DNA of 45,373 bases from Candidatus Chloroploca sp. Khr17 (lineage in GTDB: Bacteria > Chloroflexota > Chloroflexia > Chloroflexales > Chloroflexaceae): contig NZ_RYFF01000043.1 in assembly GCF_004138165.1 (NCBI RefSeq), positions 1-45,373 of the forward strand, written 5' to 3'. The notes under the pieces are model-generated. The model worked only from the letters and a program-made list of their open reading frames with translations, had not been told where the DNA came from and searched no databases. Positions 1 through 45,373 of the stretch are shown here, piece after piece; position 1 is the first letter of the stretch, and every line of letters starts with the position of its first letter. The position numbers were made by a program, and so were the translations under genes.

Positions 1-119
1 TTTTTGCCCGTGGTATAGGCAAATTGCTGAATGGGTTTGATGCCAAACTCACGCAGAACCTTGCGCCATTGCGCACTAAGGTAGCTGTTCCAGCAATAAG
101 GTATCGTGCCTAGCTCTAC
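1..119 (-). other. Open reading frame running off the left edge, unidentified
   Basis: On the minus strand one frame is open from about 119 to position 1 and leaves the window. Its residues include WNSYLSAQWRKVLREF and end in YTTGKK. The pattern is vaguely like a DDE transposase or integrase core, but I do not recognise a family and no catalytic residues can be assigned. It begins where a short inverted-repeat element is inserted (131-325), so it may be a truncated gene. Identity is uncertain. Confidence 0.2.
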
Positions 120-130
120 CTTCCTACCTT

Positions 131-325
131 TAGGGCGATTGCATCTTCCTGCCGTGGCCGTAAACGGCTCGGCTTCTGGCCAGCAAAGGCCACCTCCATG
201 GCCTGATCCAGCCGGCGAACGCCGGCTTTGCCATCCGTAGCCGAGCCGTTCACGGCGACGGTGGGGGCGGATGGGAGCGATCCGCGAGCCTGGCGGCACG
301 CACCACCGAAGATGCAATCGCCCTG
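131..325. mobile_element. Short non-autonomous element A, copy 1 (MITE-like)
   Basis: A ~195-bp unit starts with AGGGCGATTGCATCTT (132-147) and ends with the inverted form (308-324). It is flanked by a 10-bp direct repeat TTCCTACCTT (121-130 and 326-335) that looks like a target-site duplication. No ORF lies inside. A second copy lies in opposite orientation at 15694-15886. Terminal inverted repeats, a direct-repeat flank and two diverged copies are typical of a MITE. The mobilising transposase is not in the window. Confidence 0.65.
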
Positions 326-344
326 TTCCTACCTTCCTGGGGGC

Positions 345-372
345 TTGACAAATGCGCCGACATGGTATTTAC
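345..372 (+). promoter_or_regulatory. Putative sigma-70 promoter of the TetR/SDR operon
   Basis: TTGACA at 345-350 is a perfect -35 box. A -10-like TATTTA lies around 366-371, with a spacer of 15 bases or slightly more depending on the register chosen. Two palindromes that follow before the start codon suggest the promoter is repressed by the TetR protein it drives. Confidence 0.5.
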
Positions 373-400
373 TTACAGTGTAAATAAACGCCGTTTATTT
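367..400. promoter_or_regulatory. Probable TetR operator: two adjacent palindromes
   Basis: AAATAAACG C CGTTTATTT (382-400) is a perfect 19-bp palindrome. Just upstream, TTACAGTGTAA (373-383) is an 11-bp palindrome nested in ATTTAC...GTAAAT (367-385). They lie between the putative -10 box and the ribosome binding site AAGGAGAG (403-410). TetR-family repressors usually bind 15-20-bp palindromes at their own promoter, so autoregulation is the natural reading. Confidence 0.6.
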
Positions 401-417
401 CTAAGGAGAGGCCGACG

Positions 418-1119
418 ATGGCGAGAGCAGTCCGAGCGGCACGCGGCAACGGGGCCGCAACCGCGAACCAGATCAAGGTAACAGCGCGCGCCCAGATGGC
501 GGCCCACGGCACAGCAGGGTTGTCGTTGCGCGGCATTGCGCGGGCGATGGCGATCACCGCCCCGGCGATCTACAACTATTTTCCCAGCCTCGACGATCTG
601 ATCACAGCGCTGATTATTGACGCCTTTACCTCACTGGCCGAGGCGACTGAAGCAGCCGAGGCAGCAGTTCGAAACCAGCCGCCGTTCGACCGCATGATGG
701 CAATCTGCCTGGCCTATCGGCAATGGGCGATCAGCCATCCTACCGACTTTTTGTTGATCTATGGCAATCCTATTCCGGGCTATCAGGCCCCAGAGGAGCT
801 CACCATCCCGTTGGCGCGTCGCCCCTTTCTGGGGCTCTTTCACCTCTTTGCAAGCACGTTTGAAGCAGGTACCTTGCAGATTCCCCCGAGCTACCAAGAC
901 CTTCCCGACGAGATGAGCACGGCCATTGCCGCGTGGAAGCGGAGCTCGGCAATAGAAATGCCCGACGCCCTGGTTGTGCTGCTGATGAGTGGCTGGGCAC
1001 GGGTGCATGGGGCGATCATGCTCGAGATGTTTCACCATCTCCAACCGCTTGTCGGTGATGGGGAAGCCTTTTTTGTCCATGAGGTAACGGCTTTTGCCGC
1101 TCAGTTAGGAGTAAGGTGA
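418..1119 (+). CDS. TetR/AcrR family transcriptional regulator (WHG-type C-terminus)
   Basis: This 233-residue protein has a TetR-type N-terminal helix-turn-helix at about residues 35-58, including LSLRGIARAMAITAPAIYNY. A longer helical C-terminal half (about 85-200) resembles the WHG ligand-binding domain found in some TetR regulators. The start codon follows a strong AAGGAGAG site at 7-base spacing. Its stop overlaps the next start (TGATG), so it is translationally coupled to the SDR gene. Tandem palindromes upstream imply that it represses its own operon. The inducing ligand is unknown; the downstream dehydrogenase makes a small metabolite plausible. Confidence 0.85.
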   Translation: MARAVRAARGNGAATANQIKVTARAQMAAHGTAGLSLRGIARAMAITAPAIYNYFPSLDDLITALIIDAFTSLAEATEAAEAAVRNQPPFDRMMAICLAYRQWAISHPTDFLLIYGNPIPGYQAPEELTIPLARRPFLGLFHLFASTFEAGTLQIPPSYQDLPDEMSTAIAAWKRSSAIEMPDALVVLLMSGWARVHGAIMLEMFHHLQPLVGDGEAFFVHEVTAFAAQLGVR

Positions 1120-2072
1120 TGAGCACAGCAGCAACGCATGTTATTTTTGGCACCGGGCCACTGGGTCGTGCGGTGATGAACGAACTGGTACGCCGGGGCG
1201 AGCGGATACGAATGGTCAGTCGGAGCGGTCAGATGGCCGAAGTCCCTGAGGGGGTCGCGATCGTTGCCGGCGACCTCTACCATGCCGACTGTGTGCGCGA
1301 GGTCACGCAGGATGCGGCAGTCGTTTACCAGTGCGCCCAGCCGCACTACTGGGAGTGGCCCGAGAAATTCCCGCCCCTGCAAGCGGCGGTCATCACCGGT
1401 CTGACGGGCAGCCAGGCGCGCCTGGTCATCGGCGACAATACCTATATGTATGGCGATACGCGAGGCCAGCCATTGACCGAAGACCTGCCCTATGCCGCGC
1501 ACACACGCAAAGGCAAGACCCGGGCCGCGATGAGCCAGGCCGCCCTCGAGGCGCATGCAACGGGCAAGGTGGCGGTTAGCATCGGGCGCGGCTCGGACTT
1601 CTTTGGCCCGTGGGTCACTGACTCGACCTTTGGTGAGCGGGTCTTTTCTCCGGCACTGCAAGGCAAAGCAGCGAGCTTCGTCGGCAAGCTCGATCTGCCG
1701 CATACCCCAACCTACATCGAAGACTTTGGGCGTGCATTGGTGATCCTTGGTGAGCACGACGAAGCGCTGGGCAAAGCCTGGCATGTGCCGAGTGATCGGC
1801 CCGCGTTGACCCAACGCCAATTTGCGCAACTGCTCTACTCTACCGTCGGTCACCCGATCAAGGTCAGTAGCGTGAACAAACCAATGATGGCGCTCGCCGG
1901 GCTCTTTATCCCTGGCGCACGCGAGAGCGTCGAGATGATGTACGAGTTTGAGCAACCCTTCGTTGTTGACGCGAGTCGCTTTACCGAGGCCTTTGGGATG
2001 GCGCCAACCCCGATCACCGAGGCGATAGAAGCGACCGTGGCATGGTATCGGATGCATCCTCAGCGCAGCTGA
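1119..2072 (+). CDS. NAD(P)-dependent epimerase/dehydratase-like protein (atypical SDR)
   Basis: The 317-residue protein opens with a Rossmann fold and a GTGPLGR glycine motif at residues 11-17, typical of extended or atypical short-chain dehydrogenases that bind NAD(P). A segment near residue 110 (DNTYMYGD) matches the substrate-site region of the family. The canonical YxxxK catalytic pair is not obvious, which places it among atypical SDRs whose reaction cannot be predicted. I prefer ATG at 1119 over GTG at 1116 because AGGAG (1107-1111) is then well spaced. It overlaps the TetR stop by one base and is probably the regulator's target gene. Confidence 0.8.
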   Translation: MSTAATHVIFGTGPLGRAVMNELVRRGERIRMVSRSGQMAEVPEGVAIVAGDLYHADCVREVTQDAAVVYQCAQPHYWEWPEKFPPLQAAVITGLTGSQARLVIGDNTYMYGDTRGQPLTEDLPYAAHTRKGKTRAAMSQAALEAHATGKVAVSIGRGSDFFGPWVTDSTFGERVFSPALQGKAASFVGKLDLPHTPTYIEDFGRALVILGEHDEALGKAWHVPSDRPALTQRQFAQLLYSTVGHPIKVSSVNKPMMALAGLFIPGARESVEMMYEFEQPFVVDASRFTEAFGMAPTPITEAIEATVAWYRMHPQRS

Positions 2073-2223
2073 GGATGCATCCGGTGTGGTCAGGGTCAGG
2101 CAAGCATCGCCCTAGGCATAACCCCACGGCGTACCTAGGCTGAATCTGCGGTACAATAGAGACAGTCCGGGGCTGTTGCTTGCCCTGACCGATAGCGCTA
2201 GCGAAGTGGATGAGGAGTATACA

Positions 2224-3363
2224 ATGAAGTTTCATCCGACTGACGATCAGCAGATGCTGCGTGAGATGGTGCGTCAATTTGCTGAGAAAGAGATCGCACC
2301 AACCGCAGCTCAGCGCGATGAAGAGGGTATCTGGCCCACCGATCTTGTGCGCAAGATGGGAGAGTTGGGCTTGATGGGTGTGGCTGTCAACGAGGACTAT
2401 GGTGGTTCGGGGCTCGATTATATTTCGTATGCGATGGTGGTCGAGGAACTGAGCCGGGTTGACGCATCGCTCGGCGTGATTGCTTCGGTGAACAATTCGC
2501 TCGTCTGTTACGGGATCGAGAAGTTTGGCACCGAAGAGCAGAAGCGTGAATTGCTGGTGCCCCTCGCTTCGGGACAAAAACTCGGGGCTTTTTCGCTCTC
2601 TGAGCCGGGTGCTGGTTCCGATGCGGCCGCGCAGAAGACGACAGCGGTGCGCGAGGGCGATACCTATGTCATCAACGGGATCAAAAACTGGGTCACCAAC
2701 GGCGATCACGCCGATATGATCATTTTGATGGCAATGACCGACCCGTCAAAAGGGGTCAAGGGCATTTCGGCCTTCTTGATTGACACCCACGAGCCTGGCT
2801 GCAGCATTGTCAAGGTGGAACACAAACTTGGCATTCGCAGTGCCCATAGCTGCCAGATGGCCTATGACAACTACCGCGTCCCGGTATCGCGTCGCCTCGG
2901 CGAAGAGGGCCAGGGCTTCAAGATTGCGATGACGATCCTCAATGCAGGGCGCATCGGGATCGCGGCGCAAGCGCTTGGCATTGCGCAGGGGGCGTACGAA
3001 GCGGCGCTTGGGTATACCAAGATCCGTGAGCAGTTTGGCAAGCCGATCCACGAGTTCCAGGCGGTTGGCTTTACGCTGGCCGATATGGCGACACGGATCA
3101 AGGCAGCGCGTCTGTTGACCTACGAGGCAGCCTGGCGCAAAGATAATGGCCTTGATTATGTCAAAGATGCCGCGATGTGCAAGCTCTATGCCTCAGAGAC
3201 GGCCATGTGGGTGGCAACCAAAGCTGTTCAGTTGCACGGGTCGAACGGCTATTCCAAAGAATATACGGTCGAGCGCTTCTTCCGCGATGCCAAGATCACC
3301 GAGATCTACGAAGGCACGTCGGAGATCCAGCGCCTGGTGATCAGTCGCGAACTGGTGCGTTAA
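2224..3363 (+). CDS. Acyl-CoA dehydrogenase (short-chain/butyryl type)
   Basis: A full-length 379-residue FAD-dependent acyl-CoA dehydrogenase. It introduces the alpha-beta double bond in fatty or branched acyl-CoA and passes electrons to ETF. Visible family signatures are [12 protein letters not shown] near residue 120 (FAD/substrate loop), the four-helix C-terminal domain, and [10 protein letters not shown] near the end. The Glu of that last motif (about residue 363) is the catalytic base position of short-chain enzymes. ATG at 2224 follows GAGGAG and gives the standard family N-terminus; an upstream in-frame start would add an unrelated extension. It appears monocistronic, with TACAAT at 2152-2157 a possible -10 box. 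Substrate is uncertain. Confidence 0.93.
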
Positions 3364-3365
3364 GC

Positions 3366-3380
3366 GGCGGCTTCGCCGCC
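3366..3380. terminator. Short GC hairpin after the acyl-CoA dehydrogenase
   Basis: GGCGG cttcg CCGCC begins three bases after the stop codon. It is a stable hairpin without an immediate T run. It may act with the longer inverted repeat that follows as the transcription end of the dehydrogenase gene. Confidence 0.4.
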
Positions 3381-3392
3381 CTCCAACCTCTT

Positions 3393-3437
3393 TTGCGCTG
3401 GTAAAAAGTCGGCAATGCCGACTTTTTACCAGCGCAA
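3393..3437. terminator. Perfect 21-bp inverted repeat with 3-base loop
   Basis: Arms 3393-3413 and 3417-3437 are exactly complementary. Each arm contains an A5 or T5 tract inside the stem, so either strand could terminate transcription. It lies between the acyl-CoA dehydrogenase gene and the next operon, both on the plus strand. Confidence 0.5.
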
Positions 3438-3439
3438 GG

Positions 3440-3482
3440 CATGGTTTCAGAGTAACGCTGATCCGGCCCTTCTGAAACCATG
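3440..3482. repeat. 12-bp inverted repeat with long loop
   Basis: CATGGTTTCAGA (3440-3451) and TCTGAAACCATG (3471-3482) are exact inverted copies. The right arm plus following bases (TCTGAAACCATGTCTTA, 3471-3487) recurs almost unchanged at 34900-34916 and partly at 37905-37921, so this is a fragment of a dispersed repeat rather than a simple hairpin. Confidence 0.5.
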
Positions 3483-3518
3483 TCTTAAGAGGTGATTTCG
3501 TCGCCCGATAATCTATTT

Positions 3519-3563
3519 TTTGCGGGTAAAAAAGCCCGTGCAGCGGGCTTTTTTACCCGCAAA
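3519..3563. terminator. Perfect 20-bp inverted repeat, bidirectional terminator-like
   Basis: Arms 3519-3538 and 3544-3563 pair exactly around a 5-base loop, with an A6/T6 tract in the stem and T5 preceding it. It is the third stacked dyad between 3366 and 3563 and lies about 30 bases before the next gene, so the operon promoter would have to be inside or immediately after it. Confidence 0.5.
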
Positions 3564-3594
3564 GGAAAAATAACCCCACCGGAAGGTGCTTCTC

Positions 3595-4086
3595 ATGACC
3601 CTGTTTCTACTCAGCGGTGATCGTTATAACCTGAACGTGCGTTACCTGCCGCTGATGGCCTGGCTCTTTGTGGGCCTGGTGATCTACGGTGTGGTCGATA
3701 TTGTCACACGCATGGTTGATGGCCGCGCTCCGGCTGATCTTGGTGGGTTGACCGCATTGGCGTTGCTGATCAGCCTCGGTCTGTTTGCGCTGCATAAAGG
3801 CGGCGAGATGGTGCTGGCTTCGTTTGACCGGGGCGGTGATCTGATCAGGATTCAGCGCTATGGGATGACCGGGCGGGTGGTGCTGGAACGTCCGTTCAGC
3901 GAACTGGTGGCGATGGATGTGCGCGTGTTGCGCCGTTCGCAACATCGGATTGAACTGCGCTTTCGTTCGGGCGAGCGGCTTCCGCTGACAACCTACTATG
4001 TGGTTACATTTAATTCTGGTGGTCTGAATCGCCTCGCCAGTCTGCTTGAGGTTGAGCCGACCCTGATTGCACCAGTCAAGCGTTGA
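3595..4086 (+). CDS. Small membrane protein of unknown function
   Basis: This 163-residue protein has two hydrophobic segments near the N-terminus (about residues 17-40 and 50-70). A soluble C-terminal domain of about 90 residues is rich in beta-type segments and arginine; its outline is like PH-type membrane proteins, but I do not recognise a family. ATG at 3595 follows GGAAGG at good spacing; a GTG nine bases upstream lies within that site and is less likely. The gene leads a compact plus-strand operon with an EamA transporter, an MBL-fold enzyme and a LysR regulator, spaced by less than 10 bases or overlapping. Confidence 0.6.
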   Translation: MTLFLLSGDRYNLNVRYLPLMAWLFVGLVIYGVVDIVTRMVDGRAPADLGGLTALALLISLGLFALHKGGEMVLASFDRGGDLIRIQRYGMTGRVVLERPFSELVAMDVRVLRRSQHRIELRFRSGERLPLTTYYVVTFNSGGLNRLASLLEVEPTLIAPVKR

Positions 4087-4093
4087 GGTTGGA

Positions 4094-5008
4094 ATGACAA
4101 CCAGTGTGGTTTCGCCCGGACAGTTGCGTCTGGGCGTCATTTTTATTGCCATTGCGGCAACGCTGTGGGGCACCGTTGGCATTGCGACGCGGGCGCTCTT
4201 TCTTATTTCAGACGCCAATCCGCTGTCGGTGGGCTTTTTTCGGCTGGCCCTCTCTTCGCCAGTGCTGCTGCTGGCAACCTATGTGACGCTGGGACGGGCA
4301 GGATTGCGCATTCAGGGACGCGATTTCTGGCTGATGTTGGGGCTCGGTCTGTCGATGGCGCTCTACCAGGTGACCTATTTCGCGGCGATTGAGCGGCTTG
4401 GGGTGACGGTGGCGGTGCTGATCGCGCTCTGTACCTGCCCGGTGATGGTGGCAGTTCTGGCGGCCCCACTGTTGAAGGAGCGGTTGACGGCGACGGTCGG
4501 GATCGCGATGGTGCTTGCGCTGGTCGGGACGGTGTTACTGGTGGGCGGGGGGCCGGATCTGGGGCGCGACCGCAATCAGATGATGATTGGGGTGATGCTC
4601 GCGCTGGGTACCGGGCTTAGTTATGCGTTTGTGACGATGATCAGTCGTACACTGGCCCCACGGTACCATCCGTTGCAACCGATCAGCCTGGGTTTTACCG
4701 CTGGCGCGCTGATGATCCTGCCCTTTGCCCTCGCCGGTGGTCTTGTGCTCGACTATCCGCCCCTGGGCTGGTTGCTCTTGTTGCACCTGGGCTTGATTCC
4801 GACGGCCTTTGGCTATATCCTCTTTTTACGGGGGATGCGCACAACCAGTGCAACCGTGGCAAGCATTCTGACCCTGTTTGAGCCGTTGACTTCGACGATT
4901 CTGGCGTGGTGGCTCTTTCAAGAGCGCCTGGGGCCACTCGGTTTGCTCGGCGCGGCGCTGCTGCTCGGGGCGATGTTTATCTTGATGCGAGGGGATCGCA
5001 CGTCATGA
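4094..5008 (+). CDS. EamA/DMT-family transporter
   Basis: The 304-residue protein consists of two EamA repeats, giving about ten membrane helices. Signature pieces are ATLWGTVGIATR near the N-terminus and, in the second repeat, TSATVASILTLFEPLTSTILAW, typical of drug/metabolite exporters. It probably exports a small metabolite or amino acid from the cytoplasm. The chosen ATG has a GAGGTTGGA site just upstream and begins seven bases after the preceding stop. The 3' end overlaps the next start as ATGA. Co-transcription with a metallo-hydrolase and a LysR regulator suggests an efflux/detoxification unit, but the substrate cannot be read from sequence. Confidence 0.88.
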   Translation: MTTSVVSPGQLRLGVIFIAIAATLWGTVGIATRALFLISDANPLSVGFFRLALSSPVLLLATYVTLGRAGLRIQGRDFWLMLGLGLSMALYQVTYFAAIERLGVTVAVLIALCTCPVMVAVLAAPLLKERLTATVGIAMVLALVGTVLLVGGGPDLGRDRNQMMIGVMLALGTGLSYAFVTMISRTLAPRYHPLQPISLGFTAGALMILPFALAGGLVLDYPPLGWLLLLHLGLIPTAFGYILFLRGMRTTSATVASILTLFEPLTSTILAWWLFQERLGPLGLLGAALLLGAMFILMRGDRTS

Positions 5009-5934
5009 CACTACAGCAATTATCGGGGCGCGTTGCCTACCTGCCCGGGGCCAATAACCTGGGGGTCATTGCGACTGGTGATGGTGGGGCCATCATTGTT
5101 GATAGTGGCATTGATAAGGATGCCGCACGCGGTTTGAAAAAGGCGCTGGTGGCAGCCGGGCTCACGCCACGGGCGATCATCAGCACCCATCATCACGCCG
5201 ATCATGTCGGTGGCAATGCCTTTCTGCTCAAGCAGTACCCCGAGCTCCAGGTTTATGCGACGCCCTTCGAGGCAGCGTTGATCCAGCATCCGCTGCTTGA
5301 ACCAATCTATCTCAGCGGTGGGGCGTGCCCACCAGCCTCCTTGCGGGGCAAATGGGTGCTTGCCCCTGGCTCGCCCGTTCACCACCTGCTCGACGAGTGG
5401 CAGACCGTCACCGCAGGGGCGAGGCGCCCCACCACGATCGCCGGGGTCGAACTTGAGTTGATCGGTTTGCCGGGGCATAGTCCAGCGCAGATCGGGGTCA
5501 TTGTGGATGGCGTCTGTCTGGCAGCTGATGGCTTTTTTGGGCCGGCGGTGCTGGCGAAGCATGGCGGCGTGCCGTATACACACGATGTCGCAGCGCAACT
5601 GGCGTCGCTGGTAGCCCTTGCCTCCCTAGAGGCAGACTGGTTTGTGCCGGGGCACGGGGCGGTGGCGACACGGGCGGAGATCGGGGCGCACCTGGCCGCC
5701 AATGAGGTCGCCGTGCGCGGGGCCTCGGATCTGGTACGGGCGGCCCTGAATGAAGCAGGGGATCTGGCAGAGATCACCAGTCGCGTGCTCGGGATGATCG
5801 GGCACAGCCTCGCCGGAGTAGCCCAGTACGCTATTTTCAGCGGGGCCGTTGGCGCGCACCTGACCTATCTTGAGCAACAAGGCGAGGCTCGGCTTGAACT
5901 GATTGGTACCCGTTTGATCTGGTCGGCAGGCTAA
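5005..5934 (+). CDS. MBL-fold metallo-hydrolase
   Basis: This 309-residue protein carries the metallo-beta-lactamase metal site HHHADH at residues 62-67 (HxHxDH). Later ligand regions are GHSPAQIG, AADGFF and PGHG. These support a dinuclear zinc hydrolase of the glyoxalase II-like superfamily; substrates in this superfamily are too varied to name one. Translation starts at ATG 5005, overlapping the transporter stop as ATGA. Longer in-frame starts would lie inside the transporter gene and are rejected. The LysR gene follows after four bases. Confidence 0.9.
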   Translation: MTLQQLSGRVAYLPGANNLGVIATGDGGAIIVDSGIDKDAARGLKKALVAAGLTPRAIISTHHHADHVGGNAFLLKQYPELQVYATPFEAALIQHPLLEPIYLSGGACPPASLRGKWVLAPGSPVHHLLDEWQTVTAGARRPTTIAGVELELIGLPGHSPAQIGVIVDGVCLAADGFFGPAVLAKHGGVPYTHDVAAQLASLVALASLEADWFVPGHGAVATRAEIGAHLAANEVAVRGASDLVRAALNEAGDLAEITSRVLGMIGHSLAGVAQYAIFSGAVGAHLTYLEQQGEARLELIGTRLIWSAG

Positions 5935-5938
5935 ACGC

Positions 5939-6862
5939 ATGCTCAACACCTTTCACCTGCGCACCTTTCTGGCGGTCGTTGACACCGGCAGTTATTCGGC
6001 GGCTGCGCTGGCGCTGCACATGACCCAACCTGCGGTGAGCCAACAGATCCGTGCGCTCGAAGAGCAACTCGGCGCGATCAAGCTCTTTCGGCGGGTCGGC
6101 AAGCGCATGGTACCGACCCACGCGGGTGAAGAATTGCTCACCAATGCGCGGGATCTGGTGCAACTCGCCGAGCGGGCCGAACAAACCATTCTGGCCCTGA
6201 AAGGCCAGGTAGCGGGACGCGTAGTTGTCGGATGCACCGCCAATAGTGGCGAACGCCTCCTTCCCCGGCTGCTGGCCGATTTTCACACGCGCTTTCCTGC
6301 GGTTCACCTGGAATTGATCATCGCCCCGGCTGACACCTTGCTTGATGCGCTTGGTGAACGCGAGATCGCCCTGATCGTGTTGGAAGAACAGCAGCGACGG
6401 CGCGGCCTTGACATCGTCGGGTTGGGTAGCGAACCCCTGGTGGTGATCGGCGCAACCGGCAATCCGCTGCTCAAACAGGCCCAGGTTCCGCCGGGCATCT
6501 TGCGCGAACAGCCCTTGATCTTGCCGCGCCAGGGGTCGCCACTCCGCCGCACGATCGAAGAAGGGCTCCGCAAGCGAAGCGTCTTGCCGGCGGATCTGCA
6601 CCCGGTGCTCGAAACCGATAGCCCCACCGGGGTGCTGCAGAGCGTACGAGCAGGGCTTGGCCTCGCCTTTATGCCCAAGATCTGCCTGCCCGGCCGCAGC
6701 GACGGCGTCGGCACCATCGACTTGGCCGGGCAACCGCTACACCAGGACTGGTTTCTCATCCGGATGCGGGAACGTGGTCAACCACGAGCCGTCCAGGAAC
6801 TCTACGACTACATGCTCAGTCCTGTGGCCCGCACGATCCTGAGCAAGGCAGGGCTGACGTAG
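5939..6862 (+). CDS. LysR-family transcriptional regulator
   Basis: The 307-residue protein has the classic LysR winged HTH at residues 1-60, including YSAAALALHMTQPAVSQQIR, and a periplasmic-binding-like effector domain from about residue 90 onward. It is the last gene of the operon and probably controls the transporter/hydrolase genes upstream, although LysR regulators often act on a divergent promoter and none is adjacent here. Its TAG stop (6860-6862) coincides with the first bases of a repeat element end, so the original C-terminus may have been altered by insertion of that element. Confidence 0.9.
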   Translation: MLNTFHLRTFLAVVDTGSYSAAALALHMTQPAVSQQIRALEEQLGAIKLFRRVGKRMVPTHAGEELLTNARDLVQLAERAEQTILALKGQVAGRVVVGCTANSGERLLPRLLADFHTRFPAVHLELIIAPADTLLDALGEREIALIVLEEQQRRRGLDIVGLGSEPLVVIGATGNPLLKQAQVPPGILREQPLILPRQGSPLRRTIEEGLRKRSVLPADLHPVLETDSPTGVLQSVRAGLGLAFMPKICLPGRSDGVGTIDLAGQPLHQDWFLIRMRERGQPRAVQELYDYMLSPVARTILSKAGLT

Positions 6863-7002
6863 TAGTTTGCAACCGAAGTTTCCTGATGATTTGACGCAAA
6901 GGCGCAAAGGCGCAAAGGGTTTTGAGAACGCATCTGGATGCCAAGCGTGCGACGATTGGCTGTGCCAGAAGTGCAGCAGAAAACTTCGTTGACAGCCTAG
7001 TA
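6860..7002. mobile_element. Short element B, copy 0 (MITE-like)
   Basis: TAGTAGTTTGCAACCGAAGT opens the element. Its inverted form, with AAACTTCGTTGACAG then CCTAGTA, closes it at about 7002. The ends match the family seen again at 7001, 34951, 37581 and 40093. The interior is different from those copies and holds the sequence GCGCAAAGGCGCAAAGG. It begins inside the LysR stop codon and abuts copy 1. Confidence 0.5.
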
Positions 7003-7125
7003 GTAGTGTGTCAACAAAGTTTCCCGATAGCACCGCCGACCACGAATAACACGCACGAATAAACGAATAGCGCACCGCAACGCCCATATTCGTTTATTCG
7101 TGATCAGCATTCGTGGTCGGCGGCC
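7001..7125. mobile_element. Short element B, copy 1, right end missing
   Basis: TAGTAGTGTGTCAACAAAGT is the left end. The body shares the dyad CCACGAAT...ATTCGTGG and TTCGTTTATTCG with the copies at 34951-35110 and 37581-37740. After CGTGGTCGGCGG the sequence changes to a C-rich stretch and the expected right end is absent. No gene is seen in it. Confidence 0.6.
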
Positions 7126-7144
7126 CCCCCGCGCTCCCAGGGCG

Positions 7145-7225
7145 CACAGCCTTGTCATGCTGAGCGCAGCGAAGCATCTCTGCCATCGGGACGCCTGAGA
7201 CCCTTCGCTGCGCTCAGGGTGACAA
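7145..7225. repeat. Inverted GAGCGCAGCGAAG repeat
   Basis: CTGAGCGCAGCGAAG near 7160 is followed at about 7190-7220 by its inverse CTTCGCTGCGCTCAG, each next to a TGTCA/TGACA end. This motif is a common dispersed dyad of many bacterial genomes and would fold into a long hairpin. It occupies the gap between copy 1 of element B and the hydrolase 3' end. Confidence 0.5.
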
Positions 7226-7252
7226 CATGGCGGGAGTGCATATACAAATTGC

Positions 7253-8389
7253 TCAATTCTCATTGGGATCAAGCACACGCAGATGCTGATCAAAAAAGGC
7301 GAGCGAGCGTTCGAGATAGAGCCGCTCTTGTGCGCCGCTGAGGGTGTGCGGGCCACCTTCATAGAGATGGAGCGTGACATCTTTACCAGCGGCACGCAGG
7401 GTCTCGGCAATTGCGATGCTAGCCGAGCTCGCCACGGTTGTATCTGCCGTCCCGTGGTGCAGCATCACGGGGGCCTGCGTTGCGCCGAGATAGGTCAGCG
7501 GCGACACGCGGCGATACGCATCGGGGTCGCGTTCAGGCGGGAAGGGCCAGGTCTCGGTGCCCGGATCGCCACCGCTCTGCGCGAAGCGCCGAGCATAATC
7601 AACGGCGAGATCGGCCGGAGCCGGCGCATACACCACCGCAGCCGCAAGCTGATCACTGATTGTGAGCGCGGCAACCGTAATGGACGCCCCACGACTATGG
7701 CCCCACATACCAACCTTGCCCTCGCGGGCCATTGGCAGGCGCTGCACCAGCGGGATCAGGCTGAGCACATCAAGATAATACCCGGTATAAAAAGCATTTG
7801 GCCCCGTATCGCCACCGCCGTAACCCCGATAATCGGGGGCAACCACAAGATAACCACGCTGCGCGGCATAGTCGCTGAACACGCGGCTATCCATCCCCGG
7901 CTGATAGCGCTCGGGCGCAATATAGCCACGATTGGCAATAAGCACGGGGAACGGGCCGGTGCCATCCGGAAGATGCAACAGACCCGTAAGGCGTAGCCCG
8001 TCAACCGACGGATATGTGATGCGATACGTCGTATAACCAGGGCCGCTTGCATACCGCTCACCGATCACAAGCTCGCCCGCGCCATAGCTCAGCGCACGAA
8101 GATCGGGGATCGTCAACCCGGCCACCGGATCGGGCGTCGCCGACGGCGCAGCCGTCGCCGTCGGTGCAGCCGTCGCCGTCGGCGCTGGCGTGGTCGTTGG
8201 CGCAGCCGTCGCCGTCAGCGCGGCCGTCGCCGTCGGTGCAGCCGTCGCCGTCGGTGCAGCCGTCGCTGTCGGCGCGGGCGGTGCTGATCCAACAGGTTGA
8301 CCTGTACAAGCTACCAGCATCGCAAGGCTCAGCAAAATGAGCAGCAGATAGCGGGCGCTCGCAAACCAACGATGAGAGAACATGCTCAA
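7253..8389 (-). CDS. Secreted alpha/beta hydrolase lipoprotein
   Basis: The 378-residue protein starts with a lipoprotein signal peptide ending in LVAC at Cys28, so it should be lipid-anchored outside the cytoplasmic membrane. A Thr/Ala/Pro-rich linker follows, built of repeated PTATAA units. The catalytic domain has GHSRGAS as nucleophile elbow, with Asp in GTADTT and His in GGPHTL as the likely triad. It is closest in outline to dienelactone-hydrolase/prolyl-oligopeptidase-like esterases; the substrate is unknown. The repetitive linker is encoded by near-identical codons and may vary in length between strains. Confidence 0.85.
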   Translation of the reverse strand: MSMFSHRWFASARYLLLILLSLAMLVACTGQPVGSAPPAPTATAAPTATAAPTATAALTATAAPTTTPAPTATAAPTATAAPSATPDPVAGLTIPDLRALSYGAGELVIGERYASGPGYTTYRITYPSVDGLRLTGLLHLPDGTGPFPVLIANRGYIAPERYQPGMDSRVFSDYAAQRGYLVVAPDYRGYGGGDTGPNAFYTGYYLDVLSLIPLVQRLPMAREGKVGMWGHSRGASITVAALTISDQLAAAVVYAPAPADLAVDYARRFAQSGGDPGTETWPFPPERDPDAYRRVSPLTYLGATQAPVMLHHGTADTTVASSASIAIAETLRAAGKDVTLHLYEGGPHTLSGAQERLYLERSLAFFDQHLRVLDPNEN

Positions 8390-8487
8390 GGCAACAAATC
8401 CTGTCTATTCGATACTCACTGGGCAGATGATTGATTGTACCAAACTCACCAGCATTTGTGCGCTCGCACCTCACCGATCTTAGAGGC

Positions 8488-8588
8488 TGATGCAACGTCC
8501 CAGGAGGGTTAGATAAAGTCCGCAGATGACGCAGATGCGGACGCTCTCATCTGCGTCATCTGCGGACGATCGAAATGACGTTGCATCA
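8488..8588. repeat. Nested inverted repeats (101 bp)
   Basis: The outer arms TGATGCAACGTC (8488-8499) and GACGTTGCATCA (8577-8588) enclose perfect 20-bp inner arms at 8518-8537 and 8548-8567 around a 10-base loop. The unit lies in the divergent gap between the hydrolase gene and the GyrI-like gene. It may be a small fold-back element; no ORF of substance lies inside. Confidence 0.6.
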
Positions 8589-8681
8589 ACCCTGGTGTGG
8601 CTGGCTCTCAGGCTGATGTGGTATCATAAATGGACAACACCGACAGCGGATGAGCAGCATGAGGAAATAAGAGAAGAACCT

Positions 8682-9308
8682 ATGCAGAAGATCGATCTCA
8701 AGAAAGAGTTGCAACAACTCTACCAGCCGTCAGCAAAGGAGGTTGTTCAGGTTGATGTGCCCACCATGAATTACTTGATGATCGATGGTGAAGGTGACCC
8801 AAATACTTCACAGGTATATGCAGATGCAATTGAAGCGCTATTCGCTGTTTCTTATGCCGTAAAGTTCATGATCAAGAAGGGGCCGCTAGCCATTGACTAT
8901 GGCGTCATGCCGCTGGAAGGTCTCTGGTGGGCAGACGATATGGCAACATTTTCGGTCGAAGATAAGTCCAGTTGGAAATGGACGATGATGATTATGCAGC
9001 CCGACTTTGTCACCGTAGCAATGATCGACAGCGCCATAGCCGATGTGCGCAAGAAGAAAAATCCTGCCGCAATCTCACGCGTACGTTTTGAGCCTCTGGC
9101 AGAAGGCACATGTGCGCAAATTCTCCATCTCGGCCCATTCTCGGAAGAAGGGCCCACGATCGAGAAAGTCCATGCGTTTATTGAGGCCAGGGGCAAGCGA
9201 ATTGGAAAACACCACGAAATCTATTTAAGTGATATCAGGAAAGCGGATCCATCAAAATGGAAAACTATTATCAGACAACCATTAGACCAGACCTCACAGG
9301 TCTGCTAG
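8682..9308 (+). CDS. GyrI-like small-molecule-binding domain protein
   Basis: This 208-residue soluble protein fits the stand-alone GyrI-like (SHS2) family. It has an N-terminal segment VPTMNYLMIDGEGDPN, a central aromatic stretch (PLEGLWWADD) and a C-terminal EIYLSDIRKADPSKWKT that is characteristic of this group. Such proteins bind or modify small molecules; some hydrolyse cyclopropanoids or inhibit gyrase, but this one cannot be assigned. ATG at 8682 fits the family N-terminus and follows a purine-rich site (AAGAGAAGAA); longer in-frame starts would begin inside the nested inverted repeat. The last residues are encoded by a dispersed inverted repeat. Confidence 0.75.
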   Translation: MQKIDLKKELQQLYQPSAKEVVQVDVPTMNYLMIDGEGDPNTSQVYADAIEALFAVSYAVKFMIKKGPLAIDYGVMPLEGLWWADDMATFSVEDKSSWKWTMMIMQPDFVTVAMIDSAIADVRKKKNPAAISRVRFEPLAEGTCAQILHLGPFSEEGPTIEKVHAFIEARGKRIGKHHEIYLSDIRKADPSKWKTIIRQPLDQTSQVC

Positions 9309-9320
9309 ACCTGTGAGGTC
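9289..9320. repeat. Inverted repeat at the end of the GyrI-like gene
   Basis: AGACCTCACAGGTCT and TAGACCTGTGAGGTC form a hairpin that covers the final codons and stop of the gene. The same AGACCTGTGAGGTCT core appears near 37779-37815 and 39909-39925, so it is a dispersed repeat that may also terminate transcription. Confidence 0.5.
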
Positions 9321-9356
9321 GAGCCCGTGTCGCGCACATGGCGATCGAAGAAGAGC

Positions 9357-9384
9357 GGGGGGACACGACGTGTCGTGTCCCCCC
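9357..9384. terminator. G/C-rich perfect hairpin
   Basis: GGGGGGACACGAC, a two-base loop, and GTCGTGTCCCCCC form a very stable stem downstream of the GyrI-like gene. No T run follows on either strand, so its role as an intrinsic terminator is only possible. Confidence 0.35.
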
Positions 9385-9409
9385 CCCGCATGTTAGACAC
9401 CACCAGCCA

Positions 9410-9715
9410 CTACCGCTGGATCATAGGTAGATAGACCCTCGACGCCGTGGTCAAGGCAAACTGGCTGAGCACCACCAGGGCGTAGGTGCCCGGGGTGTTG
9501 ACCGTCACTGCGTAGCTGTTGACCGCCCGATCCTGCACGGCCTGGGGTTGCACCAACCAGGTCGCGTCGGTCAACCGGGCGACCGAGAACTGGCCCTCGT
9601 CAGGGATCTGGCCCTCTACATAGCGGAAGGTCAGGCGCATATCCTGGTGGAAGGGCGCGTTGATCGGTCGGCCCTGGCGATCACGCAGTTGGAGCAAGGC
9701 CTGGCTCACGCGCAT
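9410..9715 (-). pseudogene. C-terminal fragment of a secreted protein (YLPMIQR tail)
   Basis: About 101 residues are open from an internal Met. They end in SRVYLPMIQR, a tail style (YLPxxxR) common on secreted proteins of Chloroflexota. Beta-rich text such as QLRDRQGRPINA suggests an Ig-like or C-terminal anchoring domain. The frame continues upstream only into the end of the nucleotidyltransferase gene, and no ribosome binding site or signal peptide is seen. I read it as the 3' remnant of a larger gene; a small independent gene is less likely. Confidence 0.4.
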
Positions 9716-9752
9716 CCCATGGCTGGTCGATCCGGCGGAGCGATCCGGCGTA

Positions 9753-10442
9753 TTACTCCTCCAGCCCAGTTATCTGGTCAAAGATCAGATCAGCGTAGTG
9801 AATACAGGCTATGCGCACGCTCTGCCAATCATGCCAGCGTGGAGCAAGGTTCTTGTACTCGACGAGATTGACATCATCCAGATCATATGGAAGTGGCTGT
9901 ACAAGCTGAATTTGTAGCTGCTGCAAGGCCGATTCACCATTCGGCTGTGGGTACAAACTGTCAAAAGATCGCAGCGCCTCTACAAAGTTTTCTTCACCCA
10001 TGTGTTCGGCAAGAGCAACAAAATCAAGATAATCACGGGTTGCGTTTCGCTTGAGGATGAGTATACCCTTGATTCGCAAAATTTCTGCTTCGGTAGGGAG
10101 GGTGATCGTTTCGCCACCGATTTCGATCTGATTCACATCCAGCGGTGCAGTTCGAATTAACTGACGTACACCAGTTTCAATACCGTCCAAGCTACCCAGA
10201 ATTTGCACAGGGCGTGTGATCCGTGCAGTTTGCCAACCGGCTGCAGACTCGAGTTCGGCGAGTATCACATCGAACCGCAGCCGTAGATCGGTGATTACGT
10301 GGTCGGCGTCAGTAGATAGGCGGTGGTGCGCATAGACAGCCGAGGCCGTGCCACCTACCAACACTGCGTCTGGGAGAATACGTTGCAGATGGGCCGCAGC
10401 GGCAAGCACCCGTTCCCAATCAGGCAGATTTTCGTTGGGCAT
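9753..10442 (-). CDS. AbiEii/AbiGii-type nucleotidyltransferase
   Basis: The 229-residue protein has the MNT/AbiEii fold: VLVGGTASAVYAHHRLSTDAD near the N-terminus holds the GG-(N)-D/E catalytic pattern, followed by LILKRNATRDYLDFVALAE, the helical region typical of AbiEii-like proteins. In known systems such enzymes transfer nucleotides to tRNA or to a partner and act as toxins or phage-abortive effectors. ATG at 10442 begins MPNENLPDW. The gene overlaps the 3' end of a small upstream gene by 23 bases, as expected for a coupled two-component module. Confidence 0.7.
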   Translation of the reverse strand: MPNENLPDWERVLAAAAHLQRILPDAVLVGGTASAVYAHHRLSTDADHVITDLRLRFDVILAELESAAGWQTARITRPVQILGSLDGIETGVRQLIRTAPLDVNQIEIGGETITLPTEAEILRIKGILILKRNATRDYLDFVALAEHMGEENFVEALRSFDSLYPQPNGESALQQLQIQLVQPLPYDLDDVNLVEYKNLAPRWHDWQSVRIACIHYADLIFDQITGLEE

Positions 10443-10641
10443 AATGATTCCAAAAGTGGTAACGCTGCGCGTATGGATCGGCGATGTAAACTGCGCAGAC
10501 GCGCAACACTTTCTCCCGAACGGACGGATCCGTGAGAAGAGCCGTGCGCAAAGCAGCCCAATCCCGACGCTTGCCACGGGCAATAATGTCGTCAATTGCG
10601 GCCAGGGTGTACCCCTGGTGGGTAAGGTGACGATGGTTCAT
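10420..10641 (-). CDS. Small partner protein of the nucleotidyltransferase (antitoxin-like)
   Basis: The 73-residue protein starts MNHRHLTHQGYTLAAIDDII and continues with a DWAALRTALLTDP segment. It is helical and basic, and paired with an AbiEii-like nucleotidyltransferase through a 23-base overlap. Proteins of this style are commonly the first gene of such pairs, so an antitoxin or adaptor role is inferred from position, not shown. The start is only six bases after a TATACT -10 box, which would give a leaderless or nearly leaderless mRNA. Confidence 0.55.
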   Translation of the reverse strand: MNHRHLTHQGYTLAAIDDIIARGKRRDWAALRTALLTDPSVREKVLRVCAVYIADPYAQRYHFWNHYAQRKSA

Positions 10642-10644
10642 ACA

Positions 10645-10677
10645 TGTAGTATACAGCACCCAGAGCCTAGCGTGTAA
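10645..10677 (-). promoter_or_regulatory. Promoter of the nucleotidyltransferase module
   Basis: Reading the minus strand, TTTACA (10672-10677) is followed by a TGTATACT -10 region with 17-19-base spacing depending on register, immediately before the ATG at 10641. No Shine-Dalgarno sequence fits between them, which supports leaderless initiation. Confidence 0.5.
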
Positions 10678-10722
10678 AGGCCAGCTTCCACCATTGGGTG
10701 ATGCGAGAGCAGGGCCGCAGCG

Positions 10723-11004
10723 TCATACCTCGGCCAGCAGCCCGTTGGCGGCCATGTCGTTCAAGACCGCCAGCACATCGGTCTCGCAGGTCTCCTGATC
10801 CACCGCGTACTTCTGCATCAACTGGCTGCAGAGATCGGCCACGGCCACGGGCTGCGCCAGCCGGTTCCAGATGTCCGCGCCGACCCGATCCAGGCTGTAG
10901 TAGACGCCCCGCTCCAGGTCCATCATCACCAGTTCGTCATCCACCGGGCTAGCCATGACATCCTCGGCACGCACCACGGTTGAGTCCAGCGTTAGCTCAG
11001 GCAC
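10723..11004 (-). CDS. PqqD-family RiPP recognition protein (lasso B1-like)
   Basis: The 93-residue protein has the PqqD fold outline: an N-terminal strand pair (VVRAEDVMASPVDDELVMMD), the diagnostic LERGVYYSLDRVGADIWNRL, and a C-terminal helix bundle. Stand-alone PqqD proteins bind the leader of RiPP precursors and bring it to processing enzymes; in lasso clusters they are called B1. It overlaps the preceding CxxCxxCC gene by eight bases and is the last gene of the cluster. A B2 leader protease normally follows or is fused to B1 and is not found here. Confidence 0.85.
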   Translation of the reverse strand: MPELTLDSTVVRAEDVMASPVDDELVMMDLERGVYYSLDRVGADIWNRLAQPVAVADLCSQLMQKYAVDQETCETDVLAVLNDMAANGLLAEV

Positions 11005-11566
11005 GTTCGTTTCCTTTCATCTCTGTGCTTTCAACTACTCCCGGCTTGAGCCGAAAATTCCGATCTAGGCGCAATTGCAAGCTGGCATAATCGAGCAGAA
11101 AGGCAGCGTGTTGCCGACGCCATGCCGCATCTTGCGCATGCTGGGTCGCTTCCCAGGCACGAAACAGCTCCTTCAGCGATCCGTTGACTTCGCCGACCCG
11201 CTCACGCAGCTGCGCCCAGACCAGATCCGCCAGTTCTGTGGTCTGGGTGATGGTGACATGGGCTTGCTCCAGACTGATCTCGCCAGCATCGAAGCGGCGC
11301 AAAAGCTGACAGCGGAAGGCGTGGCAAATACTGGGTCGCCACTCCTGGTAGATGGTGCAGACGCGGTCATGGTGGTGATGGCAGGGCTGGGCAAAGCCCG
11401 TCCCGGTTTTGGTCGGCAACACGATGAAGCCGCCCGCCTCCAACCGCGCCAGATCATCCTCCGGCGTAAGCCGCGCCCACGCAAAGATCGTGCCGTCGCA
11501 GCAGAGGCCGCAGCGCACACAGAGGCCCTGAGCCGGAGAGGCGACAACAGGCGTCAATTCACTCAT
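10997..11566 (-). CDS. YkgJ-family cysteine-cluster protein in the RiPP operon
   Basis: This 189-residue protein carries CVRCGLCCDG near residues 16-25, a GTGFAQPCHHHHDRVCTIY segment and a third block RPSICHAFRC. That is the zinc/iron-chelating cysteine cluster of the YkgJ/UPF0153 family. Function in that family is mostly unknown; metal binding or redox chemistry is likely. Its start overlaps the sulfotransferase stop as ATGA and its end overlaps the PqqD gene, so it is an integral operon member. It takes the position where lasso clusters usually have the B2 protease, but shows no Cys-His-Asp transglutaminase pattern. Confidence 0.75.
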   Translation of the reverse strand: MSELTPVVASPAQGLCVRCGLCCDGTIFAWARLTPEDDLARLEAGGFIVLPTKTGTGFAQPCHHHHDRVCTIYQEWRPSICHAFRCQLLRRFDAGEISLEQAHVTITQTTELADLVWAQLRERVGEVNGSLKELFRAWEATQHAQDAAWRRQHAAFLLDYASLQLRLDRNFRLKPGVVESTEMKGNERA

Positions 11567-12402
11567 CCCATATACCCCAATCTGGCCATCACCGGCCCGT
11601 GATCCGCAACAATCCGCTCGATCTGGGCGGGCGTCAACTCCTCCTGCCAGCTTGCGGCCTGGCCGCGGCGGAAGAAGCGGGGCGCACCCATGAGCCGCTC
11701 CTTGAAACCGGCGGCTTCCTCTTGGGCCTGCAAACGGTCAAAGCGGGACTGGGTCAGGGCCGCAGCCAGCCGTTCTGCATCCACGGGCAGACCGGCCGCC
11801 TCTAGAATTCCGGCAAAGGTTGCTTCCGGGTCGGCGTGCAGATCCTCGTAGCGCACCAGATGCACGGGCAGATCGGTCTGATCCAGCCAACTGGTGACAT
11901 GCTGGCTCCATGATCCCATTGGCTGGTGCAGTTGGGACGCAAGCCGATCCGGGCGGGTGGCGATGGCGTGATCCACAGTCCGCATTTGTTCAATGGCGGC
12001 GTCGATGCTCAAGTTGTAGTGGTTGGCATACGAGGGCGCTACGCCGCGGGGATCCCGCACAATGTAGACGGTGGCAGCGGTGGTCTCCGGCGGGAAGATA
12101 GATGCGCCGTCGGCGTTGCGCCGCCAGCGGTCATGCACTTTGATAAAGAGCGGCTCCGCGGCTTCCACGGCCAGTTGACGGTAGACATCCGGGCGGTAGC
12201 GCTCGATCTCGGCCGGCGTCAACTCCGACGCTTCCAGCCCGATGACGCGGTCGAAGAGGTCCCGGTTGCCCGCGTGCAGGCTCACATCCACCGCGTTGAT
12301 GTCCAGTTCATCCCGCTCTGGATGGCTGTACGCAGTCAAGAAGAGGCGCACCCAGGTATTGCCCGATTTGGGGTAGGAGGCCAGCCAGACAAGGCGCTGC
12401 AT
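11563..12402 (-). CDS. PAPS-dependent sulfotransferase
   Basis: The 279-residue protein has the 5'-phosphosulfate loop YPKSGNTW near residue 12 and the 3'-phosphate motif RDPRGVAPSY in the middle, followed by RYEDL; these define the cytosolic-type sulfotransferase fold. It should move sulfate from PAPS to a hydroxyl or amine. The precursor peptide has no Tyr in its tail, so Ser/Thr hydroxyls are the candidate acceptors if the peptide is the substrate. ATG at 12402 follows GGAG with 7-base spacing, and that site lies in one arm of a 21-bp inverted repeat. Confidence 0.85.
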   Translation of the reverse strand: MQRLVWLASYPKSGNTWVRLFLTAYSHPERDELDINAVDVSLHAGNRDLFDRVIGLEASELTPAEIERYRPDVYRQLAVEAAEPLFIKVHDRWRRNADGASIFPPETTAATVYIVRDPRGVAPSYANHYNLSIDAAIEQMRTVDHAIATRPDRLASQLHQPMGSWSQHVTSWLDQTDLPVHLVRYEDLHADPEATFAGILEAAGLPVDAERLAAALTQSRFDRLQAQEEAAGFKERLMGAPRFFRRGQAASWQEELTPAQIERIVADHGPVMARLGYMG

Positions 12403-12405
12403 ATT

Positions 12406-12464
12406 CAATCTCCAATCTCTACTCTCTAATCTCACGGTGATTGGAGAGTAGAGATTGGAGATTG
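12406..12464. promoter_or_regulatory. 21-bp inverted repeat covering the sulfotransferase RBS
   Basis: Arms 12406-12426 and 12444-12464 are perfect inverted copies built of CTCCAATCTCTA-type text. On the minus-strand mRNA the distal arm contains the ribosome binding site of the sulfotransferase, and the whole hairpin encodes the last residues and stop of the kinase-like gene. Folding would hide the RBS, so ribosome passage through the kinase gene may be needed for sulfotransferase translation. It could also be a simple inserted repeat. Confidence 0.5.
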
Positions 12465-13402
12465 TTCGTGAAATCCACCTCCACCGCGTCGGCCAACTCC
12501 GTCAGCCGAAACTCCCCTTCCGGGCGACTCACGCGCACGATGCGCGCCTGGTTGGCCACGGCCACCGCGCGCTGAAAGTGCGCGCCGTGCAGCTCCATGC
12601 GCTTGACCACCAGTTTCTGCCAGGTGTGGTCGAGGAGGGCGTTGAACTTGCGCGCATCCCGCCGTTCTTCCAACACGATAGTGGGCTGGTTGTGGGTGGC
12701 GAGCACGTAGATGGCCGCCAGCCGCACCGCGGCCGTCGCCAGTGGGCCGGTGACCGGGACGACAAACTTCTCCAATTCCGGGCGCACCCGGGGCAGTCCC
12801 TCCGTGGGCTGGCCCAGCGCCGCCGCGCTGTCGGCCCACAGCTTGGTGATCTGCACCCCCGGCTCCACCCAGGCCACGCCGTCGGCGTCCAGCCGCACCG
12901 CGGCCAGGTCTTCGGCCAGCATGGGATAGCCCCGGCGCAGGAATTCGTTGAGCAGGGTGGATTTGCCCGCGCCGGAATGGCCCATAAAGAGGACTGCGCC
13001 CGCCGGAGTAACGATGGCGCTGGCATGGAGCGGCAGCAGCCCGCGCTGGTGTAGCAGCAAGGCCGCACCCGTACCCAGAAGCAGCAGTCGCACCATCTCG
13101 TCGTCGGCATCTGGCTGGCGTTCGACGAGGATCTCGTTGCCGCCGCGCACCAACAGTCGGGCCACACCGGGCAGGCCGAAGCGCGCCTCCTCCTTCGTTA
13201 CCTGGCGTAGGGGGCCGGCGGCCAACGCAGAAGGCGGCGCGGGCGGCACATCGTCCCAACGCGCAACCACATCTGGCGCACGGTCTGGTGGCGCAGCGCG
13301 CAGCTCCGGGCAGGCCAGGGGCAGTTGCCAGATCAGGCCATAAGCGCGATGGCGGGCAACGCCGGAAAATTCGTGGGACGCAGTTGCATTGGGATTGGGC
13401 AC
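12419..13402 (-). CDS. HPr kinase-like protein of a RiPP (lasso-type) cluster
   Basis: About 327 residues. A Walker A loop GHSGAGKSTLL lies in the middle, followed by PMLAEDLAAVRLDADG and VQITKLWADS, the layout of HPrK/P-like proteins found beside lasso peptide genes. Paeninodin-type relatives phosphorylate a Ser at the end of the precursor. The reading frame extends to an ATG at 13468, but that start has no ribosome site and lies in a hairpin; GTG 13402, preceded by AAAGG at long spacing, fits the domain start better. The C-terminal codons fall in an inverted repeat, so the native end may have been replaced. Confidence 0.75.
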   Translation of the reverse strand: MPNPNATASHEFSGVARHRAYGLIWQLPLACPELRAAPPDRAPDVVARWDDVPPAPPSALAAGPLRQVTKEEARFGLPGVARLLVRGGNEILVERQPDADDEMVRLLLLGTGAALLLHQRGLLPLHASAIVTPAGAVLFMGHSGAGKSTLLNEFLRRGYPMLAEDLAAVRLDADGVAWVEPGVQITKLWADSAAALGQPTEGLPRVRPELEKFVVPVTGPLATAAVRLAAIYVLATHNQPTIVLEERRDARKFNALLDHTWQKLVVKRMELHGAHFQRAVAVANQARIVRVSRPEGEFRLTELADAVEVDFTNNLQSLLSNHREIRE

Positions 13403-13439
13403 GATAGACGGATACCTTTCACTTGGTTGGGTGGTTTGG

Positions 13440-13480
13440 CTCTCCTTTTGGATGCAGGAATCCTGCATCTAAAAGGAGAG
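13440..13480. promoter_or_regulatory. Hairpin between precursor and kinase genes
   Basis: A 41-base dyad with 20-base arms around a single base (13460) starts eight bases after the precursor stop on the minus strand. One G:T pair interrupts it. No T run follows, so it is more like an mRNA-stabilising or attenuating hairpin that could raise precursor levels over the downstream enzymes. Confidence 0.55.
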
Positions 13481-13487
13481 AGTTCAT

Positions 13488-13652
13488 CTATTTTGTCGCG
13501 GAACCACCATCACTGCCCGAACCAGTAGACTTTGTTGTATCCAGGCTGACGTGCAGGCGCTGGAGGGTGGGGCGTTGCCAGGGCTGGCGGGAGGTGGTCT
13601 GGGTGGGCTCCTCCTGCGGGGTGGTCATGGGTCGTTCGTGTTGCTCTTGCAT
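13488..13652 (-). CDS. RiPP precursor peptide (lasso-like), 54 residues
   Basis: A short gene behind a strong AAAGGAG site. The peptide starts MQEQHERPMTTPQEEP and has the leader motif WQRPTLQRL at residues 25-33, matching the YxxPxLxxL signature read by PqqD-type proteins in lasso clusters, with Trp for Tyr. The tail, from LDTTKSTG to SDGGSATK, is Ser/Thr/Gly-rich. A Thr at the -2 position would allow cores starting at Lys41 (ring to Asp48, 8 residues) or Ser42 (7 residues). No bulky plug residues follow Asp48, so a threaded lasso is not assured. It sits between the cyclase and kinase genes. Confidence 0.7.
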   Translation of the reverse strand: MQEQHERPMTTPQEEPTQTTSRQPWQRPTLQRLHVSLDTTKSTGSGSDGGSATK

Positions 13653-13698
13653 GGTTTTTTCTCCTTTGGGTAAGCATGAAAAAAGGTTACGCGATGGA

Positions 13699-13726
13699 AA
13701 CCGGCCGGCGGGAAGCCGGGCCGGTT
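13699..13726. terminator. Hairpin over the cyclase stop codon
   Basis: AACCGGCC (13699-13706) and GGCCGGTT (13719-13726) pair around a GC-rich loop. On the minus strand the hairpin starts within the cyclase stop codon and is followed 13 bases later by a T6 run. It may act as a partial terminator between cyclase and precursor genes. Confidence 0.45.
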
Positions 13727-15584
13727 ATTCCCGGTTGAGAAATAGCCCGGCCAGCAGCCCGCGCAGCAGGATCGTCCCGGCGCGGTGGGTGGTCAGGGCG
13801 GTCGCCTCCCGCTGCACGTCGGCCCAGGCCCGGCGCATTTTGACCACATCCACATAGCTGTTGGCCGGGGCTGCGTTCACAGCAGCCAGCGCGTCTGCCA
13901 CCTCGCCGGCGCTGGCCCGCAGCCGCCCAGCCAGGTCGGCGGATTGGCGGCCCCGCTTGCGGTTCAGCCGCACTTTGTCAGGCAGCAAGCCCGCCATGGA
14001 CGCCCGCATCATCCAGCGATCCCCGCCGTCTGGGCTGTCGAAGATGGGGTCAGGCACGGCGATAGTATAGGCCATCACCCGCTTGTCCAGGGTTGGATCC
14101 CGCACCTCCAGCCCGGCGGCTGCGCCCTGCCGCGCCCACAGGTCGCCCACCCGATCCGCACCAGGCTGAATGATGCCGCAGCGTTTGTCCCGGGGACTGC
14201 GCCAGATCTCCGGCAAATCAATGTCCTTGCCCATCGCTGCGATACGCCGCTGGGAGAGGTCCATACGCCGGGCAAAGTCGGGGCGGATGGCCGCGCCCGC
14301 CCAATCCTGGCTGCGAGCGCGCCACTGCATCAATGGACGCAGCGCCCACAGGGGCAGAATGCGGCGGATGCCTTCCTTCATGCCTCCATTCCGGAACGCC
14401 GCCAGATGCGAACGCAATTCGGGCGCGCCGGTCCAACTCACGGTCGCGTTGCCCCCCTGCCCAGTGAGGAGCACACCCAACCCCAGGGCTTGCGCCTGAT
14501 CCAGCAGGTCGGCGATCCAGAAGTAGTTGCTGGCGGCGTGGGCTGGTTCTGGCATCACCGCCAGGGTGCGGCGGATGCCCTGCATAGGCGTGACAGCCGC
14601 GCTGTCCAGGAGGATGTGATCCACATTCGCCCAGTGGGCCGCGGTGGCCGCGGCAAAGAGGGTCTCGTCGCCAAAGCCTTGGGGGCCGACGGTCTGGCTG
14701 GTGTCGTAGATGGGCACCGTGGTGAAGGCAGTGAGCCGTTTGCCCTGCTCGCCCAGGGCGCGGGCGGCCAGCGCAGTCACCGAGCCGGAATCCAGCCCAC
14801 CGCTGAGGGTGACGCCCACGGGCCGGTAGCTGCGCAGCCGGTCACGCACGGCCCGGTCGTAGATTTCCAGAAAGCCCTGCACGTAGTCGTCCCGGCTGGG
14901 CAGGCGCAGCTCAGGCGTCTCCTCCAGCCGCCAGTAGCGCCAGACCCGCGTGCCCTGGGGCATGACGGTCATAGCGTGGGCGGGGGGCAGGCGCTGGATG
15001 TCCAGGTCGATGGTCTGGGGGCCGTGGTAGGCGGGCCAGGAGATAAGCACCTGGGCCAGGTAGAGTTCGTTGAGCCGCCGCGGTGCGCCGATGGCGTAGA
15101 GGGCCTGGGGTGCCGAGGCAAAGGCGAACTGCTCGCCCTGCTGCCAGTAGACCAGGCTGGTATTGCCGTGGTGGTCGCGAGCCAGGAAGAGCTTGCGTTC
15201 GTCGGGATGCCAGACCGCGAAAGACCAGTCGCCCAGCAAGTGATCCGGGCATTCCTCGCCCCACTTGAGGTAGGCGCGCAGGATCAGATCGCTGTCGGGC
15301 GTGGTGGGGCGGTCGGTAGGAGGAATGGCGAAGTAGTCGCAAAGCTCGTCCCGGTTATCAATGCGCGCCTCTGCGGTGATCGCCAGGCGGGCATCGGCCA
15401 CCCAGCGCGGCAGCCGCTCGTACACGGCTTCCGGCGTGTTGAAGAGCAGGCGCTGGCCCAGGCCGCAGTGCGCGTCATGCCAGAGGCCGCCGCCGTCTGG
15501 TCCCCAGTGGGCCAGAGCCGCGTCCATGGCAGCCAGTTTCTCAGGCAGGGCGGATGCGCTCAAAGATCCAAAGATGCCGCTCAT
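13725..15584 (-). CDS. Asparagine synthetase-like cyclase of a RiPP cluster (lasso C-like)
   Basis: The 619-residue protein has an N-terminal class II glutaminase-like domain (to about 200) and an AMP-forming synthetase domain with the PP-loop SGGLDSGS near residue 260. Lasso cyclases use this fold to adenylate an Asp or Glu side chain and close a macrolactam with the core's N-terminus. The first residues are MSGIFGS: the catalytic Cys2 of true glutamine-dependent asparagine synthetases is Ser, which argues against ammonia transfer from glutamine and for a cyclase. It is the first gene of the cluster, 72 bases before the precursor gene. Confidence 0.85.
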   Translation of the reverse strand: MSGIFGSLSASALPEKLAAMDAALAHWGPDGGGLWHDAHCGLGQRLLFNTPEAVYERLPRWVADARLAITAEARIDNRDELCDYFAIPPTDRPTTPDSDLILRAYLKWGEECPDHLLGDWSFAVWHPDERKLFLARDHHGNTSLVYWQQGEQFAFASAPQALYAIGAPRRLNELYLAQVLISWPAYHGPQTIDLDIQRLPPAHAMTVMPQGTRVWRYWRLEETPELRLPSRDDYVQGFLEIYDRAVRDRLRSYRPVGVTLSGGLDSGSVTALAARALGEQGKRLTAFTTVPIYDTSQTVGPQGFGDETLFAAATAAHWANVDHILLDSAAVTPMQGIRRTLAVMPEPAHAASNYFWIADLLDQAQALGLGVLLTGQGGNATVSWTGAPELRSHLAAFRNGGMKEGIRRILPLWALRPLMQWRARSQDWAGAAIRPDFARRMDLSQRRIAAMGKDIDLPEIWRSPRDKRCGIIQPGADRVGDLWARQGAAAGLEVRDPTLDKRVMAYTIAVPDPIFDSPDGGDRWMMRASMAGLLPDKVRLNRKRGRQSADLAGRLRASAGEVADALAAVNAAPANSYVDVVKMRRAWADVQREATALTTHRAGTILLRGLLAGLFLNRE

Positions 15585-15693
15585 TGTTGTCCTGACGAGG
15601 CCTGATGAGAATACAAACTCGGTTCATGGGAATTGTTGGGGACGTCCATATATTATAGCGCATCTCTTCTCAATATGTGGCGGGCAAACAAGC

Positions 15694-15886
15694 AGGGCGA
15701 TTGCATCTTCGGTTCGTGGGGCCGCTCTGCTCGCGGATCGCGCTCATCCGCCCAGACCGTCGGCGTCAACGCCTCGGCTATCGCGTGCAAAGCCGACCTT
15801 CGTCGGCTGGATCAGGCCACGAAGGTGGCCTTTGCTGTCCATGAGCCGAGCCGTTCACGGCCACGGCAGGAAGATGCAATGGACCT
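15694..15886. mobile_element. Short element A, copy 2 (inverted relative to copy 1)
   Basis: AGGGCGATTGCATCTTC opens the copy and the degraded inverted end GAAGATGCAAT closes it. Most of the ~193 bases align with the reverse complement of 131-325, including GGCTGGATCAGGCCA and AGCCGAGCCGTT. Flanking CAAACAAGC/CAAGCAAGC may be a worn target duplication. It lies just upstream of the RiPP cyclase gene. Confidence 0.65.
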
Positions 15887-15992
15887 AGGCAAGCAAGCAA
15901 GCTTTGCGGGAAAAGTTCGGAGCGCAAAACAGGGCACCAGCGAGCAGGGGCCATGGGGCGCAGATACCAAGCCCTGTTATCCCGTCTCCTTC

Positions 15993-16093
15993 AAAATCCA
16001 TAGCCAACCCGGCGCAGCGACGACCGTAGCATTGAGCATACCCGTCATGCCGCCCTCACGACAGGGCAGCGAACAAAACGTCACTTTTCGCAT
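15993..16093. repeat. Dispersed repeat C, copy 1
   Basis: About 100 bases starting AAAATCCATAGCC align with 21353-21453, with scattered differences. Shared blocks include GGCGCAGCGAC, CCCGTCAT and ACAGGGC. No coding potential is evident. The second copy lies directly next to a fragment of the RiPP cyclase gene. Confidence 0.6.
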
Positions 16094-16119
16094 GAGCAAA
16101 GGGGCACCGCCAGGGCCAG

Positions 16120-16265
16120 GGCACCCCTTGCGGGTGCCCTGGCCCTGGCCCTGGCCCTGGCCCCTGCCGGGCCGGGGGCACCCGCAACGGGACGGGCACC
16201 CGCAACGGGACGGGCACCCGCAACGGGACGGGCACCCGCAACGGGACGGGCACCCGCAAGGGGGG
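16120..16265. repeat. GC-rich tandem repeats
   Basis: Repeated CTGGCC hexamers (about 16135-16165) are followed by about 4.7 copies of an 18-base unit GGGCACCCGCAACGGGAC (16176-16260). GGGCACCCGCAAG closes the array, and the inverted CTTGCGGGTGCCC occurs upstream near 16128. They lie just past the 3' end of the methyltransferase gene. Confidence 0.85.
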
Positions 16266-16268
16266 CCC

Positions 16269-16946
16269 CTACTGCATGCGTTTGTTCGCAAAAAGTCGCG
16301 ATGCTCGACCATCGCGATTCGAGTAGAGCGCAATGCCATTGCCCCACTGATCCGGGTACCGTCCTTTTTGGGCAAAAACACCTTGAGCGACAACGGTTTC
16401 GTGGCACGTAGGATTGTTGTAAATGATGACCAATTCCCGCTCGACCTCATGAACAGACCGCATCAGGGCCTGAACGACCGGTCGCATCACGCTTACGGGA
16501 AAGGGATTATACAAATAGACGATGTTGTACGCGTCATAACCGGAGAACATTGATGCATCACCATGGAATACGTTCACCCGCTCTGCGTTTAACCGTTTGA
16601 AATTTCGCGTGGCGATGGCGGCGATCGGTTCCGACAACTCGATGCCGTCCACGCGCACGAACGGGAAAGCAAGCATCGTTCGCAGTGCACTTCCCTTGCC
16701 GCACCCGATGTCAAGAATTGCATCCTTCGGCGTAATCTTCAAATCGGTCAAGATATGCTTGAGGTATTTGTTGCCAGAAGGAGAAGATCCAAATGCGGAA
16801 AGTGGATCAAGGCCTGCCTCTTCGGCGCGTAGCGTGGTCAAGAAATCCAACCCATAAAGCCTGTCGGCGAAGATCATGACGGCACGTGCCACGTTCGATG
16901 GAGTACATGATATAAGCTTCATATGCTGGTGTGAAATCTGTTCCAT
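16269..16946 (-). CDS. Class I SAM-dependent methyltransferase-like protein
   Basis: The 225-residue protein has the SAM-binding motif I ILDIGCGKGSALR around residue 77, then an acidic motif II position in DGIELS and NVFHGDAS, with YLYNPFP at motif IV. This is the class I methyltransferase fold; the text is closest to small Rossmann methyltransferases of uncharacterised target. It has no co-directional neighbour and ends beside tandem repeats. If the fold-back elements to its right are attC sites, this gene would sit just outside the array. Confidence 0.75.
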   Translation of the reverse strand: MEQISHQHMKLISCTPSNVARAVMIFADRLYGLDFLTTLRAEEAGLDPLSAFGSSPSGNKYLKHILTDLKITPKDAILDIGCGKGSALRTMLAFPFVRVDGIELSEPIAAIATRNFKRLNAERVNVFHGDASMFSGYDAYNIVYLYNPFPVSVMRPVVQALMRSVHEVERELVIIYNNPTCHETVVAQGVFAQKGRYPDQWGNGIALYSNRDGRASRLFANKRMQ

Positions 16947-17016
16947 TCATCGCGCAGTTGCGCCACATGTTCGCGGGTGATCCGTTCGATCGCCCGCAAC
17001 TCAAGATTGTACCATA

Positions 17017-17119
17017 CGCATTGCTGATGTGGGCCATCGAGAACGAGGCGCTCGTGCCACCCAACGCATGGCTGATGTGGGCCGGGCCGTCCGAGAACGA
17101 GGCGCTCGTGCCACCCAAC
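17017..17119. repeat. Two tandem ~50-bp units
   Basis: CGCATTGCTGATGTGGGCC...CCACCCAAC (17017-17065) is repeated with small changes at 17066-17119. Both units share GAGAACGAGGCGCTCGTGCC and end in ACCCAAC, the sequence that also starts fold-back element 1. Confidence 0.7.
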
Positions 17120-17357
17120 GGACACCGTTAGGTGCGCCGCTGGCGGGCGTGGTGAGGGCACAAGCGTCAACTGGCTGGACGCGCCAGCAAACTGCGAGGC
17201 GCCGCCCGATAGAACGAAATGCGTTGCTGGTCTACCAGAACGACGCTGGAGCAAAGGGAGCGACCAGGGGTCGGTAATAGGCGCTTGCGGTTTGCGGGGA
17301 ACTTGCGCCCAGGTCAAGAATGCGCCAGCGGCGTCAGGCTGCACAGCGATGTTCGGT
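17113..17357 (+). other. Fold-back element 1, attC-like
   Basis: The left box ACCCAAC (17113-17119) fits RYYYAAC. Fifteen bases later comes CGCCGCTGG. On the right, CCAGCGGCG is followed after 17 bases by GTTCGGT (17351-17357), which is complementary to the left box except at one position, although its fourth base departs from GTTRRRY. The same order and spacing are seen at 18059-18301 and 18735-18871. The 245-base length is above the usual attC range. Confidence 0.4.
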
Positions 17358-17388
17358 GGCAGGTTAAGTAGTTTTTCATAGATATTGC

Positions 17389-17733
17389 CTACTGTAGCGA
17401 TATCGCTACGAGTGTGGAGAGTTTTTGGAGTACTTCTGTGATAACTGATTGGGGTGATTGACAGGCAAATTGAGCATTCCGACTTCTCCAATCAAGGCTC
17501 TTGACTTGATCAGATAAAACAACACCGATTACTGGGAGATCTTTTGGTAACGCCACTTCAAATGGATACCCTTTGATTTGACTCGTAATTGGGCAGAAGA
17601 TAGCAAGACCGACCTTGCCATTATAACTGGATGGTGAGAGAACAATTGCTGGACGCCTGCCTGCGTGCTCTGAACCTGCTTGGGGATTGAAGGTGAGCCA
17701 AACAATATTGCCTCGATCCGGAACGTACGACAT
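17389..17733 (-). CDS. MazF/PemK-family toxin (mRNA endoribonuclease)
   Basis: The 114-residue protein has the PemK/MazF opening RGNIVWLTFNPQAGSEHAGRRPAIVLSP, of which the RG-x-V/I-W and GHE/SEHAGRRP positions are the RNA-binding and catalytic region, and a later DQVKSLDWRSR, also conserved. MazF toxins cut mRNA at short motifs and are neutralised by a MazE partner. ATG 17733 overlaps the MazE stop by one base (TAATG). An in-frame GTG six bases upstream is possible but unnecessary. Confidence 0.9.
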   Translation of the reverse strand: MSYVPDRGNIVWLTFNPQAGSEHAGRRPAIVLSPSSYNGKVGLAIFCPITSQIKGYPFEVALPKDLPVIGVVLSDQVKSLDWRSRNAQFACQSPQSVITEVLQKLSTLVAISLQ

Positions 17734-17975
17734 TACCACGCCTCATTTCCTTCTGGTCTCCCGGTGTTCTGTTCGCCGTGGAGATTGTCGTGAGTAATAT
17801 CGGCGAGCAATTCCTCAAGTGAATAGGTCGGAAGCGGGAGAGGCGCAATAACAAGTTTTCCTTCCACAAGCGAAATCTCGACTGGCGTCTCGTCGGTGAG
17901 GCCGATCTCTATCGCAAACGATTTAGGGATTCGAAGGGCAAGACTGTTGCCCCATTTTTGAACGCGGCTCTGCAT
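17733..17975 (-). CDS. MazE-family antitoxin (AbrB/SpoVT DNA-binding domain)
   Basis: The 80-residue protein begins MQSRVQKWGNSLALRIPKSF, a textbook SpoVT/AbrB swapped-hairpin domain, with a flexible acidic tail that would wrap the toxin. TAAGGAGGGG gives a strong ribosome site. As usual for MazE it should bind its own promoter, where a dyad overlaps the -10 box. It is the first gene of the MazEF pair lying between two attC-like elements. Confidence 0.9.
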   Translation of the reverse strand: MQSRVQKWGNSLALRIPKSFAIEIGLTDETPVEISLVEGKLVIAPLPLPTYSLEELLADITHDNLHGEQNTGRPEGNEAW

Positions 17976-17988
17976 AGCCCCTCCTTAT

Positions 17989-18029
17989 GTATATACAAAG
18001 AGTATACATTTGCTCTTTGATCTTGTCAA
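17989..18029 (-). promoter_or_regulatory. mazEF promoter with operator dyad
   Basis: On the minus strand TTGACA (18024-18029) and TATACT (18001-18006) are separated by exactly 17 bases, a near-ideal sigma-70 promoter. TGTATATACAAAGAGTATACA (17989-18009 with plus-strand reading) forms a dyad over the -10 box and is the likely MazE site. Confidence 0.8.
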
Positions 18030-18058
18030 GTAATTGCACGATGCGTACATGTGCTGCC

Positions 18059-18301
18059 GCCGAACGCCGGCGCTTCAGCTGCGCCGCTGGCGGGCGTGTG
18101 AAGCGACCCTGGCCGCGAGAGAGACGAGCGCCAGCAAACTGCGAGGCGGTGCCCGGTGGATCGAGTGTCACCTGGAGCGCCAGGACGACGCAGAGGAAAT
18201 GCGGCGCTGTCGAGGTCGGTAATAGCCGACCGTAGTTTGCGGGTAAAACGAGTCCAGGTTAGGGCCGCGCCAGCGGCGTCAGATGCACAGCGAGGTTGGA
18301 C
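18059..18301 (+). other. Fold-back element 2, attC-like
   Basis: Left box GCCGAAC (18059-18065), 16 bases, CGCCGCTGG; right side CCAGCGGCG, 16 bases, GTTGGAC (18295-18301), which matches the R' consensus GTTRRRY. Interior arms GCAAACT and AGTTTGC also pair. It lies just upstream of the mazEF promoter and before a group of tiny ORFs. Confidence 0.45.
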
Positions 18302-18343
18302 AGCTGCCGCGCTGCTCACGGCGTTGTTGTCAGGGCAGGGCGC

Positions 18344-18466
18344 ATGGAACCTTTCTTCCAGACTCCTGGCTACTTCGGCAGCGGATGTGACGAGTTTCTC
18401 TGCGGATTGATCCTGGTCGCGCTCATCTTAACCATAGTGATCGTGCTATATTGGCAACGCTTCTAG
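18344..18466 (+). CDS. Possible 40-residue membrane peptide
   Basis: An ATG-initiated ORF whose C-terminal half, starting LCGLILVALILTIVIVLY, is a clear single membrane helix ending in a basic tail (WQRF). The ribosome site is weak (CAGGGCAGG). Two further small hydrophobic ORFs follow at 3- and 14-base gaps. No family is recognised; it could be a cassette-borne small membrane protein or chance. Confidence 0.35.
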   Translation: MEPFFQTPGYFGSGCDEFLCGLILVALILTIVIVLYWQRF

Positions 18467-18469
18467 GGT

Positions 18470-18583
18470 ATGGCTCAGGCCGACGCAGCGCTGATGCTCG
18501 CGCTCCTCCGAATCGTGCTTGGCGGGAGTTGCGCCTTGGCATGGGTCTCATTTATCAACGGTGTTTCGCACCTTGGCGCATGA
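18470..18583 (+). CDS. Possible 37-residue hydrophobic peptide
   Basis: The ORF starts three bases after the preceding stop and encodes ALMLALLRIVLGG and further hydrophobic residues. It lacks a strong ribosome site of its own and might be read by coupling. No homology is recognised. Confidence 0.3.
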   Translation: MAQADAALMLALLRIVLGGSCALAWVSFINGVSHLGA

Positions 18584-18597
18584 GCGGGTAGGTGGAT

Positions 18598-18726
18598 ATG
18601 CGCACGGGGCGAGGCTTTGGGAAGTCACCTACGATGATCGATGATGAAATCTGGTACGGTTTCTTTCTGGGGAGCGGCGTACTTGGTGGGTTGGCGGGCT
18701 CAGCGCTGACGGCGCGCTTGTGCTAG
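18598..18726 (+). CDS. Possible 42-residue glycine-rich hydrophobic peptide
   Basis: AGGTGG precedes the ATG. The C-terminal half, FFLGSGVLGGLAGSALTA, has small-residue spacing typical of a membrane helix. It ends nine bases before fold-back element 3. No family is recognised. Confidence 0.35.
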   Translation: MRTGRGFGKSPTMIDDEIWYGFFLGSGVLGGLAGSALTARLC

Positions 18727-18734
18727 AGCAAGCC

Positions 18735-18871
18735 GCCGAACGGATAGCTGTCACCTGCGCCGCTGGCGGCATTTCTAGATCGGGATCACGCACAAGCTGC
18801 ACCAACATTTCAAAAGCGCGCCCAGGTTTCGCGCTGCGCCAGCGGCGTCCGTGGGCAAGACGTGGTTGAGC
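18735..18871 (+). other. Fold-back element 3, attC-like
   Basis: Left box GCCGAAC (18735-18741), 16 bases, CGCCGCTGG; right side CCAGCGGCG, 17 bases, GTTGAGC (18865-18871), matching GTTRRRY. At 137 bases it is within the size range of known long attC sites. It is the third element in the same orientation within 1.8 kb. Confidence 0.45.
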
Positions 18872-18935
18872 AACGGCAGAACACCGTAGCTGAGGGCAGA
18901 TCGCTGGGGTATGCTGAGAATTTTGCAACGCCCCC

Positions 18936-18964
18936 TTGACAACACGATAAATTCAATATATACT
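18936..18964 (+). promoter_or_regulatory. Promoter of the Rrf2 operon
   Basis: TTGACA (18936-18941) and TATACT (18959-18964) are separated by 17 bases. The -10 box is embedded in an AT-rich dyad (ACTAGCTATAGT, 18962-18973) that could be the binding site of the Rrf2 protein. A similar AT-rich patch with AGTTTA lies at 19457-19476 before the second gene. Confidence 0.75.
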
Positions 18965-18997
18965 AGCTATAGTTTAGGAACTGAACTTGGGAGATCG

Positions 18998-19426
18998 ATG
19001 AGCTATTCCCTGGCCTTTTCACAGGCAATCGTGACCGTCCTCTTTGTCGCCGACAAAGTCGAACAAGGGCACTTCGACTTTGTCCCCACCAAAGAACTGG
19101 CCGGCGCGCTGAATATTGCCTGGCCAACGGCTGTGAAGCTGCTGGGCAACCTCGCCAGATCCGGGATTATCGAAACCCGAGAGGGTGCCCGAGGTGGCGT
19201 ACGCCTAGCCGTGGCGCCAGATACGGTCACGCTCCTCGATGTGTTTCATGCCATTGAATCGGGCAAACTGCTGTTTCGCCATGACCTGGATCTACGGGTC
19301 ACCGGCACCAAACCCAGCCGCGCCCAGGCTGCCATGCTAACGATCCTGAATGACGCCGAGGCGGCGATGAAGCAGCGTCTGGCACAAACGACGATCGCCG
19401 ACCTCTTGGCGGAGATCAACGCATAA
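18998..19426 (+). CDS. Rrf2-family transcriptional regulator
   Basis: The 142-residue protein has an N-terminal winged helix resembling Rrf2 (FVPTKELAGALNIAWPTAVKLLGNLARSGIIETREGARGG in outline, here given only as its diagnostic pieces TKELAGALNI and SGIIETREGARGG). No CxxxxxC cluster of IscR-type Fe-S regulators is present, so it probably senses something other than Fe-S status. ATG 18998 follows GGGAG. It stands at the head of a plus-strand group with two membrane proteins and a methyltransferase and likely controls them. Confidence 0.8.
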   Translation: MSYSLAFSQAIVTVLFVADKVEQGHFDFVPTKELAGALNIAWPTAVKLLGNLARSGIIETREGARGGVRLAVAPDTVTLLDVFHAIESGKLLFRHDLDLRVTGTKPSRAQAAMLTILNDAEAAMKQRLAQTTIADLLAEINA

Positions 19427-19511
19427 GTCCTTTTTTTTGCGGATAACTATATATTATATATATACAGTTTAATATTTAGGTAGTGATCAGTCAACACAAG
19501 GAGCGCAAGTC

Positions 19512-19925
19512 ATGCGGAAATTCACGGTACTCTTACAGGTCATCGGCGTCGTACAAATCGTGCTGGGCGTGCTGTATCTATTTGTCCCACTCCAATTTGT
19601 GTCGCTGCTGGGGCATTCCCTCCCGCCGGCGGACATCGCCTATCCGCTGGGCATGCTGGCAGCCCGGTTCCTAGCCTATGGCGTCGGGATGTTTGTGATT
19701 GCCCGCGCACCGGAACAGCACCGGTTCTGGATAACGAACATGATCTTTATTCAAGCGGTGGATCTGGCAGTCGGCCTGTTCTATACCGCAACCGGCGTGG
19801 TCGGGATCGCGCTTTCAGGCTTGCCAATGTTCAACGCCACGCTGTTCATCATCCTGCTCACGCTGTGGCGACCGAAGGTTTCCCCATCGTCACTGGGGTC
19901 GAGCAACCTGGAACTGGGCGCTTAG
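19512..19925 (+). CDS. Four-helix membrane protein of unknown function
   Basis: The 137-residue protein has four predicted membrane helices (about residues 5-30, 43-65, 73-95 and 100-120), in the style of DoxX/DUF4345-type small membrane proteins; no catalytic residues are evident. An AAGGAGCGCAAGTC site precedes the ATG. It is probably co-regulated with the Rrf2 gene, 85 bases upstream. Confidence 0.65.
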   Translation: MRKFTVLLQVIGVVQIVLGVLYLFVPLQFVSLLGHSLPPADIAYPLGMLAARFLAYGVGMFVIARAPEQHRFWITNMIFIQAVDLAVGLFYTATGVVGIALSGLPMFNATLFIILLTLWRPKVSPSSLGSSNLELGA

Positions 19926-20029
19926 TGCCCTACGCCGACGCGCCGTTCCGTGTGTGGGGCGGCGCTTGTCTCACTTCAGCCTGATTTGTCGATCACTTTT
20001 ACGCACAGCGTAAAATCTGGAGAGTCGTG

Positions 20030-20596
20030 ATGCTAATGAAGGTGCATTATCAGGTGCTACGAATATCTACATGGCGAAATGTGTTCATTCTGCTGGCGAT
20101 CTTCATCGGGATGAATCTGTTCTTGATGTACTCTGCATTCAGTCCAATGATGATCCTCCAGGGCTATTCAGGGGGAGCAGGCATCTTGGACATAGATTGG
20201 CTCTATACCGCTGATCATGCCTATGCCGTCTTGACCGCCTATGGACAAGCCGGGCGAAGCTATTACCTCTCTGTCTTTTCGGTTGTAGATCTGTTTACGC
20301 CGATCCTAATGAATCTGTTTCTAGCCATGTCAATCTCAATGGTCTTTGGGCGCGCCTTTCCTGCGGATCATCCGCTGCTCAAGCTTAACCTTCTCCCCTT
20401 TGTCGCAATGGCTGGGGATTATCTCGAAAATATTCTGATTGTGGTGTTGATCCTGGCCTATCCAGCCCGACTGGATGGTCTGGCTACGGCTGCATCGCTC
20501 TTTACCGCCATCAAATTCGTTTTCACCATCATCAGTGTACTCTGTATCGTCGCCGGTCTCACCATCTGGCGCTGGCCCAGGGAGGCATCCATATGA
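20030..20596 (+). CDS. Multi-pass membrane protein of unknown function
   Basis: The 188-residue protein has about four membrane helices (residues 17-38, 83-105, 120-143 and 152-178), with an extracytoplasmic loop between the first two. I do not recognise a family. GGAGAG lies five bases before ATG 20030; a GTG three bases upstream and an ATG six bases downstream are alternatives. Its stop overlaps the next start (ATGA), so it is coupled to the methyltransferase. Confidence 0.65.
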   Translation: MLMKVHYQVLRISTWRNVFILLAIFIGMNLFLMYSAFSPMMILQGYSGGAGILDIDWLYTADHAYAVLTAYGQAGRSYYLSVFSVVDLFTPILMNLFLAMSISMVFGRAFPADHPLLKLNLLPFVAMAGDYLENILIVVLILAYPARLDGLATAASLFTAIKFVFTIISVLCIVAGLTIWRWPREASI

Positions 20597-21231
20597 GCCA
20601 CGCACGCTTTTTCCGCTACATCCAGGACGCACCTTGGTACGCGGACTTCTTACAGCCCGTACTGGATGAATTAAAGTCCTTGCCGCCCGGCGCGACGGTA
20701 TTGGATATGGGAACCGGTGCGGGCAAGCTGATTGCCATGGGCCAGGCCCTGCCCGACGTACAATGGGAAGGTGCGGATGTGGATGCTGCCATGCTAGCGG
20801 AGGCGCGCAAACGACCGGCACTCCGCCACACTGCATTGCATCACTTATCTGCCGGCAGTACGCTGCCCTTCACCGATGCGCGCTATGAAGCCGTCACGTT
20901 TTGTTCTGTGCTGTTCCTCCTGTCCGACCCTATGCCATTGTTGGAAGAAACCTGGCGGGTGCTACGCCCACACGGCTTCATTGTCGCGCTGACGCCATCC
21001 GGCAGCGGCCAATCAAGGCCAATTCTGAGGAACCAAATTGGCTGGCGCTTCCACAACTGGACCTGGTTCGTCTGGAGACAGATGACCGCTGCTGCGGGTC
21101 AACGTTGGGGGCAGCAGGCGCCCTTGGCCGCATTTGCTCGACGGCACGGCGCTACCTACCAGAAGCAAGCGGTGTTTCACGAAATGGCAACCATTGAAAT
21201 GGTATTCTACGGTGAGAGAATGCCAGTCTGA
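20593..21231 (+). CDS. Class I SAM-dependent methyltransferase (UbiE/Methyltransf_11 type)
   Basis: The 212-residue protein has motif I VLDMGTGAGKLI near residue 37, an acidic DVDAAMLAEA loop that binds the SAM ribose, and SVLFLLSDPMPLLEETWRVL in the core. It should methylate a small molecule or lipid. Coupling to two membrane proteins under an Rrf2 regulator suggests membrane or lipid modification, but that is inference. Confidence 0.85.
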   Translation: MSHARFFRYIQDAPWYADFLQPVLDELKSLPPGATVLDMGTGAGKLIAMGQALPDVQWEGADVDAAMLAEARKRPALRHTALHHLSAGSTLPFTDARYEAVTFCSVLFLLSDPMPLLEETWRVLRPHGFIVALTPSGSGQSRPILRNQIGWRFHNWTWFVWRQMTAAAGQRWGQQAPLAAFARRHGATYQKQAVFHEMATIEMVFYGERMPV

Positions 21232-21259
21232 ATGTGACAATGTAAGCAAACCAGGAAAC

Positions 21260-21353
21260 AAGCACCTGGGCCAGGTAGAGTTCGTTGAGCCGCCGCGGTG
21301 CGCCGATGGCGTAGAGGGCCTGGGGTGCCGAGGCAAAGGCGAACTGCTCGCCC
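21260..21353 (-). pseudogene. 94-bp fragment of the RiPP cyclase gene
   Basis: These 94 bases are identical to 15045-15138, inside the asparagine-synthetase-like cyclase gene, in the same orientation. On the minus strand they still encode the same residues (GEQFAFASAPQALYAIGAP and on). A few bases beyond the left end also resemble the source. Identity over 94 bases implies a recent event. It is followed directly by dispersed repeat C. Confidence 0.85.
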
Positions 21354-21453
21354 AAAATCCATAGCAACCCGGCGCAGCGACAACCGTAGCGTTGAGCGTA
21401 CCCGTCATTCCGCCCACACGACAGGGCGGCGATTAAGGCGTCACGTTTCGCAT
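21353..21453. repeat. Dispersed repeat C, copy 2
   Basis: This region starts AAAATCCATAGC and aligns with 15993-16093. The junction with the cyclase fragment is exact, suggesting that the repeat marks a recombination or insertion endpoint. Confidence 0.6.
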
Positions 21454-21460
21454 ATGTCGC

Positions 21461-23977
21461 CTACCGCTGCTCATGCGGCAATATGCCAAAATCAACGCCC
21501 AGGAAGCGACCCAGGGCATTGCTGCGCCAGACCCAACGAAGCAGAAAGAGCCAGGCGATGGCGCATCCCAGGATCAAGCCAAAACTCGCGAGGCTTGGCA
21601 ATTGCAAGGTTGCCCAGCCGCGGAAGAGCGGGACAAAGAGGATCGTCAGATAGATGCCGGCACACACGGCAGCCAGGATCGTCGGGCGCCAGTCGCCGCT
21701 GAGTTCGTCGCCGCCGACCCACCACACGGTTGGTGGTTCGACAAAGACAACCAGCAAGAGGCCAGTCAAGAGCAAAAAGGTTGTCAGTGAACTCTGGGCG
21801 TAGGTGATGATGGTCGCCCCAAAAACAATCTGTTCCTCTGGCGGAATGCTCAGGCCACCTTGCACGACGAACTCGATGAACATTGACCCGTAGAGCACAA
21901 TCAGGCCAAAAATGCCCGAGAGCAGCGCCGTCGGCAGCAAGAAGCGCAACAGACGTCGGATCAGGCCAACGCGCGCGATTGCGCCAGGGCGTGCCCAGAG
22001 GGCAATGAGCGGTGTGGGCACGCCTACGGCCAGAAAGGTCAACAGGGCGGAGTGGATCAGCGGAATTGGAAAGATGGCGCTACTCACCATCAAGGCCGAC
22101 AGCGTAATCATCGCCAGGATCGCAGTATGTGTCAGGAAGAGGCGCAAGACATCCTGCATGCCATTGACAATGCGCTGTCCTTCTTCGACCGCTGGTGAGA
22201 GCACCGCAAACGAGTCATTCGTCAGGATAATATCGGCAACATTGCGTGTCGCCGCGCTGCCGCTCTGCATCGCAATGCCGAGATGGGCCTGTTTGAGCGA
22301 AAGCACGTCGTTGACGCCATCGCCTACCATCGCAATATAGTGCCCGCGTGCCCGCAACGCCTTGATCAGGCTCTCTTTTTGCTGCGGCGTGATGCGCCCA
22401 AAGATCGTCGCACTGGCGGCAGCCTCGGCGAATTCGCTTTCGCTCATCTGCGCCAGTTGTGGGCCCGAGACAAGCTTGATATCGCTTGGCAAGCCGGCTT
22501 GTTTCGCCAGCGCTGCGACGGTTTCGGGGCTATCACCCGAGATAATCTTGGGCTGCACACCAGCACGCAGAAAGCGTTCCAAGGTCTCGCGAGCTTCGGG
22601 GCGCAATTCGTCACTCAGGCTGATCAGCCCGATGGGTTGCAGTGGCGGCAACTGCGTTGCGTCACCCTGATTGCTGAGCAGCGCCGGGTCGGGATGATAG
22701 GCCACAACCAGGACGCGCAACCCCTGATCTGACCACGCCTGCATCTGCTGCTGCATCGTCTCGTCATATGGGTGATCGTGCAGATAGGGCTGCAACATTT
22801 CGAACGCCCCCAGCGCATAGATGCCGCGCCGGTCGGCTGCCCCAAAAGCAATGGCGCTCCACTTGCGTGCCGAGGAAAAAGGCACCTCTTCAACAACCTG
22901 GCGCGCCTGGCGGGGATAGGCCGCCGCGACCGCCTCACTGGTCTTATTGCCAGCCTGCGTGCTTGCCATCATCTCGCCCACGATGTCCTGCAACTCGGCT
23001 TCGCCCATTCCCAGAGGAAAGACCATGTTCATTTGCAGCCGATTCGCCGTCAGGGTGCCGGTCTTATCAACACAGAGCGTATCAATATTGCTGAGCGACT
23101 CGATCGCGTTGGATTGCTGCACCAGCACGCCGAATTTAATGATCCGCACCGCACTGATCGCATACGCAACGGCAATGCTCAGAAAGAGGCCATTCGGAAT
23201 CAGCCCGGCTACCACCGTCACATCCTGCACACTCTCGGTGAAACCGCGGGTCTGGATGAACGAGTTGAGCACAAGCATGACTTCGAGATAGAGCACAATC
23301 AGCAAAAAGACGCGCACCAGCACATTGATATCCTGCTGGAGGGGCGTCAGCACACGTTTGTAGCTGCGTGCGCCAGCGGTAATCTGATTCGAGAGGCTTG
23401 CGTTGCCAACCTTCTCGGCACGGTAAAAGGCGCTGCCCGAGACGCAATAGCTCCCCGAAAAAACCTTGTCTCCATTTGTTTTGACGATCAAGTCCGACTC
23501 GCCGGTCAGTTGGGACTCATCAACTTCGATCTGCCCCTTGACGATCACGCTATCAACGATGATCTGGTCACCTGCATCCACTCTGAGGATATCGTCGAGC
23601 ACAATATCGTCAGGCGCAAGCTGCTCTTCTTGCCCATCGCGCAGCACAATTGCGCGGGGAAGGTTGAGCAGCGCAATCTGGTCGAGTTGCCGTTTGGCCT
23701 GCAACTCCTGGATGCTGCTGACCAGCGCATTAATAAAGACCACGCCCGCCGAGATCAGCGCATCAAAGGGGCGCCCGAGCAGCAGCAGGATAAGGCCGAG
23801 GCCAAAGAGCATATTGTTGATAAACGTAAAGACATTCTCACGCAGAATCTGCCCATAGCTACGCGTCGCAATGCCGGTCACCTTGTTGACCTGGCCGTTG
23901 GCAATGCGTTGCTGAACCTCCTGGGCTGTCAGGCCCTGCAGTGGAAGCGTGCTACCAGTCTCAACATCCTGAACCAT
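21461..23977 (-). CDS. P-type ATPase, cation-translocating (CtpE-like)
   Basis: The 838-residue protein has all P-type ATPase signatures: TGESDLI in the actuator domain near residue 148, the phosphorylated Asp in CVDKTGTLTANR near residue 313, and GDGVNDVLSLKQAHLGIAM in the hinge. About ten membrane helices are expected. The M4 ion-binding stretch reads IPNGLFLSIAVAYA, where Ca2+ pumps have PEGL; a related layout occurs in CtpE-type calcium pumps. The ion cannot be fixed from sequence. TGGAG precedes the ATG. It is a single-gene unit. Confidence 0.9.
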   Translation of the reverse strand: MVQDVETGSTLPLQGLTAQEVQQRIANGQVNKVTGIATRSYGQILRENVFTFINNMLFGLGLILLLLGRPFDALISAGVVFINALVSSIQELQAKRQLDQIALLNLPRAIVLRDGQEEQLAPDDIVLDDILRVDAGDQIIVDSVIVKGQIEVDESQLTGESDLIVKTNGDKVFSGSYCVSGSAFYRAEKVGNASLSNQITAGARSYKRVLTPLQQDINVLVRVFLLIVLYLEVMLVLNSFIQTRGFTESVQDVTVVAGLIPNGLFLSIAVAYAISAVRIIKFGVLVQQSNAIESLSNIDTLCVDKTGTLTANRLQMNMVFPLGMGEAELQDIVGEMMASTQAGNKTSEAVAAAYPRQARQVVEEVPFSSARKWSAIAFGAADRRGIYALGAFEMLQPYLHDHPYDETMQQQMQAWSDQGLRVLVVAYHPDPALLSNQGDATQLPPLQPIGLISLSDELRPEARETLERFLRAGVQPKIISGDSPETVAALAKQAGLPSDIKLVSGPQLAQMSESEFAEAAASATIFGRITPQQKESLIKALRARGHYIAMVGDGVNDVLSLKQAHLGIAMQSGSAATRNVADIILTNDSFAVLSPAVEEGQRIVNGMQDVLRLFLTHTAILAMITLSALMVSSAIFPIPLIHSALLTFLAVGVPTPLIALWARPGAIARVGLIRRLLRFLLPTALLSGIFGLIVLYGSMFIEFVVQGGLSIPPEEQIVFGATIITYAQSSLTTFLLLTGLLLVVFVEPPTVWWVGGDELSGDWRPTILAAVCAGIYLTILFVPLFRGWATLQLPSLASFGLILGCAIAWLFLLRWVWRSNALGRFLGVDFGILPHEQR

Positions 23978-24021
23978 ACGGAACTCCAGACTTGCTCATA
24001 CGAATGAGGTTTTCTGACCTT

Positions 24022-24086
24022 CCTGGGTACGCGGGCGGCCCACCCACTGGTGCTCCCGAAGCGGGCGAACCGCCCGCGTACCCAGG
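24022..24086. repeat. 17-bp inverted repeat
   Basis: CCTGGGTACGCGGGCGG (24022-24038) and its exact inverse (24070-24086) flank a 31-base spacer. A similar GCGGGCGG...CCGCCCGC core occurs near 43819. It lies upstream of the P-type ATPase gene and holds no gene. Confidence 0.6.
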
Positions 24087-24149
24087 GGCTGCGCTCTTGA
24101 GCAACAAAACCCGCCTGAGACCTCTGTGAGGTCTCTTCGCGTCCTTCTT

Positions 24150-24392
24150 TGCAACGTATTGGGTCTATACGCAATACCTTGCAAAGAAGCTCACGCGAAG
24201 GCGCGAAGGCGCGAAGGGTTCGCTCACCTACGCAAAAACCTTTGCGCCTTTGCGTCTTTGCGTCAAAAGAGCCGCCTTAGTTGCAAGGTATTGGGACTAG
24301 ACGCAATACTTTTCAAATAAGCTCACGCGAAGGCGCGAAGGGTTCGCTCACGTACACTAAAAACTTTGCGCCTTTGCGCCTTTGCGTCAAAA
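24150..24392. repeat. Two direct ~115-bp repeat units
   Basis: 24150-24268 and 24281-24392 are diverged copies beginning TTGCAA(C/G)GTATTGGG and ending TTTGCGTCAAAA. Each contains the dyad CGCGAAGGCGCGAAG / CTTTGCGCCTTTGCG. Fragments of this text recur near 6893, 43900 and 45236. The 458-base gap between the ATPase and the next gene otherwise holds nothing recognisable. Confidence 0.7.
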
Positions 24393-24435
24393 CAATCGCC
24401 TTCTTTGCTTTGAGCTTGCGCCAGGGGCGGGTGCT

Positions 24436-25095
24436 TTACCCCTGCTGGCTAATCACGAGAAAAGCCAGGGCCAGTAGGCCGCACAAAAACAGAAAAAACA
24501 TCGTTGTGGGCACCAACACAACAACCAATGCACGCATCGGCGGCAGATTCAGCCCTGCCTGTACGCTCAGAAAGGTCAGGTAAAAGCCATAAAAAGAGAC
24601 AAAGACAACCACCGGTGCGGTGAGACACGAGAAGAGGCTGATCGAGAAGACATTAAGCGTGGCTGACACAACTGAAATCGGCACCCAGAAAAGAGCCACA
24701 TCGTACGCCAGTTCGCCATACGTGCCGCTTCCTCCTAGCGCTTTGCCAAGCAGAAAAACAATCGTCAGATAGGTCATAAAACCGATCAGGGTTCCCAATG
24801 CATTGGACAAAAGAGGGGTGTGTGTCTCGGCGGGAAAGAAGAACTCGGCGATCGGCAGATCCTGACCGATCGCCTGCCCAAAATTCGCGAACTCACTGGC
24901 AATCGCCTCCAGTTGCGTACCCATAAAAGGGCGGTGCAGATAAAATGATGCGATCCCCAACAAGGCTGTTAGCAAGGCACCTATTGATACATAGGCCAGC
25001 GCCCAGCGCAAACTATTGCGCTCGTGAGCCTCGAAGGTTGTCACTGACGGGCGCAGCAGAATGGCAATGCTGCTGCGGAGCATGGTCATGAGCAT
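24436..25095 (-). CDS. YIP1-like membrane protein
   Basis: The 219-residue protein has five to six membrane helices. The outline suggests Yip1-domain proteins of bacteria, which are of unknown function. It is the last of three genes joined by overlaps (TGATG with the previous stop at 25095). AAAGG lies eight bases before the start. Confidence 0.6.
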   Translation of the reverse strand: MLMTMLRSSIAILLRPSVTTFEAHERNSLRWALAYVSIGALLTALLGIASFYLHRPFMGTQLEAIASEFANFGQAIGQDLPIAEFFFPAETHTPLLSNALGTLIGFMTYLTIVFLLGKALGGSGTYGELAYDVALFWVPISVVSATLNVFSISLFSCLTAPVVVFVSFYGFYLTFLSVQAGLNLPPMRALVVVLVPTTMFFLFLCGLLALAFLVISQQG

Positions 25096-26180
25096 CAGAT
25101 TTTGCCTTTATCTGCACGTTCGGGGAGGCGTGAACGTGCGCCGATCCGAAATTCTTCAATCAACGTCGTGGCAAGCTCAATCGTATGATCAAGGTAGCTC
25201 TGCCCATCGGGCAAAAAACTCTGATCATCGAAATAGCTTGCCGAGCGCGAGTGGGTCATCGGGCCAGTGGAAAAGCGGCGTAACTTGCCTGACGCAACAG
25301 CCTTATTCCAGCGTGAGTTGCGGGCAATCGGCCAGCGCCGCGGGAAGAGGTAATCGCCGAGGCGCTGCACACTGTCCAGATCTCCCTCTAGATGGATAAT
25401 CTGGTCGGCGAGCGCAATGCCGTAGCTATCAGACATCACACCGCCCATCGAGATCACCTGCAACGGCGCTTGCAGCGCTGGCTTGAGGTACTGGGCTGAG
25501 CCTAAGACGACCTGGCCGCCGCCGCTGTAGCCATACAAGGTGACCGGACGCCCATCACCTGGCTGATAGCCCGCCTCGAGCAAGGCTTGCATAATCGTGC
25601 TCGCCGTGCCATAGTTGAAGACCGGGCCATAGCGCCGGTCAGCCGAAACGGCCACATGCAACAGATTGCGAAAGTTGATCAGCCCGCCGAGCGAACGCAT
25701 GCGTGTACTGCTCATGCGGGCATGCTGAATAGAATCCCAGAACCGCCCAAAGCGATTCTCTTCAGCGAGGCCAACATTGTTCACTGAAAAAGCGAAGACA
25801 TTATGGATCACGTGCGTATGTGGTAACGCTTCTTTCAGCCGATTGACGAAGCCCCATTCTAAATCGTCTAGATATTCGCCCGAGATATCGCCAATCCCCG
25901 AGAGATAGACCAGGAAGTGGTCTGGCTTTGTGGCAGCATCGCTATGGTGTGGCTGCGCATGAACCGCTGGACGGGCTGGTTTTGGCTGAGGTGTGCGGTG
26001 TTCCTCGCGAATCCGTGCCGACTCGGCCCCTCCGGCCCACCAACCCAAGATGCTTAAGGGCACCATCAACCCTGCAAGCAAAACGACGAAGATCATCAGA
26101 CTGACCAGAAACAGGAGCTCCAGGCCAAAGATCTGGATGAAGTTGATCATCAACTGCAAGGTATACACAAACAAGTTCAC
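25095..26180 (-). CDS. Membrane-anchored alpha/beta-hydrolase-like protein
   Basis: The 361-residue protein has an N-terminal hydrophobic stretch (two helices within residues 8-48) and a large soluble domain. YGYSGGGQVVLG contains a GxSxGG nucleophile elbow typical of lipases. No clear partner Asp/His can be assigned with certainty. It overlaps both neighbours (ATGA upstream, TGATG downstream), so the three products probably work together at the membrane. The substrate is unknown. Confidence 0.65.
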   Translation of the reverse strand: MNLFVYTLQLMINFIQIFGLELLFLVSLMIFVVLLAGLMVPLSILGWWAGGAESARIREEHRTPQPKPARPAVHAQPHHSDAATKPDHFLVYLSGIGDISGEYLDDLEWGFVNRLKEALPHTHVIHNVFAFSVNNVGLAEENRFGRFWDSIQHARMSSTRMRSLGGLINFRNLLHVAVSADRRYGPVFNYGTASTIMQALLEAGYQPGDGRPVTLYGYSGGGQVVLGSAQYLKPALQAPLQVISMGGVMSDSYGIALADQIIHLEGDLDSVQRLGDYLFPRRWPIARNSRWNKAVASGKLRRFSTGPMTHSRSASYFDDQSFLPDGQSYLDHTIELATTLIEEFRIGARSRLPERADKGKI

Positions 26181-26866
26181 GGTGCTTCCTCCACCGACGT
26201 GTTGGTCTGATCACTGAGACCCAGCGGCATTGGCGGCACAATATCGCGCAGTTGATAGTGGACATCCCTTCCTGAGATGATGCGTAGCAACCAGCGACTC
26301 AGCACCGTTGTTGGCCTGGTGGTAAGCCAGCGGATCAGTTGCAAGATCAACCAGCCACCGAGCACCATCACTGCCGCTTCACTCAGGGTAACATCGAGGC
26401 CAATGCTGATGCTGAAGGTCGCCAGGATCAGGCTAAGTCCCTGAAGCAGGATCAACAAGCCTGGGCCAAGGTAGGGAACGAAGGCGAGGAAGGCAAAGAG
26501 CAGGGGCAGATAGGCGAGCCCCACCGCCTGAATGGCGTGCGCAAGGGGCTGCGGGTTGTCGAAAAACAGCGCACTCATCTCGCGAATAGTAAACGCCCAG
26601 ATCACCGCCCCAAAGACAAAGAGGATACTGGTGATCAACAGATTGAGGAAAAAGGGGCGTCGCCCGACGCGGTTGAGAAACAGCATCACCGCACGCGTTC
26701 CATACGCCTCGGAGAGCCCGGCCAGGAAGAAGATGCCAAAGGCAACATGCAAACCCACATACGAGTGGATCAGTTCGAGCAGGCTGCCGTTGAGATGTTC
26801 AAGCTGGAACAACAAGGTCCAGAGTGAAAGGAAGGCTTGAAAAAGTGGTCTGAGATCAAATGGCAT
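26177..26866 (-). CDS. Multi-pass membrane protein of unknown function
   Basis: The 229-residue protein has about five membrane helices (including residues 38-58, 75-95, 110-150) and a basic C-terminal tail. No known domain is recognised. It is the first gene of the three-gene overlapping unit and its end overlaps the hydrolase-like gene's start by four bases. Confidence 0.6.
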   Translation of the reverse strand: MPFDLRPLFQAFLSLWTLLFQLEHLNGSLLELIHSYVGLHVAFGIFFLAGLSEAYGTRAVMLFLNRVGRRPFFLNLLITSILFVFGAVIWAFTIREMSALFFDNPQPLAHAIQAVGLAYLPLLFAFLAFVPYLGPGLLILLQGLSLILATFSISIGLDVTLSEAAVMVLGGWLILQLIRWLTTRPTTVLSRWLLRIISGRDVHYQLRDIVPPMPLGLSDQTNTSVEEAP

Positions 26867-26889
26867 AATGGTACATTTAAAACATGCTT

Positions 26890-27894
26890 TTATGCTTCAA
26901 GATACTGGATCAAAAGCGGATAGACATAATCTATACGTGCGGTTGGCTGACGTGGGTCAATCATATCGTGGGCCAGGTTATCAGCGGCACTGAACGAAAA
27001 CGGGATCACGCGCTGATGATCGTGGCTTTGCCAACGCCGGGTCAACTGATCGATCAACGGGCGATTGACGACCGTATCGGCGTCATTTGTCACCATAACA
27101 ACCTCACCCGCAGCTGGCGGGCGTCGCCGTGACTCGCGCAAAACGTATTCGCCTACGAGCATCATCACCCCAAAGCTCCGGAAGGCTTTGCGGATATAGT
27201 TATACTCGGGTTTGCGTGCGGCTTCTTCTGGTTGATCGTCAACCATGATATTGGGAATCCGCAAGAGGGTGTTGCGGATCACCGCCTGCTGAAACAAGGG
27301 CAACGTACTAATACCAAAAAACGGAGCAATAATGATCGCTCGTGCAACCTCGCGGCGCTCTTGGGCGATCCATGCGGCCACCGTGCCACCCGCCGAGAGC
27401 CCCAGCACGAAGACACGCTTGCCCAGGCCGCAGGCAATGTCTACCACCTCGTCACCAAAGGCTACCAGTTCGGCTGGTTGCAACCGCCCAAGTTCTGTTG
27501 TACGCCGATCGGCCATGCCATTTCGCGGCAACCTGGGGATCAACACCGTATGCCCACGCTCGTGCAATTGTTCGCCAAACACGTTGCATTGCACGGGGCA
27601 ACTGGTCATGCCATGTAACAGCACAACCACTGACTCAGTCGGGGCACCGTGATCAAGCAAGCGCGAACCGCACTGCGCATTGACCTCTGGCCCATCCAGG
27701 GCTGCCAGGGCTGCAAAGCGTTCGCAGGCCTCGGCATAGCTGGTGCTGGGCCTGCCACGTGTACGCAAATGCCCTGTGCGTGGTGGCATTGCCAAGATTG
27801 CCGCTGCACCAAACAGGGCAGCTAGACTGATCGTACGCGGGGTAAGCATACGTGCAAACAAGCCTGATCTTTGCTCAGGGTTTGGGTGATTCAT
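26890..27894 (-). CDS. Alpha/beta hydrolase (membrane-associated)
   Basis: The 334-residue protein begins with a hydrophobic segment (about residues 20-36) and has an alpha/beta-hydrolase fold: oxyanion region LLHGMTSCPVQCN, nucleophile elbow GLSAGG, Asp in VTNDADTVV and His in NLAHDMI. It could be an esterase or lipase at the outer face of the membrane. ATG 27894 begins MNHPNPEQ; the upstream frame is an extension through repeats. It runs into the three-gene unit downstream with a 23-base gap and is likely part of the same transcript. Confidence 0.8.
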   Translation of the reverse strand: MNHPNPEQRSGLFARMLTPRTISLAALFGAAAILAMPPRTGHLRTRGRPSTSYAEACERFAALAALDGPEVNAQCGSRLLDHGAPTESVVVLLHGMTSCPVQCNVFGEQLHERGHTVLIPRLPRNGMADRRTTELGRLQPAELVAFGDEVVDIACGLGKRVFVLGLSAGGTVAAWIAQERREVARAIIIAPFFGISTLPLFQQAVIRNTLLRIPNIMVDDQPEEAARKPEYNYIRKAFRSFGVMMLVGEYVLRESRRRPPAAGEVVMVTNDADTVVNRPLIDQLTRRWQSHDHQRVIPFSFSAADNLAHDMIDPRQPTARIDYVYPLLIQYLEA

Positions 27895-27963
27895 AGATGT
27901 GTACTTGTTATGGCTGAACTTTGTCGTGCGATTATAGCATAATATTGTGTCAAAATGGTCTCC

Positions 27964-28022
27964 ATGGTAGCGCGGGCTTCCAGCCCGCGTGGGGTTTGCG
28001 GGCTGGAAGCCCGCGCTACCAT
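27964..28022. repeat. Perfect 25-bp inverted repeat
   Basis: Arms 27964-27988 and 27998-28022 pair exactly around a 9-base loop. The text (GCGGGCTTCCAGCCCGC) is itself partly palindromic. It lies in the divergent region between the hydrolase gene and the Uma2 relic; no T run follows. Confidence 0.75.
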
Positions 28023-28122
28023 GCTGGCCTTCGCTATACCCACCAGAATGGAATGCGTTGCGTGCAGGTGGGTTGATCGCTATACTGTGTGCAGATACTC
28101 GCCTCACGCTGAGGGTAGTGCT

Positions 28123-28568
28123 ATGACGACTGATGTGTCCACACGTGACCTGCGCATAGTTCGTGCCGCTGATGGGCTCGATCTTGCCCTGGAACCGCTC
28201 CAGGTTTTTTTGCACCACTCCGGGTTCAGGTGCGGCCTGGCAAGTTTCGTGAACCAGATCTGGTTGTGTTGCTTGATGCCCAGGATCCTCGCAATCAGAA
28301 TGACGCTTGGCTTGGCGCTGATCTGGTGATCGAAATCGTCAGCCCTGACTGTCCGACTCGTGATACCGACGAAAAGCCGCTCGATTATGCCGAGGCGGGC
28401 ATCCTCGAATACTGGATTGTCAATCCGCTCACTGCTACGATCACGGTGCTGGTGCTCGATGGCGTGGCTTATGTCACCTACGGCGTCTTTGCCCGGGGCG
28501 AGCATGCCCGCTCGAAGCTGCTTGATGGTTTCAGTGTGCTTGTTGATGAGGTGTTTGATGCAACCTAG
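28123..28568 (+). pseudogene. Uma2-family endonuclease-like gene, frameshifted and shortened
   Basis: The downstream frame (28230-28568) encodes the Uma2 core FREPDLVVLL, DLVIEIVSPD and YAEAGILEYWIVNP, the PD-(D/E)XK-like fold common in Chloroflexota and cyanobacteria. The upstream part (ATG 28123, MTTDVSTRD) is in another frame. The frames meet at a T7 run (28205-28211), where a one-base slip would restore PGFFAPLRVQVRPGKFREP. The joined protein would be about 148 residues against roughly 190 for the family, so an internal deletion is also likely. GAGGG precedes the ATG. Confidence 0.7.
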
Positions 28569-28607
28569 GGCTCTACCAGCGTAGCACCGGCTTTTAAGGA
28601 ACGCTCG

Positions 28608-29900
28608 ATGCAAGCCATTGATCTCTTGATTCATAGTGCCGCTCAGCTTGTGACTTGTGCGTCACCCGCTGGCCCGAAACGGGGGGCCGCGTTGCGCGAG
28701 CTTGGTCTGCGCACCGATGGGGCCGTGGCGGTGCATGGCACGACCATCGTGGCGGTTGGCCCTTCAGAAGAGTTGCGCCGTGCCTATGCGCCCGTTGCTG
28801 AGCTTGATGCCCGTGGCAAGGTCGTGTGTCCGGGGTTTGTTGATCCGCATACGCATGTGGTCTATGCCGGCCATCGGTTGGACGAATTTGAATTGCGGAT
28901 CGGCGGGGCAACCTATCAGGCGATTATGGCCGCCGGGGGCGGCATCGCCAGTACCGCCCGCGCAACCCGAGCAGCCTCGGTTGACCAGCTTGTGGCAGCG
29001 ACGCGACCACGCCTCGACCAGATGCTGCGCCTGGGCACCACCACCGCCGAGGCCAAGACGGGCTACGGCCTGACGACCGACGCCGAGTTGCGCCAGCTTG
29101 AGGCTACGGCACTGCTTGACCAGAGCCACCCGCTCGATCTGGTGCCGACCTTTCTTGGTGCGCATGCGGTGCCGGCTGAGTATGCAGGCCGTACCGAGGC
29201 CTATCTCGCTCTGGTGATCAACGCCATGTTGCCTGCCGCCGTCGCGTGGTATCGCCAGTCCCACTTTGCCGCGGCAGGGGTGCCGCTCTTTGTTGATGTC
29301 TTCTGCGAGCAAGGTGCATTTGATGTTGCCCAGTCGCGACGGATGCTCGCAGCTGGGGCGGCCCTGGGCCTGCCGCTCAAAGCCCATGTTGACGAGTTCA
29401 ACGAACTGGGTGGGCTGGCAATGGCGCTTGCGATGGGCTGTGTCTCGGTGGATCATCTTGATGTGACCGGGCCGGCAGGCATCGCCCAACTTGCCGCTAG
29501 CCCGGCCATTGGCGTCCTAATCCCGGCGGTCACGCTCAACCTTGGTGGCAGCCACTATGCCGCAGCGCGCGCCATGATCGACGCCGGGGCTGCCATCGCG
29601 CTGACCACCGATATCAACCCTGGTTCGGCCCCGTGCCCCTCGTTGCCGCTCGTCATGGCGCTCGCCTGCCGCTACCAGCGCCTACTGCCAGGCGAAGCGC
29701 TCAACGCCTGCACCATCAACGCCGCCCACGCGCTTGGCCTTGGCGCCCGCATCGGCTCGATCGAAGTGGGCAAACAGGCCGACCTGTTGCTGCTCGACGT
29801 GGACGACTACCGCTACCTGGCCTACGAATTTGGCGGCAATCCGGTTGCCCAGGTGATCAAAAAGGGCGTCATCTACCAGTTGGGTTCAACAAGAGTTTGA
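28608..29900 (+). CDS. hutI: Imidazolonepropionase
   Basis: HutI opens imidazolone-5-propionate to N-formimino-L-glutamate, the third step of histidine degradation, using one metal ion. The 430-residue protein shows the family markers: DPHTHVVYAGHR with the HxH metal ligands, KAHVDEFN with further ligands, and TDINPGSAPCPSLPLVM near the C-terminus. Start ATG 28608 follows AAGGAAC. It lies 39 bases after the Uma2 relic. Its last 32 bases overlap the end of the hybrid histidine kinase gene on the other strand. The urocanase gene is not in the window. Confidence 0.93.
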   Translation: MQAIDLLIHSAAQLVTCASPAGPKRGAALRELGLRTDGAVAVHGTTIVAVGPSEELRRAYAPVAELDARGKVVCPGFVDPHTHVVYAGHRLDEFELRIGGATYQAIMAAGGGIASTARATRAASVDQLVAATRPRLDQMLRLGTTTAEAKTGYGLTTDAELRQLEATALLDQSHPLDLVPTFLGAHAVPAEYAGRTEAYLALVINAMLPAAVAWYRQSHFAAAGVPLFVDVFCEQGAFDVAQSRRMLAAGAALGLPLKAHVDEFNELGGLAMALAMGCVSVDHLDVTGPAGIAQLAASPAIGVLIPAVTLNLGGSHYAAARAMIDAGAAIALTTDINPGSAPCPSLPLVMALACRYQRLLPGEALNACTINAAHALGLGARIGSIEVGKQADLLLLDVDDYRYLAYEFGGNPVAQVIKKGVIYQLGSTRV

Positions 29901-32900
29901 TCATCTCGCCGAGTTGCTTCAGTTTGATTGGCTTGCTGATGTACTCGGTGGCTCCCGCTTCAAGGCAGCGCTCGCGGTCGCCAGCCATTGCCAGGGCGGT
30001 GAGCGCAATGATGGGCACGTTGGCGAAGCGCGGATCTGCCCGCAACCGGCGGGTGGCTTCCAGTCCATCCATCACCGGCATTTGAATATCCATCAGGATC
30101 AGATCGGGTCCATGCTCATGGGCACGTTCGAGGGCTTGCTGTCCATTGGCTGCCGTGATGATGGTATAGCCAAGGTTTTCCAAATAATCGCCAATGATGA
30201 TGACATTCGTTTCCATATCTTCGGCCAGAAGAATCTTGCCCAGCGTTTGAGCTTGGTTTGGTTCGACAAGTTTCCCGGAGGCCAGTTGCTCCAATGATCT
30301 GGTATCGGTTCTTGCTGTTCTTTGTTCGGGGGCATTGTTCCAGGGCAAGCAAACGGTAAATGTGCTTCCCGCGCCGACTTCACTTGCCACTTTGACACTG
30401 CCGCCATGAAGTTCAACCAATTCCATGACGAGCGCCAGACCCAGGCCGGTGCCTTCATGCGCCCGCGTCAGGCTGCTATCCACCTGGGTAAAGGGTGCGA
30501 AGAGACGCTTCAGATCTTCGGCGGCAATCCCAATACCGGTATCGATCACCGCGAAATCAATCGTCTGGCGTTGCACATCGCCCCGAACCTGAAGTGTAAC
30601 CCTGCCCTTGGGCAGCGTGAACTTGACCGCATTGCTCAACAGGTTGATCAAAATCTGCTTCAGGCGACGCACATCGGCGCGCACCATCACAACCTGCGGA
30701 TCAAGATCGAACTCGACCTTGATACCTTTCTTCATCGCCGGCTCCTTAATGAAGATCAGGCTTGTTTCACAGATATCCGCCACCGCAACCTGCTCAATGT
30801 GCATCTCTAGCTTGCCAGCTTCGATCTTGGACAGGTCGAGGATATCATTGATCAGGCTGAGTAAATGCTGTCCACTCGATGCGATGACCGCGACCATTTT
30901 ACGCTGGCGTTCGTTCAGTGGTCCGCGGATCTCTTCCAACAAGATTTCCGCCATGCCCAGCACGCCATTCAACGGCGTGCGTAGTTCGTGGCTCATGTTG
31001 GCAAGAAACTCGTTTTTTGCGCGTGAGGCCTTTTGCAAGGCGGTATTGGCGGTGCTCAGCTGATCACGACTGAAGCGCAGGGCATCTTCTGCCTGTTTGC
31101 GTTCGGTATGATCAAAGATGGTGGATCGGCTCTGGAGGTAATTGCCGTATGCATCAAGGATCGCCACCGAGTTGAGCAGCGCAGGAAACGTAGAGCCATC
31201 CTTGCGCCTCATCTCGCACTCGATATTCAACATCTCCCCACGTTTCTTCAGTTCGGCAAAGGCTTCTTTGAAGAACGCGGTGCTCGTGCTGGTAACAAAG
31301 TTCTCAAAGGGCTCCCCCAGGACTTCATCGCGCAGATAGCCAAGCCAGGTCAACGCTGTCTGATTCATCGCCACAACGTGACCATCAGCATCCAACGAAT
31401 AGTAGCCGGTGGGGGCATACTCATACAGATCTTGCACTTCGGCGGTGCGCTGCTGAACGCGTTCCTCCAACTCTTCGGAAAGCAGGCGATATTTCTCTTC
31501 GCTGGTGCGCAATTCGTCTTCCACCCGCTTGCGCATAATGATATCAAAGACCGCCTCGGCAAGACGTTGCAGGATATTCAGATCCTCTTCAGTATAATGC
31601 TCTGGCTTATTGCCCACGCCCATAGTCGCCACCACAAGGTTATTCCGCGTGACCGGCAAAGAGAGCATCCGCGTAATGGGGACATGGCCTTCCGGCATGC
31701 CTTTTTGATGCATGAGGGACGGAAAATCATTATAGATGCGCGGTTCGCCGGTGCGGATGGCCTCTGCCCAGATGCCCGCCTGATCCAACGGGTAATGCTG
31801 TCCCTTGCCTTCGGCGGTGCAGACATGCAAGGTGTTCGTTGACCATGCCTGCAAGTTGATCGTATGCTGGTCATCATCAACAAAGTGGAAAAAACCGATC
31901 CTACTGTCGGTCAACGTCTCGGCTTCATCCAGCATCATGCGCATCAGTTCTTCCATCTTGTTTGTCGCATACGATGCATTCGTTAGCCGTAAGATCGCCT
32001 GGGTATACAATTCCTCACGTTTTTGCCTGGTAATATCGAGGTGGGTTCCGAACATCCGGACGGGGTTGCCCTGTTCATCCCATTCCATCACCTTGCCCTG
32101 ATCGCTTATCCACACCCATGAACCATTCTTATGTTTCATACGGACTTCGCACGCATAAAATTCGGTCTCGCCTGAAAAATGCTGTTGCAACAGATCAGTG
32201 GATCGCTTGAGATCATCGGGATGGCACAGATCAGTCCAGGCTTTGATGCATAGAAGTTCGAGTTCTTCCAGGTCATAACCTACGATCTCGGCCCAGCGTT
32301 CATTGAAGACAAGCTCACCGGTCTGCACATTCCAATCCCACATCCCGGCTTTGGCCCCTTTGAGCGCCATTTCGAGGCGGGTATGGCTCTTGGTAAGCGC
32401 CTCTTCGGCCTCCTTACGTTCATGGATATCGCGAAAATTGATAATGATCGCTTCAACATGCGGTTGGGCCAGCAGGTTGCTAAAGGTGCTTTCGATCCAA
32501 CGCCATCCGCCATGCTTATTCTGGAAACGGTATTGAATCGTCGGCACGTAACTAGGGTTCTGGAGCAGCTCAGTGAGTTTGGCAAGCACCATGTCCCTAT
32601 CGTCGGGATGCGTGCGTTCAAGCGGATTCAAGCCAAGCACCTCATCACTGCCAAAACCCATGATCGCCGTGGTAGCCGGGCTGGCATACTTGAGACTACC
32701 GTCGGCACTGATCAACACAATGCCATCCGGCGCGTTCTCGATCAGGGCGCGATAGCGTTGTTCGGCGAGCCGCAGCTTGTTCTCGGCCTCTTTCCGTTCG
32801 GTAATATCTTCAAAGGTCGCGAAGACCTGGTAGGGCTTCTCACCGCCAGCAAGAAAGCGCGGCACGGCATTGATATTGAGCCAGCGATAAGACTCCAGCT

Positions 32901-34458
32901 GGGGATTATAAACCCCCATGACCACGTCACGCACGGGTTTGCCGGTACGCAAAGCGACCATCGCGGGGTGCTCTTCCCCTGGAAAGGTCGATCTATCATC
33001 CTGGACAGCATGCCACCGCGGGTCGATGGATGTGCGACCCTGCATCTGATCCAGGGTCAGGCCCAAAATTCGTTCGGCAGACGGGTTGGCGTGGATAATC
33101 TGCCCATCCGCTTGTTGAAAGACAACCCCCTGAACCATGTGCTGAAAGAGCAGGTGGTAGCGCTCATCGCTTTCGCGGCGAGCTTCTTCTCCTCGTTTGC
33201 GTTCGGTAATATCCTGGATCAGCCCTGAAATGGCGAGCGGATTTCCTTCTTGATCATATTCAAACTTTGCGTAATTTGTAATCCAGTGCAGATCGCCTGA
33301 AGCCGTGAAGATGCGATATTCGAGTTTGGGAATGCTCTTTTGCGTCAATACCTCTTGCAGCGCATGGGCTGCCCTATCGCGATCCTCTGGATGAAAATAC
33401 GCGATGATCGTGCTGAAATCCTCTTCGTACTGCTCCGTTCCAATGATCTGCGCGGCCTCGGGCGACCAGAGCATACGGCTGGCAGGAATGTCATAACGCC
33501 AGGTACCCATGTGTGCGGCAACAAGCGTTTGCTGCAACTGGTCATGGCTGCGCGCCAAATCTGCCTGGGTTTGCTGATGAATCAGCACATTGGCAATCTC
33601 TGCTGCAATCACCTCCAGCGTATGATGTGTTTGTTCTGGAATAAAAGCCTGGCTATGCGAAGCAAGATTCAAACAGCCCAGAACCTGCCCGCGATGCTGA
33701 ATAGGAATCACCGCCAACGAGCGCAGGTCCTCAGCCTGGTAATAACTCTGGGTGTGCAGTTCAGCTTCTGTGAAGGAGATCATGACCCCACCAAGCATAA
33801 GCTGAGAACCCGAGCTGTCTTCGCCAAAACGTGCAATTTTGTGTACAAAATCGAAACGCAAACCTTGATGATAGGCAAGTTCAAAGGCCCGGTTATTTTC
33901 ATTAAAAAGATAGAGTCCGCCACAATCTAAACCTGACACGCGGATTGCGATCTGAAGGCAAGACGCCCAGGCTTCTGCCGCTGGCAAATCCCGTCCGATC
34001 AACTGGGCCAAGTCGCGTTGGGCGGCAGTCAATTTTTCGGCTTGTTTGCGCTCGGTGATATCAATGCCAACCGATAAAAACCTTGTTATTGCGCCATGTT
34101 CATCTTGAACAGGCGTATCAGTCCAATGATACTCGCGTATCCTTCCATCTTCTACCGTCACCGGATGTTCATAGCTCACCGTGCGCGGATTAGCCGTCAC
34201 TTCGGCATAGAATGCCGCCGTGGAAGCACGCGCTTCTTCTGGCAAAAAGTTGAGCCACTTTTGCCCCCGCGCCTCGCCCTGAACACCAAAGATCTTTTTA
34301 TATTTTCCATTGGCAAAGGTCAAGGTTGTATCTGGCATCCAGAAACACAAACTGACATCCAATGCTTCAATCACTGTTTCCAGCTCCACCACCCGGGCAC
34401 GTGCCTCTGATAATTCACTTTCAAGCTCAGATCGGGTTATTGTTATTGTTGTGGACAT
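29869..34458 (-). CDS. Hybrid sensor histidine kinase, multi-PAS/GAF with C-terminal receiver
   Basis: About 1529 residues and soluble. I read, in order: a PAS domain near residues 30-140, GAF (165-300), four further PAS domains (about 315-830), a second GAF (about 850-1000), PAS (1040-1150), HisKA with MSHELRTPLNG (His near 1190), HATPase (about 1290-1400) with GTGLGLALV, and a receiver with DLILMDIQMPVMDGLEATRR (phosphoacceptor Asp). It likely senses cytosolic small molecules or redox through the PAS/GAF array. ATG 34458 is preferred over 34488. It lies between hutI and hutH on the opposite strand. Confidence 0.9.
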   Translation of the reverse strand: MSTTITITRSELESELSEARARVVELETVIEALDVSLCFWMPDTTLTFANGKYKKIFGVQGEARGQKWLNFLPEEARASTAAFYAEVTANPRTVSYEHPVTVEDGRIREYHWTDTPVQDEHGAITRFLSVGIDITERKQAEKLTAAQRDLAQLIGRDLPAAEAWASCLQIAIRVSGLDCGGLYLFNENNRAFELAYHQGLRFDFVHKIARFGEDSSGSQLMLGGVMISFTEAELHTQSYYQAEDLRSLAVIPIQHRGQVLGCLNLASHSQAFIPEQTHHTLEVIAAEIANVLIHQQTQADLARSHDQLQQTLVAAHMGTWRYDIPASRMLWSPEAAQIIGTEQYEEDFSTIIAYFHPEDRDRAAHALQEVLTQKSIPKLEYRIFTASGDLHWITNYAKFEYDQEGNPLAISGLIQDITERKRGEEARRESDERYHLLFQHMVQGVVFQQADGQIIHANPSAERILGLTLDQMQGRTSIDPRWHAVQDDRSTFPGEEHPAMVALRTGKPVRDVVMGVYNPQLESYRWLNINAVPRFLAGGEKPYQVFATFEDITERKEAENKLRLAEQRYRALIENAPDGIVLISADGSLKYASPATTAIMGFGSDEVLGLNPLERTHPDDRDMVLAKLTELLQNPSYVPTIQYRFQNKHGGWRWIESTFSNLLAQPHVEAIIINFRDIHERKEAEEALTKSHTRLEMALKGAKAGMWDWNVQTGELVFNERWAEIVGYDLEELELLCIKAWTDLCHPDDLKRSTDLLQQHFSGETEFYACEVRMKHKNGSWVWISDQGKVMEWDEQGNPVRMFGTHLDITRQKREELYTQAILRLTNASYATNKMEELMRMMLDEAETLTDSRIGFFHFVDDDQHTINLQAWSTNTLHVCTAEGKGQHYPLDQAGIWAEAIRTGEPRIYNDFPSLMHQKGMPEGHVPITRMLSLPVTRNNLVVATMGVGNKPEHYTEEDLNILQRLAEAVFDIIMRKRVEDELRTSEEKYRLLSEELEERVQQRTAEVQDLYEYAPTGYYSLDADGHVVAMNQTALTWLGYLRDEVLGEPFENFVTSTSTAFFKEAFAELKKRGEMLNIECEMRRKDGSTFPALLNSVAILDAYGNYLQSRSTIFDHTERKQAEDALRFSRDQLSTANTALQKASRAKNEFLANMSHELRTPLNGVLGMAEILLEEIRGPLNERQRKMVAVIASSGQHLLSLINDILDLSKIEAGKLEMHIEQVAVADICETSLIFIKEPAMKKGIKVEFDLDPQVVMVRADVRRLKQILINLLSNAVKFTLPKGRVTLQVRGDVQRQTIDFAVIDTGIGIAAEDLKRLFAPFTQVDSSLTRAHEGTGLGLALVMELVELHGGSVKVASEVGAGSTFTVCLPWNNAPEQRTARTDTRSLEQLASGKLVEPNQAQTLGKILLAEDMETNVIIIGDYLENLGYTIITAANGQQALERAHEHGPDLILMDIQMPVMDGLEATRRLRADPRFANVPIIALTALAMAGDRERCLEAGATEYISKPIKLKQLGEMIKLLLNPTGR

Positions 34459-34726
34459 AGGACCATCCCATCCGTTTGTGGGCAACATTGCTATGGTTCA
34501 GTTGATGTTCAAGGTCATGATCATTATACCATCCTCATAATGGCTCCCACTGCCTCCTTATCACGACTGGAAGATACGTCTGTGATATGATACGACTGGG
34601 CTTGATTAACCTCAAAGACCTATTCCCAAAAGAGGGGCGTCAGGCGCAGCAGCGCCAAGCCCAACTGGTGCTTCGTCCGCAGGTGTGCCTGGTTATCTGA
34701 ATCGTGCTCACAAAAGGAGACCTGGA

Positions 34727-34831
34727 ATGCGATGGTTCATCACAAGCGGCACTATCTGGAATAATAGCGAACGTGATGATGGTGCACTCTACAATGACCG
34801 TGGGCAGATGGTCAGCTACTTACGGGATTAG
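34727..34831 (+). CDS. Possible 34-residue ORF with good ribosome site
   Basis: AAAAGGAGACCTGGA precedes the ATG, an unusually good Shine-Dalgarno for this region. The product starts MRWFITSGTIWNNSERD and ends YLRD. No family is recognised. It may be the 5' remnant of a longer gene lost by deletion. Confidence 0.3.
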   Translation: MRWFITSGTIWNNSERDDGALYNDRGQMVSYLRD

Positions 34832-34950
34832 ACAAGCTTTCAAAAGGGCCGGATCAACGTTATACGTCGGCACCACGATGGGGGCAAACTGCACAGGAGT
34901 CTGAAACCTTGTCTTAACAAGATGATCACGATCCGGCTGGCCGAGTTATG

Positions 34951-35110
34951 CTTATTAGCCTGTCAACAAAGTTTTCTGGCGTCCTCAGCCGTCCACGAAT
35001 GGGGGCCACGAATGAACGAAGAGCGCATGGAGCAGCCCATATTCGTTTCTTCGTTATCAGCATTCGTGGTCGGCGGTGCTACCGGGAAATTTACTTCCCA
35101 GACTACTTAT
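34951..35110. mobile_element. Short element B, copy 2
   Basis: A 160-base unit nearly identical to 37581-37740. It opens CTTATTAGCCTGTCAACAAAG and closes TTTACTTCCCAGACTACTTAT, the two ends being inverted. The interior has the CCACGAAT...ATTCGTGG dyad. It ends 28 bases before hutH and may affect its promoter. Confidence 0.75.
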
Positions 35111-35138
35111 AGGTCACCCTGACTGGAGGCGCTACAAT

Positions 35139-36692
35139 ATGCAGATCAATGGCGAAGCGTTGACGATCGCACAGGTCTTGAACGTGGCGTATGGGCAACC
35201 CGGTGCACCGTTGGTTGCGTTGAGCCCCGCAGCGACCACGAAGGTGGCACGGGCGGCGTGGGCGGTTGAGCAGTTGCTCGAACGCGGTGAGATTGCGTAT
35301 GGCATCACGACTGGCTTTGGGGCGTTCAAAGACCGGCTGATCCCGCCCGATCAGGTCGTGCAGTTGCAACACAATATTGTGATGAGTCACGCGGTTGGGG
35401 TTGGGCCGTTGCTTGATCTTCCCACGGTAAGGGCGATGATGCTGATCCGGGCCAATACGCTGGCCCGTGGGCATTCGGGGATTCGTCCTGCGACGCTCGA
35501 ACTGTTGCTGGCGATGCTCAATGCCGGTGTTCACCCGCTCATTCCGAGCAAAGGCTCGCTCGGTGCCAGTGGCGATCTGGCACCCCTCGCGCATATGGCG
35601 CTGCCGCTGATTGGCCTTGGTGAGGCCGAGTATCGTGGCGAACGTCTGCCCGGTGCCGAGGCGCTGCGCCGCGCTGGTCTTGCCCCATGCCAACTCGCCG
35701 CCAAAGAGGGCTTGGCCCTGACGAATGGCACAACAGGCATGTGTGCCCTGGGTGCGCTTGAGACCCACCGGGCTGAAGTGCTGAGTCAGACCGCCGATAT
35801 TGCCGGCTGCCTCAGCCTCGAAGCCCTGAACGGGACGGTGCTTGCCTTTGACGAGCGCATTCACGCGCTGCGGCCGTTCCCGCGCCAGCAAGAATGTGCC
35901 GCCTACCTGCGTGCGCTGCTCGCTGGCAGCGAATTGACCCGCGGCCACGACCCGCGCAATGTGCAAGATGCCTATACCCTGCGCTGCATTCCCCAGGTAC
36001 ACGGCGCTGTCCGTGACGCGATCGCGTATGCACGCTGGGTCTTTGCCATCGAACTCAATGCCGTGACTGATAACCCGCTCATCTTTCTTGACGACGAAGA
36101 TCAGACGATCGCGGTGCTCTCAGGGGGCAACTTTCACGGCGAGCCGCTCGCGATTGCACTCGATTACCTCGGTCTCGCCGTCACTGAACTGGGCAATATC
36201 GCCGAACGACGCATCATGCGCCTCACCGATGAAGCCTCGAATACGCAGACGTTGCCGGCGTTCCTCACCAGCGAAGGTGGGCTCAATTCGGGTTTTATGC
36301 TGGTGCAATACACTGCGGCGGCGCTGGCGACCGAAAACAAAATTCTGGCCCACCCCGCCAGTGTTGATACAATTCCCTCGTCGGCCAACGTCGAAGATCA
36401 CGTCAGTATGGGCATGACCGCCGGGCTCAAGACGCGCACGATCCTCGACAATGTGGCGCAGATCCTCGCGATCGAGCTGCTGGCGGCAGCGCAGGGCCTC
36501 GATTTTCGCCGCCAGATCGTCGGCCCCCAGGCCCGCCTCGGGCGCGGCACCGCTGCCGCCTACGAACTCATTCGTCAGCACGTGCCCTTCATCGAACGCG
36601 ATACGGTGATGTACCCACATATCGAAGCCGTGCGCATGCTCGTCGCCGATGGATCAATCGTCGCCGCTGTCACCGCAGCGATGGAGGGATAG
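35139..36692 (+). CDS. hutH: Histidine ammonia-lyase
   Basis: HutH converts L-histidine to urocanate and ammonia, the first step of histidine degradation. The 517-residue protein carries the MIO-forming Ala-Ser-Gly at residues 143-145 in GSLGASGDLAPLAH, and the catalytic Tyr54 in YGITTGFG, as well as the conserved NPLIFLDDED and GGNFHGEP blocks. The start follows GGAGG at 10-base spacing; longer in-frame starts would read from the neighbouring element. Separated from hutI by the sensor kinase gene. Confidence 0.95.
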   Translation: MQINGEALTIAQVLNVAYGQPGAPLVALSPAATTKVARAAWAVEQLLERGEIAYGITTGFGAFKDRLIPPDQVVQLQHNIVMSHAVGVGPLLDLPTVRAMMLIRANTLARGHSGIRPATLELLLAMLNAGVHPLIPSKGSLGASGDLAPLAHMALPLIGLGEAEYRGERLPGAEALRRAGLAPCQLAAKEGLALTNGTTGMCALGALETHRAEVLSQTADIAGCLSLEALNGTVLAFDERIHALRPFPRQQECAAYLRALLAGSELTRGHDPRNVQDAYTLRCIPQVHGAVRDAIAYARWVFAIELNAVTDNPLIFLDDEDQTIAVLSGGNFHGEPLAIALDYLGLAVTELGNIAERRIMRLTDEASNTQTLPAFLTSEGGLNSGFMLVQYTAAALATENKILAHPASVDTIPSSANVEDHVSMGMTAGLKTRTILDNVAQILAIELLAAAQGLDFRRQIVGPQARLGRGTAAAYELIRQHVPFIERDTVMYPHIEAVRMLVADGSIVAAVTAAMEG

Positions 36693-36695
36693 AAT

Positions 36696-36736
36696 GCCTG
36701 GCGAGCGGTGCGGCAAAGCCGCACCGCTCGCCAGGC
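36696..36736. terminator. 19-bp hairpin after hutH
   Basis: Arms 36696-36714 and 36718-36736 are exactly complementary with an AAA loop, starting four bases after the hutH stop. No T run follows. A related CGGCACCGCTCGCGAGGCG segment lies at 36780-36798, so the sequence is partly repetitive. Confidence 0.6.
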
Positions 36737-36811
36737 GTTCTCACCTGCTGAAACGGCTGCGACCGGCACGTAAGCAAAGCGGCACCGCTCGCGAGGCGTT
36801 CGGTAACATGT

Positions 36812-37489
36812 TCAGTACGTTTCCCATGCAAGCGGCGTTTCCTGATCAAGCCGAGCCAGGCGCTGCGCAAAGCGTTCCAGTTCCGCCTGACGCTGCGCAT
36901 CGCTCATCCGTACCGGTCCATAGACAACCTGCGGGGCAAGCACATCGAACCCAACAAATTGCAACATGCCACGCTGGATCGGCTTGAGGATCGTAGTGAT
37001 GTCCCCATGAAAGCCATGTTTCACATAGGCTTGCTCAGGGCCACCGGTGGTCAACGAGAGCAACGCACGTTTGCCGCGAAACACGCCCCCCTCGTACATT
37101 CGACTACCCCCATAGATCCGCCCCATCGCAAAGACACGATCAACCCACCCCTTGAGTACCGCCGGCAACCCAAACCACCAGAGCGGGAATTGCCAGATCA
37201 TCAGGTCACACCACTCAAGTTTCGCCATCTCGGCCTCAAGATCCGCCGCAAAGCCCTGATGCTGTGACGCATAAATCTCTTCGGTCTGAAGCTTGAGAAA
37301 AGCCGGATCGCGCACGGTCGTAAAATTCTCTCGACTAGAGACAGGGTCAAACGCCATTTCATACAGATTCGACGTTTTGACTTCAGCTCCAAGCCGGGTC
37401 AGAGTTGCCTGGGCCGTCACAAACATGGCATGGTTGAAACTCTGGGGCTCGGGATGCCAGTAGACGAGAAATGCCTTCACGCTGGTCAC
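36812..37489 (-). CDS. NAD(P)H oxidoreductase, flavodoxin-like (NQO1/KefF type)
   Basis: The 225-residue protein has the flavodoxin-like fold of NAD(P)H dehydrogenase (quinone): N-terminal FLVYWHPEPQSFNHA (FMN phosphate loop), MIWQFPLWWFGLPAVLKGWVDRV, a strong signature, and LLSLTTGGPEQAY. It should reduce quinones or azo compounds with FMN. It is monocistronic, convergent with hutH, and has no clear link to neighbours. Confidence 0.88.
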   Translation of the reverse strand: MTSVKAFLVYWHPEPQSFNHAMFVTAQATLTRLGAEVKTSNLYEMAFDPVSSRENFTTVRDPAFLKLQTEEIYASQHQGFAADLEAEMAKLEWCDLMIWQFPLWWFGLPAVLKGWVDRVFAMGRIYGGSRMYEGGVFRGKRALLSLTTGGPEQAYVKHGFHGDITTILKPIQRGMLQFVGFDVLAPQVVYGPVRMSDAQRQAELERFAQRLARLDQETPLAWETY

Positions 37490-37946
37490 CTTTCATAAAG
37501 CATCGCCAGACACCAACACCAGTCAACGTTTTAGACATGTTTCAAACGAGCTTGACCGTTTGCAGTGATTGGAGTGCCGACTTATTAGTCTGTGAACTAA
37601 GTTTTCTGGCGTCCTCAGCCGTCCACGAATGGGGGCCACGAAGAAACGAAGAGCGCATGGAGCAGCCCATATTCGTTTATTCGTTATCAGCATTCGTGGT
37701 CGGCGGCGCGACCGGGAAACTTACGTTACAGACTACTTATGGTCTTCCAGTACATAATCCGGTATGCGCGACACGGGCGAGACCTCTCAGGTCTGCGAGA
37801 CATGTGAGGTCTGGTCGAGCGGATTCATTTCTGGAAAACCATTCGTCGGCTGAGCCGGAAGCCGACTGAAGTCGGCACTCCCACTGTCATGCTCAAAAGC
37901 TCTTTTTGAAACCTTGTCTTAGAGAAGAATATGGTGGTGAAAGGTA
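37490..37946. other. Intergenic region with element B copy 3 and repeat fragments
   Basis: After the oxidoreductase start come element B copy 3 (37581-37740), an AGACCTNTCAGGTCT-type repeat (about 37779-37815), a CGTCGGCTGAGCCGGAAGCCGACTGAAG-like patch described here only by its CCGACT and AGTCGG arms, and TTGAAACCTTGTCTTA (37906-37921). No gene is supported. Confidence 0.55.
37581..37740. mobile_element. Short element B, copy 3
   Basis: A 160-base unit opening CTTATTAGTCTGTGAACTAA and closing TTACGTTACAGACTACTTAT. The ends are inverted repeats of each other over about 20 bases with some mismatches. It is the best-preserved copy. Confidence 0.75.
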
Positions 37947-38933
37947 TCATAACACAGACGTAGCCGGTTTGCTTTTTCCTGGCCTCTTTGCCTGGCGACT
38001 CACCAGGATGCGGTAGACCGTTAAGAAGAGGATCGTGCCACCACTCAACCAGTACAAACCGCTGATCATCCCGTTGCTGCTGTCGCTGCCACTCCAGATG
38101 CCATGAACGAGGGCAAAGATAAAAACAAGAAAACTTAAGAAATGAATCAGCCTCCACATGCTTCTGCCAATGCGATCTTTGATATAAAAGCTAAGCCCAA
38201 CCAGCGCCAGACCATAGAGGGCCAGTTGACCCAGGCCCACCCAGAAGGGGGCAAAGCCCTGATAGGCAAAGGGGACGAGCAGTTGCCATAGGCTCGCCTG
38301 GATATAGGTGTCGCCCAGCAGAATCAGCCCATGAAAGATGGCAAAGGCGAGGCCCAGCAGACTCGTGTGCTGGTGCAGATCAAAGGCGATTGGTCCGCCC
38401 GGCCAGAGCCGCGCCAGTCGGTTGGTCATCAGCAGGCCAAAGACCATCGAGAGCCAGAGCAAGGCATAGGCGACCATGGCGCTGCTGCGCGCCAGGTACC
38501 AGTAGGCTTTTGGCTCGGCCCCTAGCAGCGAAGCACTGAGCCCCGGCAGCCATGTCGGCAAGACAACGACGGCGGCAAAGGCCCCCAGAATAGCGCCAAG
38601 CAATAGCCCGATCAGCGCCTGGGGCGACATCGCCGGGGGCAGATCAGTGAAATCCGGATCGGGGGCTGGCGCTGGTGCTCGCCGCGGCGCGGGCGTGGTC
38701 GCAGCCGGTGTGCGCGTGGCTCGCGGCGGAACTGGCTTGGCCGTCTCGACCGGCGCGGGCCTGGCCGCAACGGGTGGATCGTCGCCTCGCACCGCTGCCG
38801 GGGTGGGCGGATGGTCTACCAGTGGGGCGGATGCAGCAGGCACGGGTGTCGCGGAGGTGTCCGTCGCAACGGCCTGGTTTGTCGGCGCTGCCGTTGTCGG
38901 TGTCGTCGGGGTCGTCGATTCGCGGGTCGTCAT
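37947..38933 (-). CDS. Ferric-reductase-like transmembrane protein with Pro/Ala-rich N-terminus
   Basis: The 328-residue protein starts MTTRESTTPTTP and has about 110 residues of Thr/Ala/Pro-rich linker. Then come six membrane helices of the ferric reductase-like type; His residues in FDLHQHTSLLGLAFAIFHG and LIHFLSFLVFIFALVHG are candidate haem ligands. It would carry electrons across the membrane. It overlaps the ApbE gene (ATGA at 38930-38933), which transfers FMN, so a flavin-linked electron path is likely. GGAAAGAGAG is its ribosome site. Confidence 0.8.
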   Translation of the reverse strand: MTTRESTTPTTPTTAAPTNQAVATDTSATPVPAASAPLVDHPPTPAAVRGDDPPVAARPAPVETAKPVPPRATRTPAATTPAPRRAPAPAPDPDFTDLPPAMSPQALIGLLLGAILGAFAAVVVLPTWLPGLSASLLGAEPKAYWYLARSSAMVAYALLWLSMVFGLLMTNRLARLWPGGPIAFDLHQHTSLLGLAFAIFHGLILLGDTYIQASLWQLLVPFAYQGFAPFWVGLGQLALYGLALVGLSFYIKDRIGRSMWRLIHFLSFLVFIFALVHGIWSGSDSSNGMISGLYWLSGGTILFLTVYRILVSRQAKRPGKSKPATSVL

Positions 38934-39889
38934 AATACGCTCTCTTTCCAACAGACGGCAGACCAAGTTGTCGTCTGGATAGCTTGATTCGTTTCAGGTA
39001 CCAGCAAGGCGGCGAGTTCTGGTTGTGTTTCAAGCCAGGCCAGCCCCGCTTCACTGCCAAGGATCAGGGCTGCCTTTGCCGCAGCCTCTGCCTTTTCCAG
39101 GGTTGGCGCAGCCACCGTCACGCTCAGCAGGTCACTCGTGGCGGGCTTCCCTGTGCGTGGATCAATGATATGGTGGAGAACATCCGCCCCCTTGCGCCAG
39201 CGCCGATAATCGCGCCCCGACGTGGCTAGGCCACCCTTTGCCAGCAACACCAGCGCTAGTTCCTTGCCCGGTTCACGAGGATCGGCGACCGCAATGGGCC
39301 ACGGCGAACCGTCGCGACAGGGGCCACTGACGGCAATGTCGCCCCCGGCATCAACAAGCGTTGGCCCATACTCCGTCAGGCGCTGCACCGCTTGCCTGGC
39401 CGCCCATCCCTTGGCAAAGCCCCCCAGGTCAAGCAGCATGCCCGCTGGCAACGCCACGGCGGGTATCGCCGGGTTGCGCTCGATCAAACGCCAGGCAGTT
39501 GCCTTGTGCGCTGATGGGTGGTTGTGAAGCGGCCACCCATCAGTGCCTGGGGATGGACGATCAACCGACAAACTGGCAAAATCCCTGTCATAGCCAGCCT
39601 CCATCAGGTGGGCAAGCAATGTAGGCGTGACCAGGCCATTGGTTGCCTGCGCCGCCTCAAGCGCCACATCCAGCACATCCCAGAGCACATGGCTAACCGT
39701 GACCCATCCCTTCCCTGCCTGCCGATTGAGTTGCATCAACTCGCTTTTGACCTGAAAGCGACTCAGCGCGGCTTCCCAGGTCGCAAACCAAGCAGGAACC
39801 TGACGCAGCGCCTGTTCGGCAGCTGGATCAGCGCTCTCAACCAGCACCAGGATGGTCGATCCCATCGCCCGAAACGTTAGCTGAACCAT
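38930..39889 (-). CDS. apbE: ApbE-family FAD:protein FMN transferase
   Basis: ApbE attaches FMN covalently to Thr/Ser of extracytosolic redox proteins. The 319-residue protein shows family markers: MGSTILVLV at the N-terminus, VDAGGDIAVSG, and HIIDPRTGKPATS with the metal-binding region. No export signal is obvious, so the place of action is uncertain. ATG 39889 follows AAAGGGTG. Its acceptor protein is not visible in the window; the PepSY and ferric-reductase-like neighbours have no obvious flavinylation motif. Confidence 0.88.
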   Translation of the reverse strand: MVQLTFRAMGSTILVLVESADPAAEQALRQVPAWFATWEAALSRFQVKSELMQLNRQAGKGWVTVSHVLWDVLDVALEAAQATNGLVTPTLLAHLMEAGYDRDFASLSVDRPSPGTDGWPLHNHPSAHKATAWRLIERNPAIPAVALPAGMLLDLGGFAKGWAARQAVQRLTEYGPTLVDAGGDIAVSGPCRDGSPWPIAVADPREPGKELALVLLAKGGLATSGRDYRRWRKGADVLHHIIDPRTGKPATSDLLSVTVAAPTLEKAEAAAKAALILGSEAGLAWLETQPELAALLVPETNQAIQTTTWSAVCWKESVL

Positions 39890-39980
39890 CACAACACCCT
39901 TTGCTCGCAGACCTGTGAGGTCTTGTTGTACGATCCTCATTCCGCCCCCCTCCCAACCTCCCCAGCGGGAGAGGGCTGGG

Positions 39981-40093
39981 GAGGGGGGCGCGCATAAACG
40001 AATACGTGCGTCACAAAGCCTGTTTTCGTTTATTCGTTCTCAGTATTCGTGGTCGGCGGCGCGACCGGAAAACGTAGGTCACACACTACTTAA
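39981..40093. mobile_element. Short element B, copy 4 (right part)
   Basis: From about 39981 the text CGTTTATTCGTTCTCAGTAT and CGTGGTCGGCGGCGCGACCG matches the right half of copies 2-3, ending ACACTACTTAA at 40093. Its TTA (40090-40092) is the stop codon of the gene on the minus strand. The left end is not clear. Confidence 0.6.
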
Positions 40094-40476
40094 CGCGACG
40101 ACTGCGTCACGGTAACCGGCGCAGGTCGGGCCGGGGCCACCACGACTTCGCGGAGGGCCGGGGCCGGGGCCGGGGCCGGGGCCGGGGCCGGGGCCGGGGC
40201 CGGGGCCGGGGCCGGGTCGGCAACCACAGGTTGCGTCACGGAGGCCTGCACGACGGCGGGCGTCGTGCCAATGGCTTGCAGCGTCGGAATGGGCGGCGGG
40301 TTGAGCAACCACGCGGGTGGCGCACTCACGACTGCTGCCACGGGCGCGGCAACCATTTCTGGCGTGGCCTGGCTACTCAAGGTGGCCCAGCCACCAAGCG
40401 TTGCTGCCAGGGCAGCGGCGCTGATCATCAGTTTCACCCCTTGCGTACGTTGCCCCTGTGCTTGCGGCTTCTTCAT
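40090..40476 (-). CDS. Membrane-anchored Pro/Ala-repeat protein
   Basis: The 128-residue protein has an N-terminal membrane helix (about residues 15-33) and a long PAPAPA stretch encoded by about ten copies of a GGGGCC hexamer (40157-40214). Its last codons and TAA stop come from element B copy 4, so the original C-terminus may be lost. GGAGGAGG precedes the ATG, five bases after the PepSY gene stop. Function unknown; probably a periplasm-spanning linker. Confidence 0.55.
   Translation of the reverse strand: MKKPQAQGQRTQGVKLMISAAALAATLGGWATLSSQATPEMVAAPVAAVVSAPPAWLLNPPPIPTLQAIGTTPAVVQASVTQPVVADPAPAPAPAPAPAPAPAPAPALREVVVAPARPAPVTVTQSSR
40157..40214. repeat. GGGGCC hexamer array
   Basis: About ten uninterrupted GGGGCC units inside the Pro/Ala-repeat gene, encoding alternating Ala and Pro on the minus strand. 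Such an array is prone to slippage, and changes of six bases keep the frame. Confidence 0.9.
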
Positions 40477-40481
40477 CGTGA

Positions 40482-41264
40482 TTAGTCCTCCTCCGACTCG
40501 CGCTCACCCTTGATCTTGGCATAGATCACCTGACCGGTGGTGGCATCAACATAGATTTCACTCTCATCGGTGAATTTGACTTCATAGACGAGGACGCCGC
40601 GCTCTTGCTCAAGTTCGGTCTTGCGCACCGTCCCACCTCCGGCATAGAGCATTGCCGCCTGTGCCGCCTCTTCGGCTGTGATTTGCCCACCCGCTGTTGC
40701 ACGGGGCGTTGTGCTATCAGCAAGCACTGCCGCGCTCTGCGCATCAAGATAGAGTGTTCCTTGATCAAGCACAACCTCATAGGCGGCAACACCCTGATAG
40801 CTCACCACCTCAGGGGTACGGAGCAGCGTCGCCCCTGGAACGCGCTCGAGCGCGAGTTGCTGCGCCTGCTCAGGCGTGACGGCGTAGGTGATGGGTGCCG
40901 CTGCGGGTGCCGCTGCGGGTGCCGCTGCGGGTGCCACTGCGGGTGCCACTGCGGGTGCCGCTGTCACGGCCTGATCGGCGGCAGGAACGGTCTGTTGGGC
41001 CATCTCGGCTAGTTGCTGATTCGCCTGTTCCAGGCGGCTATTTGCCTCGGCAAGTGCCTGCTGGTACGCTGCCTCACGCTCACGGATCAAGGCTTCAACT
41101 GTTGGATCAAGTGTGCCCTCGGTGGCCTGTGCAGGTGCGCTAGCCGTTGTTGCCGTTGGCACCACAGCCGTCCCGCTACTCAAACGATTTGCCAACCCTC
41201 CCACCAGCACCAGCACGAACGCCGTCAAACCTGCTGCAATTATCAACATCGTACGCTGAGTCAT
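40482..41264 (-). CDS. PepSY-domain membrane protein
   Basis: The 260-residue protein has one N-terminal membrane helix (residues 6-26), a coiled-coil/Ala-rich linker with an APAAAPAAAP repeat encoded by a 12-base unit (about 40905-40960), and two PepSY domains: about 135-190 (VTPEQAQQLALERVPGA) and 205-260 (ITAEEAAQAAMLYAGG, IYVDATTGQVIYAK). PepSY domains often inhibit proteases or accompany redox membrane proteins. ATG 41264 is chosen for its AAAGG spacing. Divergent from the two-component genes, which may control it. Confidence 0.8.
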   Translation of the reverse strand: MTQRTMLIIAAGLTAFVLVLVGGLANRLSSGTAVVPTATTASAPAQATEGTLDPTVEALIREREAAYQQALAEANSRLEQANQQLAEMAQQTVPAADQAVTAAPAVAPAVAPAAAPAAAPAAAPITYAVTPEQAQQLALERVPGATLLRTPEVVSYQGVAAYEVVLDQGTLYLDAQSAAVLADSTTPRATAGGQITAEEAAQAAMLYAGGGTVRKTELEQERGVLVYEVKFTDESEIYVDATTGQVIYAKIKGERESEED

Positions 41265-41312
41265 GTTACACATGCCTTTCTTTTTTATAGGATCTGCGGC
41301 TTCAGGAATCTC

Positions 41313-41365
41313 GCTTGTGCTGGCGAAAACAGCCAGCTTCGCAGGCCGTTTTCGCCAGCACAAGC
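41313..41365. promoter_or_regulatory. 18-bp inverted repeat in the divergent promoter region
   Basis: GCTTGTGCTGGCGAAAAC (41313-41330) and its exact inverse (41348-41365) flank a 17-base loop between the PepSY gene and the response regulator gene. It may be a terminator-like dyad or a binding site. A TATGAT -10-like box for the response regulator lies at about 41511-41516. Confidence 0.45.
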
Positions 41366-41537
41366 ATGGATTTGGAGGGCGTTAGCCCTGCTCCTCGACC
41401 TTGCGCCGCAGGCCATTTCATATCTCACAAGGTAAGCATACCCTTGCAACCTGAAGAGATGCTTAAAGTGATCCGCCAATCTTCCAAGATTTTTCCAAGC
41501 TTTGTGCGGTATGATGCAGGTAAGCTGAGGAGGAACT

Positions 41538-42221
41538 ATGCGTGTGCTGGTGATTGAGGATGATCAGCGTCTTGCCCGCCTGGTGGCGCGGGTGTTGCGT
41601 GAGGAACATTATCAGGTTGATCAGGCTCACGATGGTGAAGCCGGGCTCGATCTGTTGTTGCGGGGCACCTATGATGTGGCGATCGTTGATTGGATGCTGC
41701 CAGGTCGTGACGGGCCTGCCATTTGTCGTGCAGTACGCGCAGCGCGCCTGGCGACGGCGTTGCTCTTGCTGACCGCCCGCGGTCAGGTTGAAGATAAGGT
41801 GGCTGGCTTCGACAGCGGGGCCGATGATTATCTGGTCAAACCGTTTGCCTTTGAAGAGTTGCTGGTGCGCGTGCGGGCGCTCAGCCGTCGTTTTCAATCG
41901 GCGGCACCGTCGCTTGATGAACTGCGCAATGGTGAGCTTGTGCTCGATCTGCGCAATCATACGGCCCGGCGTGGGCTACGCTCGCTTGATTTGACCCCCA
42001 CCGAGTGGAATCTGCTCGAATATCTGCTGCGCAATGTCGGCCAAACTCTTGCCAAACAGCAGATCCTCGATTATGTCTGGTCGTACGAACAGGATGTGCA
42101 ACCACAGATGGTTGAGGTCTATATCTCGTATCTGCGGCGCAAGCTGAATGCTGCCGGCGAGCCCGATCCGATTGTGACGGTGCGCGGCGTTGGCTATCGG
42201 CTGGAGGTTGACCGTGTTTAA
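41538..42221 (+). CDS. OmpR/PhoB-family response regulator
   Basis: The 227-residue protein has a receiver domain (phosphoacceptor Asp51 in VAIVDWMLPGRDG; Lys in LVKPFAFEELL) and a C-terminal winged helix with LTPTEWNLLEYLLRN and VEVYISYLRRKL. It is probably activated by the kinase encoded just downstream. The start follows GAGGAGG. Likely targets are the divergent PepSY/ApbE genes, by position only. Confidence 0.93.
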   Translation: MRVLVIEDDQRLARLVARVLREEHYQVDQAHDGEAGLDLLLRGTYDVAIVDWMLPGRDGPAICRAVRAARLATALLLLTARGQVEDKVAGFDSGADDYLVKPFAFEELLVRVRALSRRFQSAAPSLDELRNGELVLDLRNHTARRGLRSLDLTPTEWNLLEYLLRNVGQTLAKQQILDYVWSYEQDVQPQMVEVYISYLRRKLNAAGEPDPIVTVRGVGYRLEVDRV

Positions 42222-43785
42222 GGGCTTACGCCTGCGTTTGACGCTGCTCTATATGCTGACGGCTCTGCTGTTGGTCGGCCTGGTTGGTGGTGGGGCCTAC
42301 CTGGTGGTCGCCCGCTATTTTCAGGGCATCACCGATCTTGCGCTGCAACACAAGATGGCCCACGAGTTTCATGCGCTGGCCGCGCCTCTTCCGCCTGATC
42401 TTGTTCCGGCTGACCGCGATTGGTCAATTGTCCGTAGTGAACTCGGCCTGGTCCCCGATCTTCGCCCCGCTGATCGTCCCCTGACAACAGAGGATGCCGC
42501 ACGCCTGGCGAGCGCTGCGTACCAGCAGAGCGAGGTGCGCCGGATTAAAGCAGAGACCGAGCGCGGGCAGACGGTCTTTGAGGTGGAGTTTGAGGATGGA
42601 ACCGAGCTGATGGTGATGAGCGACGGGACGATCAGGGACGATGACGGGGATGATGAGTCGCGTTCGGTACCAGCGCCTACTTCACCGACGACAAGTGTCG
42701 ATGCCTTTGCGTCGGTGGCGTATGATGCCGAACTTGCGGCGATTTTTGTGCTGCCCCTTGATGCGACCGGGCGCGTCCTCTTTGATCCCAATCCATATAT
42801 GGCGCCGATTGCCCCACAACGCGAGGCGCTTGACCAGGCGCTTGCCAACGGCAGCGATGTCCGCACTGTCCAGACGGCTGATGGGCGCGAGGTGCGTCTG
42901 TTGACCTATCGGCTGACGCGCACCGATGGCCCGGTCGCACTTCAACTAGGGCGCGTGCTCAGCGATCAGGCGCGGGTACTCAATCAGTTGCTGGGCAGCC
43001 TGCTGGGCCTGGCCTTGCTGAGTGTGGTTGGTATCGGTTTTGCCAGTTGGTGGCTTACCGGCCGTGCGCTCCAGCCAGCCCAGGAGGCGTGGCAACGGCA
43101 ACAGCACTTCATCGCGAGCGCTAGCCACGAATTGCGCACTCCGCTGACCCTCATTCGGGCCAGTACCGAAGTGGCGCTGCGTGGCACGCCAGCGGATGAT
43201 CAAGACCAGCGCGAACTGCTCGGCGATGTGTTGACCGAGAGCGACCATATGGCCCGCCTGGTTGACGATCTGCTGGTACTTTCGCGGCTCGACAGCGGCA
43301 AACTTCCGCTCAACATCGCCCCCGTTGAGTTGCCGCTGTTGCTCGGCGAGATCCAGCGTCAGGCCGCACGCCTTGGCCGCGAACGTGGCCTTGCCGTCCA
43401 AGCAGGTTCAATCCAGGGGCGTATCAACGCCGATCCCGATCGCCTGCATCAAGTCTTGCTCATCCTGCTCGACAATGCGTTGCGGCACACCCCCGCTGGT
43501 GGCACCATCACGCTTGCCGCCGAACCCCAGGGCAGCAACATCTGCGTAACGGTTCGCGACACCGGCAACGGCATCGCCCCGGCTGATCTCCCGCACATCT
43601 TCGAGCGCTTCTACCGCGCCGATCAGGCCCGCGGGCGCGCCGAAGGCAACGCCGGCCTGGGCCTCGCTATCGCCAAAGCCCTGATCGAAGCAATGGGGGG
43701 CAGCATCGGGGCGACCAGCACCGTCGGCCAGGGCACCGAAGTGTGGGTGCGGCTCCCCGTGTCTCATCGGACGCCACCTCTATGA
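42214..43785 (+). CDS. Sensor histidine kinase, EnvZ/PhoR type
   Basis: The 523-residue kinase starts at GTG 42214 with GGAGG six bases upstream, overlapping the response regulator stop. Two membrane helices (about 8-32 and 255-280) flank a ~220-residue extracytosolic sensor region that includes a PepSY-like pattern (AASAYQQSEVRRIKAETERG, VFEVEFEDG). HisKA carries SASHELRTPL (His near 310), then the HATPase with DTGNGIAP and GLGLAIAKALIEAMGG. It forms a two-component system with the preceding gene. Confidence 0.9.
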   Translation: MFKGLRLRLTLLYMLTALLLVGLVGGGAYLVVARYFQGITDLALQHKMAHEFHALAAPLPPDLVPADRDWSIVRSELGLVPDLRPADRPLTTEDAARLASAAYQQSEVRRIKAETERGQTVFEVEFEDGTELMVMSDGTIRDDDGDDESRSVPAPTSPTTSVDAFASVAYDAELAAIFVLPLDATGRVLFDPNPYMAPIAPQREALDQALANGSDVRTVQTADGREVRLLTYRLTRTDGPVALQLGRVLSDQARVLNQLLGSLLGLALLSVVGIGFASWWLTGRALQPAQEAWQRQQHFIASASHELRTPLTLIRASTEVALRGTPADDQDQRELLGDVLTESDHMARLVDDLLVLSRLDSGKLPLNIAPVELPLLLGEIQRQAARLGRERGLAVQAGSIQGRINADPDRLHQVLLILLDNALRHTPAGGTITLAAEPQGSNICVTVRDTGNGIAPADLPHIFERFYRADQARGRAEGNAGLGLAIAKALIEAMGGSIGATSTVGQGTEVWVRLPVSHRTPPL

Positions 43786-43941
43786 CCGTCAGACGTAACT
43801 GTTCACCCTGCTCCTGGGAGCGCGGGCGGCCCGCCCGCTCTAGTCTGGATGCGGGCGAGCCAGCGCAGATGCTTGTCATTCGCCCTCGCATCAAAAAACC
43901 CTCTGCGCCTCTGCGCCTCTGCGTTAAAACCTCTGCGCCTC

Positions 43942-45021
43942 CTACAACGCCTTCAAATCCGCCGCGCTCAGCCCGTACAACCGCGCCACCCGCTCGTCGA
44001 TCTCCTCAGGGGCCTTGCCCAACGAAACCACCGCGCCAGCGACCTGATAGCGGGCAAGATAGTCACGCCACATCGGGCTCAACTTGGGCGGACAGATCAC
44101 GAGCGTATTGCTTTGCTCACTCTCCTAAAAGATGCGCGCCACCGCCGTTGCCATCAAAGTCTTGCCGAGGCCAACCACATCACCGAGCAGCACCCCCTCG
44201 CGGCGCTGGAGATAGCGCGCTGCGAGCCCGACTGCCTCAGCCTGAAAGGGCAGCAGGATGTCACGCAGATCGCGGGGCAGCGTAAACGCGCGGGTGCCTT
44301 CGCGGGCATCCTGCGAGAGATAGTAGGCCATCTTGAGATGGACGTGGTAGGGCGCGATCACCCGGTCAGCGGCCCAACTGGTTTCGATCAACTCCGCGAG
44401 ATCAGCGGAAATATCGAACGCCAACGGATCATCCCAGCGGTCATCGAACCAGTGTTGCAGCTTGTGGGCCGCGTCCTGCTCGACCACATCCACATTCAGT
44501 TCACCGTGACCACTGAGGCCCGAAAAGCTGAGGTTGCTACTCCCAACAAACCCAATCAGGGGCGTCATCGGATCATCGCGTTGCACCAGATAGAGCTTGG
44601 CGTGGAGCGGATGGCGCAAAAAGAGCTTGACGCGCAGCTTGCGTGCCCGCAGTTGCGCCGCCAGGACATGCAGCGTAGCGCGGGCCTTGGAAGAGGGCAC
44701 CCCAAACTCAATCTGTTCGCGAAAGCTCTGGGCGGCCTGCCGACGCAAGCGGGCCACCGTCGGGCCATCGAGATAGCCCTCGCCCTCACGCGGCAGCCGC
44801 TGCAACGCCCGCATCACCTCGTGCTCGGGGCGTTGCATGCCCACCAGCAGACGACAAAACTGGTCATCAGTGCCCGCAAAGCGCCCCACAAGATCCGCCA
44901 GTGCATCCCAACCACGCAGATGGAAATAGCCCACCGCTACATCAAGGCGATGGCTGCGTTCCAACATCGTACGCAGCGTCGGGAGCAAGGGCGTCGTGAT
45001 GTTATCGAAGATCGTAGGCAT
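43942..45021 (-). pseudogene. PLD/SNF2-type helicase, truncated, with amber codon and methylase-like tail
   Basis: From ATG 45021 the reading frame encodes a PLD-like domain (HAKLYLVQRDD with HxK, GFVGSSNLS) and then the SNF2 helicase start with Walker A DVVGLGKTLMATAVARIF. A TAG at 44125-44127 interrupts it; CAG would restore the family's ARIFQE. The same frame continues with TLVICPPKLSPMWRDYL, helicase motif Ia, then joins EEIDERVARLYGLSAADLKAL, a tail seen on N6-DNA methylases. The gene is thus broken and fused by deletion. Confidence 0.7.
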
Positions 45022-45373
45022 AAGCACCCCGCCAAGAATATCCGATTTTACACCCAAATCCCTTGCGCTTTTTTGCTTCCTCGCGCCTACGGATCCATTG
45101 TAACACTAGTTAATACCAACTGAAATTGAACACTCCGCATAGGCGTTGTCGCCAGAGCGCGTGGGAACGCCATGCGCGGCAATCTGCAATCCAAAATCTG
45201 CAATCTGAAATGGTATAAGCCGCGCCGCTTGTTTTGACGCACAGACGCAGAGGCGCAACCGGGTGCCTTGCCCCTACCGATGAAACCCCTTGAAGGGAGA
45301 CCGATACACATTAGGGACTACGCAGTGGCATCAGGACGCGCCCCGTCGCGCGGGCGCTTCGTCATGTCGGTCT
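45022..45373. other. Right-hand edge without a recognised gene
   Basis: No supported coding region. The text contains AATCTGCAATC-type short repeats (about 45180-45210) and a CGCAGAGGCGCAA fragment akin to repeats near 24200 and 43900. A gene may begin beyond the right edge. I see nothing else in it. Confidence 0.4.

Follow-up and report, generated by a model that had tools for sequence, protein, structure and literature searches.

A paeninodin-like lasso peptide cluster in Candidatus Chloroploca that lacks a local B2 protease and is probably served by a B2 encoded elsewhere in the genome

How might a gene cluster with lasso-type enzymes mature its precursor peptide when no B2 leader protease is encoded beside it? 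The question is raised by six minus-strand genes in a 45,373-nucleotide stretch of the genome of Candidatus Chloroploca sp. Khr17 (contig NZ_RYFF01000043.1; hereafter the window), for which an initial annotation had offered two readings: a new RiPP subclass, in which a YkgJ-like CxxCxxCC protein takes the place of B2, or a lasso pathway with a trans-acting protease. We compared the window with the rest of its genome and with related genomes. All of the assemblies compared were drafts, and in the whole-genome protein and alignment searches of large sets we scored the best 3 or best 8 candidates per genome, such that the counts reported here are lower bounds.

A six-gene cluster with lasso hallmarks

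Open reading frames and Pfam and NCBIfam profiles recovered all six genes where the initial annotation had placed them (Table 1). The cyclase begins with MSGIF, lacking the N-terminal glutaminase Cys of true asparagine synthetases, and matched PF00733 with an E value of 9.3e-31. Its best NCBIfam model was the lasso model NF033535 (E 8.9e-107, 358 bits, below the curated cut-off of 525), and it formed a clade with the cyclases of the related loci L088, L087, L011 and L012 (support 100/100). The PqqD protein scored just above the cut-off of the lasso PqqD model, and the CxxCxxCC gene overlaps both of its neighbors by a few bases. In a plasmid collection, the cyclase matched three distant records and the YkgJ-like protein matched none.

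Table 1. Coordinates of the cluster and of nearby features, as positions in the window
Feature	Position	Strand	Size, match or folding
Asn-synthase-fold macrolactam cyclase (C protein)	13725..15584	-	619 aa; PF00733, GATase_7, NF033535
Precursor peptide	13488..13652	-	alignment with three homologues; no Pfam or NCBIfam match
Stem-loop just 3' of precursor stop codon	13440..13480	-	-27.6 kcal/mol, z -6.25
HprK-like peptide kinase	12419..13402 (open frame from 13468)	-	weak TIGR04352, PF07475
25-bp hairpin, HprK/sulfotransferase junction	12406..12464	-	-39.7 kcal/mol, z -11.0
Sulfotransferase	11563..12402	-	PF00685 E 8.3e-26
CxxCxxCC (YkgJ-like) protein	10997..11566	-	189 aa; PF03692 27.2 bits, cut-off 23
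Discrete RRE / B1, PqqD family	10723..11004	-	NF033536 80.6 bits, cut-off 80
Small ORF, downstream of cluster	10420-10641	-	
AbiEii-type nucleotidyltransferase, downstream of cluster	9753-10442	-	PF08843 23.7 bits, cut-off 22.5
Cyclase-gene fragment, second copy, codons about 147-200	21200..21361	-	70% aa identity over 54 aa

The precursor matched no lasso precursor model, and no Pfam or NCBIfam family was reported for it. Its leader, ending in ...WQRPTLQRLHVSLDTT, is lasso-like in its W..P.L..L motif and in the Thr at position -2. The proposed core, KSTGSGSDGGSATK, has a single acidic residue, D8, and an Asp is found at core position 8 in six of seven tabulated precursors (at position 9 in L088); Ser5 is likewise found in six of the seven. 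When the window precursor was aligned with three homologues, the invariant residues were W, R, P, L, L, S, D, T, G, S and D. Residue 1 of the core is Lys, which is unusual for a lasso peptide, and the tail, GGSATK, lacks a bulky plug and ends in Lys, without the C-terminal Ser of the paeninodin-like type. Stem-loops of different sequence occupy the same place after the precursors of L011 (z -5.5) and L056 (z -4.0), whereas the counterparts of L055 (z -1.1) and of the two L087 precursors (z -2.0 and -1.4) are weak.

For the HprK-like protein, whose nearest kinase models (HprK_rel_A/B and Hpr_kinase_C) were all below cut-off, the Walker A motif reads GHSGAGKST and the L011 copy is 68% identical; homologues also adjoin lasso cyclases in L053, L074, L088 and others, as they do in L011. 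Its start is more likely the GTG at 13402 than 13468, which falls inside the hairpin 3' of the precursor stop. Similarly, the sulfotransferase more likely starts at the ATG at 12402 (MQRLVWLASYPKSGNTW) than at 12435, as the L011 homologue does. The sulfotransferase carries YPKSGNTW, which we take to be a PAPS-site signature, and an APS kinase is encoded in the same genome.

Among the 39 window ORFs scanned with Pfam, we found no ABC exporter and no signal peptidase; the transporters were an EamA-type permease (4067-5008) and a P-type ATPase (21461-23977). A Peptidase_S9/S15-type alpha/beta hydrolase is encoded at 7253-8389, with other genes between it and the cluster. The second-copy cyclase fragment, 98% identical in nucleotides to the window cyclase over 103 bp, lies beside a piece of the cyclase upstream region (88% nucleotide identity over 102 bp to about 15990-16095).

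The place of B2 in related clusters

The arrangement is not confined to a single strain: it was also found in L011 and L056, and with fewer genes in L087 and L088. Locus L011 has the same six genes in the same order, at 46-72% protein identity and without a local B2, which indicates that the gene order is not due to chance; the refuting outcome named in the initial annotation, a gene order not conserved outside this strain, did not arise.

Three relatives locate the missing protease gene. The intact L088 cluster reads cyclase, precursor, HprK, sulfotransferase, PqqD, B2, and L055 has a broken B2 in the slot after PqqD. In L013 (a MAG labelled Litorilinea aerophila) the cluster has been deleted to a scar, and B2 persists beside the same flanking genes, immediately after the small ORF and AbiEii-type nucleotidyltransferase pair, a region that in the window is 91% identical to that of L013 at the nucleotide level over 1047 bp. 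These three arrangements put the ancestral place of B2 directly after PqqD. An adjacent B2 in related clusters was the other outcome that the initial annotation had named as refuting, and the cluster is not a new RiPP subclass. Decay is frequent in clusters of this type (L013, L055, L056 and L068). For L057, L087 and L091, B2 could lie beyond a draft contig end, and genome G229, in which no B2 was found, has its cluster cut by a contig end.

A single orphan B2 elsewhere in the genome

The absence of B2 from the cluster, claimed initially, held for the entire window: the B2 of this genome, used as a tblastn query, returned nothing below an E value of 0.047, and a whole-genome search with PF13471 gave no match on the window contig at E <= 1. 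That search found one B2 above the Pfam cut-off, an orphan on another contig, C68, which also passes NF033537; three further matches (E 0.17-0.27) were below cut-off. A second lasso cluster in this genome, on contig C55, has its own PqqD and is likewise without a local B2.

The C68 orphan is syntenic in two sister genomes (G001 and G002), and pairwise dN/dS values of 0.17-0.29 indicate purifying selection on the orphans. In the B2 tree they form one clade with the B2s of L088, L013 and L033 (98/97) that excludes six B2s taken from other lasso clusters in Chloroflexota. We found no lasso cluster in either sister genome, yet the orphan B2 is retained in both and evolves under purifying selection, and the C68-type B2 may therefore have another or an additional job. 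Their NF033535 matches numbered seven, of which six were checked by their start: three begin MCGI, as asparagine synthetases do, L141 has another start, and L137 and L138 begin MSGVFG without the Cys and lie in loci of polysaccharide type where neither PqqD nor HprK nor B2 was matched. A counterpart of the MSGVFG protein is also encoded in the window genome (L139).

A comparable separation occurs in genome G061, where the one B2 stands alone on contig C87 and the lasso-type cyclases are on other contigs. Genome G529, considered as another orphan-B2 genome, was rejected: its B2 belongs to a PqqD-B2-HprK group on contig C53, with no cyclase match within 12 kb, and the cyclase found, on C57, has a PqqD and an HprK of its own, a split arrangement.

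A probable lasso pathway and its alternatives

We consider it probable that the locus is a paeninodin-like lasso cluster that lost its own B2 gene and is served in trans by the single genomic B2 on C68. The leader would be bound by PqqD at its W..P.L motif. Ser/Thr residues of the core would receive phosphate and sulfate from the HprK-like kinase and the sulfotransferase, Ser5, which is conserved, being a possible kinase site, and the CxxCxxCC protein would make or assist a further change. The C68 B2 would cut after SLDTT and the cyclase would join residue 1 to Asp8, in a presumed order of steps and with a putatively threaded product. Of the two initial readings, a lasso pathway with a trans-acting protease is the better supported: the genome does encode one B2, on C68, and it is the action of this protein on the precursor that we infer.

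A relic on its way out, with B2 gone, the remainder undecayed and no product made, would have to account for six frames that are all open and conserved relative to L011, which is also without a local B2. Between the window and L011, dN is below dS in five of the six genes (ratios about 0.14-0.39, at dS values of 1.1-1.6, near saturation; the YkgJ-like gene is saturated and its dS not computable), and a comparison of L011 with L056 also puts dN well below dS for the sulfotransferase and YkgJ-like genes. We therefore regard this explanation as unlikely, even though degraded copies are found nearby (scars in L013 and G001, the truncated or frame-shifted copies L055 and L056, both in G061), as are the solitary cyclase L012 and the cyclase fragment in the window.

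It is improbable that the leader is removed by a non-B2 protease, for example a signal-peptidase-like one, to give a linear modified or simply looped product. The parallel is the LPP family, whose clusters share HprK, a discrete RRE and the leader motif with lasso clusters and use a SipW-like peptidase (PMC13381572), and the S9/S15-type hydrolase, outside the cluster, offers a candidate. However, the window has a lasso cyclase, relatives have an ancestral B2 slot, the scanned ORFs included no signal peptidase, and the hydrolase gene is separated from the cluster.

The preferred pathway, with B2 acting from C68, has practical consequences: a search that requires B2 next to the cyclase would overlook or misinterpret clusters of this kind, and the genomes compared are a natural experiment on whether several precursors can share one B2.

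The CxxCxxCC protein

An alignment of 12 YkgJ-like proteins contained eight invariant cysteines, and their family, PF03692, is described as a domain that chelates zinc or iron and not as a protease. The AlphaFold model has a mean pLDDT of 61, with the cysteine part mostly below 50, and a PDB sequence search gave no meaningful match. In the window, L011 and L056, all without a local B2 match, the gene is tightly packed between those for the sulfotransferase and PqqD, and the initial annotation had seen it in the B2 place, a view that does not survive the position of the ancestral slot or the adjacent B2 and YkgJ-like genes of L074, from another family. A role of the protein as B2, marking a new RiPP subclass, is highly improbable despite its packing in these B2-less loci, given this coexistence, the lack of a YkgJ-like match in L088 (where B2 follows PqqD) and the chelating character of the domain.

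A general association of YkgJ-like genes with lasso genes was rejected: the flanks of other relatives, covered to 1.5 kb for all and about 6 kb for part, held no lasso gene, relatives in G000 (the window genome), G001 and G120 excepted. Also rejected was a B2-like match beside a YkgJ-like gene (L128/L133, E 1e-4, 50 aa), as the frame does not read as B2.

The proposed core contains Lys in all four precursors from YkgJ-like-bearing clusters (window, L011, L056 and L074) and in three of seven from clusters without the gene (present in L020, L053 and L090, absent from L017, L055, L088 and L089; L087, whose contig stops before the YkgJ place, was excluded). This association is suggestive only. A bolder proposal, which we hold to be doubtful, combines two claims: that the YkgJ-like protein is a new tailoring enzyme of lasso peptides, a small Fe-S protein with FliB-like chemistry acting on a core residue, perhaps Lys, of a peptide that bears phosphate and sulfate as well, and that one conserved genome-wide B2 serves several clusters, which can shed their own protease. 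Two features are new here: a CxxCxxCC accessory protein with eight cysteines, present in two lasso-cluster lineages, and the loss of the local B2. We regard the protein as a candidate for a tailoring step on which the literature searched was silent, with no paper tying YkgJ to lasso peptides or CxxCxxCC proteins to RiPPs.

Comparison with known systems

The pseudomycoidin paper, by its title, reportedly describes in vivo synthesis that is possible without the leader and leader peptidase, which is said to be an engineered case. Pseudomycoidin (from Bacillus pseudomycoides) resembles the window in having a kinase-bearing lasso cluster and differs in being grouped with clusters that have B2 and a nucleotidyltransferase, in PMC8498205. 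That review gives paeninodin-like clusters as A, C, the HPr-kinase homologue K, B1, B2 and D, and adds that some Firmicutes lasso clusters carry sulfotransferase or nucleotidyltransferase genes (PMC8498205). The window has in common with the paeninodin-like type, as described there, the cyclase, a discrete PqqD-type B1, a W/YxxPxL leader, an HprK-like kinase and a sulfotransferase; unlike that type, it has no local B2, no ABC exporter D among the ORFs scanned and no C-terminal Ser in the core, and has the CxxCxxCC protein in addition. The initial annotation had called a kinase together with a sulfotransferase unusual. Both genes are indeed present, but their rarity is weakened, because both types are reported in Firmicutes lasso clusters, although it is not stated explicitly there that one cluster has both (PMC8498205).

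The nearest likeness for the CxxCxxCC protein, by description, is the flagellin lysine methyltransferase FliB, which has eight conserved cysteines and one [4Fe-4S] cluster and whose motif its authors compare with PF03692, although its cysteine spacing (CX4CX3CC) differs and its substrate is flagellin (PMC8598068). The LPP family of Bacillota, lasso-related phosphorylated RiPPs, shares the RRE, the HprK-like kinase and the leader motif with the window; its core set has a SipW-like peptidase and no macrolactam cyclase, whereas the window has a cyclase and no signal peptidase match among the ORFs scanned. The family also shows that a kinase of the HprK-like type is able to act on a Ser within the core, S3 (PMC13381572).

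Gene content of the cluster and its precursor

All six minus-strand genes described in the initial annotation are present (table), and its statement that the cluster lacks a leader protease held for the window as a whole, in which no B2 protease was found. The last four genes (HprK-like kinase, sulfotransferase, YkgJ-like CxxCxxCC protein and PqqD) are tightly packed, and the YkgJ-like gene overlaps both of its neighbours. The sulfotransferase contains the motif YPKSGNTW, which we take to be its PAPS-site motif, and the genome (G000) encodes an APS kinase. Directly 3′ of the precursor stop codon lies a strong stem-loop (z -6.25); stem-loops of differing sequence occupy the same position in L011 (z -5.5), a relative with the same six genes in the same order, and in L056 (z -4.0), with nothing outstanding there in L055 or L087. 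The junction of the HprK and sulfotransferase genes carries a further hairpin, 25 bp in length.

Assuming canonical lasso spacing with Thr at -2, the proposed core is KSTGSGSDGGSATK, in which D8 is the sole acidic residue. We tabulated seven precursors from the same cyclase clade (the window, L011, L056, L055, two of L087, and L088, the last chosen by hand). Core position 8 is Asp in six of them, the L088 residue being at position 9; Gly4 is present in all seven and Ser5 in six, as is the leader motif W..P.L..L, whose last Leu is Thr in L088. An NCBIfam search returned no match for the window and L011 peptides and a weak paeninodin-family match for the L055 peptide (E 0.022, under the cut-off).

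Features of the window and of loci on other contigs
Feature	Location	Strand	Remarks
Six-gene cluster	15584 to 10723	minus	Order: lasso-type cyclase, precursor peptide, HprK-like kinase, sulfotransferase, YkgJ-like protein, PqqD
AbiEii-type nucleotidyltransferase and small partner ORF	9753-10641		Between the cluster and the place of B2 in L013; perhaps a toxin-antitoxin pair
Dense palindromic GC-rich repeats	16098-16272		GGGCACCCGCAAGGGGTGCCC type; upstream of the cluster
PemK/MazF-like toxin gene	17389-17739
MazE-type antitoxin gene	17733-17975		Precedes the toxin gene
Second-copy cyclase fragment	21200-21361		Adjoins a piece resembling the intact cyclase's upstream region
Amidohydrolase	28608-29900		Imidazolonepropionase-like domain
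Aromatic amino acid lyase	35076-36692
Orphan B2	L018:6039-6683		Beside tRNA-Arg in G000; syntenic in L031, L032
L017 precursor	6059-6373		Ends ...YHTPRMEDYGAVNELTRSASYTGSFESDLALGYTSTAP
Fused YkgJ-PqqD frame	L068:1546-1875 (G001:C83)		YkgJ-like start joined in frame to nearly whole PqqD by deletion; frame open
Adjacent HprK, PqqD and B2	L142:5671-7278 (G529:C53)		No cyclase match within 12 kb

Loss of the local B2 and decay of related clusters

The initial annotation had named an adjacent B2 in related clusters as a finding that would count against its proposals, and one is present in the intact relative L088 (G073), which is ordered cyclase, precursor, HprK, sulfotransferase, PqqD, B2. In L055 (G061) a broken B2 immediately follows PqqD. 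The DNA flanking the window cluster is 91% identical to L013, from a metagenome-assembled genome titled Litorilinea aerophila, where a scar joins the cyclase start to the PqqD end and is followed by the small ORF and nucleotidyltransferase of the window and then, with no gap, by B2; the window has no such B2 after 9753. In the sister genome G001 the scar consists of the sulfotransferase end, the YkgJ start and PqqD. The cluster has therefore been lost, wholly or partly, several times. Repeats matching those upstream of the window cluster flank the decayed G001 cluster (L068) on both sides, and such repeats may drive these rearrangements.

With three candidates scored in each of 400 genomes of the phylum, at least 6 contain a relative of the window cyclase at E <= 1e-50; among 61 more closely related genomes, 4 have one at 1e-40. 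Both counts include the window's own genome. Leaving out the decayed or cut loci L012, L055, L056 and L087, B2 lies beside eight lasso-type cyclase loci examined (L019, L020, L021, L033, L074, L088, L089 and L090) and not beside seven (the window, L011, L017, L053, L057, L091 and L092). The single B2 of G061 is alone on contig C87, apart from all cyclase matches; that of G120 sits in L074, leaving none for L091; and that of G529 accompanies PqqD and HprK (L142), the cyclase found being on a different contig (L092). A second lasso cluster of G000 (L017, contig C55), comprising HprK, PqqD, cyclase and precursor, is likewise without a local B2.

A single B2 elsewhere in the genome

Searching the rest of G000 for B2 homologues, as the initial annotation had suggested, yielded one over the PF13471 cut-off, on contig C68, where the other cluster genes gave no match within the 12 kb fetched. 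The sister genomes G001 and G002 each have one B2 over the same cut-off at the syntenic place. Pairwise dN/dS among the three is 0.17, 0.29 and 0.28 over 152 codons, and they are under purifying selection. One tree clade (support 98/97) unites the orphan B2s of G000, G001, G002 and G061 with the B2s of L088, L013 and L033, outside of which fall the six B2s from other lasso clusters used for comparison; all four B2s tested (C68, L013, L030 and L033) passed the NF033537 cut-off.

The window cluster is thus lasso-type, of paeninodin-like make-up, and no longer has a B2 of its own; most likely the single B2 of the genome serves it in trans. This trans-acting reading is weakest with regard to G001 and G002, which have kept the orphan B2 but in which no lasso cluster was found, so that the job of this B2 may be wider. 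Six of their seven NF033535 matches were checked by start: three begin MCGI, two MSGVFG (L137 and L138, in polysaccharide-type loci) and one otherwise (L141), and L137, L138 and L141 gave no PqqD, HprK or B2 match. The seventh is a 255-aa frame in G001 (L051) whose start is not clear. The MSGVFG protein, whose G000 counterpart is L139, is an Asn-synthase-like protein of ~647 aa with no N-terminal Cys, conserved in polysaccharide-type loci across the three sister genomes.

The YkgJ-like protein and published precedents

Eight Cys are invariant across the 12 aligned YkgJ-like proteins. The window, L011 and L056 carry the gene, a stump of it is left in G001, and a search of L055 and L088 gave no match. 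Relatives occur in at least 12 of 400 genomes in one search and at least 14 of 396 in another (overlapping sets), accompanied by lasso genes within the fetched flanks only in G000, G001 and G120. In G120, of another family, the lasso cluster also includes NTP_transf_5, precursor and HprK genes, and its YkgJ-like gene is flanked by B2 on one side and the cyclase on the other; the product of this gene is 26% identical to the window's and scores 21.4 bits against PF03692, just below the cut-off of 23. Structure prediction for the YkgJ-like protein was of too low quality for use, and our literature search returned no paper joining a lasso peptide with YkgJ or CxxCxxCC with a RiPP. An iron-sulfur tailoring role is thinkable by analogy with FliB, in which a similar grouping of cysteines occurs together with a [4Fe-4S] centre (PMC8598068).

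The kinase and sulfotransferase have published counterparts. One review reports HPr kinase homologues in paeninodin and related clusters, and sulfotransferase and nucleotidyltransferase genes in some Firmicutes lasso clusters (PMC8498205). Of two further papers, one shows that the target of an HprK-like kinase can be an internal Ser in a lasso-related peptide (PMC13381572), and the other puts the share of complete ruminal lasso clusters that have kinases at 85% (PMC7533575).
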